64,000 bases of DNA from assembly GCF_035645195.1 (NCBI RefSeq), contig NZ_DASQNA010000008.1:62001-126000 (forward strand), in the 5' to 3' direction. Positions 1 to 64,000 of the stretch are shown here, piece after piece (within the stretch, counting starts at the first letter, position 1; each line of letters starts with the position of its first letter). The notes under the pieces were generated by a model. That model worked only from the letters and a program-made list of their open reading frames with translations, was not told where the DNA came from and made no database searches. The position numbers were made by a program, and so were the translations under genes. Source of the DNA: Paenibacillus sp. (GTDB taxonomy: Bacteria; Bacillota; Bacilli; Paenibacillales; YIM-B00363).

Positions 1-1061
1 GCGGTCGGCGCTTGCGCGCCGGCGGCGAGCTTATGCAGCAGGTACGATTGGCGAACTTCGCCGAGTAAGTTGGATGCGTCGTTGGACGCCGAGCCGTCCA
101 CCCCAAGGCCGACCTTGACGCCCGCGTCCAGCATTTTCCGCATCGGGAACACCCCGGACGACAGCTTCATATTGCTGCTCGGACAGTGGGCGACGCCGCA
201 GCCGCATGCGCCGAGCCGGCGAATTTCATCGTCTCGGAAGTGTATCCCGTGGGCGTACCAGACATCGTTGCCGATCCACTCCGTTCTTTCCATATACTCC
301 AACGGACGAAGACCAAGCTTCTCCAAGCAGTACGCTTCCTCGTCGTGCGTTTCCGCCAGATGCGTATGGAGCCGCACCCCGTACGCGCGCGCCATGCGCG
401 CCGTCTCCCGAAGCAGATCTTCGCTCACCGAGAACGGGGAGCAAGGCGCAAGGCCGACCCGCGTCATCGCGAACGGCGACGCGTCGTGGTACGTTTCGAT
501 AACCCGCCGCGAATCGCGGAGAATCGTCTCCATGTCCTGCGTCACTTCGTCGGGAGGAAGTCCCCCTGCGGACCGGCCCAGATTCATAGACCCTCGGGTT
601 GGATAAAAGCGGATGCCGAGCTCTCGAGCCGCCCGTATCTCCTCGTCGATCAACTCGCCGCTGACGGCGTTCGGGAAGCAGTAAAAATGATCGGCCGCAG
701 TCGTGCAGCCTGTTTTCAGCAGCTCGCCGAGACCGACCATCGCGCTCAAATAAACATCTTCCGGTCGCAGCTCGCGCCATACGTCGTATAGTGTCAGGAG
801 CCAGTCGAATAGCTCGACGTCCTGCGCGCGAGGGATGTTTCTCGTGAACGTTTGATACAAATGGTGATGCGTATTAATCAAGCCGGGATAAACGATTCTC
901 CCCGCGGCGTCGATGACGACGTCGGCCGTCTCGTACGGCACATCCGTTCCGATCGCGACGATGCGTTGATCCCGGGCATACAAGCTGCCGCCGGGGAACG
1001 TCCGCCGCTCGGCGTCCATCGTTATGATGTTTCGCGCGTTCTTAATGAGCAATGTGGCCAA
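1..1061 (-). CDS. 8-oxoguanine deaminase-like amidohydrolase (3' end cut by window edge)
   Basis: Metal-dependent amidohydrolase of the chlorohydrolase/guanine deaminase class, probably a cytoplasmic purine deaminase acting on 8-oxoguanine or a related base. Read on the minus strand it begins at a TTG (1059-1061) placed 9 nt after AGGCGG; the next in-frame ATG is 14 codons on. Visible motifs: NTHHHLYQTF (first metal-binding histidines), TGCTTAADHFYCF, HLAETHDEEAYC (metal His), VWYAHGIHF (metal His), and GVDGSASNDASN, which carries the catalytic Asp. The reading frame is open to base 1, so roughly the last 100 codons are missing. It is divergent from the carbamoyltransferase gene. The exact substrate is inferred from motif resemblance; guanine or hydroxyatrazine-type substrates are alternatives. 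Confidence 0.8.
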   Translation of the reverse strand, partial: MATLLIKNARNIITMDAERRTFPGGSLYARDQRIVAIGTDVPYETADVVIDAAGRIVYPGLINTHHHLYQTFTRNIPRAQDVELFDWLLTLYDVWRELRPEDVYLSAMVGLGELLKTGCTTAADHFYCFPNAVSGELIDEEIRAARELGIRFYPTRGSMNLGRSAGGLPPDEVTQDMETILRDSRRVIETYHDASPFAMTRVGLAPCSPFSVSEDLLRETARMARAYGVRLHTHLAETHDEEAYCLEKLGLRPLEYMERTEWIGNDVWYAHGIHFRDDEIRRLGACGCGVAHCPSSNMKLSSGVFPMRKMLDAGVKVGLGVDGSASNDASNLLGEVRQSYLLHKLAAGAQAPT

Positions 1062-1078
1062 GGTTGTTGTCCGCCTTT

Positions 1079-1108
1079 CTAGGTTACGATTCCTTCATCA
1101 TAACCTAG
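1079..1108 (-). promoter_or_regulatory. 8-bp inverted repeat upstream of the deaminase
   Basis: CTAGGTTA and TAACCTAG form perfect 8-bp arms around a 14-nt spacer. The element ends directly before the ribosome binding site of the minus-strand deaminase, so it may be an operator or a leader hairpin. Function is inferred from position only. Confidence 0.3.
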
Positions 1109-1271
1109 CAGGGCGCTCGTCCGCTTCGTCGAACGCGCGATTTCGTCGCCGACGACAAATTCGACTATCGAAATCGGCACGAAGCACAGCGAACCGGCCA
1201 TCGCCCGTTGAAACCGGATCGGCGCTCGGGTAAGCTAAGGGAAATAGAACAAGCCCACAGGGGGAAAAACG

Positions 1272-2198
1272 ATGAGCGGCTCATTGTATCACGTGCTGAC
1301 CGCAAGACAATTCGATCGTGCGGAGTTGGATGCGCTGTTCGCCGCGTCCGGCGACATGGAGCGGATCGTACGCGAAGGCGGCTCCACGCGCTTCTCGAAT
1401 AAAATTTTGACCACGCTGTTTTTCGAGGCGAGCACGCGGACGCGGTTGTCGTTCGAAGCGGCGATGCATCGGCTTGGCGGCCGGGTCATCGGCACGGAGA
1501 ACGCCGCGCAGTTTTCGTCGGCGATCAAAGGAGAGACGCTGGAAGATACCATTCGCATCGTATCGGGTTACAGCGACCTCGTCGTCATGCGTCATACGGA
1601 AATCGGGGCGGCGCAGCTGGCCGCGACGGTCGCAACCGTACCGGTCATTAACGCAGGCGACGGCGCCGGGGAGCATCCGACGCAGGCGCTGCTCGACCTG
1701 TACTCGATCCAGAAGGAGCTCGGGCGGATCGACGACATCCGGATCGCGATGATCGGCGACCTCGCGAACGGACGAACCGTTCATTCGTTAAGCTACATGC
1801 TTGCCAATTATAAGAATGTGCATATCGAATACGTCGCGCCGGATAACGTGCGCATCCCGGTCGAAGTGAAGCGGTACCTCGTCGAGCACGGCGTGTCGTT
1901 CGAAGAATCGACCGACCTGCGCAAGGCGGCCGCGGAGGCGGACGTCGTGTACCAGACGCGCATTCAGAAGGAGCGATTCCTGTCGCTCGAAGAGTACGAG
2001 AAGGCGTCGGGCAAGTATGTAATCGACGCGTCACTGCTGGACGTCATGCGTCCCGACGCCATCATCCTTCACCCGCTGCCGCGGGCGGGCGAAATCGAAA
2101 CGCGCGTCGACCGGGATCCCCGCGCCGCGTACTTCCGTCAAGCGCAGAACGGGCTGTATTTGCGGATGGCGCTCATCGAAAAATGCCTGACCTCTTAA
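1272..2198 (+). CDS. pyrB: Aspartate carbamoyltransferase catalytic subunit (E. coli-like class)
   Basis: Catalyses carbamoyl phosphate + aspartate to carbamoyl-aspartate, the committed step of pyrimidine synthesis, in the cytoplasm. The 308-aa protein has the full active-site set: EASTRTR (carbamoyl phosphate loop), KGETLEDT, VMRH, HPTQALLDLY, GDLANGRTVHSL, TRIQKERF and HPLPRAGEI. The last three match the E. coli PyrB pattern more closely than the pattern usual in Bacillus. The ATG follows AGGGGGA by 6 nt. No pyrR, pyrC or carAB lies next to it; it stands alone, is divergent from a purine-type deaminase, and ends at a strong terminator. An E. coli-like catalytic subunit without a neighbouring pyrI suggests an unregulated trimer. 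A role in purine or ureide catabolism is possible but less likely given the intact aspartate-site residues. Confidence 0.88.
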   Translation: MSGSLYHVLTARQFDRAELDALFAASGDMERIVREGGSTRFSNKILTTLFFEASTRTRLSFEAAMHRLGGRVIGTENAAQFSSAIKGETLEDTIRIVSGYSDLVVMRHTEIGAAQLAATVATVPVINAGDGAGEHPTQALLDLYSIQKELGRIDDIRIAMIGDLANGRTVHSLSYMLANYKNVHIEYVAPDNVRIPVEVKRYLVEHGVSFEESTDLRKAAAEADVVYQTRIQKERFLSLEEYEKASGKYVIDASLLDVMRPDAIILHPLPRAGEIETRVDRDPRAAYFRQAQNGLYLRMALIEKCLTS

Positions 2199-2245
2199 TT
2201 GTTCGGCGCCGTCGATCCCTCGCGGTTCGGGGCTCGATTTTAGCC

Positions 2246-2283
2246 AAACTCCCTCGCTTCGGCAGGGAGTTTCTTTATTTTTT
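2246..2283 (+). terminator. Rho-independent terminator after pyrB
   Basis: AAACTCCCT (2246-2254) pairs with AGGGAGTTT (2264-2272) around a 9-nt loop, followed by a T-rich tail. Confidence 0.85.
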
Positions 2284-2454
2284 CGGTGCCTGCTGCCGCC
2301 GGCTTTTCCTATCCATCCAACCTGCCCACTAACTAAGCCCACCCTTAAAACCTCTAACCATCAAATTCAATTCTCCCTAACCTCACATTCTTCTCGTTGT
2401 CTAAATTGTATTAGGATTGGTAAAACCAGCCGGCATAGAGTAGGAGAAGGAATC

Positions 2455-4110
2455 GCCGGCTATTGGCCGCTGCGCCGAAGTTGTCCAAAGTTGTCCAAAC
2501 AGTGGGATGGCAGTTCAAGAACGTGGGCTACTGTCTTGCTAGGGAGGCGAAGTTTGAATACGTGGTCGCAAGAAGATCGGTCCGGTATTGGCGGATGCAC
2601 TTAAGCTGTCCAAAATTGTCCAAGCCGAGGGAGGTTGGTTCAAGACCGGGTGCTACTGATTTGCGAAGGAGGGAGACTTGGTCAAAAGCAACTAGACGTG
2701 GTCAGTAAGGGTTCGTCATGTATTGGGGGGCGCGCCGAAGCTGTCCAAAGTTGTCCAAACGGTGGGATGGCAGTTCAAGAACGTGGGCTGCTGGCTTGCT
2801 GGGGAGGTGTGGCTTGAGTACGTAGAAGTCGGGGGGCTGTCAGGGTATTGCCGTCTGCGCCGAAGCTTGTCCAAAGTTGTCCAAACGGTGGGATGGCAGT
2901 TCAAGAAAGTGAGCTACTGGCTTGCTGGGGAGGTGTGGCTTGAGTACGTAGAAGTCGGGGGGACTGTCAGGGTGTTGCCGTCTGCGTCGAAGCTGTCCAA
3001 AAATGTCCAAGCCGAGGGAGGTTGGTTCAAGACCGGGTGCTACTGATTTGCGAAGGAGAGAAACTTGGTCAATAGCGACTAGACGGGTCAGTAAGGGTTC
3101 GTCATGTATTGGGGGAAGCGCCGAAGCTGTCCAAAGTTGTCCAAACGGTGGGATGGCAGTTCAAGAACGTGGCTACTGGCTTACTGGGGAGGTGTGGCTT
3201 GAGTACGTAGAAGTCGGGGGGGGCTGTCAGGGTATTGCCGTCTGCACCGAAGCTGTCCAAAAATGTCCAAGCCGAGGGAGGTTGGTTCAAGACTGGGTGC
3301 TACTGATTTGCGAAGGAGGGAGACTTTGGTCAAAAGCGACTAGACGTGGTCAGTAAGGGTTCGTCATGTATTGGGGGGCGCGCCGAAGCTGTCCAAAGTT
3401 GTCCAAACGGTGGGATGGCAGTTCAAGAAATGGCTACTGGCTTACTGGGGAGGTGAGGCTTGAGAACGTAGAAGTCGGAGGGGCTGTCAGGGTATTGCCG
3501 TCTGCGCCGAAGCTGTCCAAAAATGTCCAAGCCGAGGGAGGTTGGTTCAAGACCGGGTGCAATTGATTTGCGAAGGAGGGTGACTTGGTCAAAAGCGACT
3601 AGAGCGTGGTCACGTAAGGATACGTCATGTATTGGGGGGCGCACCGAAGCCGTCCAAAGTTGTCCAAACGGTGGGATGGCAGTTCAAGAAAGTGAGCTAC
3701 TGGCTTGCTGGGGAGGTGTGGCTTGAGTACGTAGAAGTCAAGGGGGCTGTCAGGGTATTGCCGTCCGCGCCGAAGCTGTCCAAAAATGTCCAAGCCGAGG
3801 GAGGTTGGTTCAAGACCGGGTGCTACTGATTTGCGAAGGAGGGAGACTTTGGTCAAAAGCGACTAGACGTGGTCAGTAAGGGTTCGTCATGTATTGGTGG
3901 GCGCGCCGAAGCTGTCCAAAGTTGTCCAAACGGTGGGATGGCAGTTCAAGAAAGTGGGCTACTGCTTGCTAGGGAGGTGTGGCTTGTGTACGTAGAAGTC
4001 GGAGGGTCTGTTAGGTATTGCCGGCTGCGTCGAAGCTGTCCAAAAATGTCCAAGCCGAGGGAGGTTGGTTCAAGACCGGGTGCTACTGATTTGCGGTGGA
4101 GGGGGCTCGT
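2455..4110. repeat. Nested ~260-bp tandem repeat array (13 half-units)
   Basis: About 1.65 kb of imperfect direct repeats. Two related half-units alternate. Type A carries GTCCAAAGTTGTCCAAAC and then GGGATGGCAGTTCAAGAA. Type B carries GTCCAAAAATGTCCAAGC and then GGGAGGTTGGTTCAAGAC. Type A starts near 2481, 2741, 2867, 3127, 3389, 3650 and 3912; type B near 2606, 2993, 3253, 3513, 3776 and 4036. A-to-B spacing is 124-126 bp and B-to-A 134-137 bp, so the full period is ~260 bp; one A half (2867) is duplicated. Short open frames exist, but copies differ by 1- and 2-bp indels just after the CAGTTCAAGAA segment (around 3165, 3428, 3965), so protein coding is unlikely. There are no CRISPR-like spacers and no flanking transposase. 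Function unknown. Confidence 0.9.
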
Positions 4111-4130
4111 TCAAGTCTTAATGATGTAAC

Positions 4131-4590
4131 TAGTTGGGAGGCGTGGCGAACGGGAGCGCATAGATGTCCACAACGATATGACACCCGCAGAAGCCCGCCA
4201 GATGCGGAAGTTTGAGTTATCCACAGATAGTCTAAACTTAGATTTGCAACAGTTTTTGATGAGGACGATATTAGAATGATGGAGAAGCCGGCGGATGCGC
4301 ACACCGCAAAGTTGGCGGCGGCATTGTGGTAGAACGGAGCAGCGAAACTACAGTGGGCAGCAAGTGAGCGGTGAATGCTGCTTAAGCTGCACGCGGATCG
4401 AAGGGCCGCGAAGGTTCCAACGGTGAGAGGATAAGATTCCGCGAGATAGCGATGGCGGTTTAGCCGCGTGGGACGGATGAGCGGTGGTTCGCGGCGGCTC
4501 GGGGCGGCGCAGTATGATGGGGTGTAGGCGTTCGGTATAAGCGAACCGAGCAACCGAGTGTTAAGAGCTTGGACGGGTGCAGGACATGCA
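4131..4590. other. Gene-free stretch after the repeat array
   Basis: No convincing coding frame on either strand: the open frames lack ribosome binding sites and have no recognisable protein character. A single perfect DnaA-box sequence TTATCCACA lies at 4217-4225, but it is isolated and no replication gene is nearby. I see no terminator or mobile element. Confidence 0.5.
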
Positions 4591-4619
4591 TTGGGAGCCG
4601 TTTTGCTGTATCATATCCT
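4591..4619 (+). promoter_or_regulatory. Candidate sigma-A promoter for the nucleoside hydrolase
   Basis: TTGGGA (4591-4596) and TATCCT (4614-4619) are separated by 17 nt, and the -10 lies 25 nt before the start codon. Both hexamers deviate from consensus. Confidence 0.35.
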
Positions 4620-4644
4620 TTATCTAGCGGAAGGAGTCATACGA

Positions 4645-5592
4645 ATGACAGAACAGAAACTTGTGTATATGAACCATGACGGCGGCGCGGACGATCTCGT
4701 CTCGCTGCTCGCCGTGCTGTTAATGAAGGACGTGGAGTTGATCGGCGTCGGCGTGATCCCGGGCGATTGCTATTTGGAGCCGGCCGTGCTAGCGTCGCGA
4801 AAAATTATAGACGTATTCGGACGGGCGAGCGTGGAGGTTTCGGCTTCGGATTCTCGGCCGAAGCATCCGTTCCCGAAGGAGTGGCGTATGCACGCCTACT
4901 TCGTCGACGCGCTGCCGATGTTGAACGAGAGGGATGACATCCTCGCGCCCTTCACCTCCGAACCGGCGCATCGACACTTGGTACGCAAGCTGCGCGAAGC
5001 CGATCGGAAGGTGACGCTGCTGTTCACGGGTCCACTCACGGATCTCTCCCGCGCCCTTGCGGAGGCGCCCGACATCGAGGAAAAAATCGAATCGCTCGTT
5101 TGGATGGGCGGGTCGTTCAAGGGGACAGGCAATATTATCGAGCCGGAACACGACGGGTCGGCGGAATGGAACGCCTTCTGGGACCCGGATGCGGTGGCGG
5201 ACGTATGGCGTTCGGGCATCGACATCGTAGCGTATCCGCTGCTTGCGACGGATCAAGTGCCGTGGACGCTGGAGCGCCGCAACGCATGGGCGAAGCTGCG
5301 CCGCCATCCGGCGCTCGACTTCGCGGTACAGTGCTACGCGATGTGCCCGCCGCTCGTGCACATCCATGCGAACGATACGTATTTCCTGTGGGATTTGCTG
5401 ACGACCTCCCATCTCGGGAACGCGGGCATCGCGAAGTTCCGCCAAGTCGCCTGCCGCGTACATACGGAAGGCGCCAGCCAAGGCCGCATCGAGGAGGACC
5501 CGTCCGGCCGAACGATTTCGATCGCGGCCGAGGTCGACGTCGATGCTTTCTACAACTACATCACCGAGCTGTTCCGATCGTTCGAACGGTAA
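4645..5592 (+). CDS. Nucleoside hydrolase (inosine-uridine preferring family)
   Basis: Expected to cleave the N-glycosidic bond of ribonucleosides for salvage in the cytoplasm. The 315-aa protein has the N-terminal calcium-binding motif as MNHDGGADDLVSLL (family pattern DxDxxxDD, here with Asn in place of the first Asp), followed by LLFTGPLTDLSRAL, LVWMGGSFKGTGNI and the core EWNAFWDPDA. The start is ATG 4645, 8 nt after AAGGAG; an open extension up to 4558 has no ribosome site and overlaps the likely promoter. Monocistronic, with a terminator directly after it. Together with the deaminase at the left edge it suggests nucleobase salvage. Substrate cannot be told from sequence; an N-for-D variant at the first motif position occurs in some family members. 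Confidence 0.85.
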   Translation: MTEQKLVYMNHDGGADDLVSLLAVLLMKDVELIGVGVIPGDCYLEPAVLASRKIIDVFGRASVEVSASDSRPKHPFPKEWRMHAYFVDALPMLNERDDILAPFTSEPAHRHLVRKLREADRKVTLLFTGPLTDLSRALAEAPDIEEKIESLVWMGGSFKGTGNIIEPEHDGSAEWNAFWDPDAVADVWRSGIDIVAYPLLATDQVPWTLERRNAWAKLRRHPALDFAVQCYAMCPPLVHIHANDTYFLWDLLTTSHLGNAGIAKFRQVACRVHTEGASQGRIEEDPSGRTISIAAEVDVDAFYNYITELFRSFER

Positions 5593-5599
5593 TCGAATA

Positions 5600-5630
5600 A
5601 GCCGCCTCTTTGTGGGGCGGCTATTTTTAT
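5600..5630 (+). terminator. Terminator after the nucleoside hydrolase
   Basis: AGCCGCC (5600-5606) and GGCGGCT (5616-5622) form a hairpin followed by ATTTTTAT. Confidence 0.8.
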
Positions 5631-5763
5631 GCCGTGCGGCCCGGTTTTTAAGTAAGACATAGCTGACAGGCACGAATGGGCAGCCGCCCACATACAATGT
5701 AGGGATGCGCCGTCCCAAGCCGGCATCGGCAGGGGCGTGCAAAACCTCAGGGGGTGTTCCATC

Positions 5764-5973
5764 GTGCCTGGTATATTCGCTATGATTGCGCTATTCATCA
5801 AGCAGCTGATGCTTCTGGTGTCTTACGTCAAAAACAATGCGTTCCCGCAGCCGCTTTCCGAAGCGGACGAGGCGAAGCATTTGAAATTGATGGCGGAGGG
5901 CAATCAAGAATCGCGCAACTTGTTGATCGAACACAACCTGCGTCTCGTCGCGCATATCGTCAACACGATATGA
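5764..5973 (+). pseudogene. Truncated duplicate of sigK (N-terminal ~70 residues)
   Basis: From GTG 5764, preceded by AGGGGGTG, the frame reads like the first 69 residues of the intact sigma-K gene downstream: a hydrophobic pro-sequence ([17 protein letters not shown]), then [15 protein letters not shown] and [12 protein letters not shown]. It then stops with no core-binding or DNA-binding regions. No remainder of the gene is found before the full copy at 6151. It is therefore a 3'-truncated tandem duplicate. The break comes well before the position where sigK is split by the skin element in B. subtilis. A short expressed peptide is possible, because the start region looks functional and the frame has no internal stop. 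Confidence 0.75.
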
Positions 5974-6150
5974 ACGCGAACCGACGCCGCGAGGAAACCC
6001 GCTTCGTCTGCCAAGGAACCTTCGTTAAATAAAGCCGCAGCAACCATTACATTACCGAACGCAAACTTTCCGTGCTAATCGTAATGCCAGCCAACATACA
6101 CTGATATGCACCTATGGGATCTCATCGTATGTATGAAGGAGGAACAATCG

Positions 6151-6849
6151 ATGCCGGGATTGTTTGCGTTTATCGCTTTATTCATCAAGCAACTCGCCCT
6201 GTTGGTCAGTTACGTCCGCAACAACGTGTTTCCGCATCCGCTGTCGGAGGAGGAAGAAGCCGAACAGCTGCGGTTAATGAAGCAAGGGGACGAAACGGCC
6301 CGCAATAAACTAATTGAGCATAACCTGCGCTTGGTCGCGCATGTGGTGAAAAAGTTCGATAACGCCGGCGAGACGGAAGATTTAATTTCGATTGGAACGA
6401 TCGGCTTGATCAAGGCCGTGGAAAGTTATTCCGAAGGGAAGGGTACGAAACTCGCCACCTATGCGGCACGATGCATCGAGAACGAGATCCTGATGCATCT
6501 TCGTTCCCTGAAGAAGCAGAAAAACGACGTCTCGCTGCATGACCCGATCGGAACGGATAAAGAAGGCAACGAAATTACGTTGATTGATATTCTCGGGACG
6601 GAGCCCGATACGGTCGCGGAGCAGGTTCAGCTTTCCATCGAGCGGAGAAAGATTTACAAGCACCTGGATATTCTAGACGAGCGGGAGCAAGAGGTGATCA
6701 AGGCGCGGTTCGGTCTGGAAACGGGCGGCGAGGAGCGAACGCAGCGGGAGATCGCGAAGGAGCTGGGGATCTCGAGATCTTATGTGTCGAGGATTGAAAA
6801 GAGGGCGTTGATGAAACTGTATCATGAGTTTTATAAACAAAAAAAGTGA
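6151..6849 (+). CDS. sigK: RNA polymerase sporulation sigma factor sigma-K (pro-form)
   Basis: Late mother-cell sigma factor controlling spore coat and cortex genes. The 232-aa protein begins with a hydrophobic pro-sequence of ~20 residues ([20 protein letters not shown]), normally removed by the SpoIVFB protease at the forespore membrane. It continues with region 2 ([46 protein letters not shown]) and region 4 ([20 protein letters not shown]). ATG 6151 is 8 nt after AAGGAGG. The gene is continuous, not split by a skin-like element. Presence of this gene marks the organism as an endospore former. A strong terminator follows, and no other sporulation gene is adjacent. Confidence 0.95.
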
Positions 6850-6870
6850 GATTGCCTAATCGGCAAGTTG

Positions 6871-6903
6871 ATGACTCCTGAACTTATCAGGGGTCATTTT
6901 TTT
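6871..6903 (+). terminator. Terminator after sigK
   Basis: Eleven-base arms ATGACTCCTGA (6871-6881) and TCAGGGGTCAT (6887-6897) with one G-T pair, followed by a run of seven T. Confidence 0.88.
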
Positions 6904-7072
6904 GTCCATCAAATTGCAAAATATGCGGGGTTTATTCAAAAACACATATCAAAAGCGGAGAATCGCGCCCCATTTTCTTGTTACTTTTTTAATGTATTCG
7001 GTTGATGAATAAACGGTTTTTGAAAGCTGTTGAAAGGAGGGGGGGTATCCAGGATTTGACAATACACATTTA

Positions 7073-7086
7073 TGTAAGCGCAACCA
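7073..7086 (+). promoter_or_regulatory. Candidate cre site (CcpA) before the PL9 genes
   Basis: TGTAAGCGCAACCA matches 13 of 14 positions of the catabolite-responsive element TGWAARCGYTWNCW. It lies about 50 bp before the first lyase gene, a sensible place for carbon catabolite repression. A TTGACA at 7056-7061 has no matching -10 box, so no promoter is called. Confidence 0.45.
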
Positions 7087-7134
7087 GGAGCGGTGCCGAT
7101 CTTATGTTGAGGAAACGATGGGAGGAACAAATGG

Positions 7135-8439
7135 ATGGTAAAGTCAATGACATCTATGTATTTTACTAGTCAAATTTTTAAAGTTTGCGTTGCTGCGGTC
7201 GTTGGTTTGGCGGCGCTGCTTGCGATCACGACGTCAGTGTTAGCCGCGGATTATTACTATATTTCTCCAACCGGCAACGATAGCAATCCAGGAACGAAAG
7301 AAGCGCCGTTTAAAAGCATAATGAAGGCGCAGTCCGTCGCTTCCCCCGGGGATACCGTATATATTCGCGGAGGAGTTTACGACGATTTCCAAATTGCGAA
7401 AACCGACAGTAACTATATTTATGTGCATGATATTACGAAGAGCGGGATTACCTACGAGGCTTACCCTGGAGACGAAAGGCCCGTTTTCGACTTCCAGCAT
7501 GTGCCGACCAATTTGCGAGTGGCCGCTTTTCGCGTGGCGGATAAAGTAACCGGTATCACATTTAAAGGGTTTGATGTCATCGGGGTGAAAGTCGGGAATC
7601 AGAAGCAATCGGAAGTTTTTCGAGTGATCGGTCAGGCGAATTTCGAAAATGTGTCTGCGCATGACAATGAAGCGAACGGTTTCTACTTTACGACAAGAGG
7701 TACGGGAGTCGTCCTGAATTGCGATGCTTATAACAACATTGGTCCAACGGATACGTCGGCCGGAAATACTGACGGTTTCGGCGCACATGCAGGTCCGGTT
7801 TGGTTCATTAATTCCCGTGCATGGAATAACAGCGACGATGGATTTGACAGCATCAGTTCCAGCGCGCCGGTCGTTTTCGATCATTCCTGGGCTTTCAATC
7901 ATAGGGGGAATCAGGACGGTCGAGGCGATAAAAACGGATTTAAAATCGGCGGATACGGCCATCGAACATCTGGAATTCCCGACCCCGTACCGGTCCATAC
8001 GGTTCGATTTTGTTTGGCTGCCAATAACGCCTCGAACGGATTTTATGCGAATCATCAGCCGGGTCAAGCGGCGAACTGGATCAACAACACGGCCTATAAT
8101 AACGGCCGGGCTAATTTCAACATGCTGGAGCGCGTAAGCCCTACGGTGGATATCGACATCCCCGGGTACAGAGAAGTTTTGCATTATAACATTGCCTACA
8201 AGGGTGTACCGATCATGAACGATAACAATCCTCCGGAAAATGTAACGAATAATTCGTGGACTCTGCCCATGAAAAATTTCGGCCGGGAAATCAAGGATAA
8301 AGACTTTGAAAGCCTGGATATCTCGCAGTTGTCTACACCAAGAAAAGCGGACGGCAGCTTGCCCGATGTTACATTTATGCGTCCGGTAAAAACCAGCTAT
8401 CTTTATAAAATGGATTTAGGTTACCTTGCCGACCAATAA
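7135..8439 (+). CDS. Secreted PL9-family polysaccharide lyase, copy 1
   Basis: Right-handed parallel beta-helix lyase, expected to cut uronic-acid-containing pectin (polygalacturonate or rhamnogalacturonan backbone) by beta-elimination outside the cell. It is 434 aa with a signal peptide ending near LAITTSVLAADYY. The N-terminal YISPTGNDSNPGT plus SPGDTVYIRGGVYDDF segment is typical of the family. The residues known from Dickeya Pel9A (four Asp at the calcium site and a catalytic Lys) can be placed: D213 in TDGFG, D234, D235 and D238 in SDDGFD, and K270 in NGFKIGG. ATG 7135 sits 9 nt after GGAGG. The second copy follows 51 bp downstream, so they probably share a transcript. Whether the substrate is homogalacturonan or rhamnogalacturonan I cannot be read from sequence; the neighbourhood favours the latter. 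Confidence 0.82.
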   Translation: MVKSMTSMYFTSQIFKVCVAAVVGLAALLAITTSVLAADYYYISPTGNDSNPGTKEAPFKSIMKAQSVASPGDTVYIRGGVYDDFQIAKTDSNYIYVHDITKSGITYEAYPGDERPVFDFQHVPTNLRVAAFRVADKVTGITFKGFDVIGVKVGNQKQSEVFRVIGQANFENVSAHDNEANGFYFTTRGTGVVLNCDAYNNIGPTDTSAGNTDGFGAHAGPVWFINSRAWNNSDDGFDSISSSAPVVFDHSWAFNHRGNQDGRGDKNGFKIGGYGHRTSGIPDPVPVHTVRFCLAANNASNGFYANHQPGQAANWINNTAYNNGRANFNMLERVSPTVDIDIPGYREVLHYNIAYKGVPIMNDNNPPENVTNNSWTLPMKNFGREIKDKDFESLDISQLSTPRKADGSLPDVTFMRPVKTSYLYKMDLGYLADQ

Positions 8440-8490
8440 TGATCTAGGCGTGAAAGGTCTGAATAGATCTTTAGAGGAGGTAGCGCATGT

Positions 8491-9783
8491 ATGGCGTTGA
8501 CTAAGAAATCTACGTTATTTACGATTTGTTTACTTGTAGTAGGTATCATACTGGCAGCCCTGTTCATGGCAAAGGCTGCTAATGCGGGACCCTCTAAAAG
8601 TTATTACATTTCTCCAACCGGCAGCGATAGCAATCCTGGTACGATCACGAAGCCATTCAAAAGCATTATGAAAGCGCAGTCCGTCGCCTCCTCCGGGGAT
8701 ACCATATATATTCGCGGAGGAGTGTATGACGATTTCCAAATTGCGAAATCCGACAGTAACTATAATTATGTACATGATATTACGAAGAGCGGGATTACCT
8801 ATGAGGCTTATCCTGGAGACGAAAGGCCCGTTTTCGACTTCCAGCATGTGCCGACAAATTTGCGCGTGGCCGCTTTTCGCGTAGCGGATCGCGTAACCGA
8901 TATCCATTTCAAAGGGTTTGATGTCATCGGGGTGAAAGTCGGCAATCAAAAGCAATCCGAAGCATTTCGAGTGGTCGGGGAAGCTAATTTCGAGAATGTA
9001 TCCGTCCATGATAATGAAGCGAACGGTTTCTACTTTACGACAAGAGGTACGGGAGTCGTCCTGAATTGCGATGCTTATAACAACATTGGACCAACGGATA
9101 CGTCGGCTGGAAATACAGACGGTTTCGGCGCTCATGCAGGTCCCGTATGGTTCATTAATTCCCGTGCATGGAATAACAGCGACGATGGATTCGACAGCAT
9201 CAGTTCCAGCGCGCCGGTCGTTTTTGATCATTCCTGGGCTTTTAATCATAGGGGAAATCAAAACGGCATTGGTGACAAAAACGGCTTTAAAGTCGGCGGT
9301 TATGGTTATCGCACGGAAGGACTTCCCGACCCGATCCCAGTCCATACCGTCAAATATTCATTAGCTGTAAACAACGGGGGGGCTGGCTTCTATGCAAATC
9401 ATCAGCCAGGTCAAGCTGCGAATTGGTTAAATAACACGGCGTACCGCAATGGCAGAGCCAACTTCGATATGCTAGAGCGAGTGAGTCCAACCGATCCAAC
9501 CGATATTCCCGGGTATAGGGAGGTTTTGCATAATAACATTGCGTACGTGGGAACGTCAATCATCAATGACAATCATCCTCCGGAAAATGTAACGAATAAT
9601 TCCTGGACCATTAACGGCGGTCTGACCATCTCGGATGCAGATTTTGAAAGTGTGGATATCAGCCAATTATCTGCACCTAGGAAAGCAGACGGCAGCTTAC
9701 CCGACGTGACATTTTTGCGTCCTATACCTTCTAGTCCTCTACACGCATACGGTTTAGGATACCTTGCCGATCAAACACGATAA
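8491..9783 (+). CDS. Secreted PL9-family polysaccharide lyase, copy 2
   Basis: A 430-aa paralogue of the preceding gene. The mature regions are nearly the same over long blocks, including the catalytic set D210, D231, D232, D235 and K267, while signal peptides and the last ~80 residues differ more (GGLTISDADFESVDIS and the tail are diverged). Near-identical DNA in the middle with divergent ends suggests recent tandem duplication or gene conversion. The ATG at 8491 is 10 nt after GAGGAGG; a closer ATG at 8487 is out of frame and stops after five codons. Both copies keep all catalytic residues, so both should be active, possibly with different positional preference. Confidence 0.82.
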   Translation: MALTKKSTLFTICLLVVGIILAALFMAKAANAGPSKSYYISPTGSDSNPGTITKPFKSIMKAQSVASSGDTIYIRGGVYDDFQIAKSDSNYNYVHDITKSGITYEAYPGDERPVFDFQHVPTNLRVAAFRVADRVTDIHFKGFDVIGVKVGNQKQSEAFRVVGEANFENVSVHDNEANGFYFTTRGTGVVLNCDAYNNIGPTDTSAGNTDGFGAHAGPVWFINSRAWNNSDDGFDSISSSAPVVFDHSWAFNHRGNQNGIGDKNGFKVGGYGYRTEGLPDPIPVHTVKYSLAVNNGGAGFYANHQPGQAANWLNNTAYRNGRANFDMLERVSPTDPTDIPGYREVLHNNIAYVGTSIINDNHPPENVTNNSWTINGGLTISDADFESVDISQLSAPRKADGSLPDVTFLRPIPSSPLHAYGLGYLADQTR

Positions 9784-9815
9784 CAACATCGCTCGGACCA
9801 CAGAGGCCCTTCTTT

Positions 9816-9850
9816 AGATGACTTCTGCACTTGTCGGAAGTCATCTCTTT
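9816..9850 (+). terminator. Terminator after the PL9 pair
   Basis: Perfect 10-bp arms AGATGACTTC (9816-9825) and GAAGTCATCT (9837-9846) followed by CTTTCTT. An open frame starting at 9818 lies inside this hairpin, so that start is rejected for the next gene. Confidence 0.75.
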
Positions 9851-9880
9851 CTTATTTTCGAAACCAGGATGGTGTTACCT

Positions 9881-10717
9881 ATGAAGCTCAAGACCTCTCT
9901 ACCAATAGCAATAGTCCTAGGTCTTGGAATTGCCGGTCTTACGTGGTTTATCAATCATCCATTCGCCGACCCGAATAGTGGGATGAATAACATCAATGAT
10001 GAAATCACCCTGCCAAAGACAGAAAGCATCGAGATTGGGAATGGAATCGACATGGAATTCGTTCTCATTCGTTCTGGATCGTTTACAATGGGGTCTTCCT
10101 TGCATGCAGGAGACGGGGATGAAGCTCCGGAGCACAAAGTGACGATCACGAAACCGTTTTATCTAGGAAAATACGAGGTCACTCAGGAACAATGGGAGGA
10201 CATTATGGGGTACAACCCAAGTCAATTCAAAGGGGATCGGCGTCCGGTCGACAGCGTGAGTTGGGAGGAAGCACAGATTTTTTTGAAAAAACTGCAAGAC
10301 AAAACCGGACAGAAATTCGGTTTGCCTACGGAAGCGCAATGGGAATATGCCGCGCGCGCGGGGACAAGGACGACATGGGATTTTGGCGATAGCGAATCGA
10401 TCTTAGGCGACTATGCTTGGTTTGGGGAAAATTCCGGGGACGAGACTCATCCGGTGGGGCAGAAAAAGCCGAATGCTTGGGGACTATTCGATATGTACGG
10501 GAACGTTCAGGAGTGGTGTAACGATTGGTATGCAAACCCATATCCCGAGGGAGACGTATCCGACCCGCAGGGTCCAGGTTCGGGGGATTCACGAGTGCTG
10601 CGCGGAGGGGCTTGGGGAGACGACTTTACTATGGTACGCTCCGCCTACCGTAACGCTTCCGGAGCCGACGCCAAGACCCCCGGCATCGGCTTGAGAGTCG
10701 TAATGATCATAGAGTAG
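9881..10717 (+). CDS. Membrane-anchored SUMF1/FGE-like domain protein lacking the active-site cysteines
   Basis: A 278-aa protein with an N-terminal signal anchor (IAIVLGLGIAGLTWFI) followed by one formylglycine-generating-enzyme fold domain from about residue 55 to the end: FVLIRSGSFTMGS, EVTQEQWEDIMGYNPS, GLPTEAQWEYAARAG, GLFDMYGNVQEWCNDWY, SRVLRGGAW, RNASGADAKTPGIGLRVV. In true FGE enzymes the stretch after the RGG motif carries the catalytic cysteines; here it is GAWGDDFTMVRSAYRN with none. It is therefore unlikely to activate the sulfatases in this window. Proteins of this fold also act as binding or scaffold domains on the cell surface, which fits a partner role for the two lyases upstream (inference). 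The start is set at ATG 9881 beyond the upstream terminator; its ribosome site is weak. Confidence 0.72.
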   Translation: MKLKTSLPIAIVLGLGIAGLTWFINHPFADPNSGMNNINDEITLPKTESIEIGNGIDMEFVLIRSGSFTMGSSLHAGDGDEAPEHKVTITKPFYLGKYEVTQEQWEDIMGYNPSQFKGDRRPVDSVSWEEAQIFLKKLQDKTGQKFGLPTEAQWEYAARAGTRTTWDFGDSESILGDYAWFGENSGDETHPVGQKKPNAWGLFDMYGNVQEWCNDWYANPYPEGDVSDPQGPGSGDSRVLRGGAWGDDFTMVRSAYRNASGADAKTPGIGLRVVMIIE

Positions 10718-10726
10718 ATCGAGAAC

Positions 10727-10762
10727 AGGGGCCCGCTCGGCGCGATCCGTTCGGGCCTCCTT
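10727..10762. terminator. Hairpin between convergent genes
   Basis: AGGGGCCCG (10727-10735) pairs with CGGGCC plus TCCT (10752-10761). It lies between the SUMF1-like gene and the convergent AraC gene and may serve both directions. The T tract is short. Confidence 0.4.
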
Positions 10763-10763
10763 C

Positions 10764-11624
10764 CTAAGTCTCTTTGCTTTGCTTGCGGTATGCCCTGGGA
10801 GAGGTTTGCACGATCCGCTTGAACATTTTGCCGAAATGCGAGAAGTTATCGAATCCGACCTGTTCGGATATTTCCGTAATGCTCCAGTCCGTCTCGCGTA
10901 GCAGTCGTTGCGCTTCCCTGCATCTAACAATGTTGATGTATTCGGTAAGGCTGAACCCCGTCGTTTCCTTGAACATCCGGCTCACATAGCCGGGACTGAT
11001 GTAAAACTTTTCGGACAGCGTTTGAATCCGGATCGTTTCGCGGAAGTTTGCATTAATGTATTGGATCATTTCGGTTATCTTCTGCTTGATGGGCGTCGGC
11101 TCCTCCTCGTACGTATCGCTTCGCCTTGCGGCGAAGCGCGATGCCAGAAGCAGCAGCCCCGAGGCGATATGTCTCAGCTGCAGCTCGTACCCGGGCAATG
11201 CTCCGCAGAGCTCGTCGAAGAAGCTGTGAATAAGGGTTTCGAATTGAAGTTTTTCCTTCATGGTAAGGCGTAGCACTCGGCTTCCCCGAAGCGGAGCCAA
11301 CAGCAGCTCGGTCTCCTCCGGGGAGCAGCGTTCGAAGAAGGGCATCTCATAGTAATATACGACGCGTTCATGATTCGGGACGCCGATGTCACGAGATTTG
11401 TGGACTTCATTCGAGTCGATCAGCACGAGGTCGCCTGCTCGAAGGCGATAGGTCCGGTCCTTTATAAAAAAGCCTCGTTCCCCGGAGAACAAGTAATACA
11501 TCTCATAGCAGCGGTGGATATGGAATCGGTTCATCGTGTAATGACCGACGCGTCGGTCGTATTCCATATGGAAAGGGTCCTCCTGCCTTCCATAACGTAA
11601 TGATCGAGGCAAATTCGTATTCAT
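10764..11624 (-). CDS. AraC-family transcriptional regulator with cupin sensor domain
   Basis: A 286-aa cytoplasmic regulator. The N-terminal half (residues ~10-140) is an AraC-type cupin: HIHRCYEMYYLFSGERGFF and LRAGDLVLIDSNEVHKS. The C-terminal half holds two helix-turn-helix motifs: SEKFYISPGYVSRMFKE and SITEISEQVGFDNFSHFGKM, ending in the usual SPRAYRK. Cupin-type AraC proteins bind a small sugar and typically activate polysaccharide-use genes. It is convergent with the PL9/SUMF1 genes and divergent from the membrane AraC protein at 11828, so it could control either side. Ligand unknown. Confidence 0.85.
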   Translation of the reverse strand: MNTNLPRSLRYGRQEDPFHMEYDRRVGHYTMNRFHIHRCYEMYYLFSGERGFFIKDRTYRLRAGDLVLIDSNEVHKSRDIGVPNHERVVYYYEMPFFERCSPEETELLLAPLRGSRVLRLTMKEKLQFETLIHSFFDELCGALPGYELQLRHIASGLLLLASRFAARRSDTYEEEPTPIKQKITEMIQYINANFRETIRIQTLSEKFYISPGYVSRMFKETTGFSLTEYINIVRCREAQRLLRETDWSITEISEQVGFDNFSHFGKMFKRIVQTSPRAYRKQSKET

Positions 11625-11827
11625 CCGCCCTCACCCCTTCGCTCCTTCATGTTACTTGTAGATTAGCAAACGAGGAGAAGGATGACGATAACATCTCGAT
11701 TGAACGCAATAAAGTCCAATAAAATCAAAAAATACCCATAAAACGGTTCGAGGTAAATCAAAAGAATGTAATTGCAAGAACCGCGGACGGTTGTAATAAT
11801 AGAAGTCTAACTACTGGAAATAAGGCA

Positions 11828-14167
11828 GTGAAACCGATGGCTAATCAAGTGGTTTCTTTTTTACGCAAGGCTCGCTTCTCGGGAGGGGCATGGAGCGGGG
11901 CGTTTTTTCGCAAAACCTTGATCTATATTCTCTTTATCGCCAGCATTCCGGGCTTGCTCCTAGGAGCGGGAATGCATTTCCTCGTGACCGGACAGATCGA
12001 GCGGGAGCTGCTGAGCCAACATGAGGAACAAATTCATCAGCATGCTCGCAACGTGGACGAACAACTCTCTTATTTGGAAATTTCTTTATCCCATTGGGCG
12101 TTCGAACCGAATTTCGATGAACGGATGCGGTCCGTCGACTATTCCTACGACTTTCAAGCCACGCGCGACGTGAATCAATATTTGCTTGCCAAGGCGAGCT
12201 CCCACCCCTTGATTTACAGCGTCGAACTTTACATTAATGGCACCCAACCGCTGCTCTTTAATCCTAGCCATACGCTATTGGAGATCGACGAACGGGAACA
12301 AATTGAGTATTTCCATACGTTAATACATAACCGGGGGGCTCTGTTTTGGGAAAGCAGGAGCCTCGACGGACATAACCCATTGAAGCTCATCCATACCATT
12401 CCTGGGGACAGTTCGAATCCGTTCGGCTTCTTGGCCATCACATTAGACGAAAACAAAACAAAGGGGATTTTGAAAACGTTAACAACGCAAGGCGGCGGCA
12501 CCTCGCTTCTCGTCGACCGGGATCGGGGGATTATGGCTTCCGCGAGCGACACCGAGGATGCCAAGGAACTGGATCAGGCGCTGTGGGAAAAGGTATCCGC
12601 CGAAGCTCGGGATCGAGGTTCGTTCAGATATTCATGGAACAATAACAATTATTCCGTCTCCTTCGGAACCTTCGACCGGGTCAACGGCGAGTGGATGTTT
12701 ATCAGCGCCGCTCCTATGACGGCGATTACGTCGCCCGTTGTATTTATTTCAAAGACCATTCTGTATGTAAGCTTGACCGGGCTGTTGCTCGCGATCGGCT
12801 TGTCGCTCCTTGTCTCCAAACGAATCTATTCGCCGGTCGGTCGATTGGTCGGTCTGCTGCGCGGCGAGTCGGATAGTCAAGAAGGTGATGAATTCCAATT
12901 TCTGGAGGATCAGTGGCGTACTTTGCGGGCGGAGAGCTCGACACTGCGATCTAAGCTTCGAGAGCAGCTTCCCTTGATGAAAGAAGGGTTCCTGCTTCAA
13001 TTGCTTCATGGTTATCTAGGCGCCTTCTCGGAGCGGGAATTGGTCGATCGCATGAGCTTGCTCGGCTGGAATGTGGAGAAGCAAAGTTTTGTAGTCGCCC
13101 ATATTCAGTTAACCGGGTTTGCCGATTCCGGAGGAAGATTTTCCTCGAAGGACGAGGAGCTTGTCACGTTCGCGGCGGCGAATGTCATCGAAGAGTTAGC
13201 TCAGTCCCGCTTTACGCAAGCCGAAGTCGTCAACTTCCACGATCTATCGATTGGTCTGCTGTTGCTAGTGCCCGAAGGCGCGGAATATCGGCATGACCTT
13301 CGACGGCTTTGCGACGACATTACCGAAGCGGTCAACAGGCTGCTGCGCGTGAGGCTCACATTGACGATCGGCCGCTGTGCTTCGTCACTCCGCAATGTCC
13401 CGCATCTGTTTCAGGAGGTGAAGGAAGCGTCCATCTACAGGGATTTCGATGACCGAAACCAAGTCATCGACATCAACGAGCTCGAACTGACGGAAGCCGA
13501 TAACGAGATGAGTTACTCCTTCGCGCTCGAGCGCGAGTTGATTCAATATTTGCGCATGGGCCAACGAGAAGGAGCGGAGCGGACGCTTGAGGAGTTTCTT
13601 AAAGAATTGACCTCCGGGGGCAGGAGGGAGACGGTCGTCCAGCAAGCGCTGCTGCAGCTATTGGGAAGAATGATGCATACGATGCTGCACAGCGGCGTCA
13701 ACCCGCATACCTTGTTCAAGGGCGCGAATATGTTCGATCGGTTGTCGCAGTTCCGCGAAGCGGACGAAATGCTGCAGTGGATGAAATCGGAGGTTATCGC
13801 TCCCTTCGTCGAGGAGATGTCCGATCGTTCGAACGATCATCTGAAGCAAGTCGTCGACAAGGTCATCGCGTACGTGAACGATAACTACATGCGCCAGGAT
13901 CTTTCGTTAGAGAGCTGCGCCGAGGTGGCGGGAACGAACCATTATACGTTAAGCAGAGCTTTCAAGATGTACGCGGGGAAAAATTTCATCGACTACTTGA
14001 CGGAAGTAAGAATCGAGAAAGCGAAGGATTTAATTCGAGATACAGGACTGAAGATGTACGATATCGCCGAGCGAGTCGGCTACCAGAACAGTTATTTCAA
14101 TCGAATCTTCAAGAAGCTCGAAGGCGTCACTCCGAGACAGTATCGCGAGTTATGCCGCAAATCGTAA
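11828..14167 (+). CDS. Transmembrane AraC-family regulator with extracellular sensor domain
   Basis: A 779-aa membrane-bound regulator. TM1 is near residues 30-52 (YILFIASIPGLLLGAG), an extracellular Cache-like domain spans ~55-300, TM2 is near 307-330 (TILYVSLTGLLLAIGLSLL), a cytoplasmic linker follows, and a double-HTH AraC domain occupies the last ~100 residues (CAEVAGTNHYTLSRAFKM, YDIAERVGYQNSYFNRIFKK). GTG 11828 is the start, shortly after AAGG; ATG 11837 is an alternative. This one-protein sensor type is common in Paenibacillaceae beside sugar importers. It is followed after 12 bp by a solute-binding lipoprotein, likely its target or co-sensor. Confidence 0.85.
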   Translation: MKPMANQVVSFLRKARFSGGAWSGAFFRKTLIYILFIASIPGLLLGAGMHFLVTGQIERELLSQHEEQIHQHARNVDEQLSYLEISLSHWAFEPNFDERMRSVDYSYDFQATRDVNQYLLAKASSHPLIYSVELYINGTQPLLFNPSHTLLEIDEREQIEYFHTLIHNRGALFWESRSLDGHNPLKLIHTIPGDSSNPFGFLAITLDENKTKGILKTLTTQGGGTSLLVDRDRGIMASASDTEDAKELDQALWEKVSAEARDRGSFRYSWNNNNYSVSFGTFDRVNGEWMFISAAPMTAITSPVVFISKTILYVSLTGLLLAIGLSLLVSKRIYSPVGRLVGLLRGESDSQEGDEFQFLEDQWRTLRAESSTLRSKLREQLPLMKEGFLLQLLHGYLGAFSERELVDRMSLLGWNVEKQSFVVAHIQLTGFADSGGRFSSKDEELVTFAAANVIEELAQSRFTQAEVVNFHDLSIGLLLLVPEGAEYRHDLRRLCDDITEAVNRLLRVRLTLTIGRCASSLRNVPHLFQEVKEASIYRDFDDRNQVIDINELELTEADNEMSYSFALERELIQYLRMGQREGAERTLEEFLKELTSGGRRETVVQQALLQLLGRMMHTMLHSGVNPHTLFKGANMFDRLSQFREADEMLQWMKSEVIAPFVEEMSDRSNDHLKQVVDKVIAYVNDNYMRQDLSLESCAEVAGTNHYTLSRAFKMYAGKNFIDYLTEVRIEKAKDLIRDTGLKMYDIAERVGYQNSYFNRIFKKLEGVTPRQYRELCRKS

Positions 14168-14179
14168 GGGGGAAGCGGA

Positions 14180-15685
14180 ATGCAGCGAAAGTCGGTTCTT
14201 TCTATCATGTCAGGTTGGCTTGTTCTCGTCGCGTTCCTGCTTTGTTCGGCTTGCGGCAATCGAACCTCCGCGATCGCGCTGCAGCATGCCCCGTTCAAAA
14301 TCAGCGTCATGCTGCCCACGTATGCGAATCATCCGCTCCCCGATGATACGAGTCCGGTGCTGGAGAAGCTGGAGGAATATACGAATTCGGATGTTGAGCT
14401 GGTATGGGTCCCTTACTCGACCTACAAGGATAAAACGAAGATCACGTTATCGTCGCTAAAGCTTCCGACCGTGATCGTAATCCCCGACAAAAGCCCCGAA
14501 TTTATCAGCGCGGCGCGGCGCGGCGTGTTTTGGGAGCTGGGGCCTTATTTAGCGGAGTTTCCGAACTTGAGTCAGGCGAACGAAGCGGTGCTCTCGAACA
14601 CCTCGATCGACGGGAAAGTGTACGCGATCTATCGGGCAAGGGATTTGGGGCGGTACGGCGTCACGATCCGCAAGGATTGGCTGCAGCATGTAGGGCTCGA
14701 ACAGCCGCGCACGCTAGATGAGTTTTATGAGGTGCTGAGGGCCTTTACTTTTGACGACCCGGACCGCGACGGACGCGAAGACACCTACGGGTTAGTCGCT
14801 ACGTATTACCCTTCTACTTTCGATGTAATTCAGACTTGGTTCGGCGCTCCGAACCGTTGGGGCGTGGACGAGACGGGGAACTTGGTGCCGGCTCATCTAA
14901 CGAAGGAATACAAGGATGGGCTTCGTTTCCTTAAGAAGCTTTATGACGAAGGGCTGATGAATCCCGGTTTTGCCGTGATGGATCCGAAATTTTGGCTGGA
15001 GCCGCTTATTCATGGCGAGGCCGGCGTACTGGTGGACGTCGCCGATCAAGCGCAGCGCGCAGCGCATGAAATTCGGAAAGCCTACGGGTTGGAAGATGTG
15101 ATCGACGTGTTTTCCGGGGTGGAAGGTCCCCAAGGGATGAAGCTCCCGTCGACGTCCGGCTACGACGGGATGTTGGCCGTCTCCAAGTCGGCGGTGAAAA
15201 ATGAGCAAGAGCTGCGGCACGTCTTGAGTTTTCTGGATAAGCTGAACGACGAGCAGATGCAAATTTTGCTTTACAACGGAATGGAAGGCAGACATTATCG
15301 GAAATCGCCTGAATCCATGAAGACGGACTTTAGCTATGAGATAGATAGTTTGAAGCAAATGCTGATGTTTATCCCCGGGCCTCGCCACCTGATCTCGGCC
15401 GATTCGCCGATCCGGAGGAAAGTGAAGGAGGTTATCAAGGCGAATGAATCGCTCCTGCTGAACAACCCGGCGGAGGAATTCATTTCGGACACGTATATGA
15501 AGAAGGGACTGTTGCTGGATACGATCGTCAGCGACGCCCGGACCCAGTACATTATCGGCCAGATCGACGAAAAAGGTTGGGAAGAGGCAGTGCGGCGGTG
15601 GCGGCAAGAAGGAGGGGACGAGTACATCCGGGAGATGAACGAGCAATGGCAGCGAGCCCGGTCGCCTTCGACCGGAACAGAGTAA
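14180..15685 (+). CDS. Extracellular solute-binding lipoprotein (LplA-type, family 1)
   Basis: A 501-aa membrane-anchored binding protein for an ABC sugar importer. The lipobox is LCSAC around residue 23; the mature protein has the large oligosaccharide-binding fold (FKISVMLPTYANHPLP, RKDWLQHVGLEQPRTLDEFY, DPDRDGREDTYGL). It lies 12 bp after a transmembrane AraC regulator and ends at a terminator, with no adjacent permeases. It therefore either works with permeases elsewhere or presents ligand to the upstream sensor. Substrate unknown; oligosaccharide is inferred from family and neighbourhood. Confidence 0.82.
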   Translation: MQRKSVLSIMSGWLVLVAFLLCSACGNRTSAIALQHAPFKISVMLPTYANHPLPDDTSPVLEKLEEYTNSDVELVWVPYSTYKDKTKITLSSLKLPTVIVIPDKSPEFISAARRGVFWELGPYLAEFPNLSQANEAVLSNTSIDGKVYAIYRARDLGRYGVTIRKDWLQHVGLEQPRTLDEFYEVLRAFTFDDPDRDGREDTYGLVATYYPSTFDVIQTWFGAPNRWGVDETGNLVPAHLTKEYKDGLRFLKKLYDEGLMNPGFAVMDPKFWLEPLIHGEAGVLVDVADQAQRAAHEIRKAYGLEDVIDVFSGVEGPQGMKLPSTSGYDGMLAVSKSAVKNEQELRHVLSFLDKLNDEQMQILLYNGMEGRHYRKSPESMKTDFSYEIDSLKQMLMFIPGPRHLISADSPIRRKVKEVIKANESLLLNNPAEEFISDTYMKKGLLLDTIVSDARTQYIIGQIDEKGWEEAVRRWRQEGGDEYIREMNEQWQRARSPSTGTE

Positions 15686-15699
15686 AGGTAGGGATGAGT

Positions 15700-15759
15700 A
15701 AACCGTACGGCAGCGAGCAAGCGGGAACCGACCGCATTTCGCCGCCGTGCGGTTTTTTT
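15700..15759 (+). terminator. Terminator after the 14-kb binding protein
   Basis: Arms AAACCGTACGGC (15700-15711) and GCCGTGCGGTTT (15744-15755), with one G-T pair, followed by further T. Confidence 0.75.
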
Positions 15760-15788
15760 GCATGCAGGAAGAAATTTTGCGAGAAAGT

Positions 15789-15834
15789 GCAATTTTTCCG
15801 GTTCAACATTGTGCGATTGATGGGAAAAAATTGC
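15789..15834 (+). promoter_or_regulatory. Candidate operator before the 15.9-kb binding protein
   Basis: Inverted repeat GCAATTTTTCC (15789-15799) and GGAAAAAATTGC (15823-15834), arms 23 bp apart, about 60 bp before the start codon. A plausible site for an AraC-type activator or a promoter-region element; not otherwise supported. Confidence 0.3.
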
Positions 15835-15892
15835 CGCCCAATAATGCAAATGTAAGCTCAACCAAATTAAACGAAAAGAGGGAGCAAGAAAG

Positions 15893-17275
15893 ATGAAGAA
15901 GGTATGGCTGGCAGGATTCATTTTTGTATGTATGCTTGTCGCGGCCTGCAGTTCCGGAACATCCGTCGACGTCGGCGGCGGAGAAGCCGAGCCGCCCGCG
16001 CAGGAGCCGGCTGCGACAGGCGGACAGAAGGAAGCGGAAACGGAAACGCCCGCCGCGGGGGACGACGGTCCGGCCGAGCTTGTTTTCTACTCGACGAGCA
16101 AAGACAGCGAGGAGGCGTTCAACGAACGATACGGCGACGCGATTCGCGAGCAATTCCCGAATTACACCATTAAGTACATTCAGCGCGTGCCGGAGTCGAC
16201 CGATCTGGAACAGCTGATCGCTTCGGGCCAGCGGATCGATATCCTATGGGATTCTTTGGGTTCTTTCCCGGGGTCGATGATCAATCACGATTTGAAGTTC
16301 GATATGAGCGAGCTGCTCGAGAAGCACGGCGTAGACTTGTCGCGCTTCGAGCCGACCTTGATCGACGCCGCGAAACAGCTTGGAGGCGGCGCGATTTATG
16401 GGTTACCGGTGGAAAACAGCACGAAGGTCATTTTTTACAATAAAGATATTTTCGACAAGTTCGGCGTTGACTACCCGACGGACGGGATGACCTGGGAGCA
16501 GCTTCACGAACTGGCCAACCGATTGAACGTCGAAAGCGACGGTGCGGTATATACCGGATTTTCCCCGCCGGTAAACTCCATGGTGCTGCAAAACAGCTAC
16601 TCCATGCCGTTGATCGATCCGGAGACGCAGCGGTCGACCTACGGCGACGAGATGTGGAAAAAGATTATCGAAACCGAGCTGCTTTCTACTGCGAACAATC
16701 CTACGGTAAAGAAGGCAATGCAGCAGTACCGGAAAGGGAACTTCCAGAACCTGGACCAATTCTATAAGGATAAGGTGCTTGCGATGTGGCCCGAAGGGCA
16801 GTTGCTGCCGATCCTGTTCGATGAAGAACTGTCGCAGATGAACTGGGATATGGTCGCCATGCCGACGTATTCGGATAAGCCGGGCATCGGGTATCAATCG
16901 TACCCGATCTTCTTCGGCATTACCAACCAAGCCGAGAACAAGGACGCAGCGATGAAGGTGCTCAAATTCCTCGTCTCCGACGAGTTCCAGCTCGCGCATT
17001 CGAAAAAAGGAAATATGACCTCGCTCGCTAACGAAGAAATCATGAAGGCGATGGGGTCGGAGAGCGCGTTCAAGGACAAAAATTACGGAGCATTTTTCTA
17101 TAACAAGTTTGCTCCGGTCCGACCGCTGTCCGAAGTCGATACGAAGGTGAACGCCTTGTCGCCGATGACAAACATGCTGCGAGGCGTTATTAACGGGGAA
17201 TACGACATTAATACGGGGCTGCGCATGGCGGAAGAAGAAGTCAATAAAGCGATCGACGAAGCGTTGAAGAAATAA
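15893..17275 (+). CDS. Extracellular sugar-binding lipoprotein (ABC importer)
   Basis: A 460-aa lipoprotein, lipobox LVAAC near residue 20, followed by an acidic, Ala/Glu/Thr-rich linker (residues ~25-60) and a family-1 solute-binding domain (LVFYSTSKDSEEAFNERY, LPVENSTKVIFYNKDIFDKF, YPIFFGITNQAENKDAAMKV). A strong GAGGGAG ribosome site precedes it. It is the first gene of a likely operon continuing through the ATPase at 17381 and the module to 29.6 kb; a hairpin after it may reduce read-through so that the binding protein is made in excess. Confidence 0.85.
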   Translation: MKKVWLAGFIFVCMLVAACSSGTSVDVGGGEAEPPAQEPAATGGQKEAETETPAAGDDGPAELVFYSTSKDSEEAFNERYGDAIREQFPNYTIKYIQRVPESTDLEQLIASGQRIDILWDSLGSFPGSMINHDLKFDMSELLEKHGVDLSRFEPTLIDAAKQLGGGAIYGLPVENSTKVIFYNKDIFDKFGVDYPTDGMTWEQLHELANRLNVESDGAVYTGFSPPVNSMVLQNSYSMPLIDPETQRSTYGDEMWKKIIETELLSTANNPTVKKAMQQYRKGNFQNLDQFYKDKVLAMWPEGQLLPILFDEELSQMNWDMVAMPTYSDKPGIGYQSYPIFFGITNQAENKDAAMKVLKFLVSDEFQLAHSKKGNMTSLANEEIMKAMGSESAFKDKNYGAFFYNKFAPVRPLSEVDTKVNALSPMTNMLRGVINGEYDINTGLRMAEEEVNKAIDEALKK

Positions 17276-17300
17276 CGTCATCCATCGTGAACAACGGGGA

Positions 17301-17345
17301 GGAACGTCGTTGCGTAACCGATTTCTCGGCGCAAGGACGTTCCTT
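17301..17345 (+). terminator. Intercistronic hairpin after the binding-protein gene
   Basis: GGAACGTC plus TTGCG (17301-17314) pairs with CGCAA plus GACGTTCC (17330-17343). There is no T run, so an attenuating or mRNA-stabilising hairpin is more likely than a full terminator. Confidence 0.45.
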
Positions 17346-17380
17346 CATCATATAGACCAGGTTCCAGGAGGTGCGGGGGC

Positions 17381-18496
17381 ATGGCAAGGATTTTGTTCGA
17401 CCACGTGTACAAGCGGTACGGGAGAGACAAGGCGGCTGTCGTCAAGGATTTCCAGCTTGAAGTGAAGGATAAGGAATTCGTCGTCTTCGTCGGACCGTCG
17501 GGCTGCGGGAAGTCGACGACGCTGCGAATGATCGCGGGATTAGAATCAATATCCGAGGGCCGGGTTTGGATCGACGATGTGGTCGTGAACGATATTCCGC
17601 CGAAGGATCGGGATATCGCCATGGTGTTTCAAAATTATGCGCTGTATCCCAACATGACGGTGTACGAAAATATCGCTTTCGGCCTTCGGCTGCGCAAGCT
17701 GCCGAAGCATGAAATCGATCTGAGCGTGAAAAGGGCGGCCAGAGTGCTCGAAATCGAGTCGTACCTGGAGCGTAAGCCGAAGCAGCTGTCCGGCGGGCAG
17801 CGTCAGCGCGTGGCGCTCGGGCGGGCGATCGTCCGTAATCCGCAGGTGTTTCTCATGGATGAGCCCCTCTCCAACTTGGATGCCAAGCTTCGCGTTCAGA
17901 TGCGGACGGAGATCATCAAGCTGCATAAGCAGCTCGGCGTGACGACGATTTATGTGACGCATGACCAGACGGAGGCCATGACGATGGGCAGCCGAATCGT
18001 CGTCATGAAGGACGGTGTCATTCAACAGGTCGATACGCCGGAGGCGATCTATAACCGGCCGCAAAACATGTTCGTGGCCAGCTTTATCGGATCGCCGCCG
18101 ATTAATTTTATCGAAGGCAAGGTGCTGGAGAACGCCGGGCAGTTGGAATTCCACACCCGCAGGTTCGCCTTGGCGATCCCGGACGGCCAAGCGATTACGC
18201 TGCGGGAGCATCGTATGGTCGAGAGAAACGTCATACTCGGCATTCGTCCGGAAAATATCAGCATGGACCCCATCGTATTCGCCGCGTTCCCGGACGCCGT
18301 CTTCCACGGCATACACAAATTTAACGAACTGATGGGAGCGGATCGTTACCTGTACGTGGACGCCGGCCTGCAGCAGGACATCGTCGTGCGGACGAATCCA
18401 AGGAACGAGGCGAACGACGAAGAGCGGATCCAACTCGTGATGGATATGAACCGGGCGATGTTCTTCGATCCGAAAACAGGGGAACGGCTGCAGTAA
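17381..18496 (+). CDS. Sugar ABC transporter ATP-binding protein (MsmK/UgpC-like)
   Basis: A 371-aa ATPase that energises carbohydrate importers from the cytoplasmic face. Walker A is GPSGCGKST from residue 38, the Q-loop is AMVFQNYALYP, the signature LSGGQRQRVALGRA begins at residue 136, Walker B is VFLMDEPLSNLDAK, and the H-loop is YVTHDQTEAMT. A C-terminal TOBE-type regulatory domain occupies the last ~130 residues. Length matches the MalK/MsmX family. It is the only ATPase in a window with four permease pairs, so it probably serves several of them, as MsmX does in B. subtilis (known for that protein, inferred here). Confidence 0.93.
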   Translation: MARILFDHVYKRYGRDKAAVVKDFQLEVKDKEFVVFVGPSGCGKSTTLRMIAGLESISEGRVWIDDVVVNDIPPKDRDIAMVFQNYALYPNMTVYENIAFGLRLRKLPKHEIDLSVKRAARVLEIESYLERKPKQLSGGQRQRVALGRAIVRNPQVFLMDEPLSNLDAKLRVQMRTEIIKLHKQLGVTTIYVTHDQTEAMTMGSRIVVMKDGVIQQVDTPEAIYNRPQNMFVASFIGSPPINFIEGKVLENAGQLEFHTRRFALAIPDGQAITLREHRMVERNVILGIRPENISMDPIVFAAFPDAVFHGIHKFNELMGADRYLYVDAGLQQDIVVRTNPRNEANDEERIQLVMDMNRAMFFDPKTGERLQ

Positions 18497-18525
18497 CTCG
18501 AGCAGCGGGAGGGAGGTTCCGTAGT

Positions 18526-21504
18526 GTGTTCCAGATGACGAGAAAGAAGTTCGGGCTTGCAACGATCGCAATTGCGCTCTCGGTGTCGGCGACGGTCGGC
18601 TACCTGACGCCATTAGACGGTTCGGAGGCGACTGCCTCGGCGGGGGAGACGACGAAGCCGGCGAAGACCGCCGAACAGACGACGGACAACCGGGCGCCCG
18701 GCGAGTTCGAGCCTTACTATTTGGAAGTGTTGGAAAGCTGGCGGGAAGCGGGCATCCAGGACGCGAACGCCGCAGTCGTCATCGAAGGCGATCGGCCGGT
18801 TCGTCATTCCGACGGGGCGACGTTCCGAGTGGGACCGTATAACGGCCGGGACGACGTACTGGTGTGGACGAACGCAGCGACCCATTGGATCGAGTACGAA
18901 GTGGAGATCGAACAACCGGGTTTATACGAGATGGTGCTTCATTATCATTCCTATCGCGACGCTTCGTCGAAGGTGGGGAGCTACCGCCCTGCGATGTTGG
19001 CGGTATCGATCGACGGGCGGTACCCGTTCCGCGAGGCAAGGGCCTTGAAGTTTCCCAGACACTTTAAGGATGCGTTCCCGCTGAAGACAGACGAAAACGG
19101 CGATCACATCCGTCCGAAGCCCATCGAAATCGAAGCCTGGTACGAGCGGAGCTTTACGGATTCCGATGGGGCGTACGCCGAGCCTTTCCGATGGCATTTC
19201 ACCGAAGGCAAGCACACGCTGCGCCTACAAAGCTATGAATCGATCGTGATCGAACGCATCGAGCTAAGACGTCCTGAGCGCGCAGTTCCTTATCGGGAAT
19301 ACGCCGAAACCATTCCGGACGCCGCTGGCGGATCGCCGTTCGTCGTAGAAGCGGAACTTATGAAGGAGAAAAACGACGTCGCACTTCAGATCGAAGCCGA
19401 TCAGGATGCGTTCATGACGCCGCCGGCAAACAACAAGCGCTTATTTAACGCGGTCGGAGGCAATCGATGGTCGACCGGCGGGGCTGCCGCTACATGGAAG
19501 TTCACGGTTCCCGAATCCGGCAAGTACCATATTGCGGCGAGAGCGTACCAAGGGTACCGGTCCAATCAGCTAGTGTTTCGCAAAATATTAATCGATGGCA
19601 GCGTTCCGTTCGAGGAACTGCAAGCGTACCCGTTCCCGTATTCGAACGGTTGGCAGGGTGTCCCGCTTGCGGACGCCGATGGCAAGCCGTTCTCGATCTA
19701 CCTCGAGAAGGGCGAACACACGTTGACGTTAGAGACGACCTACGGGCCGTTCAATCCGATCGTAAAGAAGCAAGAAGCTGTCTCGCGGGCGCTTACGAAG
19801 CTGTCGCTGGAGCTAAACGCTATCGCGGGAGGGCAAGCCGATCCATTCCGCACTTGGGATATCGGGCGAAATTACCCGGGGCTGCTGACGGGGCTAGAGG
19901 CCGTCGCGGAAGACATCGCATGGATGGCGGAGGAACTGCTCCGCGTGAACGGCAGGACGGACAACAACTCGCAGACATTGTCCACGGCGGCGCGGGATAT
20001 TCGGGAATTGCTCGCCAATCCGAACGATATCCCTTATCGGCTCGACGATCTCACGACGATTCAATCCAAAATCAGTTCGATCCGCGGCCCGCTCACGAGC
20101 GGCCCGCTCCTGTTGGATAAGTTTTATTTCGTTCCCGCGGGAGAACCCTTCCCGCGTATGGAGGCGACGATGTGGGAAAAGCTGAGCGCCGCCGCAACAT
20201 CGTTCGTCCAATCCTTCAATGAACGGGATCGGCTTTCCGACGACGACGAGGTCGTGAACGTCTGGGCGAATTATGGGCGGGATTACGTGAATGTGCTGCA
20301 GGACATTGCGGATCAATATTTCACGCCGGAAACCGGAATTAAGGTCAAAGTCGACCTGCTGCCTAACGAGCAGCTGCTCGTTCTGGCCAACGCCGCGGGA
20401 CGCGCTCCCGATGCAGCGATCGGCATCACCGAAGGCCGGCCGATCGAGATGGCGATCCGCGGCGCGGTGGAGGATCTCTCCGTCTACCCGGGGTTCGATT
20501 CATTGTACGAAAGCTTCTCGCCAGGAGCGATGCTGCCTTATTACTACGACGGCGGATATTATGCTTTCCCAGAGACGCAGCGGTTCAACGTGCTCTATTA
20601 CCGCAAGGACATCATGGATTCGCTGGGTCTGCAGGTGCCGGAGACGTGGGAGGACGTCATCGCGATGCTTCCGGTGCTGCAGCAGAATAACTACAACTTC
20701 TTTTTGCCCCCGGATTTCCAGACGTTCTTCTACCAGAATGGGGCGGAGTTTTATACCGATGACGGCATGAAGACGGCGTTGGATATGCCGGAAGCGTTCC
20801 AAGCTTTCCGGGCGCTGACCGACTTGTTTACGATTTACGGCATCGATCAACAGGTGAGCAGCTTCTACCAGCATTTCCGCGACGGCACGATGCCGATCGG
20901 CATTGCGGATTTTAATATGTATTTGCAAATGACCGTCGGCGCGCCGGAGCTGCACGGTTGGTGGGGCATGGCGCCGCTGCCGGGCGTGCCGGGAGATGAC
21001 GGGCAGATCGAACGCTGGACCGGAGGAAACCAGAGCGCGGCGATGATTTTCGAAAAGGCCGCCAATAAAGACGAAGCCTGGAAATTCTTGCAGTGGTGGC
21101 TCTCCGCGGAAACGCAGCAGCGTTTCGGTTCCGACTTGGAAGGGTTTTATGGCGTGGCTTTCCGTTGGAATACGGCGAACGTGGAAGCCTTCTCGCGATT
21201 GCCGTGGACCCGGGAGGAGCTCGCTGTCATGCTCGAGCAATGGAAATGGTACAAGGACATGGCGAATATACCGGGATCTTACTTTATCGCGCGCGAAATC
21301 AACAACGCCTGGAATCGAACCGTGTTGGACGGGATGAATTACCGCGAATCGCTGGAAGAAGCCGTTGCGAGCATCAACCGCGAGCTCGAACGGAAAGCGG
21401 TGGAATTCGGTTTTCGGGCGGACGACGGTTCGGTGTTGAAAACATACAATCCGCCGAAGGTCGAAACGCCATGGGAAGGAGTGGAGCCTTATGCGGAACG
21501 CTGA
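18526..21504 (+). CDS. Large solute-binding protein with two N-terminal sugar-binding-like beta-sandwich domains
   Basis: A 992-aa exported protein about twice the usual length of a sugar-binding protein. A signal peptide near residues 5-28 ([17 protein letters not shown]) has no clear lipobox. Residues ~90-245 and ~265-410 look like two carbohydrate-binding beta-sandwich modules ([50 protein letters not shown]). A helical segment follows (~415-560), then a family-1 solute-binding domain (~575-990: [50 protein letters not shown]). GTG 18526 lies 9 nt after GGAGG. It overlaps the next permease by 14 bp. Inference: the extra modules hold polymer near the importer. Domain borders are approximate. 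Confidence 0.8.
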
Positions 21505-22462
21505 AGTCGCCGTCAACACCGTTCGTCGGTCTATCGGAACAACGAGAGCTTACCGCGCGAAGCAGCTTTGGAGGCGAATGAAGGCATACCGGCTGTCATA
21601 CCTGTTTATCGCCCCGTTCATGATTTGCTTTACGCTGTTCATTCTCGTTCCGGTCCTCGCGGCGGTCGGGCTCAGCTTCACGTATTTCAACACGATTCAA
21701 CCGCCCGCGTTTACCGGGTGGGACAATTTTCAATATTTATTTTCGCAAGATGTATTGTTTTTAAAATACGCCTTGCCGAATACGCTGAAGTTCGCCGTCA
21801 TCGTCGGCCCCGGAGGATTGCTGTTATCCTTCCTGCTGGCGTGGCTGATCGCGCAAATTCCGGACCGGTATCGACTGTGGTTCGTGTTGGCGTTTTATGC
21901 GCCGTCACTGACCGGAGGCGTCGTTATGCAGATCATTTGGACGCCGCTGTTGTCGGGGGACAGAATTGGGTACTTAAACAGTTTCTTGCTCAATTTGGGC
22001 TTGATCGACGCGCCGCAGCTGTGGACGCTCGATCCCGCATATTTAATGAACTCGATGATCGCGGTAACGCTTTGGTCCAGCATGGGCGTCGGATTTCTCG
22101 CGATTCTCGCGGGCATTCTCAACGTCGACCCGATCCTGTACGAAGCAGGACGGCTGGACGGAATCAAGAGCCGATTGCAGGAAATTTGGTACATTACCAT
22201 TCCCTACATGAAGCCGCAAATGCTGTTCGCTTCGGTCATGGCGATCGTGAGCGCCTTCAAAGCGGGAAAAATCGGGGAGCAGCTGTCGGGACAAAGCCCA
22301 ACGCCGCAATACGCCGGCCATACGCTCGCGAACCACATCGACGATTACGGATTGATCCGGTTCGAGATGGGCTATGCCGCAGCCGTCTCGTTGGTGCTGC
22401 TTCTAATGATCTATCTGTTTAACAGACTCAGCTGGCGATTGTTCGGCAACAAGGAGGAGTAA
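21491..22462 (+). CDS. Sugar ABC transporter permease (MalF/UgpA type)
   Basis: A 323-aa inner-membrane permease with six predicted TM segments (for example [36 protein letters not shown]) and the cytoplasmic EAA-type loop [20 protein letters not shown], which contacts the ATPase. A cytoplasmic N-terminal tail of ~35 residues is longer than usual. It starts inside the end of the binding-protein gene and is followed after 1 bp by its partner permease. Confidence 0.9.
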
Positions 22463-22463
22463 G

Positions 22464-23366
22464 ATGGCTAGACGAATGCTTGAGACGGCGTCGTCGTTGT
22501 TTCGGCGGAGAAGGCCGAAGCTATTTCGGATGGACTCGACGCAGCGCTGGTTAATCGTGCTGCTGGGCGCCGGCGGGCTGCTGATGCTGCTTCCCTTGAT
22601 TTATATCTTCAACCACGCGCTGAAGCCGTTTTCGGAGTTGTTCATTTTCCCTCCGAATATTTTCGTGCGCGAGCCGACGTTGAATAACTTCGTCGAGTTG
22701 TTCGTCGTCACGCGGGACTCGGTCGTGCCGGCTACGCGGTATTTGTTCAACAGCGTGGCCGTCGCCGCGCTCGGGACGGCGGCGGTCGTCGTCGTCAGCG
22801 CCTTGTGCGCGTATCCGCTGTCGAAACACAAGTTTCCGGGGCATAAGGCCATCTTCGCTACGATCGTCGTCTCTTTGATGTTCGTTGCGGAAGCGGTGGA
22901 GATCCCGAGATACGTCGTCATCTCGCAACTCGGGATTATGAACACCTATTGGGGGCACATCCTGCCTCATGTGGCGGCGCCTGTGGGCGTATTTCTCATG
23001 AAGCAGTTCATCGACCAACTGCCGAACGATTTGCTGGAAGCCGCGAAAATCGACGGCGCCGGCGAGCTGCGCGTATTCCTGAGCATCGTCGTGCCCGTGA
23101 CGATGCCGGCCGTCGCGACCGTCGCCATTTTGCAGTTCCAAACGATTTGGAACGATACGTCGACGTCTGTCCTGTTCATGCAGGACGATGCGATGAAGAC
23201 GTTCCCGTTTTTTCTATCGACCATTACCCAGAACTTGGCCAATTCGGTGGCAAGGCAGACGGCTGCCGCGGCGGCGGGATTACTCATGTTCCTGCCTACG
23301 CTCGTGATGTTCCTCGTGTTCCAACGCAAGGTCATCGCCACGATGGCGCATTCTGGCATTAAATAG
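22464..23366 (+). CDS. Carbohydrate ABC transporter permease (MalG type)
   Basis: A 300-aa inner-membrane protein forming a heterodimer with the upstream permease. Family features: PLIYIFNHALKPFSEL after TM1, a conserved Ala-Tyr-Pro stretch (SALCAYPLSKHKFPGHKA), and the EAA loop LLEAAKIDGAGELRVF. The start is ATG 22464 after AAGGAGGAG. It is followed 18 bp later by the propeller/YIP1 gene, indicating one operon. Confidence 0.9.
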   Translation: MARRMLETASSLFRRRRPKLFRMDSTQRWLIVLLGAGGLLMLLPLIYIFNHALKPFSELFIFPPNIFVREPTLNNFVELFVVTRDSVVPATRYLFNSVAVAALGTAAVVVVSALCAYPLSKHKFPGHKAIFATIVVSLMFVAEAVEIPRYVVISQLGIMNTYWGHILPHVAAPVGVFLMKQFIDQLPNDLLEAAKIDGAGELRVFLSIVVPVTMPAVATVAILQFQTIWNDTSTSVLFMQDDAMKTFPFFLSTITQNLANSVARQTAAAAAGLLMFLPTLVMFLVFQRKVIATMAHSGIK

Positions 23367-23383
23367 CGCGGGGAGGTGTCGTC

Positions 23384-25525
23384 ATGCTTCGAAACGGAGC
23401 GAGGTGGATCGGGACCGCGATCGTGTTATTGCTGTCGCTCGGCTTGCTCGATCCGGGAACGGCCCGCGCGGACGTCATGTATTGGACGTTCACGAAAGAC
23501 GGCTACGGACGGCTGATCGATGCGCAGCCGGCCTACTATCCTACCGGCATGCTGGGGAAAGACATTTACGCGGAGGATCCGGAACGACCAGGCAACCTTA
23601 TCATTTCCCCGTTGTCGGATCCACAGGACGTATTCGTCGACGGGAACGATCACATTTATATCGCGGATACGGGCAACAACCGGATCGTGCATCTGAACGA
23701 ACGCGGCGAGTGGGTGCGCAACATAACGCTGTCGAAAAGACCGTTCGCCTCTCCGAACGGCGTATTCGTCGACGAGCGAGGGTATCTATACGTCGCGGAC
23801 ACGGGGAATAAACGGGTCGTCAAGCTGGCGCCCGACGGCACGCTCGAGAAGGAATTTCCGGAGCCGAAGCACCCGCTCATTCCGAGCGATTACAAGTATG
23901 ATCCTGTCAAAGTCATCGTCGACAAGCGCGGGTACATGTATATCGTCTCGCTCGGGGGATATTGGGGGATGCTCCAGTTAAATCCGGACGGCGAATTTCA
24001 GAAATTTTACGGCACGAACAAAGCGCCCTATACGTTCATCGACACGATCAAGAAGGCGCTTTACACCCGGGAGATGTACGAAAACGAGATGAGCAAGCTG
24101 CCTCCGCCGATCACGAATGCGACGTTGGACGAGCGCGGATTTATTTACACCGTCACGAGCACAGCGTCCAGCGAGCAGGTCAAAAAGCTGAATTTCCGAG
24201 GGGCCAACATCCTTTCTCAATTCGATAAATTCGGCAGCGCGAATCAAAGCTTCGGCGAGCGCAATCCGTTCGACAGAAGGTTTGGAACGGAAGCCGCTCC
24301 CCAACTGACGGACGTGGCCGTCGACGCTGCAGGGAACTTCACGGTGGTAGACACCAACTTCAACTATGTCAGTCACTACGACGCTAACGGGAATCTTTTG
24401 TTTTTCTGGGGCGGCGATTTTTCCTCCGGCGCGACGCAGCTCGGCCTCGTGAAAAACCCGGTCGCGGTCGAATTGAACTCGCGAAACGAACTGTTCATTT
24501 TAGACTCGGAGGAAGGCGTGCTCCAATCGTTCGCAATGTCGGAATTCGGCGCCAAGGTGTACGAGGCGAACCGATTGACGCTGTCGGGAAGGTATGAGGA
24601 GAGCGAAGGGCTGTGGCGGGAAGTGATCCGGCTGAACGCCCAATACAACCCCGCCGTCATGGGTCTGGCGCGCGCCGCTTATAAGAAGGGCGATTTCGAG
24701 GAAGCGGCAGAATTGTTCCGCATGGCGGGCAACAAGAAGGGATACTCGGAGGCGTTCTGGCAAATTCGTCTGCAATGGTTCCAGAAGCACTTCTCGACGG
24801 TCGCGACGGCTGCCGTGACGGCGATCGCAGGTTTCTTGCTTGTCGATAAATTTACGAAAAACGCGCCGTTCCGCCGCCGCGTCGCGAGACGGCCCGCGTC
24901 CCGCAGGGCATGGATCGTACAGCTGAAGCAGGCGGTATACGTCATGAAGCATCCGATCGACGGCTTCAGCGCGCTCCGCGCCGAGCGGAAGGGCGGTTAT
25001 TTCGGAGCCGTGCTGCTGCTCTTTGGCGCTTACGCAACGGTGTTGCTGTCGCAGCTGTATACGGGATTCGTTTTTAGCAAAGGGCTGGTCGACGACATCG
25101 ACGCGCTGCCGACCCTCATTCGGTTTCTGGCGATATGGTGCGGCTGGGTCGTTTGCCATTACCTCGTCGGTTCGATTTATCGGGGGGAAGCGCGGTTTCG
25201 GGACGTCTTCATTAGCAGCGCGTATGCGTTGGCGCCGCTGATCGCCATCGGGATGCCGCTTACGTTTGTTTCGAATTTCATGACGGAGTCGGAAGGCACG
25301 ATCTATATATACTTGGAGAACGCCATGTACGCGTGGGTCGGCCTCATGTTCTTCTGGAAGGTGCATTCGGTTCAAAATTACGACTTCGGCGAAACGGTGT
25401 ACAGCATCGTCATGTCTGTGCTAACGATGGCCACTTTGGGAGCGCTGCTTTTTATTTTATTCGGGTTAACGAATGAACTCGCGATTTTCGTTTATGAAGT
25501 GTATCAGGAGGCGATGCTCCGGTGA
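23384..25525 (+). CDS. NHL-propeller / TPR / YIP1-like integral membrane protein
   Basis: A 713-aa multidomain membrane protein. After a signal sequence (IVLLLSLGLLDPGTARA) come NHL-type beta-propeller repeats (residues ~75-385: VFVDGNDHIYIADTGNNRIV and VFVDERGYLYVADTGNKRVV are two blades). A TPR-like helical pair follows (~394-465: SGRYEESEGLWREVIRLN, AAYKKGDFEEAAELFRMAG), then a TM segment (~472-490) and a C-terminal four- to five-TM region (~510-705) resembling the YIP1 family. The propeller and TPR parts would be extracellular. It sits between two permease pairs and overlaps the DUF5696-like gene by 4 bp, so it is likely a structural or regulatory part of the same import machine. No function is known to me for this fusion. 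Confidence 0.75.
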   Translation: MLRNGARWIGTAIVLLLSLGLLDPGTARADVMYWTFTKDGYGRLIDAQPAYYPTGMLGKDIYAEDPERPGNLIISPLSDPQDVFVDGNDHIYIADTGNNRIVHLNERGEWVRNITLSKRPFASPNGVFVDERGYLYVADTGNKRVVKLAPDGTLEKEFPEPKHPLIPSDYKYDPVKVIVDKRGYMYIVSLGGYWGMLQLNPDGEFQKFYGTNKAPYTFIDTIKKALYTREMYENEMSKLPPPITNATLDERGFIYTVTSTASSEQVKKLNFRGANILSQFDKFGSANQSFGERNPFDRRFGTEAAPQLTDVAVDAAGNFTVVDTNFNYVSHYDANGNLLFFWGGDFSSGATQLGLVKNPVAVELNSRNELFILDSEEGVLQSFAMSEFGAKVYEANRLTLSGRYEESEGLWREVIRLNAQYNPAVMGLARAAYKKGDFEEAAELFRMAGNKKGYSEAFWQIRLQWFQKHFSTVATAAVTAIAGFLLVDKFTKNAPFRRRVARRPASRRAWIVQLKQAVYVMKHPIDGFSALRAERKGGYFGAVLLLFGAYATVLLSQLYTGFVFSKGLVDDIDALPTLIRFLAIWCGWVVCHYLVGSIYRGEARFRDVFISSAYALAPLIAIGMPLTFVSNFMTESEGTIYIYLENAMYAWVGLMFFWKVHSVQNYDFGETVYSIVMSVLTMATLGALLFILFGLTNELAIFVYEVYQEAMLR

Positions 25526-27768
25526 TGAAGCTATGGCAATTCAGAAAATCCGCGGCGGCGCTGCTGTTCCTGCTTATCCTTCTTTGGGCGGCGTCCCGCG
25601 TGGACGTTAGCTTTCGTCAAGAGGCGGGCGCTTCAAGCGATCCGCCGTCCGCCGCGAGCGTGCCGAAGGCGGAGCCGGCGCTGCCGGACGAAAGCCGCTT
25701 TCGGCTCGTCTCCGAGACGGACGCGCTGCGGCTCAAATTGGACGACGCAACCGGGCATTTTCTCGTCGAGGATAAACGGGAAGGGACCGTATGGCGTTCT
25801 TATCCAAATCCGGAACAATGGGAGAACGAGACGGTCGGCGGCCTGTGGAAGCAGCATCTGGCGTCGCCGCTGATGTTCGAATACACGGATTTCCATGTCT
25901 ATAACACGAAGCCGAAGTTGACGAATTTCCTCGCCCTCGGCGGCACCGTGAAGGAGATAACTGAAATACCGGGCGGCGTGCGTTTGGTATACGACATGCC
26001 TGCGCTGGAGCTGTCGATTGCGGTGCAACTTCGCATCGTGGACGATTACGTGGAGACGAAAATTCTAGACGAGGGGCTTGCTGAAGGCCGTTACAGCATG
26101 ACGTGGCTTCGGCTGTATCCGTTCTTCGGCGCGGAGCAGTCGACGGGGCAGGAAGGGTATATGTTGGTTCCTGACGGATCCGGCGCGTTGATAACCTTCG
26201 ATGCTCACACTTCCGCGTCCCGCCGCGTGTACGAAGAGCGCGTATTCGGGGCGGATCGGTCGTTCGACAACGACCCCAGCTCGCGGCTCCCGGTCACGAT
26301 GCCCGTGTTCGGCATGAAATCCGGCGCCAAAGCGTTCCTCGCGGTTATGGAGGAAGGCGCGGAGTACGCCAAGGTGTATGCTTCTCCGGCGGGGATCTAC
26401 AGCCAATACAACTGGATCGCGGGACAGATGCTGTACAGATCCACGTATTACCAAGTGACGAATCGGAACAAAAACGCCGGCTTCATTACGTACAACAAGG
26501 AGGAGCGGTTCGGCACCGATCGGACCGTGAAGTATTTCTTGCTGGGTGCGGAGGATGCGGATTACGTCGGCATGGCGAAGCGATACCGGCAATATTTAAT
26601 GGATGAGGCGGGGATGACCCGGCTCGTTCCGGCCACGGAACACTTGCCGTTGTACGTTTCGGTGATCGGCGGAGGTCAGAAGAAGGGTGTGCTCGGAGAG
26701 CGGTTCGTCCCCATTACGCCGTTCGATCGAGCGGCCGAGATGGTGGAGTCGCTCAAGGCGCAAGGCGTCCGCGAAATCAATCTTACGTTATTGGGCTGGC
26801 AGCAGGACGGGTATACATCGTTTGGCGGATACGCCCCTCCGGACGAGCGGCTCGGCGGCACGGAAGGATTGAAAGCGCTGATCGAACGCGCCGACGCCGC
26901 GAACATTCCGGTACAGCTTGCGTTAAATTACGAGGCGAACAGTACGGGGATCCATGGCTTTAAGCCGGCGTATCACGGCATGCGGGATCTGGCGGGCACC
27001 CTGCTGGAGGCCAATATTTGGCGTTCTTCGCGCGATACCACGTTGGTCAGCTACGGTTTTACGAAGCGCGTCTTCCTGGAAGACTTGCAGCGTTTGAAGG
27101 CGCTCGGCGCGGACGGCCTGCTGCTGCAGTGGGGTGCGCAGTTCTTGAACAGCGACTTCAACGAAACATACGGCGCTAGCCGAACCGAGGCGGCGGAGCG
27201 TCAACTGTCGATGTTCCGCGAGGCGAAAGAGACCGTCGGCGCCGTTCACGGGACCAACCCGAATCTATATGTCGTGAACACGGTCGATCACATCCATGAT
27301 CTTTACGATGACTATTCGTACGACTTATTCGCGGAACGCGCCGTTCCGTTCGCTCAAATCGCGCTGCACGGGCTTAAATCGTATACCTCAGGGTACGAGA
27401 ACCAACGGGGGCAATTCCGCAACGAGTTTCTTAAAGATATCGAATACGGCGCAGCTCCGTCGTATTTGCTGACGCATACGCCGACCCGGGAATTGACGTC
27501 CGTCTACGGGCTGGAGCTTATGAGCACTACGTTCGAAGATTGGAAAGGGCAAGCCGCGGAGGAGTACTCGAGATACAACGAGGCGCTTGGGGACGTGCAG
27601 GACGAATTTATCGTCAATCACCGAGAGCTTGCGCCCGGCGTGCGCGAAACGACGTATTCGGGCGGAAAGCGCATTGTGGTCAATTATAATGACAACGACT
27701 ACCGCGTCGGAGACATCGTCGTACCGGCCAAGGACTTCGCGGTCGTGGAAGGGGAGAAGTCGAGATGA
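25522..27768 (+). CDS. DUF5696-like exported protein (beta-sandwich plus TIM-barrel-like domain)
   Basis: A 748-aa protein with an N-terminal signal or anchor (SAAALLFLLILLWAASRV). Residues ~60-370 look beta-rich (LDDATGHFLVEDKREGTVW, DGSGALITFDAHTS). From about residue 373 (LPLYVSVIGGG) a TIM-barrel-like half begins, with alternating strand/helix blocks such as VREINLTLLGWQQDGYTSFG, IPVQLALNYEANS and LGADGLLLQWGAQFLNSDF. I believe it belongs to the family named DUF5696, but the assignment is from memory. The barrel resembles a glycoside hydrolase fold, yet no catalytic pair can be assigned. GTG 25522 overlaps the preceding stop and ATG 27765 of the next permease overlaps its own end, so translation is coupled. 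Confidence 0.7.
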   Translation: MMKLWQFRKSAAALLFLLILLWAASRVDVSFRQEAGASSDPPSAASVPKAEPALPDESRFRLVSETDALRLKLDDATGHFLVEDKREGTVWRSYPNPEQWENETVGGLWKQHLASPLMFEYTDFHVYNTKPKLTNFLALGGTVKEITEIPGGVRLVYDMPALELSIAVQLRIVDDYVETKILDEGLAEGRYSMTWLRLYPFFGAEQSTGQEGYMLVPDGSGALITFDAHTSASRRVYEERVFGADRSFDNDPSSRLPVTMPVFGMKSGAKAFLAVMEEGAEYAKVYASPAGIYSQYNWIAGQMLYRSTYYQVTNRNKNAGFITYNKEERFGTDRTVKYFLLGAEDADYVGMAKRYRQYLMDEAGMTRLVPATEHLPLYVSVIGGGQKKGVLGERFVPITPFDRAAEMVESLKAQGVREINLTLLGWQQDGYTSFGGYAPPDERLGGTEGLKALIERADAANIPVQLALNYEANSTGIHGFKPAYHGMRDLAGTLLEANIWRSSRDTTLVSYGFTKRVFLEDLQRLKALGADGLLLQWGAQFLNSDFNETYGASRTEAAERQLSMFREAKETVGAVHGTNPNLYVVNTVDHIHDLYDDYSYDLFAERAVPFAQIALHGLKSYTSGYENQRGQFRNEFLKDIEYGAAPSYLLTHTPTRELTSVYGLELMSTTFEDWKGQAAEEYSRYNEALGDVQDEFIVNHRELAPGVRETTYSGGKRIVVNYNDNDYRVGDIVVPAKDFAVVEGEKSR

Positions 27769-28631
27769 GGCGGTTTCCGCGGCTCAGCGCCGAGACGATC
27801 AGCCGGGTGGAGGGAGGATTGTTCCTCGCGCCTTGGATACTCGGGTTCCTTTTATTTATGGCGTTCCCGATTCTGTACTCTTTCTATATGAGCTTTCATC
27901 AGGTACGAGTGCTGGCGACGGGCATCGAAGTGAAGTACAGGGGGTTAGAGAATTACAAATTTATCTTGTTCACGGACGGGAGCGTGTTTTACGACAATTT
28001 GATCCCGTTCCTGCAGCAGGCGTTATTTATGATCCCTATCATTCTCGTGTTTTCTTTGCTTGTCGCGATCATGCTGAACCGCAAGTTCGCCGGGCGATTG
28101 TTTTTCCGGGTCGTCTTTTTTCTGCCCGTCATCTTTACGACCGGCGAAGTCATCTATGAATTCATTAGCCAAGGCGAAGGCAGCGTTGGGTTTCTGGAAA
28201 GGTATAACATCGCCTCGTATATTCACGACATCTTTCCGGGCGAATGGGCGAGCTCGATTATGGCGGTCATGAATTCGATCGTGCTTGTTTTATGGTATTC
28301 CGGGGTGCAAATTCTATTGTTCCTAGCGGGCAGGCAGACGATTTCAAATTCCGTCTACGAGGCGGCCCGCATCGACGGAGCGACGCCTTGGGAGACGTTC
28401 TGGAAAATTACACTGCCGGGGATGATCCCGTTTATCCTGTTGAACGCGATCTATACGATCGTCGACTTGTTTACGTTCCCGACGAATCCCGTGATCAGCA
28501 GGGTGACGACGGAGGATTACGGAACGTCCAGCGCCCTCGCTTGGGTGTATTTCGGCGTCATCTTCCTTTTCCTGCTCGCCATGTATTTCATTTTTGCGCG
28601 CATGACCAAAACCTACAGGGAAGCTGCGTAA
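27765..28631 (+). CDS. Sugar ABC transporter permease, second pair (MalF/UgpA type)
   Basis: A 288-aa inner-membrane permease with six TM segments (GLFLAPWILGFLLFMAFPIL, MIPIILVFSLLVAIM) and the EAA loop YEAARIDGATPWETFWKIT. It lacks a long N-terminal tail, unlike the first pair. The ATGA overlap with the DUF5696-like gene shows tight coupling. It has no dedicated binding protein nearby, so it either shares the 992-aa or the 460-aa binding protein or receives substrate from the DUF5696/YIP1 components (inference). Confidence 0.9.
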   Translation: MRRFPRLSAETISRVEGGLFLAPWILGFLLFMAFPILYSFYMSFHQVRVLATGIEVKYRGLENYKFILFTDGSVFYDNLIPFLQQALFMIPIILVFSLLVAIMLNRKFAGRLFFRVVFFLPVIFTTGEVIYEFISQGEGSVGFLERYNIASYIHDIFPGEWASSIMAVMNSIVLVLWYSGVQILLFLAGRQTISNSVYEAARIDGATPWETFWKITLPGMIPFILLNAIYTIVDLFTFPTNPVISRVTTEDYGTSSALAWVYFGVIFLFLLAMYFIFARMTKTYREAA

Positions 28632-28651
28632 CTAGAGGAGGAATCCGTTTC

Positions 28652-29620
28652 ATGCTAAAGCCATGGATCGTCAATAAGGGGAAACGGGAGAAGCTGCCCT
28701 TGATTCGGGCTCCCCTACACAATTTGAAGAAAACGGTTCTGGGGTTGGAAGCGGACAGCGGGCTGCTGTTCAAATGCTTCCTGTACGTCGTGTTGATCGA
28801 CACGGCGTACATCTATCTGAATCCGCTTCTGTACATGATTACGACGATGGTGAAAAATGCGGCGGATTTGATGGATCCCGCGGTGAACTGGATTCCGCGA
28901 ACGATTTACGTAGGTGTGCTGCAGGAGGCATGGGAAAAACTCGATTATCCAAAGGCGTTCGTTACGAGCCTAACGATCTCGGGAACGATCGCCGTGCTGC
29001 AAACCGTCTCCTGCGCGGTAGCGGGCTATGCGTTCGCAAGGCTGAATGTACCGCTCAAAAATTTTTGGTTTTTCTGTTTGCTGCTTACGTTCATCGTTCC
29101 CCCGCAATTGACGGTGCTGCCGAAAATTTTGGCCGCCAGCCAGTTCGGACTCTTCGGCACGGCGCTTCCGTTCGTGCTGCCCGCGGCGTTCGGGTTAGGG
29201 CTTAAAGGGGCGCTGTTCGTCATCATTTATCGGCAATTTTTCTCGACGCAGCCGAAGGAGCTGGAGGAGGCGGCGAAGATGGATGGAGCGGGGGCGTTCA
29301 AGGTGTTCTACAAAGTAATGCTGCCCTTGGCGAAACCGGCCATTATCGTCGTGTTCTTGTTCTCCTTCGTTTGGAATTGGAACGATTCCTACAACCCTTC
29401 GGTGTTTATGCGCGGAGCCGAGCATCTGCCCTTGTCGGTCGGCATTACGCGCATGAACGAAGCGCTCGCCGCCGAGGCCGAGATGTTCGGGCCTTCGCTT
29501 TACCAAGATCCGCTAAAGATGGCGACGGCGTTTCTAATCATTTTGCCGACGCTGCTGATTTACATTTTTGCGCAGCGTTGGTTCGTCGAGTCGGTCGACC
29601 GCACCGGACTAGTGGAATAG
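28652..29620 (+). CDS. Carbohydrate ABC transporter permease, second pair (MalG type)
   Basis: A 322-aa inner-membrane permease, partner of the gene at 27765. A ~45-residue basic N-terminal tail is followed by TM1 (CFLYVVLIDTAYIYLNPLLY) and the EAA loop ELEEAAKMDGAGAFKVF. The frame is open for a further 136 codons upstream, but that stretch overlaps the previous permease; ATG 28652 has GAGGAGG 8 nt ahead and is the real start. Last gene of the module; 185 bp separate it from the lyase gene. Confidence 0.9.
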   Translation: MLKPWIVNKGKREKLPLIRAPLHNLKKTVLGLEADSGLLFKCFLYVVLIDTAYIYLNPLLYMITTMVKNAADLMDPAVNWIPRTIYVGVLQEAWEKLDYPKAFVTSLTISGTIAVLQTVSCAVAGYAFARLNVPLKNFWFFCLLLTFIVPPQLTVLPKILAASQFGLFGTALPFVLPAAFGLGLKGALFVIIYRQFFSTQPKELEEAAKMDGAGAFKVFYKVMLPLAKPAIIVVFLFSFVWNWNDSYNPSVFMRGAEHLPLSVGITRMNEALAAEAEMFGPSLYQDPLKMATAFLIILPTLLIYIFAQRWFVESVDRTGLVE

Positions 29621-29804
29621 CGGCATGGAAAGAGATGGGGGAACGGAGCGAAGGGATAGACGACCGAAAGTGGCTGCGGCTTATGAAGGGGCGGATCTGA
29701 TCTTGTTACTGGCGATGCGGCCAAGGAACAATTAGCGGCAAAGGGAAGCGGAGACACGAAAGCAGCGGGCGCTAAGCATTATATTTACGGGAGGAATTAG
29801 ACGA

Positions 29805-32429
29805 ATGAAAACAAACGAAGTGCCGATCCGACTGCAGTGGCTGGGCGGGAAGGTGCCTAAGGCGTCGGTCGGGGTCACGTGGGGCGTGCCGTGGACGGAA
29901 GGCGAAATGCCGCGAGGCGAAACGTTCACGCTCATCTCGCCGTCGGGCCGGGACATTCCGGTACAAAGCTGGGCAACCGCTTATTGGCCGGACGGCAGCG
30001 TTAAATGGAGCGCGCATGCGGCTGTCGTGCCGCAGGACGAAACGGGGACAGGAACGTATCTCCTGCGTAGGAGCGCAGCTCCGCAGGTCGGCGCAGCACC
30101 GGAAATCGTCGTACGGGAACAGGAAGACTCGGTAACGGTCGATACGGGGGCGATTCGCTGCACGTTGAATCGTTCGGGGACGTCGATCATCCGTTCGATT
30201 CGCAGAGGAGAGAGAGAGAGCGTTACGGACGGCAAGCTGGTCTGCCTGCGCGAACAATCGACCGAGTCGATGAGCTGCCGCGTCACCAAAGAAGAGCGGT
30301 TCGTAGGGGAAACGCTTCGCGTATTCGTAGAGCAGACCGGCCCGGTCCGCGCCGTTGTGCGAATCGAAGGCTGGCATCGAAGCGAGCATGGGGAGTCGTC
30401 GTTCCTCCCGTTCACGCTGCGGCTGTATTTCTTCGCCGGCGAACAATCGTTCCGCGCGGTACATACCTTCGTATATGAAGGAGATCCTCATCAGGATTTT
30501 ATTAAAGGGCTTGGGCTGCAGTTCACGGTCCCGACGGAAGGGCCGCTTTACCATCGACATGTCCGATTCGCGGGGGATTCCGGCTTGTTCCGCGAATCGC
30601 CGAAGACGCTTATGACATTCCGTACGAAGGGGAAGTATCGAGAACTGTTCGAGCGTCAGTTGGAAGGGGAAAGCGTAACGTTCGATCCTGCGGAAGACGA
30701 ACGCTTCCTCGAACTACTCGACGATTCCGCCGTATGGGACAGCTTTAAACTTGTCCAGGATTCCGCGGATCACTATTCGATCTGGAAACGGACGAAAGAG
30801 GGCTGCAGTTGGTTGAAGGCCGCCGAAGGCCGCCGCTCCGGCGGGATGATGTACTTCGGCGGGGAGCGGGGAGGACTGGCGCTCGGCTGCAGAAACTTCT
30901 GGCGGAAGCACCCTTCCGCGTTGGAGATGCATGGCGCGAGCAAGGATGCCGCTGTCTTGACGGCGTGGTTCTGGTCGCCCGACGTCCGCGCCATGGATTT
31001 GCGACACTATGACACCGAGACGCACCTGATATCGTCTTACGAGGGATTCGAAGAGCTGCGCAGCACCCCGCACGGCATCGCCAATACGAGCGAAATGACT
31101 GTCTGGTGCACGGATCGCATGCCGAACAGTGACACGCTTCTGAGCATGGTCGAACTGGCCGATCGCCCTCCGTTGTTGGTTTGCGAGCCAGGATATTACC
31201 ATCGCGCTAGAGCGTTCGGTTATTGGAGCCTTCCGGACCGAAGCACGCCGGCCAAGGCATGGATCGAAGACCAATTGGATGCCGTAATCGCCTTTTACAA
31301 GGAAGAAATCGAACTGCGCAAATGGTATGGCTTCTGGGATTACGGGGATGTCATGCACAGTTACGACCCTTCTAGACATGAATGGAGATACGATATCGGC
31401 GGCTGCGCTTGGCAAAATACGGAGTTGGCGCCGAACATTTGGCTATGGTACATGTTTCTGCGTTCCGGCCGCGAAGACATCTTTCGTCTCGCGGAAGCGA
31501 TGACGAGGCACACGAGCGAGGTAGACGTCTACCATCTCGGCGAATACGCGGGACTCGGCTCCAGACACAATGTGATCCATTGGGGCTGCGGCTGCAAGGA
31601 AGCAAGGATCAGTATGGCGGGCTTGCACCGTTATTACTATTACTTGACCGGCGACGAACGTCTCGGCGACATTCTCGACGAGGTGAAGGATTCCGATTAT
31701 GCGGCGGGGGATCTCGATCCGATGCGTTCGTATCTGGCGAAGGACGAATATCCGACGCATGTAAGGATCGGACCCGATTGGGCGGCGTTCGCCTCCAACT
31801 GGTTGACTCGCTGGGAACGGTTCGAAGATACCGCATACCGCGACAAACTGCTGGTCGGCATCGATTCGCTCAAGCGGCTGCCCTTCCGAATGAACACCGG
31901 ACCCGTAATGGGGTACGATCCGAATACAGGGGAACTGCACCATCTGAGCGACGATAACTGGGGACGAACGCTGATGATTTGCATGGGCGGTCCGCAAACC
32001 TGGCTCGAGCTCTCCCTGATGCTGAAAGATCCGGAGTGGGAGGATATGATCGCCGAGGTCGGCGAGTTCTACAACTTGACGAAGGAAGAGAAGCTGGAGC
32101 GAACCGGCGGAGCGATCGGCAATAAGGGCAATTGGAGCTATCCTTATTTCTCCTGCGGTCTTGTCGCCTATGCCGCTAAGCGCATGGAGCGCCGCGACTT
32201 GGCACAGCTGGCATGGCAAATTTTACTGAGTTCTGGGCTCGGGGACGCGCCGCTTTCCGCGATGGAAAGCGCGGTTAACGAACGAGATTACGTCAGGCCG
32301 ATTGCTCGGGAAATTCCGGAGATTTCGACCAACGCGGCGTCGCAATGGAGCATTAACGCGATGATGTGCTTGGAATTTATCGGCGACCAATTGCCGGAGA
32401 CGCTTGAGCGGGCAAGGGGACAGGTTTGA
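29805..32429 (+). CDS. PL26-like exo-rhamnogalacturonan lyase (cytoplasmic)
   Basis: An 874-aa protein without a signal peptide. The N-terminal ~450 residues are beta-rich (QWLGGKVPKASVGVTWGVPW, RDIPVQSWATAYWPDGSVKW, TGAIRCTLNRSGTSIIRSI), as in the RIFT-barrel domains of exo-rhamnogalacturonan lyases such as Penicillium PcRGLX (PL26). The C-terminal ~420 residues look like an alpha/alpha toroid (FWDYGDVMHSYD, ELAPNIWLWYMFLRSG, RHNVIHWGCGCKEARISMAG). Expected role: release of unsaturated disaccharides from imported rhamnogalacturonan fragments, which GH105 at 43.7 kb could then hydrolyse. The acetylesterase gene follows after 40 bp. Family assignment is by architecture and motif memory; a non-lytic relative of the same fold is possible. 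Confidence 0.7.
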   Translation: MKTNEVPIRLQWLGGKVPKASVGVTWGVPWTEGEMPRGETFTLISPSGRDIPVQSWATAYWPDGSVKWSAHAAVVPQDETGTGTYLLRRSAAPQVGAAPEIVVREQEDSVTVDTGAIRCTLNRSGTSIIRSIRRGERESVTDGKLVCLREQSTESMSCRVTKEERFVGETLRVFVEQTGPVRAVVRIEGWHRSEHGESSFLPFTLRLYFFAGEQSFRAVHTFVYEGDPHQDFIKGLGLQFTVPTEGPLYHRHVRFAGDSGLFRESPKTLMTFRTKGKYRELFERQLEGESVTFDPAEDERFLELLDDSAVWDSFKLVQDSADHYSIWKRTKEGCSWLKAAEGRRSGGMMYFGGERGGLALGCRNFWRKHPSALEMHGASKDAAVLTAWFWSPDVRAMDLRHYDTETHLISSYEGFEELRSTPHGIANTSEMTVWCTDRMPNSDTLLSMVELADRPPLLVCEPGYYHRARAFGYWSLPDRSTPAKAWIEDQLDAVIAFYKEEIELRKWYGFWDYGDVMHSYDPSRHEWRYDIGGCAWQNTELAPNIWLWYMFLRSGREDIFRLAEAMTRHTSEVDVYHLGEYAGLGSRHNVIHWGCGCKEARISMAGLHRYYYYLTGDERLGDILDEVKDSDYAAGDLDPMRSYLAKDEYPTHVRIGPDWAAFASNWLTRWERFEDTAYRDKLLVGIDSLKRLPFRMNTGPVMGYDPNTGELHHLSDDNWGRTLMICMGGPQTWLELSLMLKDPEWEDMIAEVGEFYNLTKEEKLERTGGAIGNKGNWSYPYFSCGLVAYAAKRMERRDLAQLAWQILLSSGLGDAPLSAMESAVNERDYVRPIAREIPEISTNAASQWSINAMMCLEFIGDQLPETLERARGQV

Positions 32430-32469
32430 TCCAAGCGTCCCTCGGAAGCGTCAGTCGTAACCTACTCAT

Positions 32470-33573
32470 ATGGGAGAGATGGATATGGCGTTGCGTTTCG
32501 ATTTCAGTCCCGGAGGAAGCGCGGAAGCCGGGCACGTAAAGGTAACCGATGCGGATGTGTACGACAAAGAGCAGGGCTACGGTTTCAGCGAGCGATCTCG
32601 GATGTCGGATAGTACGTTCCTCGTGGATATCGGGGACGGCAACTACCGAGTGACGGCGACGATCGGCGACGCGAAGGAGCCGGCCTGCACCACGGTTCGA
32701 ACGAACGGCGAACGTCTCGTCGTCTTGAATCTTCGCACTGAAGCCGGACAATTCGCCCGCGAATCGTTCGCCGTGAACGTGCGCGGCGGCAGGCTTCGCC
32801 TTACGTTCGGCGGGCCCGCGCCGCGTATTCGGGCGCTGGAAATCGCAAAGGGGGAGGATCAGACGACGCTTTTCCTCGCCGGGGATTCCACCGTGTCGGA
32901 TTGGAGCGCGGGGAAATACCCTGAATCGGGATGGGGCCAAGTGCTTCCGATCTTCTTCACGGATCGCGTGGCGGTCGCGAACCATGCGAAGAGCGGCCGA
33001 AGCTCCAAGAGCTTTCTGGCGGAGGGGCTTCTTGATGAGATACAGAAAGTCATGAAGCCCGGGGATTACTTGTTCGTCCAATTCGGTCACAATGACCAAA
33101 AGAAGGACGAGGAACGAAGTACGGAACCTTCCACGACGTACCCCGAGCATCTGCGCAAGTACATCGATGCGGCGCGAACGAAGGGGGGCGTACCCATACT
33201 CGTCACGCCCGTACACCGGCGTTATTTCGAACCGTCGGGAGAGCTGCGGAATACCCACGGCGAATATCTCGACGCGGCGAGACGACTAGCGGTCGAGGAG
33301 GGAGTGCCCTTAATCGACCTCGCCGAGAAGAGCAAGCAGCTTCTCGAGGAACTCGGTCCCGAAGGTACGAAATCTATCTTCCTCTGGGGCGAGCCCGGCG
33401 AGTGGACGAATTATCCGGAAGGCATCCAAGACAACACGCATTTTCAGGAGCGGGGCAGTCTTCGCATGGCCGAACTGGTCGTTCAAGGGATTGAGGAACT
33501 CGATCTCCGCCCTTTGGCTTTATACGTGAAGCAGCCGTCATTCCGTGACCGGATCGCGAACAGGCACGGATGA
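32470..33573 (+). CDS. Rhamnogalacturonan acetylesterase-like SGNH/GDSL hydrolase (YesT-like)
   Basis: A 367-aa cytoplasmic esterase expected to remove acetyl groups from galacturonate in rhamnogalacturonan oligosaccharides. Residues 1-130 form a beta-rich domain with no active-site motif; the SGNH domain follows: LFLAGDSTVSDW (nucleophile Ser), NHAKSGRSSKSF (oxyanion Gly), VQFGHNDQKKDE (Asn) and IQDNTHFQERG (Asp and His). ATG 32470 lacks a ribosome site; ATG 32485 has GGGAGA 6 nt ahead and may be the real start. It is transcribed with the PL26-like gene and converges on an AraC gene 35 bp away. Confidence 0.85.
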   Translation: MGEMDMALRFDFSPGGSAEAGHVKVTDADVYDKEQGYGFSERSRMSDSTFLVDIGDGNYRVTATIGDAKEPACTTVRTNGERLVVLNLRTEAGQFARESFAVNVRGGRLRLTFGGPAPRIRALEIAKGEDQTTLFLAGDSTVSDWSAGKYPESGWGQVLPIFFTDRVAVANHAKSGRSSKSFLAEGLLDEIQKVMKPGDYLFVQFGHNDQKKDEERSTEPSTTYPEHLRKYIDAARTKGGVPILVTPVHRRYFEPSGELRNTHGEYLDAARRLAVEEGVPLIDLAEKSKQLLEELGPEGTKSIFLWGEPGEWTNYPEGIQDNTHFQERGSLRMAELVVQGIEELDLRPLALYVKQPSFRDRIANRHG

Positions 33574-33608
33574 TTCGTCGAGGTCTTCTGCGTTTAGGGG
33601 GTATCGCG

Positions 33609-34460
33609 TCACCGCGTCTTCGCGGTTTTCGGCGAACGCCCGGTAAGCTTGCGGTAGGAGCGGAAAAAATTCGAATAGCTGTTGAACCCCGACAGGAAGC
33701 AAGCCTGCGTTGGGGGATGCCCGCGCAGCATGAGTTCATCCGCCAGGCGTACCCGTTTGTAAATAATATATTGGTTAATTGAGTAGCCTGTCGCCTCTTT
33801 GAAGGCGCGGCACAAATGATATTTGTTTATATAAAATTTTCGCGTCAACGAATCGAGGTCCAGGTTGTCAGCGAGGTTGGAGTTGATATATTCCAGCACC
33901 TCGTTGATTTGGTGGTGGACCTTTTTCGCGGGGGCGGGGCGTTCCGTTTCGGAGATGCGGTTGATCGCGTGCAGTATTTGGGCAATGACGCATTTCGCGA
34001 TAAATTCGTCTTCGGCGCTCCGCCGCGTAAGATGTCGCCGCAGCGTATCGAATAAATCGAGCAAGCCGGCGCTTGCGGCCGTCTCGGCTTTGATTTGATT
34101 GTCATGGCCCGGTTTGCGGTATTTGATGGAGCGGTAAAAATCGATTCCGTTCAGCAGAAACGGGGGCAGCAGCGTTTCGGTTAGCGTTAAGACGGCTCTC
34201 TCGTAAGGCAGTCGGTCGGAAATGTTGACGACATGCAGCTCGCTCGAATTCAACATGAGAATGGAATATGGCTCCAGCTCGTACCGCCCGCCTTCGATCG
34301 TGAAGCTTCCGGCGCCGCTAATGAACATATAGATTTCGTAACCGCTCTCATAATGGGGCTTATAATCCAGTGGGTTAGGTTTTTCGTCTCGGACGTGGCT
34401 GAAGCGGAACGAACCGTCCGCAGCCGCGTAACGGATATTTTGTTGTTCGGCAAGTTCCAT
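33609..34460 (-). CDS. AraC-family transcriptional regulator with cupin sensor domain
   Basis: A 283-aa regulator: an N-terminal cupin (HYESGYEIYMFISGAGSFTI, LEPYSILMLNSSELHVV) and two C-terminal HTH motifs (LTRKFYINKYHLCRAFKEA, TQACFLSGFNSYSNFFRSY). The chosen start, ATG at 34458-34460, has GAGGTG about 7 nt upstream; an ATG 17 codons earlier (34511) has no such site. It is divergent from the Gfo/Idh gene with a 127-bp shared promoter region, so it probably controls that two-gene operon and perhaps itself. Confidence 0.85.
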   Translation of the reverse strand: MELAEQQNIRYAAADGSFRFSHVRDEKPNPLDYKPHYESGYEIYMFISGAGSFTIEGGRYELEPYSILMLNSSELHVVNISDRLPYERAVLTLTETLLPPFLLNGIDFYRSIKYRKPGHDNQIKAETAASAGLLDLFDTLRRHLTRRSAEDEFIAKCVIAQILHAINRISETERPAPAKKVHHQINEVLEYINSNLADNLDLDSLTRKFYINKYHLCRAFKEATGYSINQYIIYKRVRLADELMLRGHPPTQACFLSGFNSYSNFFRSYRKLTGRSPKTAKTR

Positions 34461-34587
34461 CCGCAGCACCTCGCCCCCATAATAAAGCAAGATTTGCAAT
34501 CTTTCAATCAAATACCGCGAAGATCTTCGAAAATATTACTGTTACCATGTAAAGATAGTACATCATCAACCATAAGGTGGGATACAG

Positions 34588-35766
34588 GTGACTACATTGC
34601 AAAGGGACCATGTACGAATGGGCGTCATCGGGCTCGGCAATATGGGCTCCAGCCATTGCTTACAAATCCACATTCATAAGAAGGTGCCGGGGCTCGAGCT
34701 GGGCGCCGTGTGCGACACGAGCGCGGAACGCAGGGAGTGGGCGTCCGGCAGCTTGCCGGGGGTTCCGGTTTTCGAGAACGCGACGGACATGTACAAGAGC
34801 GGGTTGATCGATGCCGTCTTGATCGCGGTACCGCATTACGACCATCCTTCCCTTGCAATCGAGGCCTTCGCCTACGGACTTCACGTTTTGGTCGAAAAAC
34901 CCGCGGGAGTGTACACCAAGCAAGTCCTCGAAATGAACGCCGCCGCCGAGCGGTCCGATGCCGTATTCGGCATCATGTACAACCAGCGGACGAACCCGGT
35001 GTACCAAAAGGTGAGAGACTTGGTCCATAGCGGAGAATTGGGCGGCATCAAACGCGCGGTTTGGATCGTTACCGATTGGTACCGCTCTCAAGCATATCAC
35101 GACTCAGGCTCTTGGCGGTCGACGTGGGCGGGCGAAGGCGGCGGCACGCTCATCAATCAGAATCCGCACAATCTGGATTTGTGGCAGTGGATTTTAGGCA
35201 TGCCGAAGACGATCCGTTCCTTCGTCGGCTACGGCAAGTACTACGATATCGAAGTCGAAGACGATGTCACCGCATATATGGAGTTCGCGAACGGAGCGAG
35301 CGGCGTCTATATTACATCGACCGGAGAGCTGCCGGGCACGAATAGACTCGAAATTTCCGGAGACATGGGCAAAATCGTCGTCGAGCATAACGAGATCGCC
35401 TTCTATCGGAACCGGATCTCCGAGCGGGAGCACAATCGGACTAATACCAAGCCTTTCGGCAGAGTGGAATGCTGGAAATGCGCGATCCCCGTGGACAAAA
35501 ACAGCGGCGAGCAGCATATCGGCATCATGAAAAACTTCACGAATGCCATTCTCCGCGGGGAACAGCTGCTGGCGCCGGGAGAAGAAGGCATCAACGGTCT
35601 ACTGATTTCGAACGCCATCCATTACTCGAGCTGGACGGACAGCCTCGTGGATGTGGAGAAGTTCGACCATGATCGTTTTTACGAACTGCTGCAGGATAAA
35701 ATCGCTAATTCCAAGGCGAAGAAGAACGTGGTTCAACAAGTCGCCGACGTCGCGGGCACCCATTAA
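34588..35766 (+). CDS. Gfo/Idh/MocA-family NAD(P)-dependent oxidoreductase
   Basis: A 392-aa cytoplasmic dehydrogenase acting on sugars or cyclitols. The Rossmann motif GVIGLGNMGSSH is at the N-terminus, VLVEKPAGVYTKQVLEMN carries the family EKP motif, and the C-terminal half is the substrate-binding beta-sheet domain (GGTLINQNPHNLDLWQWILG contains the conserved His-x-x-Asp). GTG 34588 is 8 nt after AAGGTGGG. Paired with the isomerase/epimerase gene 15 bp downstream, a common partnership for oxidising and rearranging unusual sugars. Substrate unknown. Confidence 0.9.
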   Translation: MTTLQRDHVRMGVIGLGNMGSSHCLQIHIHKKVPGLELGAVCDTSAERREWASGSLPGVPVFENATDMYKSGLIDAVLIAVPHYDHPSLAIEAFAYGLHVLVEKPAGVYTKQVLEMNAAAERSDAVFGIMYNQRTNPVYQKVRDLVHSGELGGIKRAVWIVTDWYRSQAYHDSGSWRSTWAGEGGGTLINQNPHNLDLWQWILGMPKTIRSFVGYGKYYDIEVEDDVTAYMEFANGASGVYITSTGELPGTNRLEISGDMGKIVVEHNEIAFYRNRISEREHNRTNTKPFGRVECWKCAIPVDKNSGEQHIGIMKNFTNAILRGEQLLAPGEEGINGLLISNAIHYSSWTDSLVDVEKFDHDRFYELLQDKIANSKAKKNVVQQVADVAGTH

Positions 35767-35781
35767 GGAGGAGACGCTATT

Positions 35782-36543
35782 ATGGCTAAGATTGCGGGAG
35801 CGCAGCTGTACACGGTCCGTGAATTCGTGAAAACGCCGGAGGCGATCGACGAATCGTTCCGGAAATTGAAGGAAATCGGGTATACGACCGTTCAAGCTTC
35901 GGGACTCGGTCCCATTCCGGCGGACGAACTGGCCGCCATCGCGCGCGCTCACGGCTTGAAGATCGTGCTGACGCATACGCCTTACGCGCGATTTACGGAA
36001 GATTTGGACGGGGTGATCCAGGATCATCATACGCTCGGATGCGGATTAGCGGGGATCGGCGGATTGCCCCAACAGTACAGGAATGCGGAAGGGTATTTCG
36101 CTTTCGCCAAAAAGTTTTCGAACATCGCCGACGAGCTCGGGAAAAACGGGCTGAAATTCAGCTATCATAACCATCATTTCGAGTTTCAAAAATTCGGCGG
36201 CAAGCTCGGGTTGGAAATCCTTATGGAAAACACGAATCCGGAAACGTTCCTCTTTACGTTGGACACGTATTGGGTGCAGGCGGGGGGAGCCGACCCGAGC
36301 GCATGGATCCGCAAGCTGGCGGGAAGAATCGAAGCCATTCACTTGAAGGATATGACGATCATTGGCGAGAGTCAAGTCATGACCGAAGTGATGGAGGGCA
36401 ACCTGCCGTGGCCGGACATGTTCCGCGCGTGCGAGGAAGCGGGAGTCCGATGGTATTTGGTGGAACGGGACAACGGACCGACGGACGCATTCGACAGCTT
36501 GCGGATCAGTTACGAGAATTTGAAACGGGTAGGATTCGCTTAA
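35782..36543 (+). CDS. Sugar phosphate isomerase/epimerase (xylose isomerase-like TIM barrel)
   Basis: A 253-aa cytoplasmic TIM-barrel protein of the AP-endonuclease 2/IolE superfamily. Metal-ligand regions are visible: LKFSYHNHHFEFQKFG, TFLFTLDTYWVQAGG, IEAIHLKDM, and WYLVERDNGPTDAF near the C-terminus. ATG 35782 follows AAGGAGGAG. It forms an operon with the Gfo/Idh oxidoreductase and ends at a terminator. Exact reaction unknown; isomerisation or epimerisation of a keto-sugar is the usual role. Confidence 0.87.
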   Translation: MAKIAGAQLYTVREFVKTPEAIDESFRKLKEIGYTTVQASGLGPIPADELAAIARAHGLKIVLTHTPYARFTEDLDGVIQDHHTLGCGLAGIGGLPQQYRNAEGYFAFAKKFSNIADELGKNGLKFSYHNHHFEFQKFGGKLGLEILMENTNPETFLFTLDTYWVQAGGADPSAWIRKLAGRIEAIHLKDMTIIGESQVMTEVMEGNLPWPDMFRACEEAGVRWYLVERDNGPTDAFDSLRISYENLKRVGFA

Positions 36544-36560
36544 TACCCGTAGGAGCGCAG

Positions 36561-36600
36561 AGCGGAGCCGCCGGCATGTTCGGGCTCCGCTTTCCTTGTT
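36561..36600 (+). terminator. Terminator after the isomerase gene
   Basis: AGCGGAGCC (36561-36569) pairs with GGCTCCGCT (36583-36591), followed by TTCCTTGTT. Confidence 0.75.
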
Positions 36601-36674
36601 GTACTCGTCGGTGCTCCTCTGTAAAATGAAGAATACTACTAAGCGGGATTCATTGCCACGACAGGAGAATTCGG

Positions 36675-39068
36675 ATGAGGAAAGCTCGAACATTATGGTT
36701 CAACAGCCGAAGCGTTCTACTTACCTGGGCGATTTCCTACGCTGCCGTTCTTTTGCTTCCAACCGTCCTAAGCGCGGTCGTGTATATACAGTCCAGCAAA
36801 ATGTTGGTCGACGAAATTCACGCGGCGAACGACTCGCTTCTGAAACAGCTGAGAGAGATGATCGACAAGCAAATCGAAGCGGTCGACCGGTTAAACTTCG
36901 AGCTTTCCTGGAATCCGAAAGTGCGGGAGCTGATCGACCAACATAAGTATTCGATTTACCCGGAAGAGTTTTTATATGATCTGCACAACGCGACCAAAGA
37001 TCTGGTGATGTACCAATCTGCATACACCGGTGCGGACTTGTTTTATGTTTATTTGGCCTCGAGAGACGTCGTCATGCTTCCGGGGGTATACCGGGACGCG
37101 GACTTCGCTTATGCGGAGCATCATAAGTCGGTGCAATTCAGCTACGAGGATTGGATGAATATTCTGCGGAGGGAAAAATTCAAAGGATTTATCCCGATGG
37201 TGCGTACGGACGAAAACGGAAGCCCGGTCGCTACGCTAGCTTACGTCAACACATATGCTTACGAGAACGGGAAACCTACCGGCGCGAACGTCATCATGAT
37301 CGACCAACCGAATATGCTGACGGCGATCGACCATTTCGAGGTGTTCAGCGAAGGACATGTGCTTATTGCGGATGCCGACAATCGGGTGCTCGTCTCAAGC
37401 TCGAATTCGGAGCTGCCGGCCCGGCTGCCGTTCGAGGAACTGGAGAAAAGCGACGGCATTTTCTTCTGGGAATCGGACGGGAACCGGTACGAGGTGTTCA
37501 GCATGGAATCGGAAGTTTCCGGCTTAAAGTATATTTCTATGATTCCAAGCGAGCTGTACTGGCGGAAGGCGGAACTCGTCCGCAGGCTGACGGCGTTGAG
37601 CATCGCGGCAAGCCTCCTCGGGGGAGGGGGATTGACGTATTTCTTTCTGCGCAAAAATTATAACCCCGTGAGGCAGCTAGTGCGCGCTTTCAAAGACAAA
37701 CCCGTAAGCAAGGAGAAAGGGGCGAACGAGTTTCATTTCATTCAGCGGGCGCTGGATACTACACTCAGCGAGATGGACAACATGATGCTTCAGATGAAAC
37801 GGCAGCATTATACGCTTCGCTCCAACTTTCTGATGCGGATGCTGACGGGGAAGCTGGATTACGAACTTCCGATGGAAGAAACGTTGGCCACGTTCGATAT
37901 GCGGCTGTTGTCGAACGATTTCGCGGTCATGCTTTTTATCATCGAAGACCATGACGTCTTTTTGGAACGGGTGCAGGGGAAAACCGAGGGCGAGAAGCTG
38001 CGTTTGCTGCATTTTATCGTAACGAATGTGGTGGAAGAGCTCGTCAATAGGCGGCACCGCGGGTATATGACCGAGACGGGCGACGCATTGGCGTGCCTCG
38101 TTACCCTGTCCGAGACGTCGCCGGAGTCGCGGATGGACGAGCTGCTGCACGTCGCGCGTTCGGCCCAACAATTCCTGAAAGACAAGTACAGCATTTATAT
38201 CACAGTATCCATCAGCGGAATTCGCAGCGGCTTGGAACAGGTTCACCATGCGTACCAAGAGGCGCTATACGCGATGGAGTACAAGCTGGTTATGGGGAAG
38301 CAGGAGATTCTCCCGTACGAAGAAATCGAAAAATACCATACGCGGACGGAGAACGATACCGGGTATTACTTTCCTTTGCAGCATGAACAGCAGCTGATGA
38401 ACTTCGTGAAAGTAGGGGACTTCGAATCCGGCAAAGCCGTTCTGGAAGAAATCCTGGAAATGAACTTCTCCAAACATCCGTTGTCCGTCCCGGTAGCCAG
38501 ATGCCTAATGTTCGATCTGGTCGGCGCACTAATCAAAAGCATAGGCGAGCTCGGGGTTGGACGGGAAAACCTGTTAACGCAAAACCCGAGACGAATCGAA
38601 AAGCTCTCCTCGTCGGAGACGCTTGCGGAGATGCGGGATCAATTGATGGGGCTGCTTCATGAAGCTTGCGAATATGCCGGAGCCAAACGCCAGCACAATA
38701 TCCAAGCGGCCCGTCTGCAAGCTCTGGACGGATTCATCCGCGGGGTGATCGCGTACATCGATGAACACTACACGGACCCGGGGTTAAATGTCTCCGTGCT
38801 GGGACACCGGTTCGATATGAAGCCTACGTATTTATCCAAATTGTTTAAGGAGCAGACTGGTGATGGACTGCTCGACGCGATTAACAAGCGAAGAATCGGG
38901 CATGCCAAACGGCTTATGACGGAATCGCGCGTGACGGTGAACGAAGCGGCGGAGCGCTCCGGTTATAACGATGTCGGCACGTTCATCCGAACGTTCAAGA
39001 AAATCGAGGGCATTACCCCCGGAAAATACAAGGAGATCGTAGAGGATGGCGAATACCCTAAGCCATGA
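36675..39068 (+). CDS. Transmembrane AraC-family regulator with extracellular sensor domain
   Basis: A 797-aa sensor-regulator with the same plan as the protein at 11828: TM1 near residues 14-35 (AISYAAVLLLPTVLSAVVYI), an extracellular Cache-like domain (~38-300), TM2 near 306-325 (ALSIAASLLGGGGLTYFFL), a cytoplasmic linker of ~330 residues, and an AraC double HTH in the last ~100 residues (LGHRFDMKPTYLSKLFKEQ, VNEAAERSGYNDVGTFIRTF). Its 3' end overlaps the SASA esterase by 23 bp, so both are made from one mRNA. It likely activates this esterase and the importer that follows. Confidence 0.87.
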   Translation: MRKARTLWFNSRSVLLTWAISYAAVLLLPTVLSAVVYIQSSKMLVDEIHAANDSLLKQLREMIDKQIEAVDRLNFELSWNPKVRELIDQHKYSIYPEEFLYDLHNATKDLVMYQSAYTGADLFYVYLASRDVVMLPGVYRDADFAYAEHHKSVQFSYEDWMNILRREKFKGFIPMVRTDENGSPVATLAYVNTYAYENGKPTGANVIMIDQPNMLTAIDHFEVFSEGHVLIADADNRVLVSSSNSELPARLPFEELEKSDGIFFWESDGNRYEVFSMESEVSGLKYISMIPSELYWRKAELVRRLTALSIAASLLGGGGLTYFFLRKNYNPVRQLVRAFKDKPVSKEKGANEFHFIQRALDTTLSEMDNMMLQMKRQHYTLRSNFLMRMLTGKLDYELPMEETLATFDMRLLSNDFAVMLFIIEDHDVFLERVQGKTEGEKLRLLHFIVTNVVEELVNRRHRGYMTETGDALACLVTLSETSPESRMDELLHVARSAQQFLKDKYSIYITVSISGIRSGLEQVHHAYQEALYAMEYKLVMGKQEILPYEEIEKYHTRTENDTGYYFPLQHEQQLMNFVKVGDFESGKAVLEEILEMNFSKHPLSVPVARCLMFDLVGALIKSIGELGVGRENLLTQNPRRIEKLSSSETLAEMRDQLMGLLHEACEYAGAKRQHNIQAARLQALDGFIRGVIAYIDEHYTDPGLNVSVLGHRFDMKPTYLSKLFKEQTGDGLLDAINKRRIGHAKRLMTESRVTVNEAAERSGYNDVGTFIRTFKKIEGITPGKYKEIVEDGEYPKP

Positions 39069-39864
39069 AGTTGACTTAGTTTTGTTTATGGGACAATCGA
39101 ATATGGCTGGCCGGGGGACGGCCGAGGATGCTCCTGCCGTACCTCCGGGCGCGGCGTACGAATTTCGCGCGATCTCCGACCCGACGAAGCTTTACCATCT
39201 GGCCGAACCGTTCGGCGCCCATGAAAACAACGAGGCGAGCGGAATCGCCGAGATGACGAAAACCGGATCGATGGTGTCTGCGTTTGCTATCGAATACCAT
39301 CGGCTCGCGGGGAGACCGGTCGTGGGCGTTTCCTGCTCGAAGGGAGGCACTTCGATCAACCGTTGGCAGCCGAACGGGACGTTCCTTCGAGATGCGATAG
39401 CGCGTTACCGGTCTGCCAGCGATTGGTTAACCGGCAACGGGTTCGTCGTTCGGAATCGGTTTATGGTATGGTGCCAAGGCGAGACGGACGGCGACCGCGG
39501 CATGACGAAGGCGGAGTATGCCGAGAAATTGAAGGCATTGATCGATGCGATGATCGAGGAGGGACTTGAGACCTGCTATGTCGTGCGGATCGGCAATCAT
39601 CGGGATCGCGCATCGCTATATAACGACATTATCGATGCGCAGACTGAGCTTTGCAAAACATACAAACATGCGGTGCTTGTGTCCACGAAATTCGCAAGCA
39701 TGGCTGCGGATGGACTCATGAAGGACGAATTCCACTATGTGCAAAAGGCGTACAACATTGTCGGCGCCGAGGCGGGGATGAACGCTGCCTTCCATGTCCT
39801 TACAGGGAAAGAGCCTTCTTTGTATGATCCCAAAACCCAATCGATATACTTACCCAATAAGTAA
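39046..39864 (+). CDS. SASA-family carbohydrate acetylesterase (CE6/sialate-O-acetylesterase-like)
   Basis: A 272-aa cytoplasmic esterase. Motifs: LVLFMGQSNMAGRG (nucleophile Ser in GQSN), VSCSKGGTSINRW, FMVWCQGETDGDRG and LMKDEFHYVQKAYN (Asp-x-x-His at the catalytic C-terminal position). It probably removes acetyl groups from imported plant oligosaccharides, complementing the SGNH esterase at 32.5 kb. ATG 39046 lies inside the end of the AraC gene, after AAGGAG at a rather long distance, suggesting translational coupling. Confidence 0.83.
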   Translation: MANTLSHEVDLVLFMGQSNMAGRGTAEDAPAVPPGAAYEFRAISDPTKLYHLAEPFGAHENNEASGIAEMTKTGSMVSAFAIEYHRLAGRPVVGVSCSKGGTSINRWQPNGTFLRDAIARYRSASDWLTGNGFVVRNRFMVWCQGETDGDRGMTKAEYAEKLKALIDAMIEEGLETCYVVRIGNHRDRASLYNDIIDAQTELCKTYKHAVLVSTKFASMAADGLMKDEFHYVQKAYNIVGAEAGMNAAFHVLTGKEPSLYDPKTQSIYLPNK

Positions 39865-39878
39865 ATGAATTCTTGTTC

Positions 39879-39910
39879 ATAACCTTCACGCGCTGAAGGT
39901 TATTTTGTTT
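39879..39910 (+). terminator. Terminator after the SASA esterase
   Basis: ATAACCTTCA (39879-39888) and TGAAGGTTAT (39894-39903) with a 5-nt loop, then TTTGTTTT. Confidence 0.88.
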
Positions 39911-40131
39911 TCGGCCCTGATTCGTTGATTTTCGCTGAACTTCCGCGGAATTTTCATGAATTGCATATGGCTTTGGAGATTTTGCCGATGCGAACGGCGT
40001 CTTTTTCAATCGAATTGGATGAAGTGAAGATATACTTAACGTACCTAAGCGTCCTATAGTGAAGACATGAGCGGCGTAAAGCGCCCTCATCGAATGTGCC
40101 AAACGAACAATGATTCAAGGAGGTTGCTAGA

Positions 40132-41778
40132 GTGAGAATGACAAACAGAAAAAAAACAATGTCCGCGCTCTTGACAGTCCTGTTAACAGGAAGCGCCCTT
40201 GCGGCGTGTACGAGCAATGGAGGAGGGGCTAACGAATCGGAAACGGCTCCTTCGTCCGAACCGCCTGCGGCAGCCCCAACGACGGGAACGTATCCCATCC
40301 AGACGGACAGGACCCTCACCTATTGGGGAGCGCTTCCGAACAGCTTAACCGGAGTGAAATCCGAACATGCCGAAGTACCTTTTTATCAGGAGTGGCAAAA
40401 GCGTACCGGCGTGAAAGTCGATTTCACGGCCCCGCCTGCCAACCAGGTAGAGGAATCGTTTAACGTCATGCTGGCTTCCGGAGAATTACCGGATCTGATC
40501 GAGTACAACTTTATGAACTTCCCTGGCGGTCCCGAGAAAGCGATCCAGGACGGCTACATTTTAAAGCTCAACGACTTGATCGACAACTACGCGCCAAATT
40601 TAAAGAAATACCTCGAGGAACATCCGGAAGTCGACAAAATGGTGAAGACGGACAGCGGCAGCTATTTCGCATTCCCTTTTATCCGCGGGGATGAGTCGCT
40701 TCTCACGTTCCAAGGACCTGTGATCAGAAAAGATTGGCTCGACGAGCTGGGGCTGCCGATTCCGGAAACAATTGACGAGTGGACGACCGTGTTGACGGCG
40801 TTTAGAGAACAGAAGGGGGCCGCGGCGCCGCTTTCGTTCGTAGCCAAGCCGAGAGTATTCAACGAATTAGGGAACGGCGCGTTCGTCGGCGCCTTCGGAG
40901 TGACCCGCGATTTTTATCTCGAAGACGGAACGATCAAATTTGGGCCGGCGGAACCGGGCTACAAGGAGTTCCTGGCGCAATTCCGCGAATGGTATGCTGC
41001 CGGATTGTTGGACAAGGACATTGCAACGGTAGATTCGAAGTTGATGGATGCCAACATCGCATCCGGCGCAACCGGAGCCACTTGGGGAAATGCAGGCGGC
41101 GGGATCGGCAAATGGTTGCCGCTTCTTAAGGATCAAAATCCGGACGCTTCCGTCGTCGCTGCGCCGTACCCGGTGTTGGAGAAGGGAACTACGCCGAAAT
41201 TCGGACAACGGGACTATGCGTTCTCTCCCGGCGGCATGGTGGCGATCTCCGGAACGTCCCAAAACGTTGAGTTGGCCGTGAGAATGCTGGATTACGGTTA
41301 CAGCGAGGAAGGGAATATGTTCTTCAACTTCGGTACTGAAGGCGTCAGTTACACAATGGAAAACGGTTATCCGAAATTTACCGATCTCTTGATGAAAAAT
41401 CCTGAAAAACTCGCTCCCGCGCAAGCGATGTCTCTCTACATTCGGGGCAATACGACCGGCCCGTTCGTTCTCGACAAACGCGTCATCGAGCAGTATTTGA
41501 ACTTGCCGGAACAGCAGGAAGCCGTCGCTATTTGGAAAGGAACGGATATGGCCAAGCACCAGCTTCCGCCTGTCACTCCGACGCCGGAGGAGAGCGCGGA
41601 ATACGCGAAAATTATGGCGGACGTCAATACGCTGGTGGACGAAATGACGCTGAAGATCATCCTTGGGGCCGAGCCGCTGGATGCCTTCGAATCTTATGTG
41701 GAAAAACTGAAGTCGGTAAAGCTCGACCGCGCGATCGAAATTAAAAAAGCGGCGCTGGATCGTTACATGAGCCGTTAA
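40132..41778 (+). CDS. Extracellular solute-binding lipoprotein (LplA type) of the 40-44 kb importer
   Basis: A 548-aa lipoprotein: basic N-terminus, lipobox SALAAC around residue 25, a Gly/Ser/Pro-rich linker, then a large oligosaccharide-binding domain (TLTYWGALPNSLTGVKSE, YNFMNFPGGPEKAIQDGYI, VIRKDWLDELGLPIPETIDE). GTG 40132 is 8 nt after AAGGAGG. Length and sequence type match the LplA/YtcQ class that works with LplB- and YtcP-type permeases, which follow directly. In B. subtilis, YtcQP and YteP import rhamnogalacturonan fragments (known), consistent with the GH105 gene in the same operon. Confidence 0.88.
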   Translation: MRMTNRKKTMSALLTVLLTGSALAACTSNGGGANESETAPSSEPPAAAPTTGTYPIQTDRTLTYWGALPNSLTGVKSEHAEVPFYQEWQKRTGVKVDFTAPPANQVEESFNVMLASGELPDLIEYNFMNFPGGPEKAIQDGYILKLNDLIDNYAPNLKKYLEEHPEVDKMVKTDSGSYFAFPFIRGDESLLTFQGPVIRKDWLDELGLPIPETIDEWTTVLTAFREQKGAAAPLSFVAKPRVFNELGNGAFVGAFGVTRDFYLEDGTIKFGPAEPGYKEFLAQFREWYAAGLLDKDIATVDSKLMDANIASGATGATWGNAGGGIGKWLPLLKDQNPDASVVAAPYPVLEKGTTPKFGQRDYAFSPGGMVAISGTSQNVELAVRMLDYGYSEEGNMFFNFGTEGVSYTMENGYPKFTDLLMKNPEKLAPAQAMSLYIRGNTTGPFVLDKRVIEQYLNLPEQQEAVAIWKGTDMAKHQLPPVTPTPEESAEYAKIMADVNTLVDEMTLKIILGAEPLDAFESYVEKLKSVKLDRAIEIKKAALDRYMSR

Positions 41779-41789
41779 TCGGTCGACAG

Positions 41790-41830
41790 ACCGTCCGGGC
41801 GGAGAAAAGCGCCACTCCTCCCGGCGGTAC
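41790..41830 (+). terminator. Intercistronic hairpin between binding protein and permease
   Basis: CCGGGCGGAG (41795-41804) pairs with CTCCTCCCGG (41815-41824), with one mismatch, plus flanking ACCG/CGGT. There is no T run, so it probably limits read-through or protects the upstream mRNA rather than ending transcription. Confidence 0.4.
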
Positions 41831-41874
41831 ACATTATAGAAGGCGCCGACTGCAGCGGGAAGGAGTGGAGACAC

Positions 41875-42816
41875 ATGATCGGAAATACAAACTCTGTCGA
41901 CAGAAACAGCTTTAGATACAGGTTCATTCGCGATTTCAAGATCAATAAGTTGTTGTACTTGATGATGATTCCCGTGCTCGCTTATTACGTCGTATTTCAG
42001 TACCTGCCGATGTATGGGGCGATCATCGCTTTCAAAGATTTCTCCCCCATGAAGGGGATTCTGGGCAGCGAATGGGTAGGATTTCAGCATTTCCAGGATT
42101 TTTTCTCCAGCTACTATTTTTGGCGCATTTTAAAAAATACCGTCATTATCAGCCTTTTTGCGCTTTTGTTCGTGTTTCCGGCTCCGATCATTTTGGCGCT
42201 GCTCATTAATGAAGTTCGAAATCAAGGCTTTCGGCGCGTCGTTCAGACCGTTTCCTATATGCCTTACTTCATCTCGCTCGTCGTCATTTGCGGCATGATT
42301 ACGGACTTTACCAGCAGCAACGGCATCATTAACATACTTTTCACTTATTTCGGCTACGACGGGACCGCCATGCTGCAGAACCCCGGACTGTTCCGTCCTA
42401 TCTACATTTTGTCGGAAATTTGGCAGAAGGTCGGATGGGAATCCATTATATACATCGCGGCTTTGATGAGCATCGATCAGGAGCAGTACGAGGCCGCCCG
42501 CATCGACGGCGCCAGCCGCCTGAAGCAGATGCTGCATATTACGCTGCCGGGACTGTTGCCAACCATCACGATCATGTTCATTCTTCGGATGGGCAACATG
42601 CTCGACGTAGGCTTTGAAAAAATTATTCTGTTGTACAACCCTATTACTTACGAAACGGCCGACGTCATTTCTTCTTTCGTATACCGCAAGGGGCTGCTAG
42701 AGTTCGGCTGGAGTTACAGTTCCGCCGTGGGGCTGTTCAATTCGTTAGTTAATCTGATGCTGCTAGTTGCGGCCAATTATTTCAGCCGTAGAGTCAATAA
42801 CAACAGTCTGTGGTAG
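41875..42816 (+). CDS. Sugar ABC transporter permease (LplB/YteP type)
   Basis: A 313-aa inner-membrane protein with family markers: LMMIPVLAYYVVFQYLPMYG at TM1, FKDFSPMKGILGSEWVGFQ after it, and the EAA loop YEAARIDGASRLKQMLHITL. This permease class pairs with ~540-aa LplA-type binding proteins. ATG 41875 follows AAGGAG. The next permease starts 10 bp later. Confidence 0.92.
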   Translation: MIGNTNSVDRNSFRYRFIRDFKINKLLYLMMIPVLAYYVVFQYLPMYGAIIAFKDFSPMKGILGSEWVGFQHFQDFFSSYYFWRILKNTVIISLFALLFVFPAPIILALLINEVRNQGFRRVVQTVSYMPYFISLVVICGMITDFTSSNGIINILFTYFGYDGTAMLQNPGLFRPIYILSEIWQKVGWESIIYIAALMSIDQEQYEAARIDGASRLKQMLHITLPGLLPTITIMFILRMGNMLDVGFEKIILLYNPITYETADVISSFVYRKGLLEFGWSYSSAVGLFNSLVNLMLLVAANYFSRRVNNNSLW

Positions 42817-42826
42817 GAGGGGAACG

Positions 42827-43708
42827 ATGAAAACGAAAACCGACGTTGCGGATCGAGGGTTCGACATTTTGGTCGTTTCCCTACTATCCATGCTTGTTTT
42901 AATTACGTTGTACCCGCTGCTCTATGTCACGTTCGCATCGTTCAGCGACGCTTCCCGCTTGGTCGCCCATCAAGGGATCCTTTACAAACCGCTGGGTTTT
43001 AGTCTCGAGGCGTATAAGAGCGTGTTTAACAATCCGGCAATCATGAAGGGGTACGGGAATACGCTGTTCATTTTGGTTGCGGGGGTTACCGTCAATTTGG
43101 CGTTGACCGCGGTGGCCGCTTATGTGCTCTCCCGCAGGAATGTCATGTGGAATAACGCCTTTACTTTCCTCATCGTGTTCACAATGTTCTTCCAAGGCGG
43201 ATTAGTTCCGCTGTACCTAATCGTCAAGGGCGTAGGTTTGATCGATTCCTTGTGGGCGACGATCATCCCGTTCTCGGTTAACACCTTCAACCTGATCATC
43301 ATGCGGACCGCTTTCCAGGCCATTCCAGAGAGCTTGGAGGAATCCGCGAAAATCGACGGAGCGAATCACCTGACGATTTTGCTTCGGATTATTTTGCCGC
43401 TGTCGATGCCCGTCGTAGCCGTCATGATTTTGTATTACGCCGTGGAAAAATGGAATGCTTGGTTTTATGCCTCCATCTTCTTAAAAGATCGCGATCTGTT
43501 CCCATTGCAACTGGTGCTCCGGGAAATATTGATCGCCAACTCGACGGATTCGATGACGAGCGGGGCTAGTACAGCGGATCAGTTCCAGATCGGCGAAACG
43601 ATCAAATACGCAACGATCATGGTGGCGACGGTGCCGATTTTATGTGTGTATCCGTTCGTGCAAAAGTATTTCGTGAAAGGCGTTATGATCGGCGCGGTGA
43701 AAGGGTAA
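42827..43708 (+). CDS. Carbohydrate ABC transporter permease (YtcP/LplC type)
   Basis: A 293-aa inner-membrane permease, partner of the previous gene: LITLYPLLYVTFASFSDASR at TM1, MFFQGGLVPLYLIVKGVGL, and the EAA loop SLEESAKIDGANHLTILL. The start is ATG 42827 after AGGAGGGG; an in-frame ATG 20 codons earlier overlaps the upstream gene and lacks a ribosome site. The GH105 gene begins 34 bp downstream in the same operon. Confidence 0.92.
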   Translation: MKTKTDVADRGFDILVVSLLSMLVLITLYPLLYVTFASFSDASRLVAHQGILYKPLGFSLEAYKSVFNNPAIMKGYGNTLFILVAGVTVNLALTAVAAYVLSRRNVMWNNAFTFLIVFTMFFQGGLVPLYLIVKGVGLIDSLWATIIPFSVNTFNLIIMRTAFQAIPESLEESAKIDGANHLTILLRIILPLSMPVVAVMILYYAVEKWNAWFYASIFLKDRDLFPLQLVLREILIANSTDSMTSGASTADQFQIGETIKYATIMVATVPILCVYPFVQKYFVKGVMIGAVKG

Positions 43709-43742
43709 TGCGCGCGCCGCATCCATGGGGAGGAGAAGAGAG

Positions 43743-44768
43743 ATGCCTGCTTTGCAACTCGACGAGCAAGAAATCCGTGACCGCATCGATCGAGTGGTAC
43801 ACCGGACGTTCCAGATGGACTTTGATTGGGATTGGCCCGGAGGAGTGGCGTTTTATGGTGTCTCCGAAGCATACGAAGCTACCGGCAAAGAGGAGTATGC
43901 AGCCCGACTGAAAGAATGGGCGGACGAGCAGTTGGAGGACGGCTTGCCCCGTCTTACGGTCAATGCGGTATCCATCGGGCATACTCTGCTTACTCTGTAC
44001 AAAGCTACCGGTGACGAGGTCTATAAGGATTACGCGGTGCAGATGGCGGAGTTTCTAAAGCATGATGCCGAAAGGTTCGCGGACGGGATCTTCCAACACA
44101 CCGTCAATTCAGCCGCGTACAACTTCCCCCAACAGGCTTGGGTCGACACGATGTTCATGGCCGGTTATTTCCTTGTGCGCATCGGGCATTTGCTGGAGCG
44201 GGACGATTATTTGGAAGATGGCATTCTTCAGTACCACGGTCACGAGAAGTTCTTACAATGTCCCCGGACCAATCTATATTACCACGGCTGGGATCATGTA
44301 TCGCAGACGAACATGTCCGCTGTTTTTTGGGGAAGAGGGAACGCTTGGGCGGCCATCACGATGGCGAGGGCGTTACGGTTGATCCAGGTTACGCATCCTT
44401 CATTTATGGTCATCGACGGCTCGCTTCGGGATCAATTAAGCGCTTTGGTTCGTTTGCAAGCTGAGGATGGATTATGGAGAACCGTCTTGACTGACTCCGA
44501 CGCTTATACGGAAACCTCCGCTTCGGCGGGCATCGCTGCCGCGCTGCTCTCGAGGGGGAAGTTATACAATAAGGTTGTAAATCGCTCGATCTCCGGAATT
44601 TTGTCACGGATCGCTTCGGACGGTTCCGTTCATGGCGTGTCTGCGGGTACGGCTGTCATGCGCGACGCGGAAGGCTACAAAAACGTGCCGTGTCAAAGAG
44701 TTCAGGGGTGGGGACAGGGGTTAACCCTAGTGTTTTTGTCCTCGCTGTTGGCTCCGCAGGAAATTTGA
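43743..44768 (+). CDS. GH105/GH88-family unsaturated rhamnogalacturonyl hydrolase (YteR-like)
   Basis: A 341-aa cytoplasmic (alpha/alpha)6-barrel enzyme expected to remove the unsaturated galacturonyl residue that lyases leave on rhamnogalacturonan fragments. Evidence: DFDWDWPGGVAFYGVSEAYE, the catalytic-region motif PQQAWVDTMFMAGYF with D135 at the position of YteR Asp143, VFWGRGNAWAAITMARAL, and GLWRTVLTDSDAYTETSASA. ATG 43743 is 7 nt after GGGGAGGAG. It closes the importer operon. A 223-bp piece of its 3' end is copied at 58231-58453. Confidence 0.9.
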   Translation: MPALQLDEQEIRDRIDRVVHRTFQMDFDWDWPGGVAFYGVSEAYEATGKEEYAARLKEWADEQLEDGLPRLTVNAVSIGHTLLTLYKATGDEVYKDYAVQMAEFLKHDAERFADGIFQHTVNSAAYNFPQQAWVDTMFMAGYFLVRIGHLLERDDYLEDGILQYHGHEKFLQCPRTNLYYHGWDHVSQTNMSAVFWGRGNAWAAITMARALRLIQVTHPSFMVIDGSLRDQLSALVRLQAEDGLWRTVLTDSDAYTETSASAGIAAALLSRGKLYNKVVNRSISGILSRIASDGSVHGVSAGTAVMRDAEGYKNVPCQRVQGWGQGLTLVFLSSLLAPQEI

Positions 44769-44776
44769 ATCGTTAA

Positions 44777-44820
44777 AGAAAACCACAATGCGACTAGCCG
44801 TCGCTTTGTGGTTTTCTTTT
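44777..44820 (+). terminator. Terminator after the GH105 operon
   Basis: AAACCACAA and GCGAC (44780-44794) pair with GTCGC and TTGTGGTTT (44800-44814), ending in TCTTTT. Confidence 0.88.
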
Positions 44821-45004
44821 GGCTAACGGCACGGGGTAGAACGGCAAATTCCCTGCAATAACGATGATTCCTCTTTAAAGTAAAGAGAGTACATGGCTTT
44901 TGGATCGAGGGGACAAATCTAGCGTAAATATAATATTTGTTATAATATTAGCAATGCGAAATGGCTTAAGTGTCTGAGTAATTGAATATCCCCGCGCGTC
45001 AAAT

Positions 45005-45018
45005 TATAAGCGCTTACA
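45005..45018 (-). promoter_or_regulatory. Candidate cre site before the YesM/YesN operon
   Basis: On the minus strand TGTAAGCGCTTATA matches 13 of 14 positions of TGWAARCGYTWNCW and is almost a perfect palindrome. It lies 15 bp before the TTG start of the sensor kinase, downstream of A/T-rich promoter-like sequence (TATAAT at 44929 and 44941), so CcpA bound here would block transcription. Confidence 0.55.
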
Positions 45019-45033
45019 GGTGGTGAATTAGAT

Positions 45034-46524
45034 TTGTCCAAGATGTTTATCCATCATCGATCAATAAGAGCCACAATGGCCGGGATTTTACTATTTATCA
45101 TTGCGATCATGGTGATCAGCTTTATTATAATATTACACAGGCAAAATGTGGTGTCCCGTGAATACGACCATTTCGCTCAAAACTACTTCAACCTCAGCAG
45201 GCTGCCCGGCATACTGGAAAAATCGTCGACCCATTTCGAATTGTACCTTCGGGAGCGGAACGATGAATCGCTTGCGCATTACGAAGAGGCTTATCGGCAA
45301 ATGAAGTCTATCATAGCTCTGATTCAGGACGAACCCGGGGTGGACGATGATCTCACCTTTTATTCTCGCAGCTTAACGAATATGATGGATTACCATAGGG
45401 ATTTAGCAGGTGAGACTTTAAAATATCCGAATTTTACGGAAATCATCTACTTGCGCGATTTATATGATTACATGACGCAACAATCGCATTCGCTCACAGC
45501 ATCTTATTTAAATTACGGAAGCTTGCGTTATAGTGAAATTCTGGAGAAAGAAAAGCAAGTTACGAACACGACTTATATACTGCTTGCGGTCATCACCATG
45601 ATGTCTATCGGATTCGCCGCCTTGTTGACCCGCGGGCTGTTTCAAACGATCAAGACGCTGGCCCGATTTGCAAAGCTTTTGGCCATCGACGCCCAATGGC
45701 ATATACCGGACTTGAAGCCGAGCAAGTACATCGAATTGAATGTGGTGGCCGATGCCTTCAATCTGATGAAAAGGAATATGCGTCAGTATATTAATGACTT
45801 GCAGGAAAAAGCGAGTATCGAGCTTGAACTGAGCAAGGAGAAACTGAAGAATCTGGAAATTGACCGCCTCCTGAAGGAAACTCAGCTGCGTTCGTTGCAG
45901 ATGCAAATGAATCCTCACTTCCTGTTTAATACCCTGAACATGATCTCCCGCAAGGCGATGCTCAGGCAAGCGGACAGCGCTGTTGAGTTGATCCAATCGA
46001 TTTCCGAAATCTTAAGATACAATCTTGATAATGAGGGAAGACCCGTTGAACTGCGAGAGGAAATTAGAGTGCTAAAATCTTACCTAACCATCCAGCAGAT
46101 GCGTTTTCAGGGACGGATGACTATCGATTTGCGGCAGACCTTGAAGGAAGGCTTGGCGTTCATTCCTCCGATGACCTTGCAGCCGATTGTGGAAAACGCT
46201 ATCATCCATGGTCTTCAAAATAGCGTCCAGGGAGGCCGCATCGTGATCGAGGTTGCTGAAGAGGGTAGCCATTTCGAAATACGTATCGAAGACAACGGGA
46301 AGGGAATGACTGAAGAACAGCTGGAACAGCTGTTCCAACGTCAAGGGGAGTCCGGGAAGAACAGCATTGGTCTTGATAACGTAAGGAGGAGGCTGGAAAT
46401 CCAATTCAACCGATCTGACTTGATGACGGTTGTGAGCCGCCCCGGTCAAGGAACAACCGTAGCTATCATTATACCGAAGGAGGGGGAACAGGGAGATGTT
46501 AACCTTGCTTATAGCGGAGGATGA
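45034..46524 (+). CDS. YesM-type membrane sensor histidine kinase
   Basis: A 496-aa kinase: TM1 ~15-37 (GILLFIIAIMVISFIIIL), an extracellular helical sensor (~38-175), TM2 ~177-200 (TYILLAVITMMSIGFAALL), a HAMP-like linker, then the YesM-class phosphoacceptor box LQMQMNPHFLFNTLN with His295, and an ATPase domain (IEDNGKGMTEEQLEQLF, IGLDNVRRRLEIQFNRSD). TTG 45034 is 10 nt after AGGTGG. It overlaps the response regulator gene by 29 bp. It signals to the YesN-type partner next door, probably on sensing a sugar or a loaded binding protein. Confidence 0.92.
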   Translation: MSKMFIHHRSIRATMAGILLFIIAIMVISFIIILHRQNVVSREYDHFAQNYFNLSRLPGILEKSSTHFELYLRERNDESLAHYEEAYRQMKSIIALIQDEPGVDDDLTFYSRSLTNMMDYHRDLAGETLKYPNFTEIIYLRDLYDYMTQQSHSLTASYLNYGSLRYSEILEKEKQVTNTTYILLAVITMMSIGFAALLTRGLFQTIKTLARFAKLLAIDAQWHIPDLKPSKYIELNVVADAFNLMKRNMRQYINDLQEKASIELELSKEKLKNLEIDRLLKETQLRSLQMQMNPHFLFNTLNMISRKAMLRQADSAVELIQSISEILRYNLDNEGRPVELREEIRVLKSYLTIQQMRFQGRMTIDLRQTLKEGLAFIPPMTLQPIVENAIIHGLQNSVQGGRIVIEVAEEGSHFEIRIEDNGKGMTEEQLEQLFQRQGESGKNSIGLDNVRRRLEIQFNRSDLMTVVSRPGQGTTVAIIIPKEGEQGDVNLAYSGG

Positions 46525-48031
46525 ATTGATCGAGAGGGAATCCCTCCGATACTTGATCCAGCAGCAGTACCCTTCGTCCATTCGGATCGTCGATGAGGCC
46601 GCAACAGGGAAAGAAGCGGTCGAGAAAGCAATGGAGTTAAAGCCGGATATGATTCTTATCGATATTCAAATGCCGGAAATGGACGGTTTAACGGCCTCGG
46701 AGACAATTCGGAAACATTTGCCCGAGTGCGAGATCCTCATTCTTACGGCGTACGGTCAATTCGAGTATGCTAAGAAAGCGATCTCCTTCGGAGCAAGAGA
46801 TTATTTACTAAAGCCGATTTCCAACCGTAATTTATTCGATGCGATCGACCGGTTATCCGATGTAATTCTGAAAAGGAAGGCGTCCGCGGAGCGCAGCAAA
46901 AAAATGGAGGATCAGTTCGCGCATTGGCGCTATTTGCTGGAGCGGGAATTTTTTTTGGAGGCGTTATATACGTCCAATCATGCTAAGCGCCAGCTTGAGG
47001 AATATCTGTCCTGGTTGGAAGTAGAAAGTCGTCTCTTTGTCTGTATGGCGATTGATTTGGAGTCGGGCCAAGCGCAAGCTCCCTCGATGCTGAACGCGAT
47101 CCGAACCCGGTTGGCTTATCATACTGAGCATGTGATCGGTACTGCGCTTGGGAAAAGAATAGTGCTCCTCCTCCTTGGAAAGCTTTCCGACGAGTCGGTA
47201 GGTTCGCATTCTTTCCGAACTGCATTGACGGAGACGGAGTCAATGGTCCGAAAGAATACCGGTATTGCTTGTCATATTGGTCTCAGTCGTGTCTTCTGCG
47301 ATCTGAACCATTTACCGTATGCATACCGGGAAGCGGCAGCGGAATTGGACAAGCGCCGAACGGCAGTTCCGTTGCGGAAAGAGGAAGCCGGTTATCCCTA
47401 TGCTCTCGAGGAACAATTATGCGACCGAATTTTATTGGAGGATGTGCAAGGCTCTGCTGAGCTCGTTGCAGATATCTTTCACCATTTCACGGCCAAGCGC
47501 GCTGAATTTTTGCGACAGGATGTGCGCCAACTGTGCGCGCAAATCCACCGCAGCCTGCTGCAGCATTTCGGTTCCTTCGAGAGTTCGGAGGTGGAGGAGA
47601 TGACAGCTGAGTTGGAGCTTTTGTCCCTTCCACAGGAGTTGGCAGCTTCGCTGAGAAGATGGCTCCCGGAACTGATCGCGGTCGTCGGCGAGAAACGAAA
47701 ATCGAACCGTGACGAATTGATCCGTCTCATCAAGGCGTACTTAGAAGAGCATGTTAGCGATGATTTGTCCCTGGAGTCAGTTTCCAAAGAGATAGGTCTT
47801 AGCACGTTTTATTTGAGCAAGTACTTCAAGCGGGCAACGGGCGTTAATTTTAAGGAATACGTTATTCAACTGCGCATGGAAAGAGCAAAGGCGCTCATCC
47901 TGTTTCAGAACAAGACGGTGCAGGAAGCGGCGCTTGCTGTCGGTTATCAAGATCCGAATTACTTCAGCAAAGCGTTCAAGAAATATACCGGTTTTTCTCC
48001 AACGCAATTTACGTCTATAACGGACAAATAA
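46496..48031 (+). CDS. YesN-type response regulator with AraC DNA-binding domain
   Basis: A 511-aa cytoplasmic regulator. The receiver domain covers residues 1-120 (IAEDELIERESLRYLI, phosphorylated Asp56 in ILIDIQMPEMDG, LKPISNRNLF near the end). A linker of ~270 residues follows, then a C-terminal AraC double HTH (SKEIGLSTFYLSKYFKRATG, VQEAALAVGYQDPNYFSKAF). It forms a two-component pair with the preceding kinase. The last codons of this gene and the start of dctP are partly duplicated at 52165-52419. Likely targets are the binding protein and the GH43-like gene downstream. Confidence 0.92.
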   Translation: MLTLLIAEDELIERESLRYLIQQQYPSSIRIVDEAATGKEAVEKAMELKPDMILIDIQMPEMDGLTASETIRKHLPECEILILTAYGQFEYAKKAISFGARDYLLKPISNRNLFDAIDRLSDVILKRKASAERSKKMEDQFAHWRYLLEREFFLEALYTSNHAKRQLEEYLSWLEVESRLFVCMAIDLESGQAQAPSMLNAIRTRLAYHTEHVIGTALGKRIVLLLLGKLSDESVGSHSFRTALTETESMVRKNTGIACHIGLSRVFCDLNHLPYAYREAAAELDKRRTAVPLRKEEAGYPYALEEQLCDRILLEDVQGSAELVADIFHHFTAKRAEFLRQDVRQLCAQIHRSLLQHFGSFESSEVEEMTAELELLSLPQELAASLRRWLPELIAVVGEKRKSNRDELIRLIKAYLEEHVSDDLSLESVSKEIGLSTFYLSKYFKRATGVNFKEYVIQLRMERAKALILFQNKTVQEAALAVGYQDPNYFSKAFKKYTGFSPTQFTSITDK

Positions 48032-48114
48032 TTCCAGAAGCAGGACAAGGAATTCCCTGTTTCTTTTTTTTCGGCCTTGTTATGCTAAATACGCAAATAC
48101 GGAGGTGTTATCAC

Positions 48115-49143
48115 ATGAACGGAAAGGAGATGCTGCTTCCGCTTCTGGTGGCTTTGTTTCTATTTCCAACGACGGGTTGTATCGATCGGAATGAAAGCGC
48201 TTCAAACGGGGGTGGTAAAGAGGTTCAGGACAAGATCGTACTGCGCTTTGCCGAAGTAAATTCGGAATCCGATCCGATCGTGTCCGCGATTCGTCATCTC
48301 GCAGACACTCTCCAGGAAATCAGCGAGGGACGGATCGTTGTCGACGTGTTCACGAGCGGGCAATTGGGAGATCATCTGCAAGTGATACAGTCGCTTCGGA
48401 TGGGGGCGGTCGATTTGACCCGGACGCAGCCTTCCTATTTGGCAGATGCGGGGGTCAAGGGAATGCACATTTACTCCCTGCCTTATTTGTTCCGGGATGT
48501 CGATCATGTGTGGAAGACGCTGGAGGGTGAAGTCGGCAGCCAATTGCTTAACGATATTCAGGCTTCAGGCAGCCGCCTTGTCGGCATCGGGTATTACGCG
48601 ACGAGTCCGCGCGACTTCTTCTTCAGGAGCAAGCAGGTGACTCGGCTGAGCGACATGAAGGGGCTTAAGGTGCGTGTTCCCAGCGGACAAATTTACAATG
48701 ACATGGTCCATGCATTCGGAGCCGATCCCGTCCCGATCGAGTTCGATGAATTGTACAGCGCTCTGCAAACCGGGGAAGTGGACGGTGCAGAGCAGCCGAT
48801 CAAAGGCTATCACAGTGGAAAGTATTACGAGATCGCGGGTTATTATACGGTTGACCAGCATATTGCGGATCCGAGCGTCATCTTGATTTCCGAGATGACC
48901 TGGAGCAAGCTCAGCATGGAGGATCGCAGGCTCATTCTCGATGCCACGGCATCCAGCGTCGAATTTTTCAAGCGCATCTCCGCGGAGCAGGATGCGAAGG
49001 CTATGGAGGAGCTTAAGGCAGCGGGAGTTCAGTTTTCGGAAATCGAGGATCCCGAGCAATGGTGGGAATCAGTCCAACCCCTGTACAAAAAATACGGTGA
49101 AGGCTATGAGGAACTGATTGAGAAAATCCGAGGGATCCAATAG
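48115..49143 (+). CDS. DctP-family TRAP-type substrate-binding lipoprotein without DctQ/DctM partners
   Basis: A 342-aa lipoprotein: signal with lipobox PTTGC near residue 23, then a TRAP-transporter binding domain (LRFAEVNSESDPIVSAIRHL, FTSGQLGDHLQVIQSLRMGA, LKGLKVRVPSGQIYNDM with the ligand-carboxylate-binding Arg, LQTGEVDGAEQPI). ATG 48115 is 7 nt after GGAGGTG; an in-frame ATG at 48082 has no ribosome site. No membrane subunits of a TRAP transporter are nearby. Placement directly after a YesM/YesN pair suggests it presents an acidic sugar (uronate-like) to the kinase rather than transporting it, as known for some DctP-dependent two-component systems. This role is inference. Confidence 0.85.
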   Translation: MNGKEMLLPLLVALFLFPTTGCIDRNESASNGGGKEVQDKIVLRFAEVNSESDPIVSAIRHLADTLQEISEGRIVVDVFTSGQLGDHLQVIQSLRMGAVDLTRTQPSYLADAGVKGMHIYSLPYLFRDVDHVWKTLEGEVGSQLLNDIQASGSRLVGIGYYATSPRDFFFRSKQVTRLSDMKGLKVRVPSGQIYNDMVHAFGADPVPIEFDELYSALQTGEVDGAEQPIKGYHSGKYYEIAGYYTVDQHIADPSVILISEMTWSKLSMEDRRLILDATASSVEFFKRISAEQDAKAMEELKAAGVQFSEIEDPEQWWESVQPLYKKYGEGYEELIEKIRGIQ

Positions 49144-49160
49144 CTACTATTAAAGAATAA

Positions 49161-49174
49161 TGAAAACGCTTCAA
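49161..49174 (+). promoter_or_regulatory. Candidate cre site before the GH43-like gene
   Basis: TGAAAACGCTTCAA matches 13 of 14 positions of TGWAARCGYTWNCW. It lies 80 bp before the start codon in the short gap after dctP. Confidence 0.55.
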
Positions 49175-49253
49175 ATAAAGGGGCTAGAGGTTGTTGAGAT
49201 GATCATTTTCTGATTTACAGAACGCCGCCTAACAGGAAAATGGGAGGATGAAA

Positions 49254-52073
49254 ATGAAAAAATCGGGACATATACGAACAATCCTAACTTTTGCGCTAAC
49301 CATTGGTATGACGTTTTCCCTTGTCACACCAGCCGTTGCATCAGCAACTGAAGAAAAGAGCACTACTGATACTGCGGTGCTGCGAAACTTCATCTCCGGT
49401 TTGTGGGAGTTGACAGGGGACAACGGGCTTCCAGCTCCTGAGAGTGCCTCGATGGACCGCGCCATCAATATCGGGGTAGATATTGACGGCAACGCCCTCA
49501 CCGCAATAGATGAACAAGACCTGAGATATTACGAAGGCAAATACTATCTCTACGGCCAATCTTTTATCCACGGAACATTTCACTATGCGGGAGGTACTCG
49601 GAATTGGCCGATTACTCCAACTAGCCCGGAGTCGTTTTACCGCTATGGTGGTATGGACATCTACAGCTCCGATGACCTTATGAACTGGAAGCTCGAGACG
49701 ACTGTCTTCCTGCAGGATGATATAGGGGATATCATAACAATCAAGAAACCGCGTGTAGTTTATTCCGAAAAGACGGGTCTGTACACCATGTGGCACCTAA
49801 GGGAAGCTCTTGTCGGCGTCTCTGGAATTCCCATAGCCAGCCAGCGCACTAGAATCGCCCAGTCAACCTCACCTACTGGCCCCTTTAAGTATATAGGTAG
49901 GCCATACCATGCAACTGATCCGACCGGAAACGCCATTGGCAACGACTATGAGATCGTCGTCGCGCCTGATGGCACCGGATATCTGGTCAACTCTCACAAT
50001 GGCGTAAGTGTCTCCAGACTCAATCCGGAGATGACCGGGATCGAGGAGACAATCAACATTCCTGTCAGTACGATCGCCGGCGGAATCGGTCTCCATTGGC
50101 GGTACGACAAAAATGGGCAACTGTGGTGGTATGTCACTGGTAGCGAAGGCTGCGGTAATTGCGTATCGGCAGGCTTCCATTACATTTATGCGAAAGACGA
50201 CCCGATGGGAACGTGGATCAGCCCCGTAGACGGAAAGACTACAGAAGAAGGGCAAATAACGCCATACACTCTGGCCGCTAATGTGGAACGGTCCCAGGTA
50301 CACAGCTCCAAAATGTTGCCGGACAGCGATGGCAATATGCACGTTCTCATTCCCGCAACCCATTACCGCAGGGATATGGCAGCTCCTACCGCCAGCGGCG
50401 ACAACAGCATGGCCCTAGCCGGACACTTCTATTTCCCGCTCAAATACACAGCAGACGGCAAAATCTACGATCTAGACCTCCAGGACGCTGAGGAATTCCC
50501 ACTGGCGAAGGCCGTGGAATACTCCGTCCCGCCCGCCTATGAAGCACAATTGATCATCACTTCAAATGACATCTTCTATCACAGCAACAGCAACAAGGCG
50601 GAAAATAACGGCGAATACGACGCTTGGTTTGACGAAACGATTCAGTCAAACATCAGATACGTTGAGCAGTCCTGGGATATCCAAGCCGGCGAACCCCTTG
50701 CGGCCATCATGCCCGCAGTGTTCCAGCGAACCCCCGACTACAGCCAAGTAGGGACTTCAAGACCAAATGCATATATCCCTGCTCAAGATCCATTTGTCAA
50801 TGCGCCGCTCGTTGCAAAACTCGAGCTGCCGGGGGACATTACCTATGAATGGGAGATTGCCCCGCAAACTGTCAAATGGGCGCCTACGCAGGTTGCGCTC
50901 AATCTTCCGGAGGTATTCACAGGAAGCGGTCGCGCAACACTGACGTTGAGTACAGAGGCGACCAATGGCGGATATGGAGTTGCTGTCGGCATGAAGGAAG
51001 GGAATGAACGTTACCGCTTACGTAATAGCTTGTACAGAACATATAATGAGGCCGAGGGCGGATGGGTCGACCGGCCCGGAGTAGAATTTTTGATGCGGAT
51101 ATCATCCGAACCCCTGTCTGCCCCGGTAATCAAGGTTCAGCCCAAGAGTCTTACCGTCACGGAAGGCAATACCATAGGTTTCTATGTGATTGCCGATGGC
51201 GTTGGCCTTGGATACCAGTGGAAGAAGGACGGTGAAATCATCTACTCCGCCAACTCCGCTTTGGGCTCTGAGGCGTCCGCACCTTCGTTCCGTATGCAGG
51301 ACGTTACAAAAGCCGATGAGGGCACCTATACAGTCGAGGTATTTAACCAGGTTGGGAGCGTGACGTCTGTGCCTGTAACATTGGAAGTGGTCGACGGCCA
51401 CACGCTGAGCGGGACGGTGACTGTCGACATCGAAGGTTATTCGTTCGGCGACTCTAGCCTTTTTTCTCTCAATACTGTAGTTAAGATTTTCACGATTACT
51501 GATGGCGTCATAGGGGATCACCCGCTTGCTGAAACACTGGTAAGAACAGACGGTAGATTCAAATTTGAAACCGGATACAGGGGTTCGGCCATGGACGTGG
51601 ACAACTTTATCCCGAGAAAATTTGTGCCGGGCCAATACGCCGTAATCATCAGTGGAATACATGATGGAGAAATCTTTACTACGGCCAGACATATCGAGAT
51701 TACAGACTCCGATAAAACATTAGAATTGGTTGTTGAGAAGGATGATTCCATCAACGCGGTTGTAGACATTCAACCGACAACATGGAATGCAAACTCCAAA
51801 GGAGGCGACAAAGCATTAACGGCCAAAATTGAAATCGCTTCTGACGATTTAATGAAGGATAGCATCGCGAACATTACCATGGTCGTGAATGGCCGACCCA
51901 TTTCGGCGACGGAAGCCAATATCACTGGAAAATCCATCACTGCGAAATTTGATCGGCAGCAAGCGAATACGGCGCTTGCCGGCACGAACGGGGTCATCGA
52001 GGTAGAATTCTTTGTCTACTTAAACGACGGTAGCGTCTTTATCGGAAGGGACCTCGTTCAAATCATCCAGTAA
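49254..52073 (+). CDS. Secreted GH43-like beta-propeller protein with Ig-like and C-terminal beta domains
   Basis: A 939-aa exported protein, with a signal peptide ending near LVTPAVASA. Residues ~65-440 resemble a GH43 five-bladed propeller of the exo-galactanase-like branch: VDIDGNALTAIDEQDLRYYE, GKYYLYGQ, MDIYSSDDLMNWK, TRIAQSTSPTGPFKYIG, DYEIVVAPDGTGYL. An Ig-like domain follows at ~625-715 (KVQPKSLTVTEGN, YQWKKDGE, EGTYTVEVFNQVG), then two more beta domains. The start is set at ATG 49254, 6 nt after GGGAGG; ATG 49248 touches that site. Codon use is less GC-rich than in most neighbours, suggesting a different origin. Expected role: trimming galactan-like side chains outside the cell. Catalytic residues are not firmly assigned, so a binding-only role is possible. 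Confidence 0.68.
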   Translation: MKKSGHIRTILTFALTIGMTFSLVTPAVASATEEKSTTDTAVLRNFISGLWELTGDNGLPAPESASMDRAINIGVDIDGNALTAIDEQDLRYYEGKYYLYGQSFIHGTFHYAGGTRNWPITPTSPESFYRYGGMDIYSSDDLMNWKLETTVFLQDDIGDIITIKKPRVVYSEKTGLYTMWHLREALVGVSGIPIASQRTRIAQSTSPTGPFKYIGRPYHATDPTGNAIGNDYEIVVAPDGTGYLVNSHNGVSVSRLNPEMTGIEETINIPVSTIAGGIGLHWRYDKNGQLWWYVTGSEGCGNCVSAGFHYIYAKDDPMGTWISPVDGKTTEEGQITPYTLAANVERSQVHSSKMLPDSDGNMHVLIPATHYRRDMAAPTASGDNSMALAGHFYFPLKYTADGKIYDLDLQDAEEFPLAKAVEYSVPPAYEAQLIITSNDIFYHSNSNKAENNGEYDAWFDETIQSNIRYVEQSWDIQAGEPLAAIMPAVFQRTPDYSQVGTSRPNAYIPAQDPFVNAPLVAKLELPGDITYEWEIAPQTVKWAPTQVALNLPEVFTGSGRATLTLSTEATNGGYGVAVGMKEGNERYRLRNSLYRTYNEAEGGWVDRPGVEFLMRISSEPLSAPVIKVQPKSLTVTEGNTIGFYVIADGVGLGYQWKKDGEIIYSANSALGSEASAPSFRMQDVTKADEGTYTVEVFNQVGSVTSVPVTLEVVDGHTLSGTVTVDIEGYSFGDSSLFSLNTVVKIFTITDGVIGDHPLAETLVRTDGRFKFETGYRGSAMDVDNFIPRKFVPGQYAVIISGIHDGEIFTTARHIEITDSDKTLELVVEKDDSINAVVDIQPTTWNANSKGGDKALTAKIEIASDDLMKDSIANITMVVNGRPISATEANITGKSITAKFDRQQANTALAGTNGVIEVEFFVYLNDGSVFIGRDLVQIIQ

Positions 52074-52083
52074 CGGATAAAGG

Positions 52084-52120
52084 AAAAGTCGGGTTACCAT
52101 AAAGGTAGCTCGACTTTTTT
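52084..52120 (+). terminator. Terminator after the GH43-like gene
   Basis: AAAAGTCGGGTTACC (52084-52098) pairs with GGTAGCTCGACTTTT (from 52104), with two G-T pairs, and continues into T. Confidence 0.82.
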
Positions 52121-52164
52121 CCATTTATTATCGCTTCACGCAGTAGGATATAGCAGTGTACAAC

Positions 52165-52419
52165 ACCGGCTTTTTCCAACGCAGTTTTCCGTTGAAATCG
52201 GACAAATAATTCTAGAAGCAAGCCAAGGAATTCCCTTCTTCATTTCTTTCGGCTTTGTTACGCTAAATACGTAAATACGGAGGGGTTACGACATGAAAAA
52301 GAAAGGGGATGCTGCTTCCGCTTGTATTGGCATTGCTTCCATGGCGGTTTTTATCGACTGGAATGGAAGCGCTTTATAGACGAAAAAAATCCACGGATCC
52401 AATAACTACTACTAAGAGA
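52165..52419 (+). pseudogene. Decayed, internally deleted copy of the response-regulator tail plus dctP
   Basis: 52168-52290 resembles 47990-48115, the last codons of the YesN gene plus the dctP leader: CGGACAAATAATTC, then AAGGAATTCCC, then GCTAAATACG and AAATACGGAGG occur in the same order. ATG 52292 onwards (GGGGATGCTGCTTCCGCTT) matches the start of dctP, but in a broken frame that stops near 52380. It then jumps to a copy of the dctP end (ATCC, GGATCCAATA, then CTACTA), so ~900 bp of the middle are gone. It sits just before an importer operon and may still provide that operon's leader. Confidence 0.7.
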
Positions 52420-52429
52420 GGTGTTCCCT

Positions 52430-53842
52430 ATGAAATTGAAAAAGAGTTTCCTTGTGATGGCAGCAATTTTATTGATGGTCGTCAGTGTTTTGAGCGGTTG
52501 CGGATCCAGTTCCAACTCCGGCTCAGGAGAAAGCGCCTCCCCACAAAAGAATGAGACTGAAGCACCCAGTACCGCAGAAACGGGCGCCGTAGCAGAAACA
52601 GGCGGCGCCGGCGAGGAGAAGGTTGAAATCGAGGTGTGGTCTTGGCTGCCGAAGAGTAACGAGTGGCCCAAGCTGATCGAAGCGTTCGAGAAGGCTAACC
52701 CGAACATTGCGATTAAACCGGTAACATACGAGAACAAAACCGATTACGAACAAAAGCTTAAACTCGCCATGGCTACGGGCGAGGGACCGGATGTCATCGC
52801 CAACCAATTCGGCGCGTTTCTGAATTCCATGATTAATCAGGTGGAGCCGCTAGAGCCGTACGTCACCAAGGAATGGGGCGATAAGTGGACGGAACAATTT
52901 AAGCCTACTGCCGTCGAAAGATTGAAATCGATTCCGGGCATGCCGGGCATGCCGATCGGCTTAGTTGCCGTACCGCTGATCATGTACGATGCGGACATGT
53001 TCGAGCAGGCAGGTATTACCGAGTTGCCGAAAACGTACGATGAGCTGAAAGAGACGCTCAAGAAGATCGAGCAGGCCAATTTGCCGGGAGTTATGCCTCA
53101 TCTGGGCTTTGGCGGCAACGAGTGGGGACCGCAGGTGCGCGCGCTGTACGTTAATCTGGCGAATCAAATCGCACCTAACAAGATTTATGAAGCGGATGCC
53201 GGGAAGATTCCTTTCACCGATCCGGATTTGGTCAAAGCGGCCGAGCTCATGAAGCAATATGCCGATGACAATGTGTTCCAACCGGGATTTTTAGCCAACA
53301 AGCTGAATCCCGATGTACAGAACGAATTGTTCTACAACAAAAAGGCAGTTCCCATGATTATGATTGGTTCTTGGGGCGTATATACGTGGACCGACCGCGA
53401 GAAATACAAAATTGCGGACCGCAAATTCGGTTATTTCCCGCTCCCGCCTAGCGTCGGAACAGAGCCTAACGTACAGGGCGATGTCAACTACAACCTCAGT
53501 ATCACAAAGTTTTCCGAGAAAAAAGAAGCCGCATGGGAGTTCGTCAAGTTTATGGGCGCAGGCGAATATCAAGCGATGCAGGCGATCAGTCTAGCAGAGA
53601 TGCCTGCAGCTGCAAGCGTTGAAGGTTATGACAAGAACTCTCTGCAGCACGAGTCTGAGAAGGACGCTTTGGACACGATCACACGGATCAGCGAGCAGAA
53701 TACGATCGGCTTCCGGAGCCTTGAAAACGCGGAAGTCGAGTCGGCTCTGTTCAAGCAACTGCAGATGATGCTGGACGGCAAGCAGACACCTGAAGAAGCG
53801 ATGAAGCAGGTGCAGTCGGTATCGGAGAAAGTGAACAGGTAA
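52430..53842 (+). CDS. Extracellular sugar-binding lipoprotein of the 52-55 kb importer
   Basis: A 470-aa lipoprotein: lipobox VLSGC near residue 21, an Ala/Glu/Ser/Thr-rich linker to ~residue 60, then a family-1 solute-binding domain (VEIEVWSWLPKSNEWPKLIE, ATGEGPDVIANQFGAFLNS, YNKKAVPMIMIGSWGVYTW). ATG 52430 is 8 nt after AGAGAGG; a GTG three codons earlier overlaps that ribosome site. Followed by a hairpin, two permeases and a sulfatase, which suggests a sulfated or otherwise modified oligosaccharide as cargo (inference). Confidence 0.88.
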   Translation: MKLKKSFLVMAAILLMVVSVLSGCGSSSNSGSGESASPQKNETEAPSTAETGAVAETGGAGEEKVEIEVWSWLPKSNEWPKLIEAFEKANPNIAIKPVTYENKTDYEQKLKLAMATGEGPDVIANQFGAFLNSMINQVEPLEPYVTKEWGDKWTEQFKPTAVERLKSIPGMPGMPIGLVAVPLIMYDADMFEQAGITELPKTYDELKETLKKIEQANLPGVMPHLGFGGNEWGPQVRALYVNLANQIAPNKIYEADAGKIPFTDPDLVKAAELMKQYADDNVFQPGFLANKLNPDVQNELFYNKKAVPMIMIGSWGVYTWTDREKYKIADRKFGYFPLPPSVGTEPNVQGDVNYNLSITKFSEKKEAAWEFVKFMGAGEYQAMQAISLAEMPAAASVEGYDKNSLQHESEKDALDTITRISEQNTIGFRSLENAEVESALFKQLQMMLDGKQTPEEAMKQVQSVSEKVNR

Positions 53843-53865
53843 TCCTTTCGAAAACGGATAAAATA

Positions 53866-53887
53866 ACGGGGGCTGCAAGGCCCCCGT
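53866..53887 (+). terminator. Intercistronic hairpin between binding protein and permease
   Basis: ACGGGGGC (53866-53873) and GCCCCCGT (53880-53887) with a 6-nt loop and no T run. It probably tunes expression of the binding protein over the permeases. Confidence 0.55.
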
Positions 53888-53931
53888 AACAACTAAGAGT
53901 TTGACCAAACGCGAGAAGAAGGTGAGTTGCC

Positions 53932-54807
53932 CTGAAAAACAAAATTGATTGGCTAGGGTATGTTTATATTTTTCCGGTGTTTTTATTCCTCGGAATGTTC
54001 GTGTTTTGGGGCATGTTTTATAACGTATATATTAGCCTCTTCGAGTGGGATGGCATCGGAACGAGCAAGCTCTACATCGGCCTTGAAAACTACTTTAATT
54101 TAGTACGCGATGCCGACTTTCTCGAAGCCCTTCAAAATACGGGGACTTTTACAGTCGTTTATGTGGTTTCCGTTATTTTCATAGGATTTATGACCGCCTA
54201 TTTGCTGCATTACCGGATCATGGGCAAGACGTTCATGAAAACCATGATCTTTCTTCCTCACGTATTTCCGGTCTCGGTAGTGGCACTGTTATTTTACGGC
54301 TTCTACGATATGAACATCGGGTTGCTGAACGAAATTCTTCGCGGGATCGGACTCGATTCGTGGGCGATCGCTTGGCTGGGTCAGTCAGAGACATCGCTTT
54401 ATGCCGTGATCGTGGCTTTTATATTTTCTCAACTTGGGTTTACCTTCATGGTGTACTACACCAGCTTGCTCTCGATTAACGAGGAAGTGATGGAGGCTGC
54501 CCACCTTGACGGGGCGGGATTTTGGCGAATGAGCGCCGGCATCGTATTCCCTATTCTAAAGGGAGTTACCGTATCGCTAACGATCACCGGCATCATTGCG
54601 ACGTTGAAAATATTCGATATCGTCTGGCTGATGACCCAAGGCGGACCGGGGAGTTCTTCTGAGCTTGCGTCCACCTACGTGTTTAAGCAGGCGCTGCAAA
54701 ATTATCAGCAAGGATATGCGTCTGCCATCTCCGTTGTGCTGCTGCTGATCGCTTTGATTGTTACAGCTGTGAATTTGAGTATTTATGTAAGGGGGACGCG
54801 CAGATGA
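53932..54807 (+). CDS. Sugar ABC transporter permease (probable CTG start)
   Basis: A ~291-aa inner-membrane permease: KNKIDWLGYVYIFPVFLFLG at the N-terminus, FLPHVFPVSVVALLFYGFYD, and the EAA loop VMEAAHLDGAGFWRMSAGIV. The first ATG/GTG in frame is GTG 53977, in the middle of TM1, which would remove the conserved cytoplasmic start. Upstream, the frame is closed by TGA at 53923, leaving CTG 53932 as the only plausible near-cognate start, about 7 nt after AAGGTGAG. An ATGA overlap links it to the next permease. Confidence 0.85.
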   Translation: MKNKIDWLGYVYIFPVFLFLGMFVFWGMFYNVYISLFEWDGIGTSKLYIGLENYFNLVRDADFLEALQNTGTFTVVYVVSVIFIGFMTAYLLHYRIMGKTFMKTMIFLPHVFPVSVVALLFYGFYDMNIGLLNEILRGIGLDSWAIAWLGQSETSLYAVIVAFIFSQLGFTFMVYYTSLLSINEEVMEAAHLDGAGFWRMSAGIVFPILKGVTVSLTITGIIATLKIFDIVWLMTQGGPGSSSELASTYVFKQALQNYQQGYASAISVVLLLIALIVTAVNLSIYVRGTRR

Positions 54808-55592
54808 TTAGACAGGTGCCTACCTATCAGACTGTAATCATGAATGTTGCAATGGGCTTGTTTATTATCGCTTGGCTGCTTCCCTTTTATTTTTTCATAA
54901 CCCGGGCTTTCGGTACGGAAGGGTTGGACAATTTCAAAGCAGTGCTAGGCTTGCCATTATTTCCAAGGTTTTATCTCAACAGCGCGATTATCGGCGTTTC
55001 CGTCGTCGCAATTAAAGGAGTCGCGGTCGTGTTCGCCGCATATGCTTTCTCCCGTATGCGTTTTCCAGGCAAAGAAATTCTCTTCTTGATTACCCTGACC
55101 GCGCTGATGATTCCTCCGGCGGCGTTGCTCGTGCCATTGTTTCAATTGATGTTGAAGCTGAATTGGTTAAATACGTATATGTCGGTCATCGGTCCGGAGG
55201 TGGCGATGGGTTTGCCGTTAATGGTGCTTCTTGTCCGGGTCGCTATCGATGAAATTCCGAAGGATCTATTCGAGGCCGCGGAAATCGACGGCTGCGGCCA
55301 CCTTGGCAAACTCCGGTACGTAGCGCTGCCCATCATCGTTCCTGCGCTAGCGACCGTTACCGTGCTGACGTTCCTGCACGCATGGAACCAATATTTGTTC
55401 CCGCTCGTGTTTATGCAGGATGCGGAAATGTATACAGTTACGCTGTCTCTAAATTATTTCAAGGGCGAATACGGCGTTGATATCGGGAAAATTTTCGCAG
55501 CGATGGTGCTGGTTTGTCTCCCGGTCATCGTGGTGTATCTGATTGCGCAGAAATTTTTACAGAAAGGGCTCGTATCCGGGGCCGTCAAATAA
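54804..55592 (+). CDS. Carbohydrate ABC transporter permease (MalG type)
   Basis: A 262-aa inner-membrane permease, partner of the previous gene: IIAWLLPFYFFITRAFGTEG at TM1, AAYAFSRMRFPGKEILFLIT, and the EAA loop LFEAAEIDGCGHLGKLRYV. It starts inside the stop of the upstream gene. A 43-bp segment of it (55032-55074) recurs exactly at 58479-58521. The sulfatase gene follows 17 bp downstream. Confidence 0.9.
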   Translation: MIRQVPTYQTVIMNVAMGLFIIAWLLPFYFFITRAFGTEGLDNFKAVLGLPLFPRFYLNSAIIGVSVVAIKGVAVVFAAYAFSRMRFPGKEILFLITLTALMIPPAALLVPLFQLMLKLNWLNTYMSVIGPEVAMGLPLMVLLVRVAIDEIPKDLFEAAEIDGCGHLGKLRYVALPIIVPALATVTVLTFLHAWNQYLFPLVFMQDAEMYTVTLSLNYFKGEYGVDIGKIFAAMVLVCLPVIVVYLIAQKFLQKGLVSGAVK

Positions 55593-55609
55593 CGTAGCAG
55601 CGGGAGTAG

Positions 55610-57097
55610 ATGAAAGTGGCGGACCAAGCGTGGAAGAAACCGAATATTTTAGTGCTGATCACGGATCAACAGAAGGCAGATACGATTGAGGATGAGAGTC
55701 TTTGCTCGATGCCCCATTTGGCCAAGTTGCGGCAGAACGGCGCGCACTTCAAGCGAGCCTATACGTCCAATGCGATCTGCTCGCCGGCTCGGGCCAGTCT
55801 AATGACGGGACTTTATCCGAGCCGTCACGGTATGGTTGATTGCACGCATACCGTCGAGCCGTATCGCGCCGATTATAAAGAGGGTTTGCCCATGTGGTCA
55901 CAGCAGCTGGCGGAACAAGGATATGTCGGAGGCTATTTTGGAAAATGGCATGTGGAACGTTCGGAACAGCCCATGAATTTCGGATTCGGCCGTTTCGTCG
56001 CTAACGGTTCCGCTCAGTACCGACAGTACCGCGAGGAGTTGGGATACCGCGGGAAGGTCTTCCTAGACAAGAAGATGGTGCGACACGAAGGTTATAAAGA
56101 CCGTATTTTTTACGGCGTGCTGGATGAGCCGCAGGAGGCGTCCGAGCCGTATTTCCTCTACGACCAGGGAATCCGTTTCGTGAAGGAAATGGCGGAAGCG
56201 GAGCGGCCGTGGTTTACGGTCATCAGCACGCTTGAACCTCACGATCCGTTCGTCGTCTCGAAGGATTATTATGCGCTTTACGAGGGAAAGGAAATTCAGC
56301 TTCCCGAAAACTACCGAGACGACTTGAGCGGAAAACCCGGTTTGTACCGCCGATTAAGGTTGGTGTGGAACGATGTGTCGGACGAGGACGTGCGCAAGGC
56401 CACAGCCTGCTATTACGCTTCGTGTTCCCTGATCGACGATCAGATTGGCCGGATTGTCGAAACTTTGAAGGAAACCGGACAACTTGAAAACACGTATATC
56501 GTGTTTACGTCCGATCACGGGGAACTGCTAGGAGCCCACGGTTTATTTTTGAAGGGGGTCCCGGCCTACGAGGAGGTATATCGAATTCCGCTCGTCATTG
56601 CGGGACCGGATGTGAAGCCTGCGGTTTACGACGACGTCTTCGTCAGCATCGTGGATTTGGCGCCTACGCTTTGCGAATGGACGGGAAGCGCTCCATTGCC
56701 CGGGATCGACGGTCATTCGCTCGTTCCGATGCTGCGCGGAGAACCGATCGAGAGGGAGTCTTTCCCCTGGAACGAAGCGTATTCGGAATTTCATGGGCAG
56801 CGGTTCTTTTATACCCAGCGGCTGGTTTGGCACGGGAACTATAAGTACATTTTCAACGGTTTTGATGAAGATGAGCTGTATGACCTGAACCGAGATCCGC
56901 ATGAGCTGAACAATTTAACTGGAGACCCCGCACATGCCGAGGTGCTGAAGGATATGGTCAAGCGGATGTGGAGAAGGGTGTACCGTCTGGGCGATTACAA
57001 TATGGCGCATTCCGACTACGGCATGTTCCGATTCGCACCGATCGGTCCCGACTTCGAGGAGCACCCGTTCAAGCTGGAAGGACCGGTGGCGCAATAA
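55610..57097 (+). CDS. Cytoplasmic type I sulfatase
   Basis: A 495-aa alkaline-phosphatase-superfamily sulfatase without a signal peptide. It has the metal-binding start ILVLITDQQKADT, the modification motif NAICSPARASLMTGLYPSRH with Cys57 in C-S-P-A-R (expected to be converted to formylglycine), YVGGYFGKWHVE, and the second metal site FTSDHGELLGAHGLF. It ends an importer operon, so it probably desulfates an imported sugar. The SUMF1-like protein at 9.9 kb lacks the cysteines needed to activate it, so activation must come from an enzyme elsewhere (anaerobic SME-type or true FGE). A phosphonate hydrolase-like activity of the same superfamily is an alternative. Confidence 0.87.
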   Translation: MKVADQAWKKPNILVLITDQQKADTIEDESLCSMPHLAKLRQNGAHFKRAYTSNAICSPARASLMTGLYPSRHGMVDCTHTVEPYRADYKEGLPMWSQQLAEQGYVGGYFGKWHVERSEQPMNFGFGRFVANGSAQYRQYREELGYRGKVFLDKKMVRHEGYKDRIFYGVLDEPQEASEPYFLYDQGIRFVKEMAEAERPWFTVISTLEPHDPFVVSKDYYALYEGKEIQLPENYRDDLSGKPGLYRRLRLVWNDVSDEDVRKATACYYASCSLIDDQIGRIVETLKETGQLENTYIVFTSDHGELLGAHGLFLKGVPAYEEVYRIPLVIAGPDVKPAVYDDVFVSIVDLAPTLCEWTGSAPLPGIDGHSLVPMLRGEPIERESFPWNEAYSEFHGQRFFYTQRLVWHGNYKYIFNGFDEDELYDLNRDPHELNNLTGDPAHAEVLKDMVKRMWRRVYRLGDYNMAHSDYGMFRFAPIGPDFEEHPFKLEGPVAQ

Positions 57098-57150
57098 AAA
57101 TAAATTAAGCGGAAGCCTTAAGTAAATATATGTTTGTACCCAGATTGTAG

Positions 57151-57194
57151 ACAAACTCCTTTGTTCCAAATGGAACTTAAGGAGTTTGTTGTTT
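57151..57194 (+). terminator. Terminator after the sulfatase operon
   Basis: ACAAACTCCTT plus GTTCC (57151-57168) pairs with GGAAC plus AAGGAGTTTGT (57172-57189), followed by TGTTT. Confidence 0.85.
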
Positions 57195-57399
57195 GGTTGA
57201 TGGTTATCAAGAAGATGAAGAGATTAAAGCTTCGGACAACCTCCCCGCTTATAAGAGAATCCGTATGGGAGCGGTGGGAGGAACCTGGATTGAAGAAATG
57301 TGGTTTTTTGAGCTAGTTTTTTCAGGAAACCAGAACCTTACGCCATAGTGGGGAGATCTTATTGTCTTCCAATTTCCTCCTCCTATTAGGTTACTTCAT

Positions 57400-57971
57400 T
57401 TAGAAACTCAATGATTTTTCCAGAGATGTTGCTATACAGTTCTTCATTCTCTGGTATTCTCATGCCGAAGTTGCGGACAAAATTCGGGTGAACGTATTTT
57501 TCTGTTGTGATTGAGTTAACATGTCCTAACAACTGTTGGATGACCTGCAATTCCGACCAGCTTCATACATATGTGTGGCAAAGGAATGTCGAAAGCAATG
57601 TGCACCGCACGGTTCAACGTTTGCAAGGGTCAGAAACTTTTTAAGTAGATTGTTTCCTAAGATTTTCACTATGCGACACAATGCTGTGCAGTAATCTCAG
57701 AATTTCGTGACGTGTAAAGGGCTGCGGCTGTTGACCGGTCGACTAACGTATTCAGAGACCTTAAATTCATTTCCCGAACTGGATTGGGGAAGTTATGGGT
57801 TTTATAAAGGTACTTAAAAAAGCTGTCGAGAGCGCTCCTCATTGATCTTAACCAGTGATAGCTTTGGCTACGGTTTGCGTGAAAATAATCGTCTAGATAA
57901 TCAGCATCAATCGGCAAGTGACCGAGAAATCTTCCAACACTGTCCTTGTGAACATAAAACTTATTGAGCAT
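57400..57971 (-). pseudogene. Tyrosine recombinase remnant (N-terminal core-binding part joined to C-terminal part)
   Basis: Minus-strand reading gives a SAM-like core-binding domain (57669-57971: FYVHKDSVGRFLGHLPID, YHWLRSMRSALDSFFKYLYK). A frame break follows, then a catalytic C-terminus (57480-57650: GAHCFRHSFATHMYEAG with the HxxR box). A second frame break precedes LLGHVNSITTEKYVHPNF, carrying the LGH motif and the nucleophile Tyr region. The middle of the catalytic domain, including the first catalytic Arg, is missing. It is therefore an internally deleted, twice-frameshifted phage/XerD-type integrase. It marks a former mobile element. Confidence 0.72.
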
Positions 57972-57984
57972 GCTTGCTTTGATT

Positions 57985-58225
57985 GGTTTGCTCTTCTAGG
58001 TGCGCGACAAAGATACAAGGTATTTGTCCTTAACAAAACTGAGAAAGGAGGTTATCTCCTCACTTATGTTTTTAGTTTGGGCACATAGGATATAACGACT
58101 TTTGCCTCACTTGCCCTTGTGGATATAAATATAGTTCTTTTCGACGTTAAAATCGCATATGCGAAGTGAACTTAATTCACTGACTCGGCAACCTGATATT
58201 GAAAGGAACATAGCGTTGCATGACA
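57985..58225 (-). pseudogene. Second tyrosine recombinase fragment (first catalytic Arg region)
   Basis: Minus-strand translation of 58130-58200 gives ISGCRVSELSSLRICDFNV and EKNYIYIHKGK, the conserved stretch around the first catalytic Arg of tyrosine recombinases. A stop and then GKSRYILCAQTKNISEEI in another frame follow. It lies upstream (in the minus direction) of the core-binding fragment at 57971, the reverse of the order in one gene, so this is either a second integrase or a rearrangement of the same one. Confidence 0.65.
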
Positions 58226-58230
58226 TCGAT

Positions 58231-58453
58231 AGGGGGAAGTTATACAATAAGGTTGTAAATCGGTCGATCTCCGGAATTTTGTCACGGATCGCTTCGGACG
58301 GTTCCGATCATGGCGTGTTTGCGGGTACAGCTGTCATGCGCGACGCGGAAGGTTACAAAAACGTGCCGTGTCAAAGAGTTCAGGGGTGAGGACAGGGGTT
58401 AACCCTAGTGTTTCTGTCCTCGCTGTTGGCCCCGCAGGAAATTTGAATCGTTA
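58231..58453 (+). pseudogene. Copied 3' fragment of the GH105 gene
   Basis: 223 bp nearly identical, without indels, to 44553-44775, which covers the last 72 codons of the GH105 hydrolase and its stop. One substitution turns the Trp codon of the QGWGQG segment into TGA (near 58387). There is no start or promoter. Copy boundaries are sharp: the left end abuts recombinase debris, the right end stops 10 bp after the GH105 stop codon. Confidence 0.88.
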
Positions 58454-58478
58454 TCGTAGGGGATACTGTTTTAGCCCC

Positions 58479-58521
58479 TTCGCCGCATATGCTTTCTCCC
58501 GTATGCGTTTTCCAGGCAAAG
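58479..58521 (+). pseudogene. Copied 43-bp fragment of the 54.8-kb permease gene
   Basis: Exact match to 55032-55074, encoding the AAYAFSRMRFPGK segment of the MalG-type permease. It lies 25 bp after the GH105 fragment and has no flanking permease sequence. Confidence 0.85.
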
Positions 58522-58636
58522 GATGACTTGAACGAGATCCCTTCCGGCAAAGAGACTACCGTCCCATAAGTAGACAAAGAATTGTATGATAGACTAGCTG
58601 CTAAACGGTCGCAAATTATAGCTTGAAGAGAGGAAA

Positions 58637-58662
58637 ATCGATCCGAGTCGGGTCGGTTTTTT
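58637..58662 (+). terminator. Possible terminator before the dead sulfatase
   Basis: CGATCCG and CGGGTCG pair (one G-T) around 3 nt, followed by GGTTTTTT. Confidence 0.45.
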
Positions 58663-58668
58663 CTGTTG

Positions 58669-58730
58669 GTCGTAGAAGTGTCATGCATTGGTCGTCAGTT
58701 TGTTAGAACATCATTGCGCCACGTTATAGA
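58669..58730 (+). promoter_or_regulatory. Promoter region with a 30-bp motif shared with 62464
   Basis: 58669-58698 (GTCGTAGAAGTGTCATG, then GTCGTCAG) matches 62464-62493 at 24 of 30 positions. A TATAGA -10-like box follows 26 bp after the motif. The same motif-to-box distance occurs at the second site, which suggests an activator site placed over the -35 region. It precedes the broken sulfatase. Confidence 0.45.
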
Positions 58731-58745
58731 ATCAACATATAAACG

Positions 58746-59753
58746 ATGAGACTATTGATTTGCTTCGGATGGCTGTTTTGGGTAAAAGCACATTTTCAAG
58801 GGCAAATCGGAAAAACCGTGGAAGAATCAACACCGTGGTGGCCGGATAAGCCCGTTGTCTCGGGTTCGCCGAATGTCGTACTCGTATTGCTCGATGATCT
58901 AGGATTTGCACAATTGGGATGCTATGGCTCAGATATCTCAACGCCGAACATCGATGCGCTTGCACAGAAGGGGTTGCGCTATAACAATTTCCATACCACG
59001 GCGATGTGTGGGCCTACCCGCGCAGCGCTTTTAACCGGGCGTAACCATCATTCGGTTGGTGTGCGAAGCGTATTGTCCGCCGACGCCGGCTTTCCCAATG
59101 CGCGGGGGCGCGTGAGTAAAGATACGGCTCTGATTAGCGAGATGTTGCTGGATAACGGCTACAACACACGTTCGCTTTGGGGAAATGGCATCTGAATACA
59201 GTCGCGGAGCATTCATTTGCCGGGCCGTTCGATAACTGGCCGCTCGGGCGGGGCTTCGAACATTATTACGGATTATTGGGCGGAGCGACGAACCAATGGA
59301 ATCCGGAATTGGCCGAAGGCAACCGCCGGATTCCGCAGCCGGCTCGCGAAGAAGACGGATATCATATCACCGAAGACTTAACCTATAAGGAGATTGACTA
59401 TATCCGCGAACAGAAAACAGCCGCTCCGGATAAGCCGTTCTTCTGCTATTTGGCGTACGGGGCGCCGCATGCGCCTCATCATGCGCCGAAGGAAAGGATG
59501 GGATAAAATCCGGGAGGAATGGTTCGAACTCCAGAAAGCGCTTGGCATTGTTCAGCAAGATGCGACGCTGCCGCCAAGAAGTCCCTATGTTCGGGCTTGG
59601 GATGATCTCAGCGCCGACGAGGTTGCGCCGGTCGTTCCCGACTATGAGGTCCCTTTCCGTTTCTCGAGGGAATTAAAGAAAGTAACGTATTTATTGAGCA
59701 CCCCGGATCTTGATGCCAAAAGCATGGTGGATATGGAATTGGCATCAGAATGA
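58746..59753 (+). pseudogene. Broken arylsulfatase gene (frameshift plus internal deletion)
   Basis: Frame 1 (58746-59195) starts a type I arylsulfatase: QGQIGKTVEESTPWWPDK, NVVLVLLDDLGFAQLGCYGS, TTAMCGPTRAALLTGRNHHS with the C-G-P-T-R modification motif. Near 59180 the frame shifts: the expected LGKWHLN continues in the frame open to 59506 (GPFDNWPLGRGFEHYYGLLG). At ~59495 another jump leads to KIREEWFELQKALG and finally to a fused C-terminal scrap (VPDYEVPFRFSRELKKVTYL). The large middle of the protein is absent. It is of a different sulfatase subfamily from the intact gene at 55610. Confidence 0.85.
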
Positions 59754-59814
59754 GACTTCAATCCAGAGGCTGCAACAGGAAGCACCATTATTGTGTGAAA
59801 GGAGAGAGGTCAGG

Positions 59815-61827
59815 ATGATTCAGTTTAGTGAACAGGAAGTCAGTGCGTTGCGCCAGAAGGCCGCCTCCAAGGGAAGTATCGTCAAGAAATTACTTGAACG
59901 TTCTGAACCAGTTCTGAGATATGGGATTAAAATCCCGGATAAGGGAATAGCGACCTGGACTCTCTATTATTATTGTCCCGTGCACTCGGTACAGCTAGAA
60001 GTTCGCTATGAAGAAGGACAGCAGCACAAGTGTCCGATCTGTAATAAAATCTATACAGGTGAGCCGTATGACGGGGCTTGGTGGAGATTTATCAATGGTG
60101 TTAATGCGGATTCCTGCTTCGACCTGGCACTGCTATGGATGTTGACCGGTGAAGAGAAGTACAAAGATTTGGCAGAGGAAATTTTGGTGCGTTATGCGAC
60201 CTATTATCCAAGCTATGAGATTCATGGAGGCATTCCATACAACAATCCGGGAAAGGCGAACGCTCAAACCTTATGTGAATCCATGTGGATCCGCAGCCTC
60301 GCAATGGGCTACGATATTATTAAAGATGATCTATCAATGGAAAATAAGATACTCATTGAGAAAGACCTCTTTACGGAATGCGCGGAGTTGCTGGTGAAAT
60401 ACAGAATGGATCAGATCCATAATCACGAAGTCCTTGTTGGAGGGGCCCTCGGCATACTAGGTGTACTGCTGAGCAGACCTGACTATGTGGATTTTGCCCT
60501 TCATAGTAAATACGGGCTTGCTTACCAGCTAGAACATGCTGTACTAGAGGACGATTTCTGGTTCGAAGGGACATTCCACTATCATTACTTCGCTTTGGAA
60601 GCATTTATGACCTTTGAAAAATTCGCAAGGCATACACCCTATGGCTTGCTACAGCGTCCGGAATATCGAAGAATGTTAAAAATGCCCATGAAGCTTTTAC
60701 AACCGGGTTTAGAATTGCCTAAAGTGGGCGATGGGGTCGGCAACATTTTGCAGGATCATTTGCCGGAATTTTACGAATTTGCTTATGCCGTCTATGGGGA
60801 CTGGGAGTTTGCATGGATGCTCAACAACTACTACCAGACCCGAGAAAGAGATAATTTGGAGGCCTTCTTATACGGCGTAGAGGTTCTGCCGGAAACCCCT
60901 GAGTATGAACTAGAGGATTATCATGACAATGAGGCTTCCGGATTCACCGTCTTCAGAGGTAATGGGCAAAAGTACTTGCTAATGAAACACGGCAAGTACG
61001 GAGGAGAGCACGACCATTATGACAAGCTGGGCATTCATTTTTCAGCTTACGGCGAAGAGGTCGCCCCTGATTTAGGAACGACTGGATACGGGGCTCCGCT
61101 TCACTATGAGTATTATAAAAACACGGCGACTCATAATACCGTAGCCATTAATGGAGCAAACCAACCTCCAGCCAATGGGAGAACAATCAGGTACGACCGG
61201 GAACCCGATCAGATCCTGCTTGAGGCAGAGGCGGTTTGGGACGGATCCTTCCCCGGCATCGACTCTTTGACGCGTGTAGAATGGGATGAGGCCAGTTATG
61301 CCGGTGTTCTAATGCGACGGTTAATTTTGTGGCGGGACAGGTATTTTATAGAAGCTTTTCTTGTCAAGAATGTGGCTGGTCAAACGGTTGACTGGATCCT
61401 TCATAGCCGAGGGGAACGGCACGGTGAGACGAATACGGCTTCCCAAAAGAATCAAGCGCCGCTCGGCACAAACAAACCGCTCAAATATATCCGAGAGGCA
61501 GAGCGTATCAAGCCGGAAGGCGTGGTGCATACGAGATGGCAGCATAGCGGCTGCACCTTGAGTATATTTAGCTTCTGTGACTGTGAGAATCAGGTCATTT
61601 ACGCAAAAGGTCCGGATAATCCGTCATCTGGCGAATTATCGTATTTACTGAACAGGGTCGAATCGGGTACTGACGTCCTGTATGTTAATGTGTTCGAGGC
61701 ATACAATGGTGATCAACCCTATATTCTTGAAGTCGCAATAGAGTCTGCCGACGCCAGGCATGTTAAAGTTGTGATTACATGCAAGGATGGAATGAAGAAA
61801 CACGAATTTGAGATTGGTATTTCATGA
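59815..61827 (+). CDS. Heparinase II/III-family polysaccharide lyase with N-terminal CxxH/CxxC motif (PL15-like)
   Basis: A 670-aa cytoplasmic protein. Residues ~50-80 hold a putative zinc site, C54-P-V-H57 and C73-P-I-C76. An alpha/alpha toroid follows (~85-370: AWWRFINGVNADSCFDLALL, IHNHEVLVGGALGILGVLL, DDFWFEGTFHYHYFALEAF with His/Tyr candidates for catalysis). The C-terminal heparinase II/III beta-sandwich follows (~385-665: KHGKYGGEHDHYDKLGIHFS, YEYYKNTATHNTVAING). ATG 59815 follows an AGGAGAGAGG stretch; an open extension to 59710 overlaps the sulfatase remnant. Composition is lower in GC than nearby transporter genes. Expected role: exo-type lysis of uronic-acid oligosaccharides. The only intact gene inside the debris field. 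Confidence 0.83.
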   Translation: MIQFSEQEVSALRQKAASKGSIVKKLLERSEPVLRYGIKIPDKGIATWTLYYYCPVHSVQLEVRYEEGQQHKCPICNKIYTGEPYDGAWWRFINGVNADSCFDLALLWMLTGEEKYKDLAEEILVRYATYYPSYEIHGGIPYNNPGKANAQTLCESMWIRSLAMGYDIIKDDLSMENKILIEKDLFTECAELLVKYRMDQIHNHEVLVGGALGILGVLLSRPDYVDFALHSKYGLAYQLEHAVLEDDFWFEGTFHYHYFALEAFMTFEKFARHTPYGLLQRPEYRRMLKMPMKLLQPGLELPKVGDGVGNILQDHLPEFYEFAYAVYGDWEFAWMLNNYYQTRERDNLEAFLYGVEVLPETPEYELEDYHDNEASGFTVFRGNGQKYLLMKHGKYGGEHDHYDKLGIHFSAYGEEVAPDLGTTGYGAPLHYEYYKNTATHNTVAINGANQPPANGRTIRYDREPDQILLEAEAVWDGSFPGIDSLTRVEWDEASYAGVLMRRLILWRDRYFIEAFLVKNVAGQTVDWILHSRGERHGETNTASQKNQAPLGTNKPLKYIREAERIKPEGVVHTRWQHSGCTLSIFSFCDCENQVIYAKGPDNPSSGELSYLLNRVESGTDVLYVNVFEAYNGDQPYILEVAIESADARHVKVVITCKDGMKKHEFEIGIS

Positions 61828-62460
61828 TATATGAGGAGATCTTGGCGGATTTGAGTATGACAATATTGTGGATGGGGAAAAGTTTACGGGCCGCCTTTTT
61901 GGACACGACTTCAAGAGCGGTTGGAACCCCATACCCAGCCCTCCCCAGGCACCAAAAGTATGTGTTCACCACGCAGAGATCTTAAGAGGACGCCGACAGA
62001 TGTACTAGGCATTTGTTCGTTGTATTGACCCGTATAACTTTTACCTGATCGGTGATACCATCCAAGTAAAGATCACGAAGCAAGTGTAGACCATCACACA
62101 GCTTTTCAAATATATTGGGATGAGGCCTTAAAGCTTATCCGTCGCGAATGAAGGTCCGCCGGCGGTCATGGATTGGATTAAAATCGGAAGGGACCTCGTT
62201 CAAGCCAAGCAATAAAGGAAAGGAACGCAGTCGGCGTATCGAAAACTACTGGCTTGACCCCAAGGCGGCACATATAGAAGCGGCTCATCGCAGGGCAAGA
62301 ATATTCCCCGTTATTACCGCATGCTATGGAACTGGTTGAACTGCGCATTCAGGAAGGTTTCGACATTGCTTATTATCACAACGCGAAAGCGGCGGCGAGG
62401 AAAAAAATGTTTTCGTCGTAAGGAAACCTCCAAAAACGACAGAGCTCCATTTGGGTCATG
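61828..62460 (+). pseudogene. Degenerate coding debris after the heparinase-like gene
   Basis: About 630 bp without an intact gene but with short protein-like stretches in changing frames on the plus strand: FEYDNIVDGEKFTGRLFGHD and then WNPIPSPPQAPK (to ~61990); DPYNFYLIGDTIQVKITKQV (ends ~62088); AFQIYWDEALKLIRRE (ends ~62144); MELVELRIQEGFDIAYYHN and then AKAAARKK (ends ~62420). I do not recognise the parent genes. It also contains the 21-bp copy of the GH43-like gene end. Stops and frame changes mark it as decayed. Confidence 0.5.
62183..62203 (+). repeat. 21-bp copy of the GH43-like gene 3' end
   Basis: Identical to 52041-52061, near the last codons of the GH43-like gene. Both are followed within 30 bp by AAAGGAAA, so the original copy may have been longer and since diverged. 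Confidence 0.5.
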
Positions 62461-62463
62461 AAA

Positions 62464-62526
62464 GTCGTAAAAGTGTTATGGAATAGTCGTTAGCGTTACA
62501 GAAATGCCTAGCAGTTGTATTATAAT
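62464..62526 (+). promoter_or_regulatory. Promoter of the right-edge sensor kinase with the shared 30-bp motif
   Basis: 62464-62493 (GTCGTAAAAGTGTTATG, then GTCGTTAG) matches the element at 58669. A perfect TATAAT (62521-62526) lies 27 bp after the motif and no good -35 is visible, as expected for an activator-dependent promoter. Confidence 0.5.
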
Positions 62527-62640
62527 CGGAAACTAGGAATCCCATGTAAGCCCGATGATGAGTTAGGCGAATAAAACTCCCTGGCACTATCTTTGAAAGC
62601 AATTTATTATATAGTGGACATAAATGGGGAGGCACGTATG

Positions 62641-64000
62641 ATGAAGGTTTTACTGCGCCGACTTTCTTGGAACTCCGTACGAGTAAAATTAGTATTAGGT
62701 ATTATCATGCTTGTCCTGCCATTAATTCTGTTCTTGTATTTCATTGTCTTTTACGCGACGGGAGTCATTCACGAACAGGTCGCCAAGTCCAATAAAAATA
62801 TGATTTCGTTGTACATGGGGCAAATTGACCAAGGATTGGACGATGTCAACGGGTATCTTCTTTCGCTGACAATGAATTCGAACCTTATATCCTTAGTAAA
62901 TACCACGGACCACGAAGAGTACTTGTACGCAAAGCAATCCTTATCTTCCGAATTGTCGGCGGGAGTTTTCGATAACAAATTAATGGATGCAATGTTCATT
63001 TACGATTCGAAGAAAGATCAGTTGATTGATGCATTCACGAATCGAACAACATTTTCGCGTCGCGAGGCAGTTCGGAACTATATACGAACAAAATTAGCAA
63101 CGGAGGGTGAAAGCTCCTCAGGAAATCACTGGTATGCAGAGGAGATCGGACAGGATTACTATATTTTTCGTGTTATTAGTTTTCAAGGGATAGCGATCGG
63201 CGCTTGGGTCAGCGCGGAGTCTCTGCTCACCCCTCTCGAATTTATTGAGTTGGGCGAACGAGGAACCGCTCTTTTCGCTACTTCCGGCGGGGTTCCCATG
63301 GATAAGCAGGCTTTCATCACCGATCATGGAATTCGACTGGATCGCAATGTAGAGAACTACTATTTCTCAGGAGACGAAGGGGGATTTCTTGTGATCGGCG
63401 CTAGCTCGAAGGCAGGGCCCTTTCGGCTTGTAGCCATCATCCAGAATAGCTCTATTCTGGAAGCGCTTCCTTTCCTAAACCAAGTGATTTATTTCATTAC
63501 CGCTGGATTGTTTATTTTAATTCCCTGCTTTTTTATCTTTTTAAGAAAACTGCTGTTAACCCCCCTTCAACGAATCATGTCGGCTATGAAACTGATCGGC
63601 GAAGGGAATGTGAATATGCGAATGAAAACGGTACCTACTACCTCCGACGAGTTTGTAGTCCTGAATCAGACCTTCAATCGGATGATGGAGCAAATCGATA
63701 CGTTGAAAATTAAGGTTTACGAGGAGCAAATTAATAAGCAAAAAGCAGAACTTCAGCATCTTCAGTTGCAAATCAACCCCCATTTTTTTATGAATTCGCT
63801 CAACATCCTGTATAACTTGGCTCTCGTGAAAAACTTCGATCTCATTAGGGAAATGACCATGTGTTTGGTTCGGTATTTTCGCTATATGTTTCGAAGCAAT
63901 CTATCGTTCGTCCCTCTTGCCGATGAAATCCAACATGTGCGGAATTTTTTGCGCATCCAAGAGCTGAGATTTCCGGAAAGTCTACATTGCCAAATTCATG
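62641..64000 (+). CDS. YesM-type sensor histidine kinase (3' end cut by window edge)
   Basis: At least 453 residues, open to the last base. A basic N-terminus, TM1 ~17-42 (LVLGIIMLVLPLILFLYFIV), an extracellular Cache-like sensor (~45-280), TM2 ~282-303 (VIYFITAGLFILIPCFFIFL) and a HAMP region (LLTPLQRIMSAMKLIGEGN) are followed by the phosphoacceptor box LQLQINPHFFMNSLNILYNL. The ATPase domain lies beyond the edge. ATG 62641 is 8 nt after GGGGAGG; the adjacent ATG 62638 is too close to it. It probably begins a new two-component and transport locus to the right. Confidence 0.9.
   Translation, partial: MKVLLRRLSWNSVRVKLVLGIIMLVLPLILFLYFIVFYATGVIHEQVAKSNKNMISLYMGQIDQGLDDVNGYLLSLTMNSNLISLVNTTDHEEYLYAKQSLSSELSAGVFDNKLMDAMFIYDSKKDQLIDAFTNRTTFSRREAVRNYIRTKLATEGESSSGNHWYAEEIGQDYYIFRVISFQGIAIGAWVSAESLLTPLEFIELGERGTALFATSGGVPMDKQAFITDHGIRLDRNVENYYFSGDEGGFLVIGASSKAGPFRLVAIIQNSSILEALPFLNQVIYFITAGLFILIPCFFIFLRKLLLTPLQRIMSAMKLIGEGNVNMRMKTVPTTSDEFVVLNQTFNRMMEQIDTLKIKVYEEQINKQKAELQHLQLQINPHFFMNSLNILYNLALVKNFDLIREMTMCLVRYFRYMFRSNLSFVPLADEIQHVRNFLRIQELRFPESLHCQIH

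Follow-up and report, generated by a model that had tools for sequence, protein, structure and literature searches.

Most Bacillota have neither an outer membrane nor the SusCD system of the Bacteroidota, and it is less clear by what means large plant glycans are captured and taken up in this phylum. A block of seven genes in the window, i.e., the whole 64,000-nucleotide stretch of Paenibacillus sp. DNA analyzed here, bears on that question, and it poses one of its own, namely, whether the seven products work as a single transport unit. All seven open reading frames (18526 to 29620) lie head to tail on the + strand and encode a 992-residue sugar-binding protein (18526 to 21504; here called the big binding protein), the CUT1-type permeases A (21491 to 22462) and B (22464 to 23366), a 713-residue NHL-TPR-YIP1 membrane protein (23384 to 25525), a 748-residue DUF5696 protein (25522 to 27768), and the CUT1-type permeases C (27765 to 28631) and D (28652 to 29620). 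These coordinates confirmed the close packing reported in the preliminary description: the big binding protein and permease A genes overlap by 14 bp, the DUF5696 gene overlaps both the NHL-YIP1 and the permease C genes by 4 bp, and gaps of 1, 17, and 20 bp separate A from B, B from NHL-YIP1, and C from D, respectively. A 458-residue frame starting at 28244 is a mechanical extension of the permease D frame, whose ATG at 28652 stands behind an AGGAGG sequence. The gene of a MalK/UgpC-type ATPase (17381 to 18496, + strand) lies 29 bp upstream of the block as it was first delimited. Together with the genes, also on the + strand, of a 501-residue extracellular sugar-binding protein (14180 to 15685; SBP_bac_1, E 5.5e-17) and a 460-residue lipoprotein sugar-binding protein (15893 to 17275; SBP_bac_1, E 1.8e-19; lipobox), it may belong to the same operon as the seven genes. 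Scans of positions 15600 to 30000 gave no excess of promoter sites (5 versus 7.1 in shuffled sequences) or of terminator sites (17 versus 17.6).

In a draw of 398 genomes from the phylum, strong matches to DUF5696 (>480 bits) and to NHL-YIP1 (>330 bits) were found in the same 37 genomes (Fisher 5e-53), about one-tenth of the draw, and 36 of these also contained a strong match to the N-terminal part of the big binding protein (>400 bits; all three thresholds were set by us). In the remaining genome, G103, the match to the big binding protein (114 bits) is cut by the start of the contig. This co-occurrence argues that the association of the module is not due to chance. The Pfam cut-off for DUF5696 was exceeded in 39 of the 398 genomes, and the two left out of the count, G302 and G325, scored about 26 bits (L162 and L163). 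Among the weak DUF5696 matches, L162 and L164 are DUF6259 proteins, L163 is a GH129 protein, and L161 looks by reading like a GH13 protein. Also dropped as below the thresholds were G103, G243, which has no DUF5696 match and a partial NHL match (135 bits) in a 284-residue frame at a contig end, and weak partial matches to the big binding protein, e.g., those of family f15 (up to 170 bits). G104 and G154 carry the big binding protein with no DUF5696 match, and since it lies there on contigs of only 3.8 and 4.3 kb, absence of the core is not shown for these two genomes.

The gene context was then compared at 40 of the 58 places with a strong DUF5696 match, fetched from 32 of the 37 genomes (draw loci), and at 80 named loci, which are the top 80 out of at least 579 and hence biased toward near relatives of the query. 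A YIP1 gene lies directly upstream of DUF5696 in all 40 draw loci, with the NHL repeats in that gene or in one close by, and permeases C and D follow DUF5696 in 39 of them, the exception (L158) ending at a contig edge; over both sets, C and D are present at 119 of 120 loci. In the named set, which lies nearest to the query, all seven parts occur within 12 kb in 73/80 loci, and the big binding protein with A and B is found within that distance, on the same strand, in 73/80 named and 29/40 draw loci (of the 30 permease A genes counted in the draw loci, the one in L138 is a weaker, A-like permease). In the other 11 draw loci this half is out of reach, several of them being near contig ends; five genomes whose named core locus has no big binding protein nearby carry one at another place (5/5). 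It had been asked beforehand whether YIP1 and DUF5696 genes occur mostly apart from permeases or large binding proteins; they occur with C and D in 39/40 loci and with the big binding protein in 36/37 genomes, and the idea of a common unit survived. What did not hold in full is the strict unity of the seven genes, which co-occur but fall into two separable halves, NHL-YIP1-DUF5696-C-D and big binding protein-A-B. The module can be present in several copies: in the source genome, four ordered copies contain all four YIP1 and all four DUF5696 matches (E up to 0.001), and one other genome of the same genus has 14 DUF5696 matches, whereas copy numbers in the draw, for which two to three candidates were scored per genome, are lower bounds. 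Furthermore, the module occurs in many bacteria that form spores or live in the gut, ranging from Paenibacillaceae to a Lachnospiraceae plasmid, rumen Butyrivibrio included, and on two annotated plasmids its hallmark proteins are named only "YIP1 family," "NHL repeat-containing," and "DUF5696 domain-containing."

The importer parts resemble the known CUT1 kind, with a MalE-like domain, a permease pair bearing BPD_transp_1 and the EAA loop (twice), and a MalK/UgpC-type ATPase. From hydropathy and a structure model, the big binding protein consists of an N-terminal hydrophobic segment, two CBM35-like beta-sandwiches, a helical spacer, and a MalE-like domain. The last spans residues 574 to 972 approximately (structure match with Z 36.6 over 376 residues; SBP_bac_1 at residues 591 to 865, E 1.3e-27). 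The two extra carbohydrate-binding-like domains proposed earlier are supported by the two beta-sandwiches modeled at about residues 76 to 405, whose profiles align with each other at an hhalign probability of 99.7, compared to 5.3 and 0.3 for each sandwich against the following helical segment; the CBM_35 match itself is below its cut-off (E 0.007). BPD_transp_1 was found by Pfam in permeases A (E 4e-8), B (E 1e-11), C (E 5e-10), and D (E 2e-18). Across the loci, the EAA-type coupling motif is kept in A (102/102 rows), B (97/101), C (97/119), and D (118/118); therefore, both pairs look functional. The ATPase (464 bits with the UgpC-type NCBIfam model, cut-off 432; OB_MalK) likely energizes both. 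An ATPase match was found in 52 of the 120 other loci, so elsewhere the ATPase may be supplied in trans. As to the small binding proteins, a same-strand gene was found in only 89 of the 120 loci, and a lipobox-like pattern occurs in 83/125 of them versus 7/101 big binding proteins. Permease D is directly followed by the gene of a lipoprotein binding protein in copies L009 and L010, and the 460-residue lipoprotein of the window is a possible partner of C and D; the position of the 501-residue protein suggests that it, too, works with the module.

The 713-residue protein contains NHL (E 1.1e-12) and Yip1 (PF04893; E 2.7e-8, 34.3 bits with a cut-off of 28.6) regions, both above their Pfam cut-offs, and a TPR_16 match below its own (E 1.9e-6); in L009 and L010, the protein is split between two genes. 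Its propeller and TPR are predicted to lie outside the cell, the topology calls resting on hydropathy and one model helix. The DUF5696 protein (PF18952, E 7.4e-175) has an N-terminal hydrophobic helix followed by an ectodomain whose model (pLDDT 93) fits GH129 best over the whole chain, with Z 31.9 against NagBb (565 residues aligned, rmsd 4.0) and Z 29.7 against ZgGH129, compared to Z 20.7 over 316 residues for the barrel against GH13. A distant GH129 match was also obtained by comparing its sequence with the PDB (E 9e-13), and the profile-profile probability with PF11308 relatives was 99.5; PF11308 itself gave no Pfam match in the protein at E up to 10.

The catalytic pair of this fold is absent from the DUF5696 alignment. 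The catalytic Glu of NagBb is E478. According to PMC5698469, the catalytic Asp, the conserved one of the two residues, is D435 in NagBb and D486 in ZgGH129. The Asp-plus-Glu pair is present in 13/13 PF11308 (GH129) rows, taken from 13 of 16 loci after leaving out the short pieces L189, L193, and L195, and in 0/124 DUF5696 rows, residues being matched by profile alignment rather than by superposed coordinates, with a conserved Arg554 that fits. The nucleophile column of DUF5696 holds D in 23/124 rows, E in 17/124, and G, S, R, N, and others elsewhere, and an acid lies somewhere in both short windows around the catalytic positions in 38/124. The lack of the pair makes doubtful the preliminary suggestion that the system perhaps trims its polysaccharide, and DUF5696 is probably, by analogy with 4F2hc/rBAT, a membrane-anchored subunit that handles glycan and does not cut it.

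Enzyme neighbors vary around this core. Downstream of the window copy lie, on the + strand, genes for a PcRGLX-like protein (29805 to 32429; PF21346, E 1.7e-165; PF21345, E 1.4e-127; PF19501, E 6.5e-29) and a GDSL esterase (32470 to 33573; Lipase_GDSL_2, E 3.6e-14), the latter resembling only weakly the pectin acetylesterase PaeY (91 bits with a model cut-off of 1000). Copy L009 adjoins four GH32 genes instead, which points to a constant platform with varying enzymes. The family name of PcRGLX suggests a rhamnogalacturonan lyase type, and with this cue the substrate of the window copy is probably a rhamnogalacturonan fragment. Upstream, a membrane AraC-type protein (11828 to 14167, + strand; HTH_18, E 8e-21) with a Cache-like sensor (dCache_1, E 1e-8, below its cut-off) and a GGDEF_2-like domain (E 2e-8) possibly regulates the locus.

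Different explanations can be weighed for this arrangement. It is rather unlikely, in our opinion, that two independent ABC importers and their accessories travel together merely through a shared catabolic pathway, forming no joint machine. Operons of separate co-functional proteins are common, the binding proteins of the two halves differ in type, and in G240, a draft assembly, the two halves lie on separate contigs; however, the association is kept next to differing enzymes (GH32 at L009, PcRGLX here) and across lineages as distant as Paenibacillaceae and the Lachnospiraceae plasmid, so that one shared pathway is not its cause, and NHL-YIP1, DUF5696, and C/D stay together in every draw locus but the one truncated at a contig edge. 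A glycan sensor in which NHL-YIP1 and DUF5696 signal across the membrane and take no part in transport is highly improbable: an outside propeller and TPR joined to membrane helices are receptor-like, and the Cache-type regulator lies upstream, but no kinase, phosphatase, or DNA-binding domain was found by Pfam in either protein, and the regulator is matched (E up to 1e-20) at only 5 of the 120 loci at which C and D are nearly constant.

We also regard as unlikely an enzymatic role, in which DUF5696, anchored in the membrane, would be an active exo-glycosidase whose rearranged active site trims the chain ahead of import; such a role would be compatible with a unit of two importers. The GH129 fold covers the whole ectodomain, and the near-invariant D218 (121/124), D545 (114/124), E641 (121/124), W426, and N627 suggest a preserved pocket, whose three acids could allow another chemistry; acids occupy both catalytic positions in 9/124 rows. 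Moreover, ZGAL_3152 is described as active while keeping only one of the two NagBb catalytic residues (PMC5698469). The Asp that it keeps is nevertheless the very one retained in a minority of DUF5696 rows, and none of the nine rows pairs D with E. Such variation at the nucleophile position is unusual for an enzyme family.

On balance, we lean toward a conserved glycan-uptake unit of Bacillota in which two CUT1 importers share surface proteins and DUF5696 binds or orders the glycan, or stabilizes the importer, leaving the chain uncut. The N-terminal segment would hold the big binding protein at the membrane, its CBM35-like domains and long helical spacer would catch and present the glycan chain, and its MalE-like domain would feed permeases A and B, while small lipoprotein binding proteins would feed C and D and a single MalK/UgpC-type ATPase could drive both pairs. 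The NHL-TPR-YIP1 protein, with a helical bundle in the membrane, would serve as a scaffold beside the permeases, and the DUF5696 ectodomain may act on glycan or importer as 4F2hc/rBAT act with amino acid transporters. The single machine of the preliminary description stands as a conserved transport module, whose parts look like two importers plus shared surface proteins; gene co-occurrence does not show a complex, although the proteins may associate in one physical machine. A SusCD-like membrane super-complex of Gram-positive bacteria, in which two importers, a giant CBM-bearing binding protein, the NHL-TPR-YIP1 scaffold, and a retired glycosidase paralleling 4F2hc jointly thread and import long polysaccharides and are reused with different enzymes for various plant glycans, is a more speculative and decidedly doubtful extension of this unit.

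The gene block appears to be undescribed: a literature search on the term DUF5696, with bioRxiv and most subscription journals outside its scope, found no paper naming it, and none of the literature matches listed concerned, by title, a bacterial glycan importer. For DUF5696, the GH129 fold devoid of the catalytic pair gives a first functional frame. Compared to CUT1 importers of the MalEFGK2, UgpABCE, and MsmEFGK type, the module likewise has a MalE-like domain, pairs of BPD_transp_1 permeases with the EAA motif, and a MalK/UgpC-type ATPase; different from them, it has two permease pairs, a constant NHL-TPR-YIP1 and DUF5696, and a binding protein of about 1,000 residues that carries two CBM-like domains and in most cases lacks a lipobox. 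The rhamnogalacturonan importer YesO-YesPQ of Bacillus subtilis, with which the window copy probably has its substrate class in common, consists of an ordinary binding protein and one permease pair and, to our knowledge, has no YIP1/NHL or DUF5696 protein. DUF5696 shares the beta domain, the TIM barrel, and the C-terminal beta domain of the GH129 enzymes, i.e., the alpha-N-acetylgalactosaminidase NagBb and the anhydro-galactosidase ZGAL_3152, termed GH129-like by its authors (PMC5698469), but it lacks Asp plus Glu in 124/124 rows, begins with a hydrophobic helix, and adjoins permeases in 119/120 loci. A YIP1 protein also stands beside ABC transporter genes in clusters for leaderless and circular bacteriocins, where it is described as possibly involved in transport; those transporters are of the secretion type, and no propeller or DUF5696 is named in the portions consulted (PMC8659200, PMC10707071). 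A further parallel is offered by 4F2hc/rBAT, in which, according to PMC8537225, a single-pass protein bearing a glycosidase-descended ectodomain serves a transporter. That ectodomain is of the alpha-amylase type and its partner is a vertebrate amino acid transporter, whereas DUF5696 looks over its whole chain more like the GH129 type, and the sequence match between 4F2hc and DUF5696 is not significant (E 0.34); the likeness is one of analogy, not of kinship, and the module is one in which the recruitment of a glycosidase fold as a subunit of a transporter can be put to the test.

The preliminary description of seven head-to-tail genes at 18526-29620 was borne out, since all of them lie on the plus strand; three neighboring pairs overlap, by 14, 4 and 4 bp, and the other three are separated by 1, 17 and 20 bp. 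They encode a big binding protein of 992 aa, permeases A and B, an NHL-YIP1 protein, a DUF5696 protein and permeases C and D, in which Pfam recognizes SBP_bac_1, four BPD_transp_1 permeases, NHL, Yip1 and DUF5696, the TPR in the NHL-YIP1 protein being under its Pfam cut-off. The seven genes are preceded, at a distance of 29 bp, by a MalK/UgpC-type ATPase gene, and two more sugar-binding proteins and a Cache-AraC regulator are encoded upstream. One of these binding proteins (window positions 14180-15685) has no adjoining permeases of its own.

Scanning the collection of named genomes turned up at least 579 relatives, and the 80 best were retained. Within these 80, all seven parts lie within 12 kb on one strand in 73 loci, YIP1 is directly 5' of DUF5696 in 79 and permease C is directly 3' of it in all 80. 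The remaining seven comprise two contig-end cases (L031 and L071) and five loci (L017-L020 and L049) with NHL-YIP1, DUF5696, C and D alone; the big binding protein occurs elsewhere in all five of the latter genomes, in frames of 993-1015 aa, and these five loci apparently represent a fixed catabolic island for another substrate. Identical module order, under generic protein names, is found in the publicly annotated plasmids of Paenibacillus cellulosilyticus and rumen Butyrivibrio fibrisolvens (n = 2). At about 4.5-7.9 kb, the five core-only loci have in common an upstream gene of ~1040-1090 aa, the starts of which are similar.

In a draw of 398 genomes of the phylum, strong matches were obtained in 37 genomes for DUF5696, 37 for NHL-YIP1 and 38 for the big binding protein (N-terminal part), the last in frames of at least 952 aa. 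The sets with strong DUF5696 and strong NHL-YIP1 matches are identical, and the big-binding-protein set differs from the DUF5696 set in lacking genome G103 (114 bits, the match being cut by the contig start) and in additionally containing G104 and G154, both genes lying on contigs of less than 5 kb. G243 speaks against strict co-occurrence: NHL is matched there in part (135 bits) where a contig ends, and the draw genome search found no DUF5696 match. The contig end in G243 carries a 284-aa NHL protein (L174:7682-8536) moderately like the propeller of the module.

Among the 40 draw loci fetched from 58 strong DUF5696 places, NHL and YIP1 are present in all 40 and C and D in 39 (L158 runs out at the contig edge), with permease A in 30, permease B in 29 and the big binding protein in 29; the genomes of the 11 loci with no big binding protein nearby all belong to the big-binding-protein set. 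Thus, NHL-YIP1-DUF5696-C-D forms the core of the module, from which the big-binding-protein half can be separated: the genome nearly always has one, and adjacency is optional. The two halves are reversed in five of the 40 loci (L141, L147 and L152-L154).

The genome of the window itself matches DUF5696 in four places, with which its four Yip1 matches coincide (E up to 0.001 for both). In each place the genes run big binding protein, A, B, NHL and YIP1 (fused or separate), DUF5696, C, D, with ~28 to 65 percent identity to the window copy, depending on gene and copy. In two of these copies (L009 and L010), NHL-TPR and YIP1 are separate genes, and a lipoprotein binding protein directly follows permease D. 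In another genome of the same genus (G403), DUF5696 is matched 14 times, which suggests strong multiplication of the module in this group.

The model of the big binding protein (pLDDT 88.8, with residues 1-55 unreliable) presents a MalE-like domain at ~574-972 (Z 36.6), preceded by a helical segment (407-525) and, ahead of it, two beta-sandwiches whose profiles match one another; a CBM_35 match is under threshold (E 0.007). Since a lipobox-like pattern occurs in 7 of 101 big binding proteins versus 83 of 125 small ones, the former are probably held via an N-terminal helix or by other proteins. Upstream of the core in L151 (14278-16470), three consecutive ORFs show weak likeness (20-26 bits) to the N-terminal domains. 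In genomes of another family, f15 (L170-L173), proteins resembling the N-terminal part stand alone, with no binding domain within the frame, and are possibly an ancestral or split form; two are found at L172:8934-10088 and 14290-16272, one of them close to A/B-type permeases and two ATPase genes, and no full NHL-YIP1 or DUF5696 was found in the L172 stretch read.

The AlphaFold2 model of the window DUF5696 protein is confident (pLDDT 93), and its best PDB match is the GH129 enzyme NagBb (Z 31.9, 565 residues, rmsd 4.0), followed by ZgGH129 (Z 29.7), GH101 (~Z 22) and GH13 barrels (~Z 20). Likewise, a 68-row DUF5696 profile retrieved NagBb (E 9e-13) and ZgGH129 (E 6e-12) from the PDB sequences; no GH13 enzyme did better than E 0.009, and 4F2hc had E 0.34. 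A comparison by hhalign gave a probability of 99.5 against PF11308 proteins from the order (13 of 16 loci aligned). An N-terminal hydrophobic segment is present in 107 of 120 rows. One GH129 (PF11308) protein (L163:2-2530) matches DUF5696 at E 5e-9, with the best stretch near its C terminus, and by its sequence is a bridge between the two families. Two DUF6259 proteins (L162:529-2766 and L164:796-2787) match DUF5696 weakly across the barrel, which suggests related glycosidase-like families.

We take Glu478 to be the acid of NagBb. In a study of ZGAL_3152 (PMC5698469), Asp435 of NagBb and Asp486 of the Zg enzyme are given as matching catalytic residues. At the Asp435 and Glu478 positions, the PF11308 rows have D in 13/13 and E in 13/13, respectively. 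Of the 124 DUF5696 rows in the profile alignment with these 13, 23 have D and 17 have E at the first position, the remainder carrying other residues; at the second position, 40 rows have an acid. Acids stand at both positions in nine rows, and no row combines D with E. The corresponding residues of the window protein are Q536 and T578. Because other residues of DUF5696 are nearly invariant (D218 in 121, D545 in 114, E641 in 121, W426 in 123 and R554 in 123), it seems that the pocket has been retained and the cutting pair lost. This combination fits a glycan-binding or structural role, and it is also conceivable that DUF5696 carries out another chemistry.

The EAA-type motif is kept in most rows of all four permease types (A, 102/102; B, 97/101; C, 97/119; D, 118/118). 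Both pairs are therefore probably live importers. In 89 of 120 loci, a small binding protein is encoded on the same strand. Genes for a PcRGLX-like protein and a GDSL esterase lie downstream of the window copy and point to rhamnogalacturonan as its substrate; the four GH32-type proteins around the L009 copy (L009:6-6051 and 18684-19991) point to fructan. As PcRGLX is matched in only one of the 120 other loci, the nearest relative L012, the transport and surface platform is constant and the enzymes vary between copies. The best reading is that of a putative glycan-uptake unit, in which two CUT1 importers would have common surface proteins, one of them predicted from its model to be a glycosidase fold with no catalytic pair. 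In its working, such a unit would resemble 4F2hc/rBAT (PMC8537225) by analogy only.
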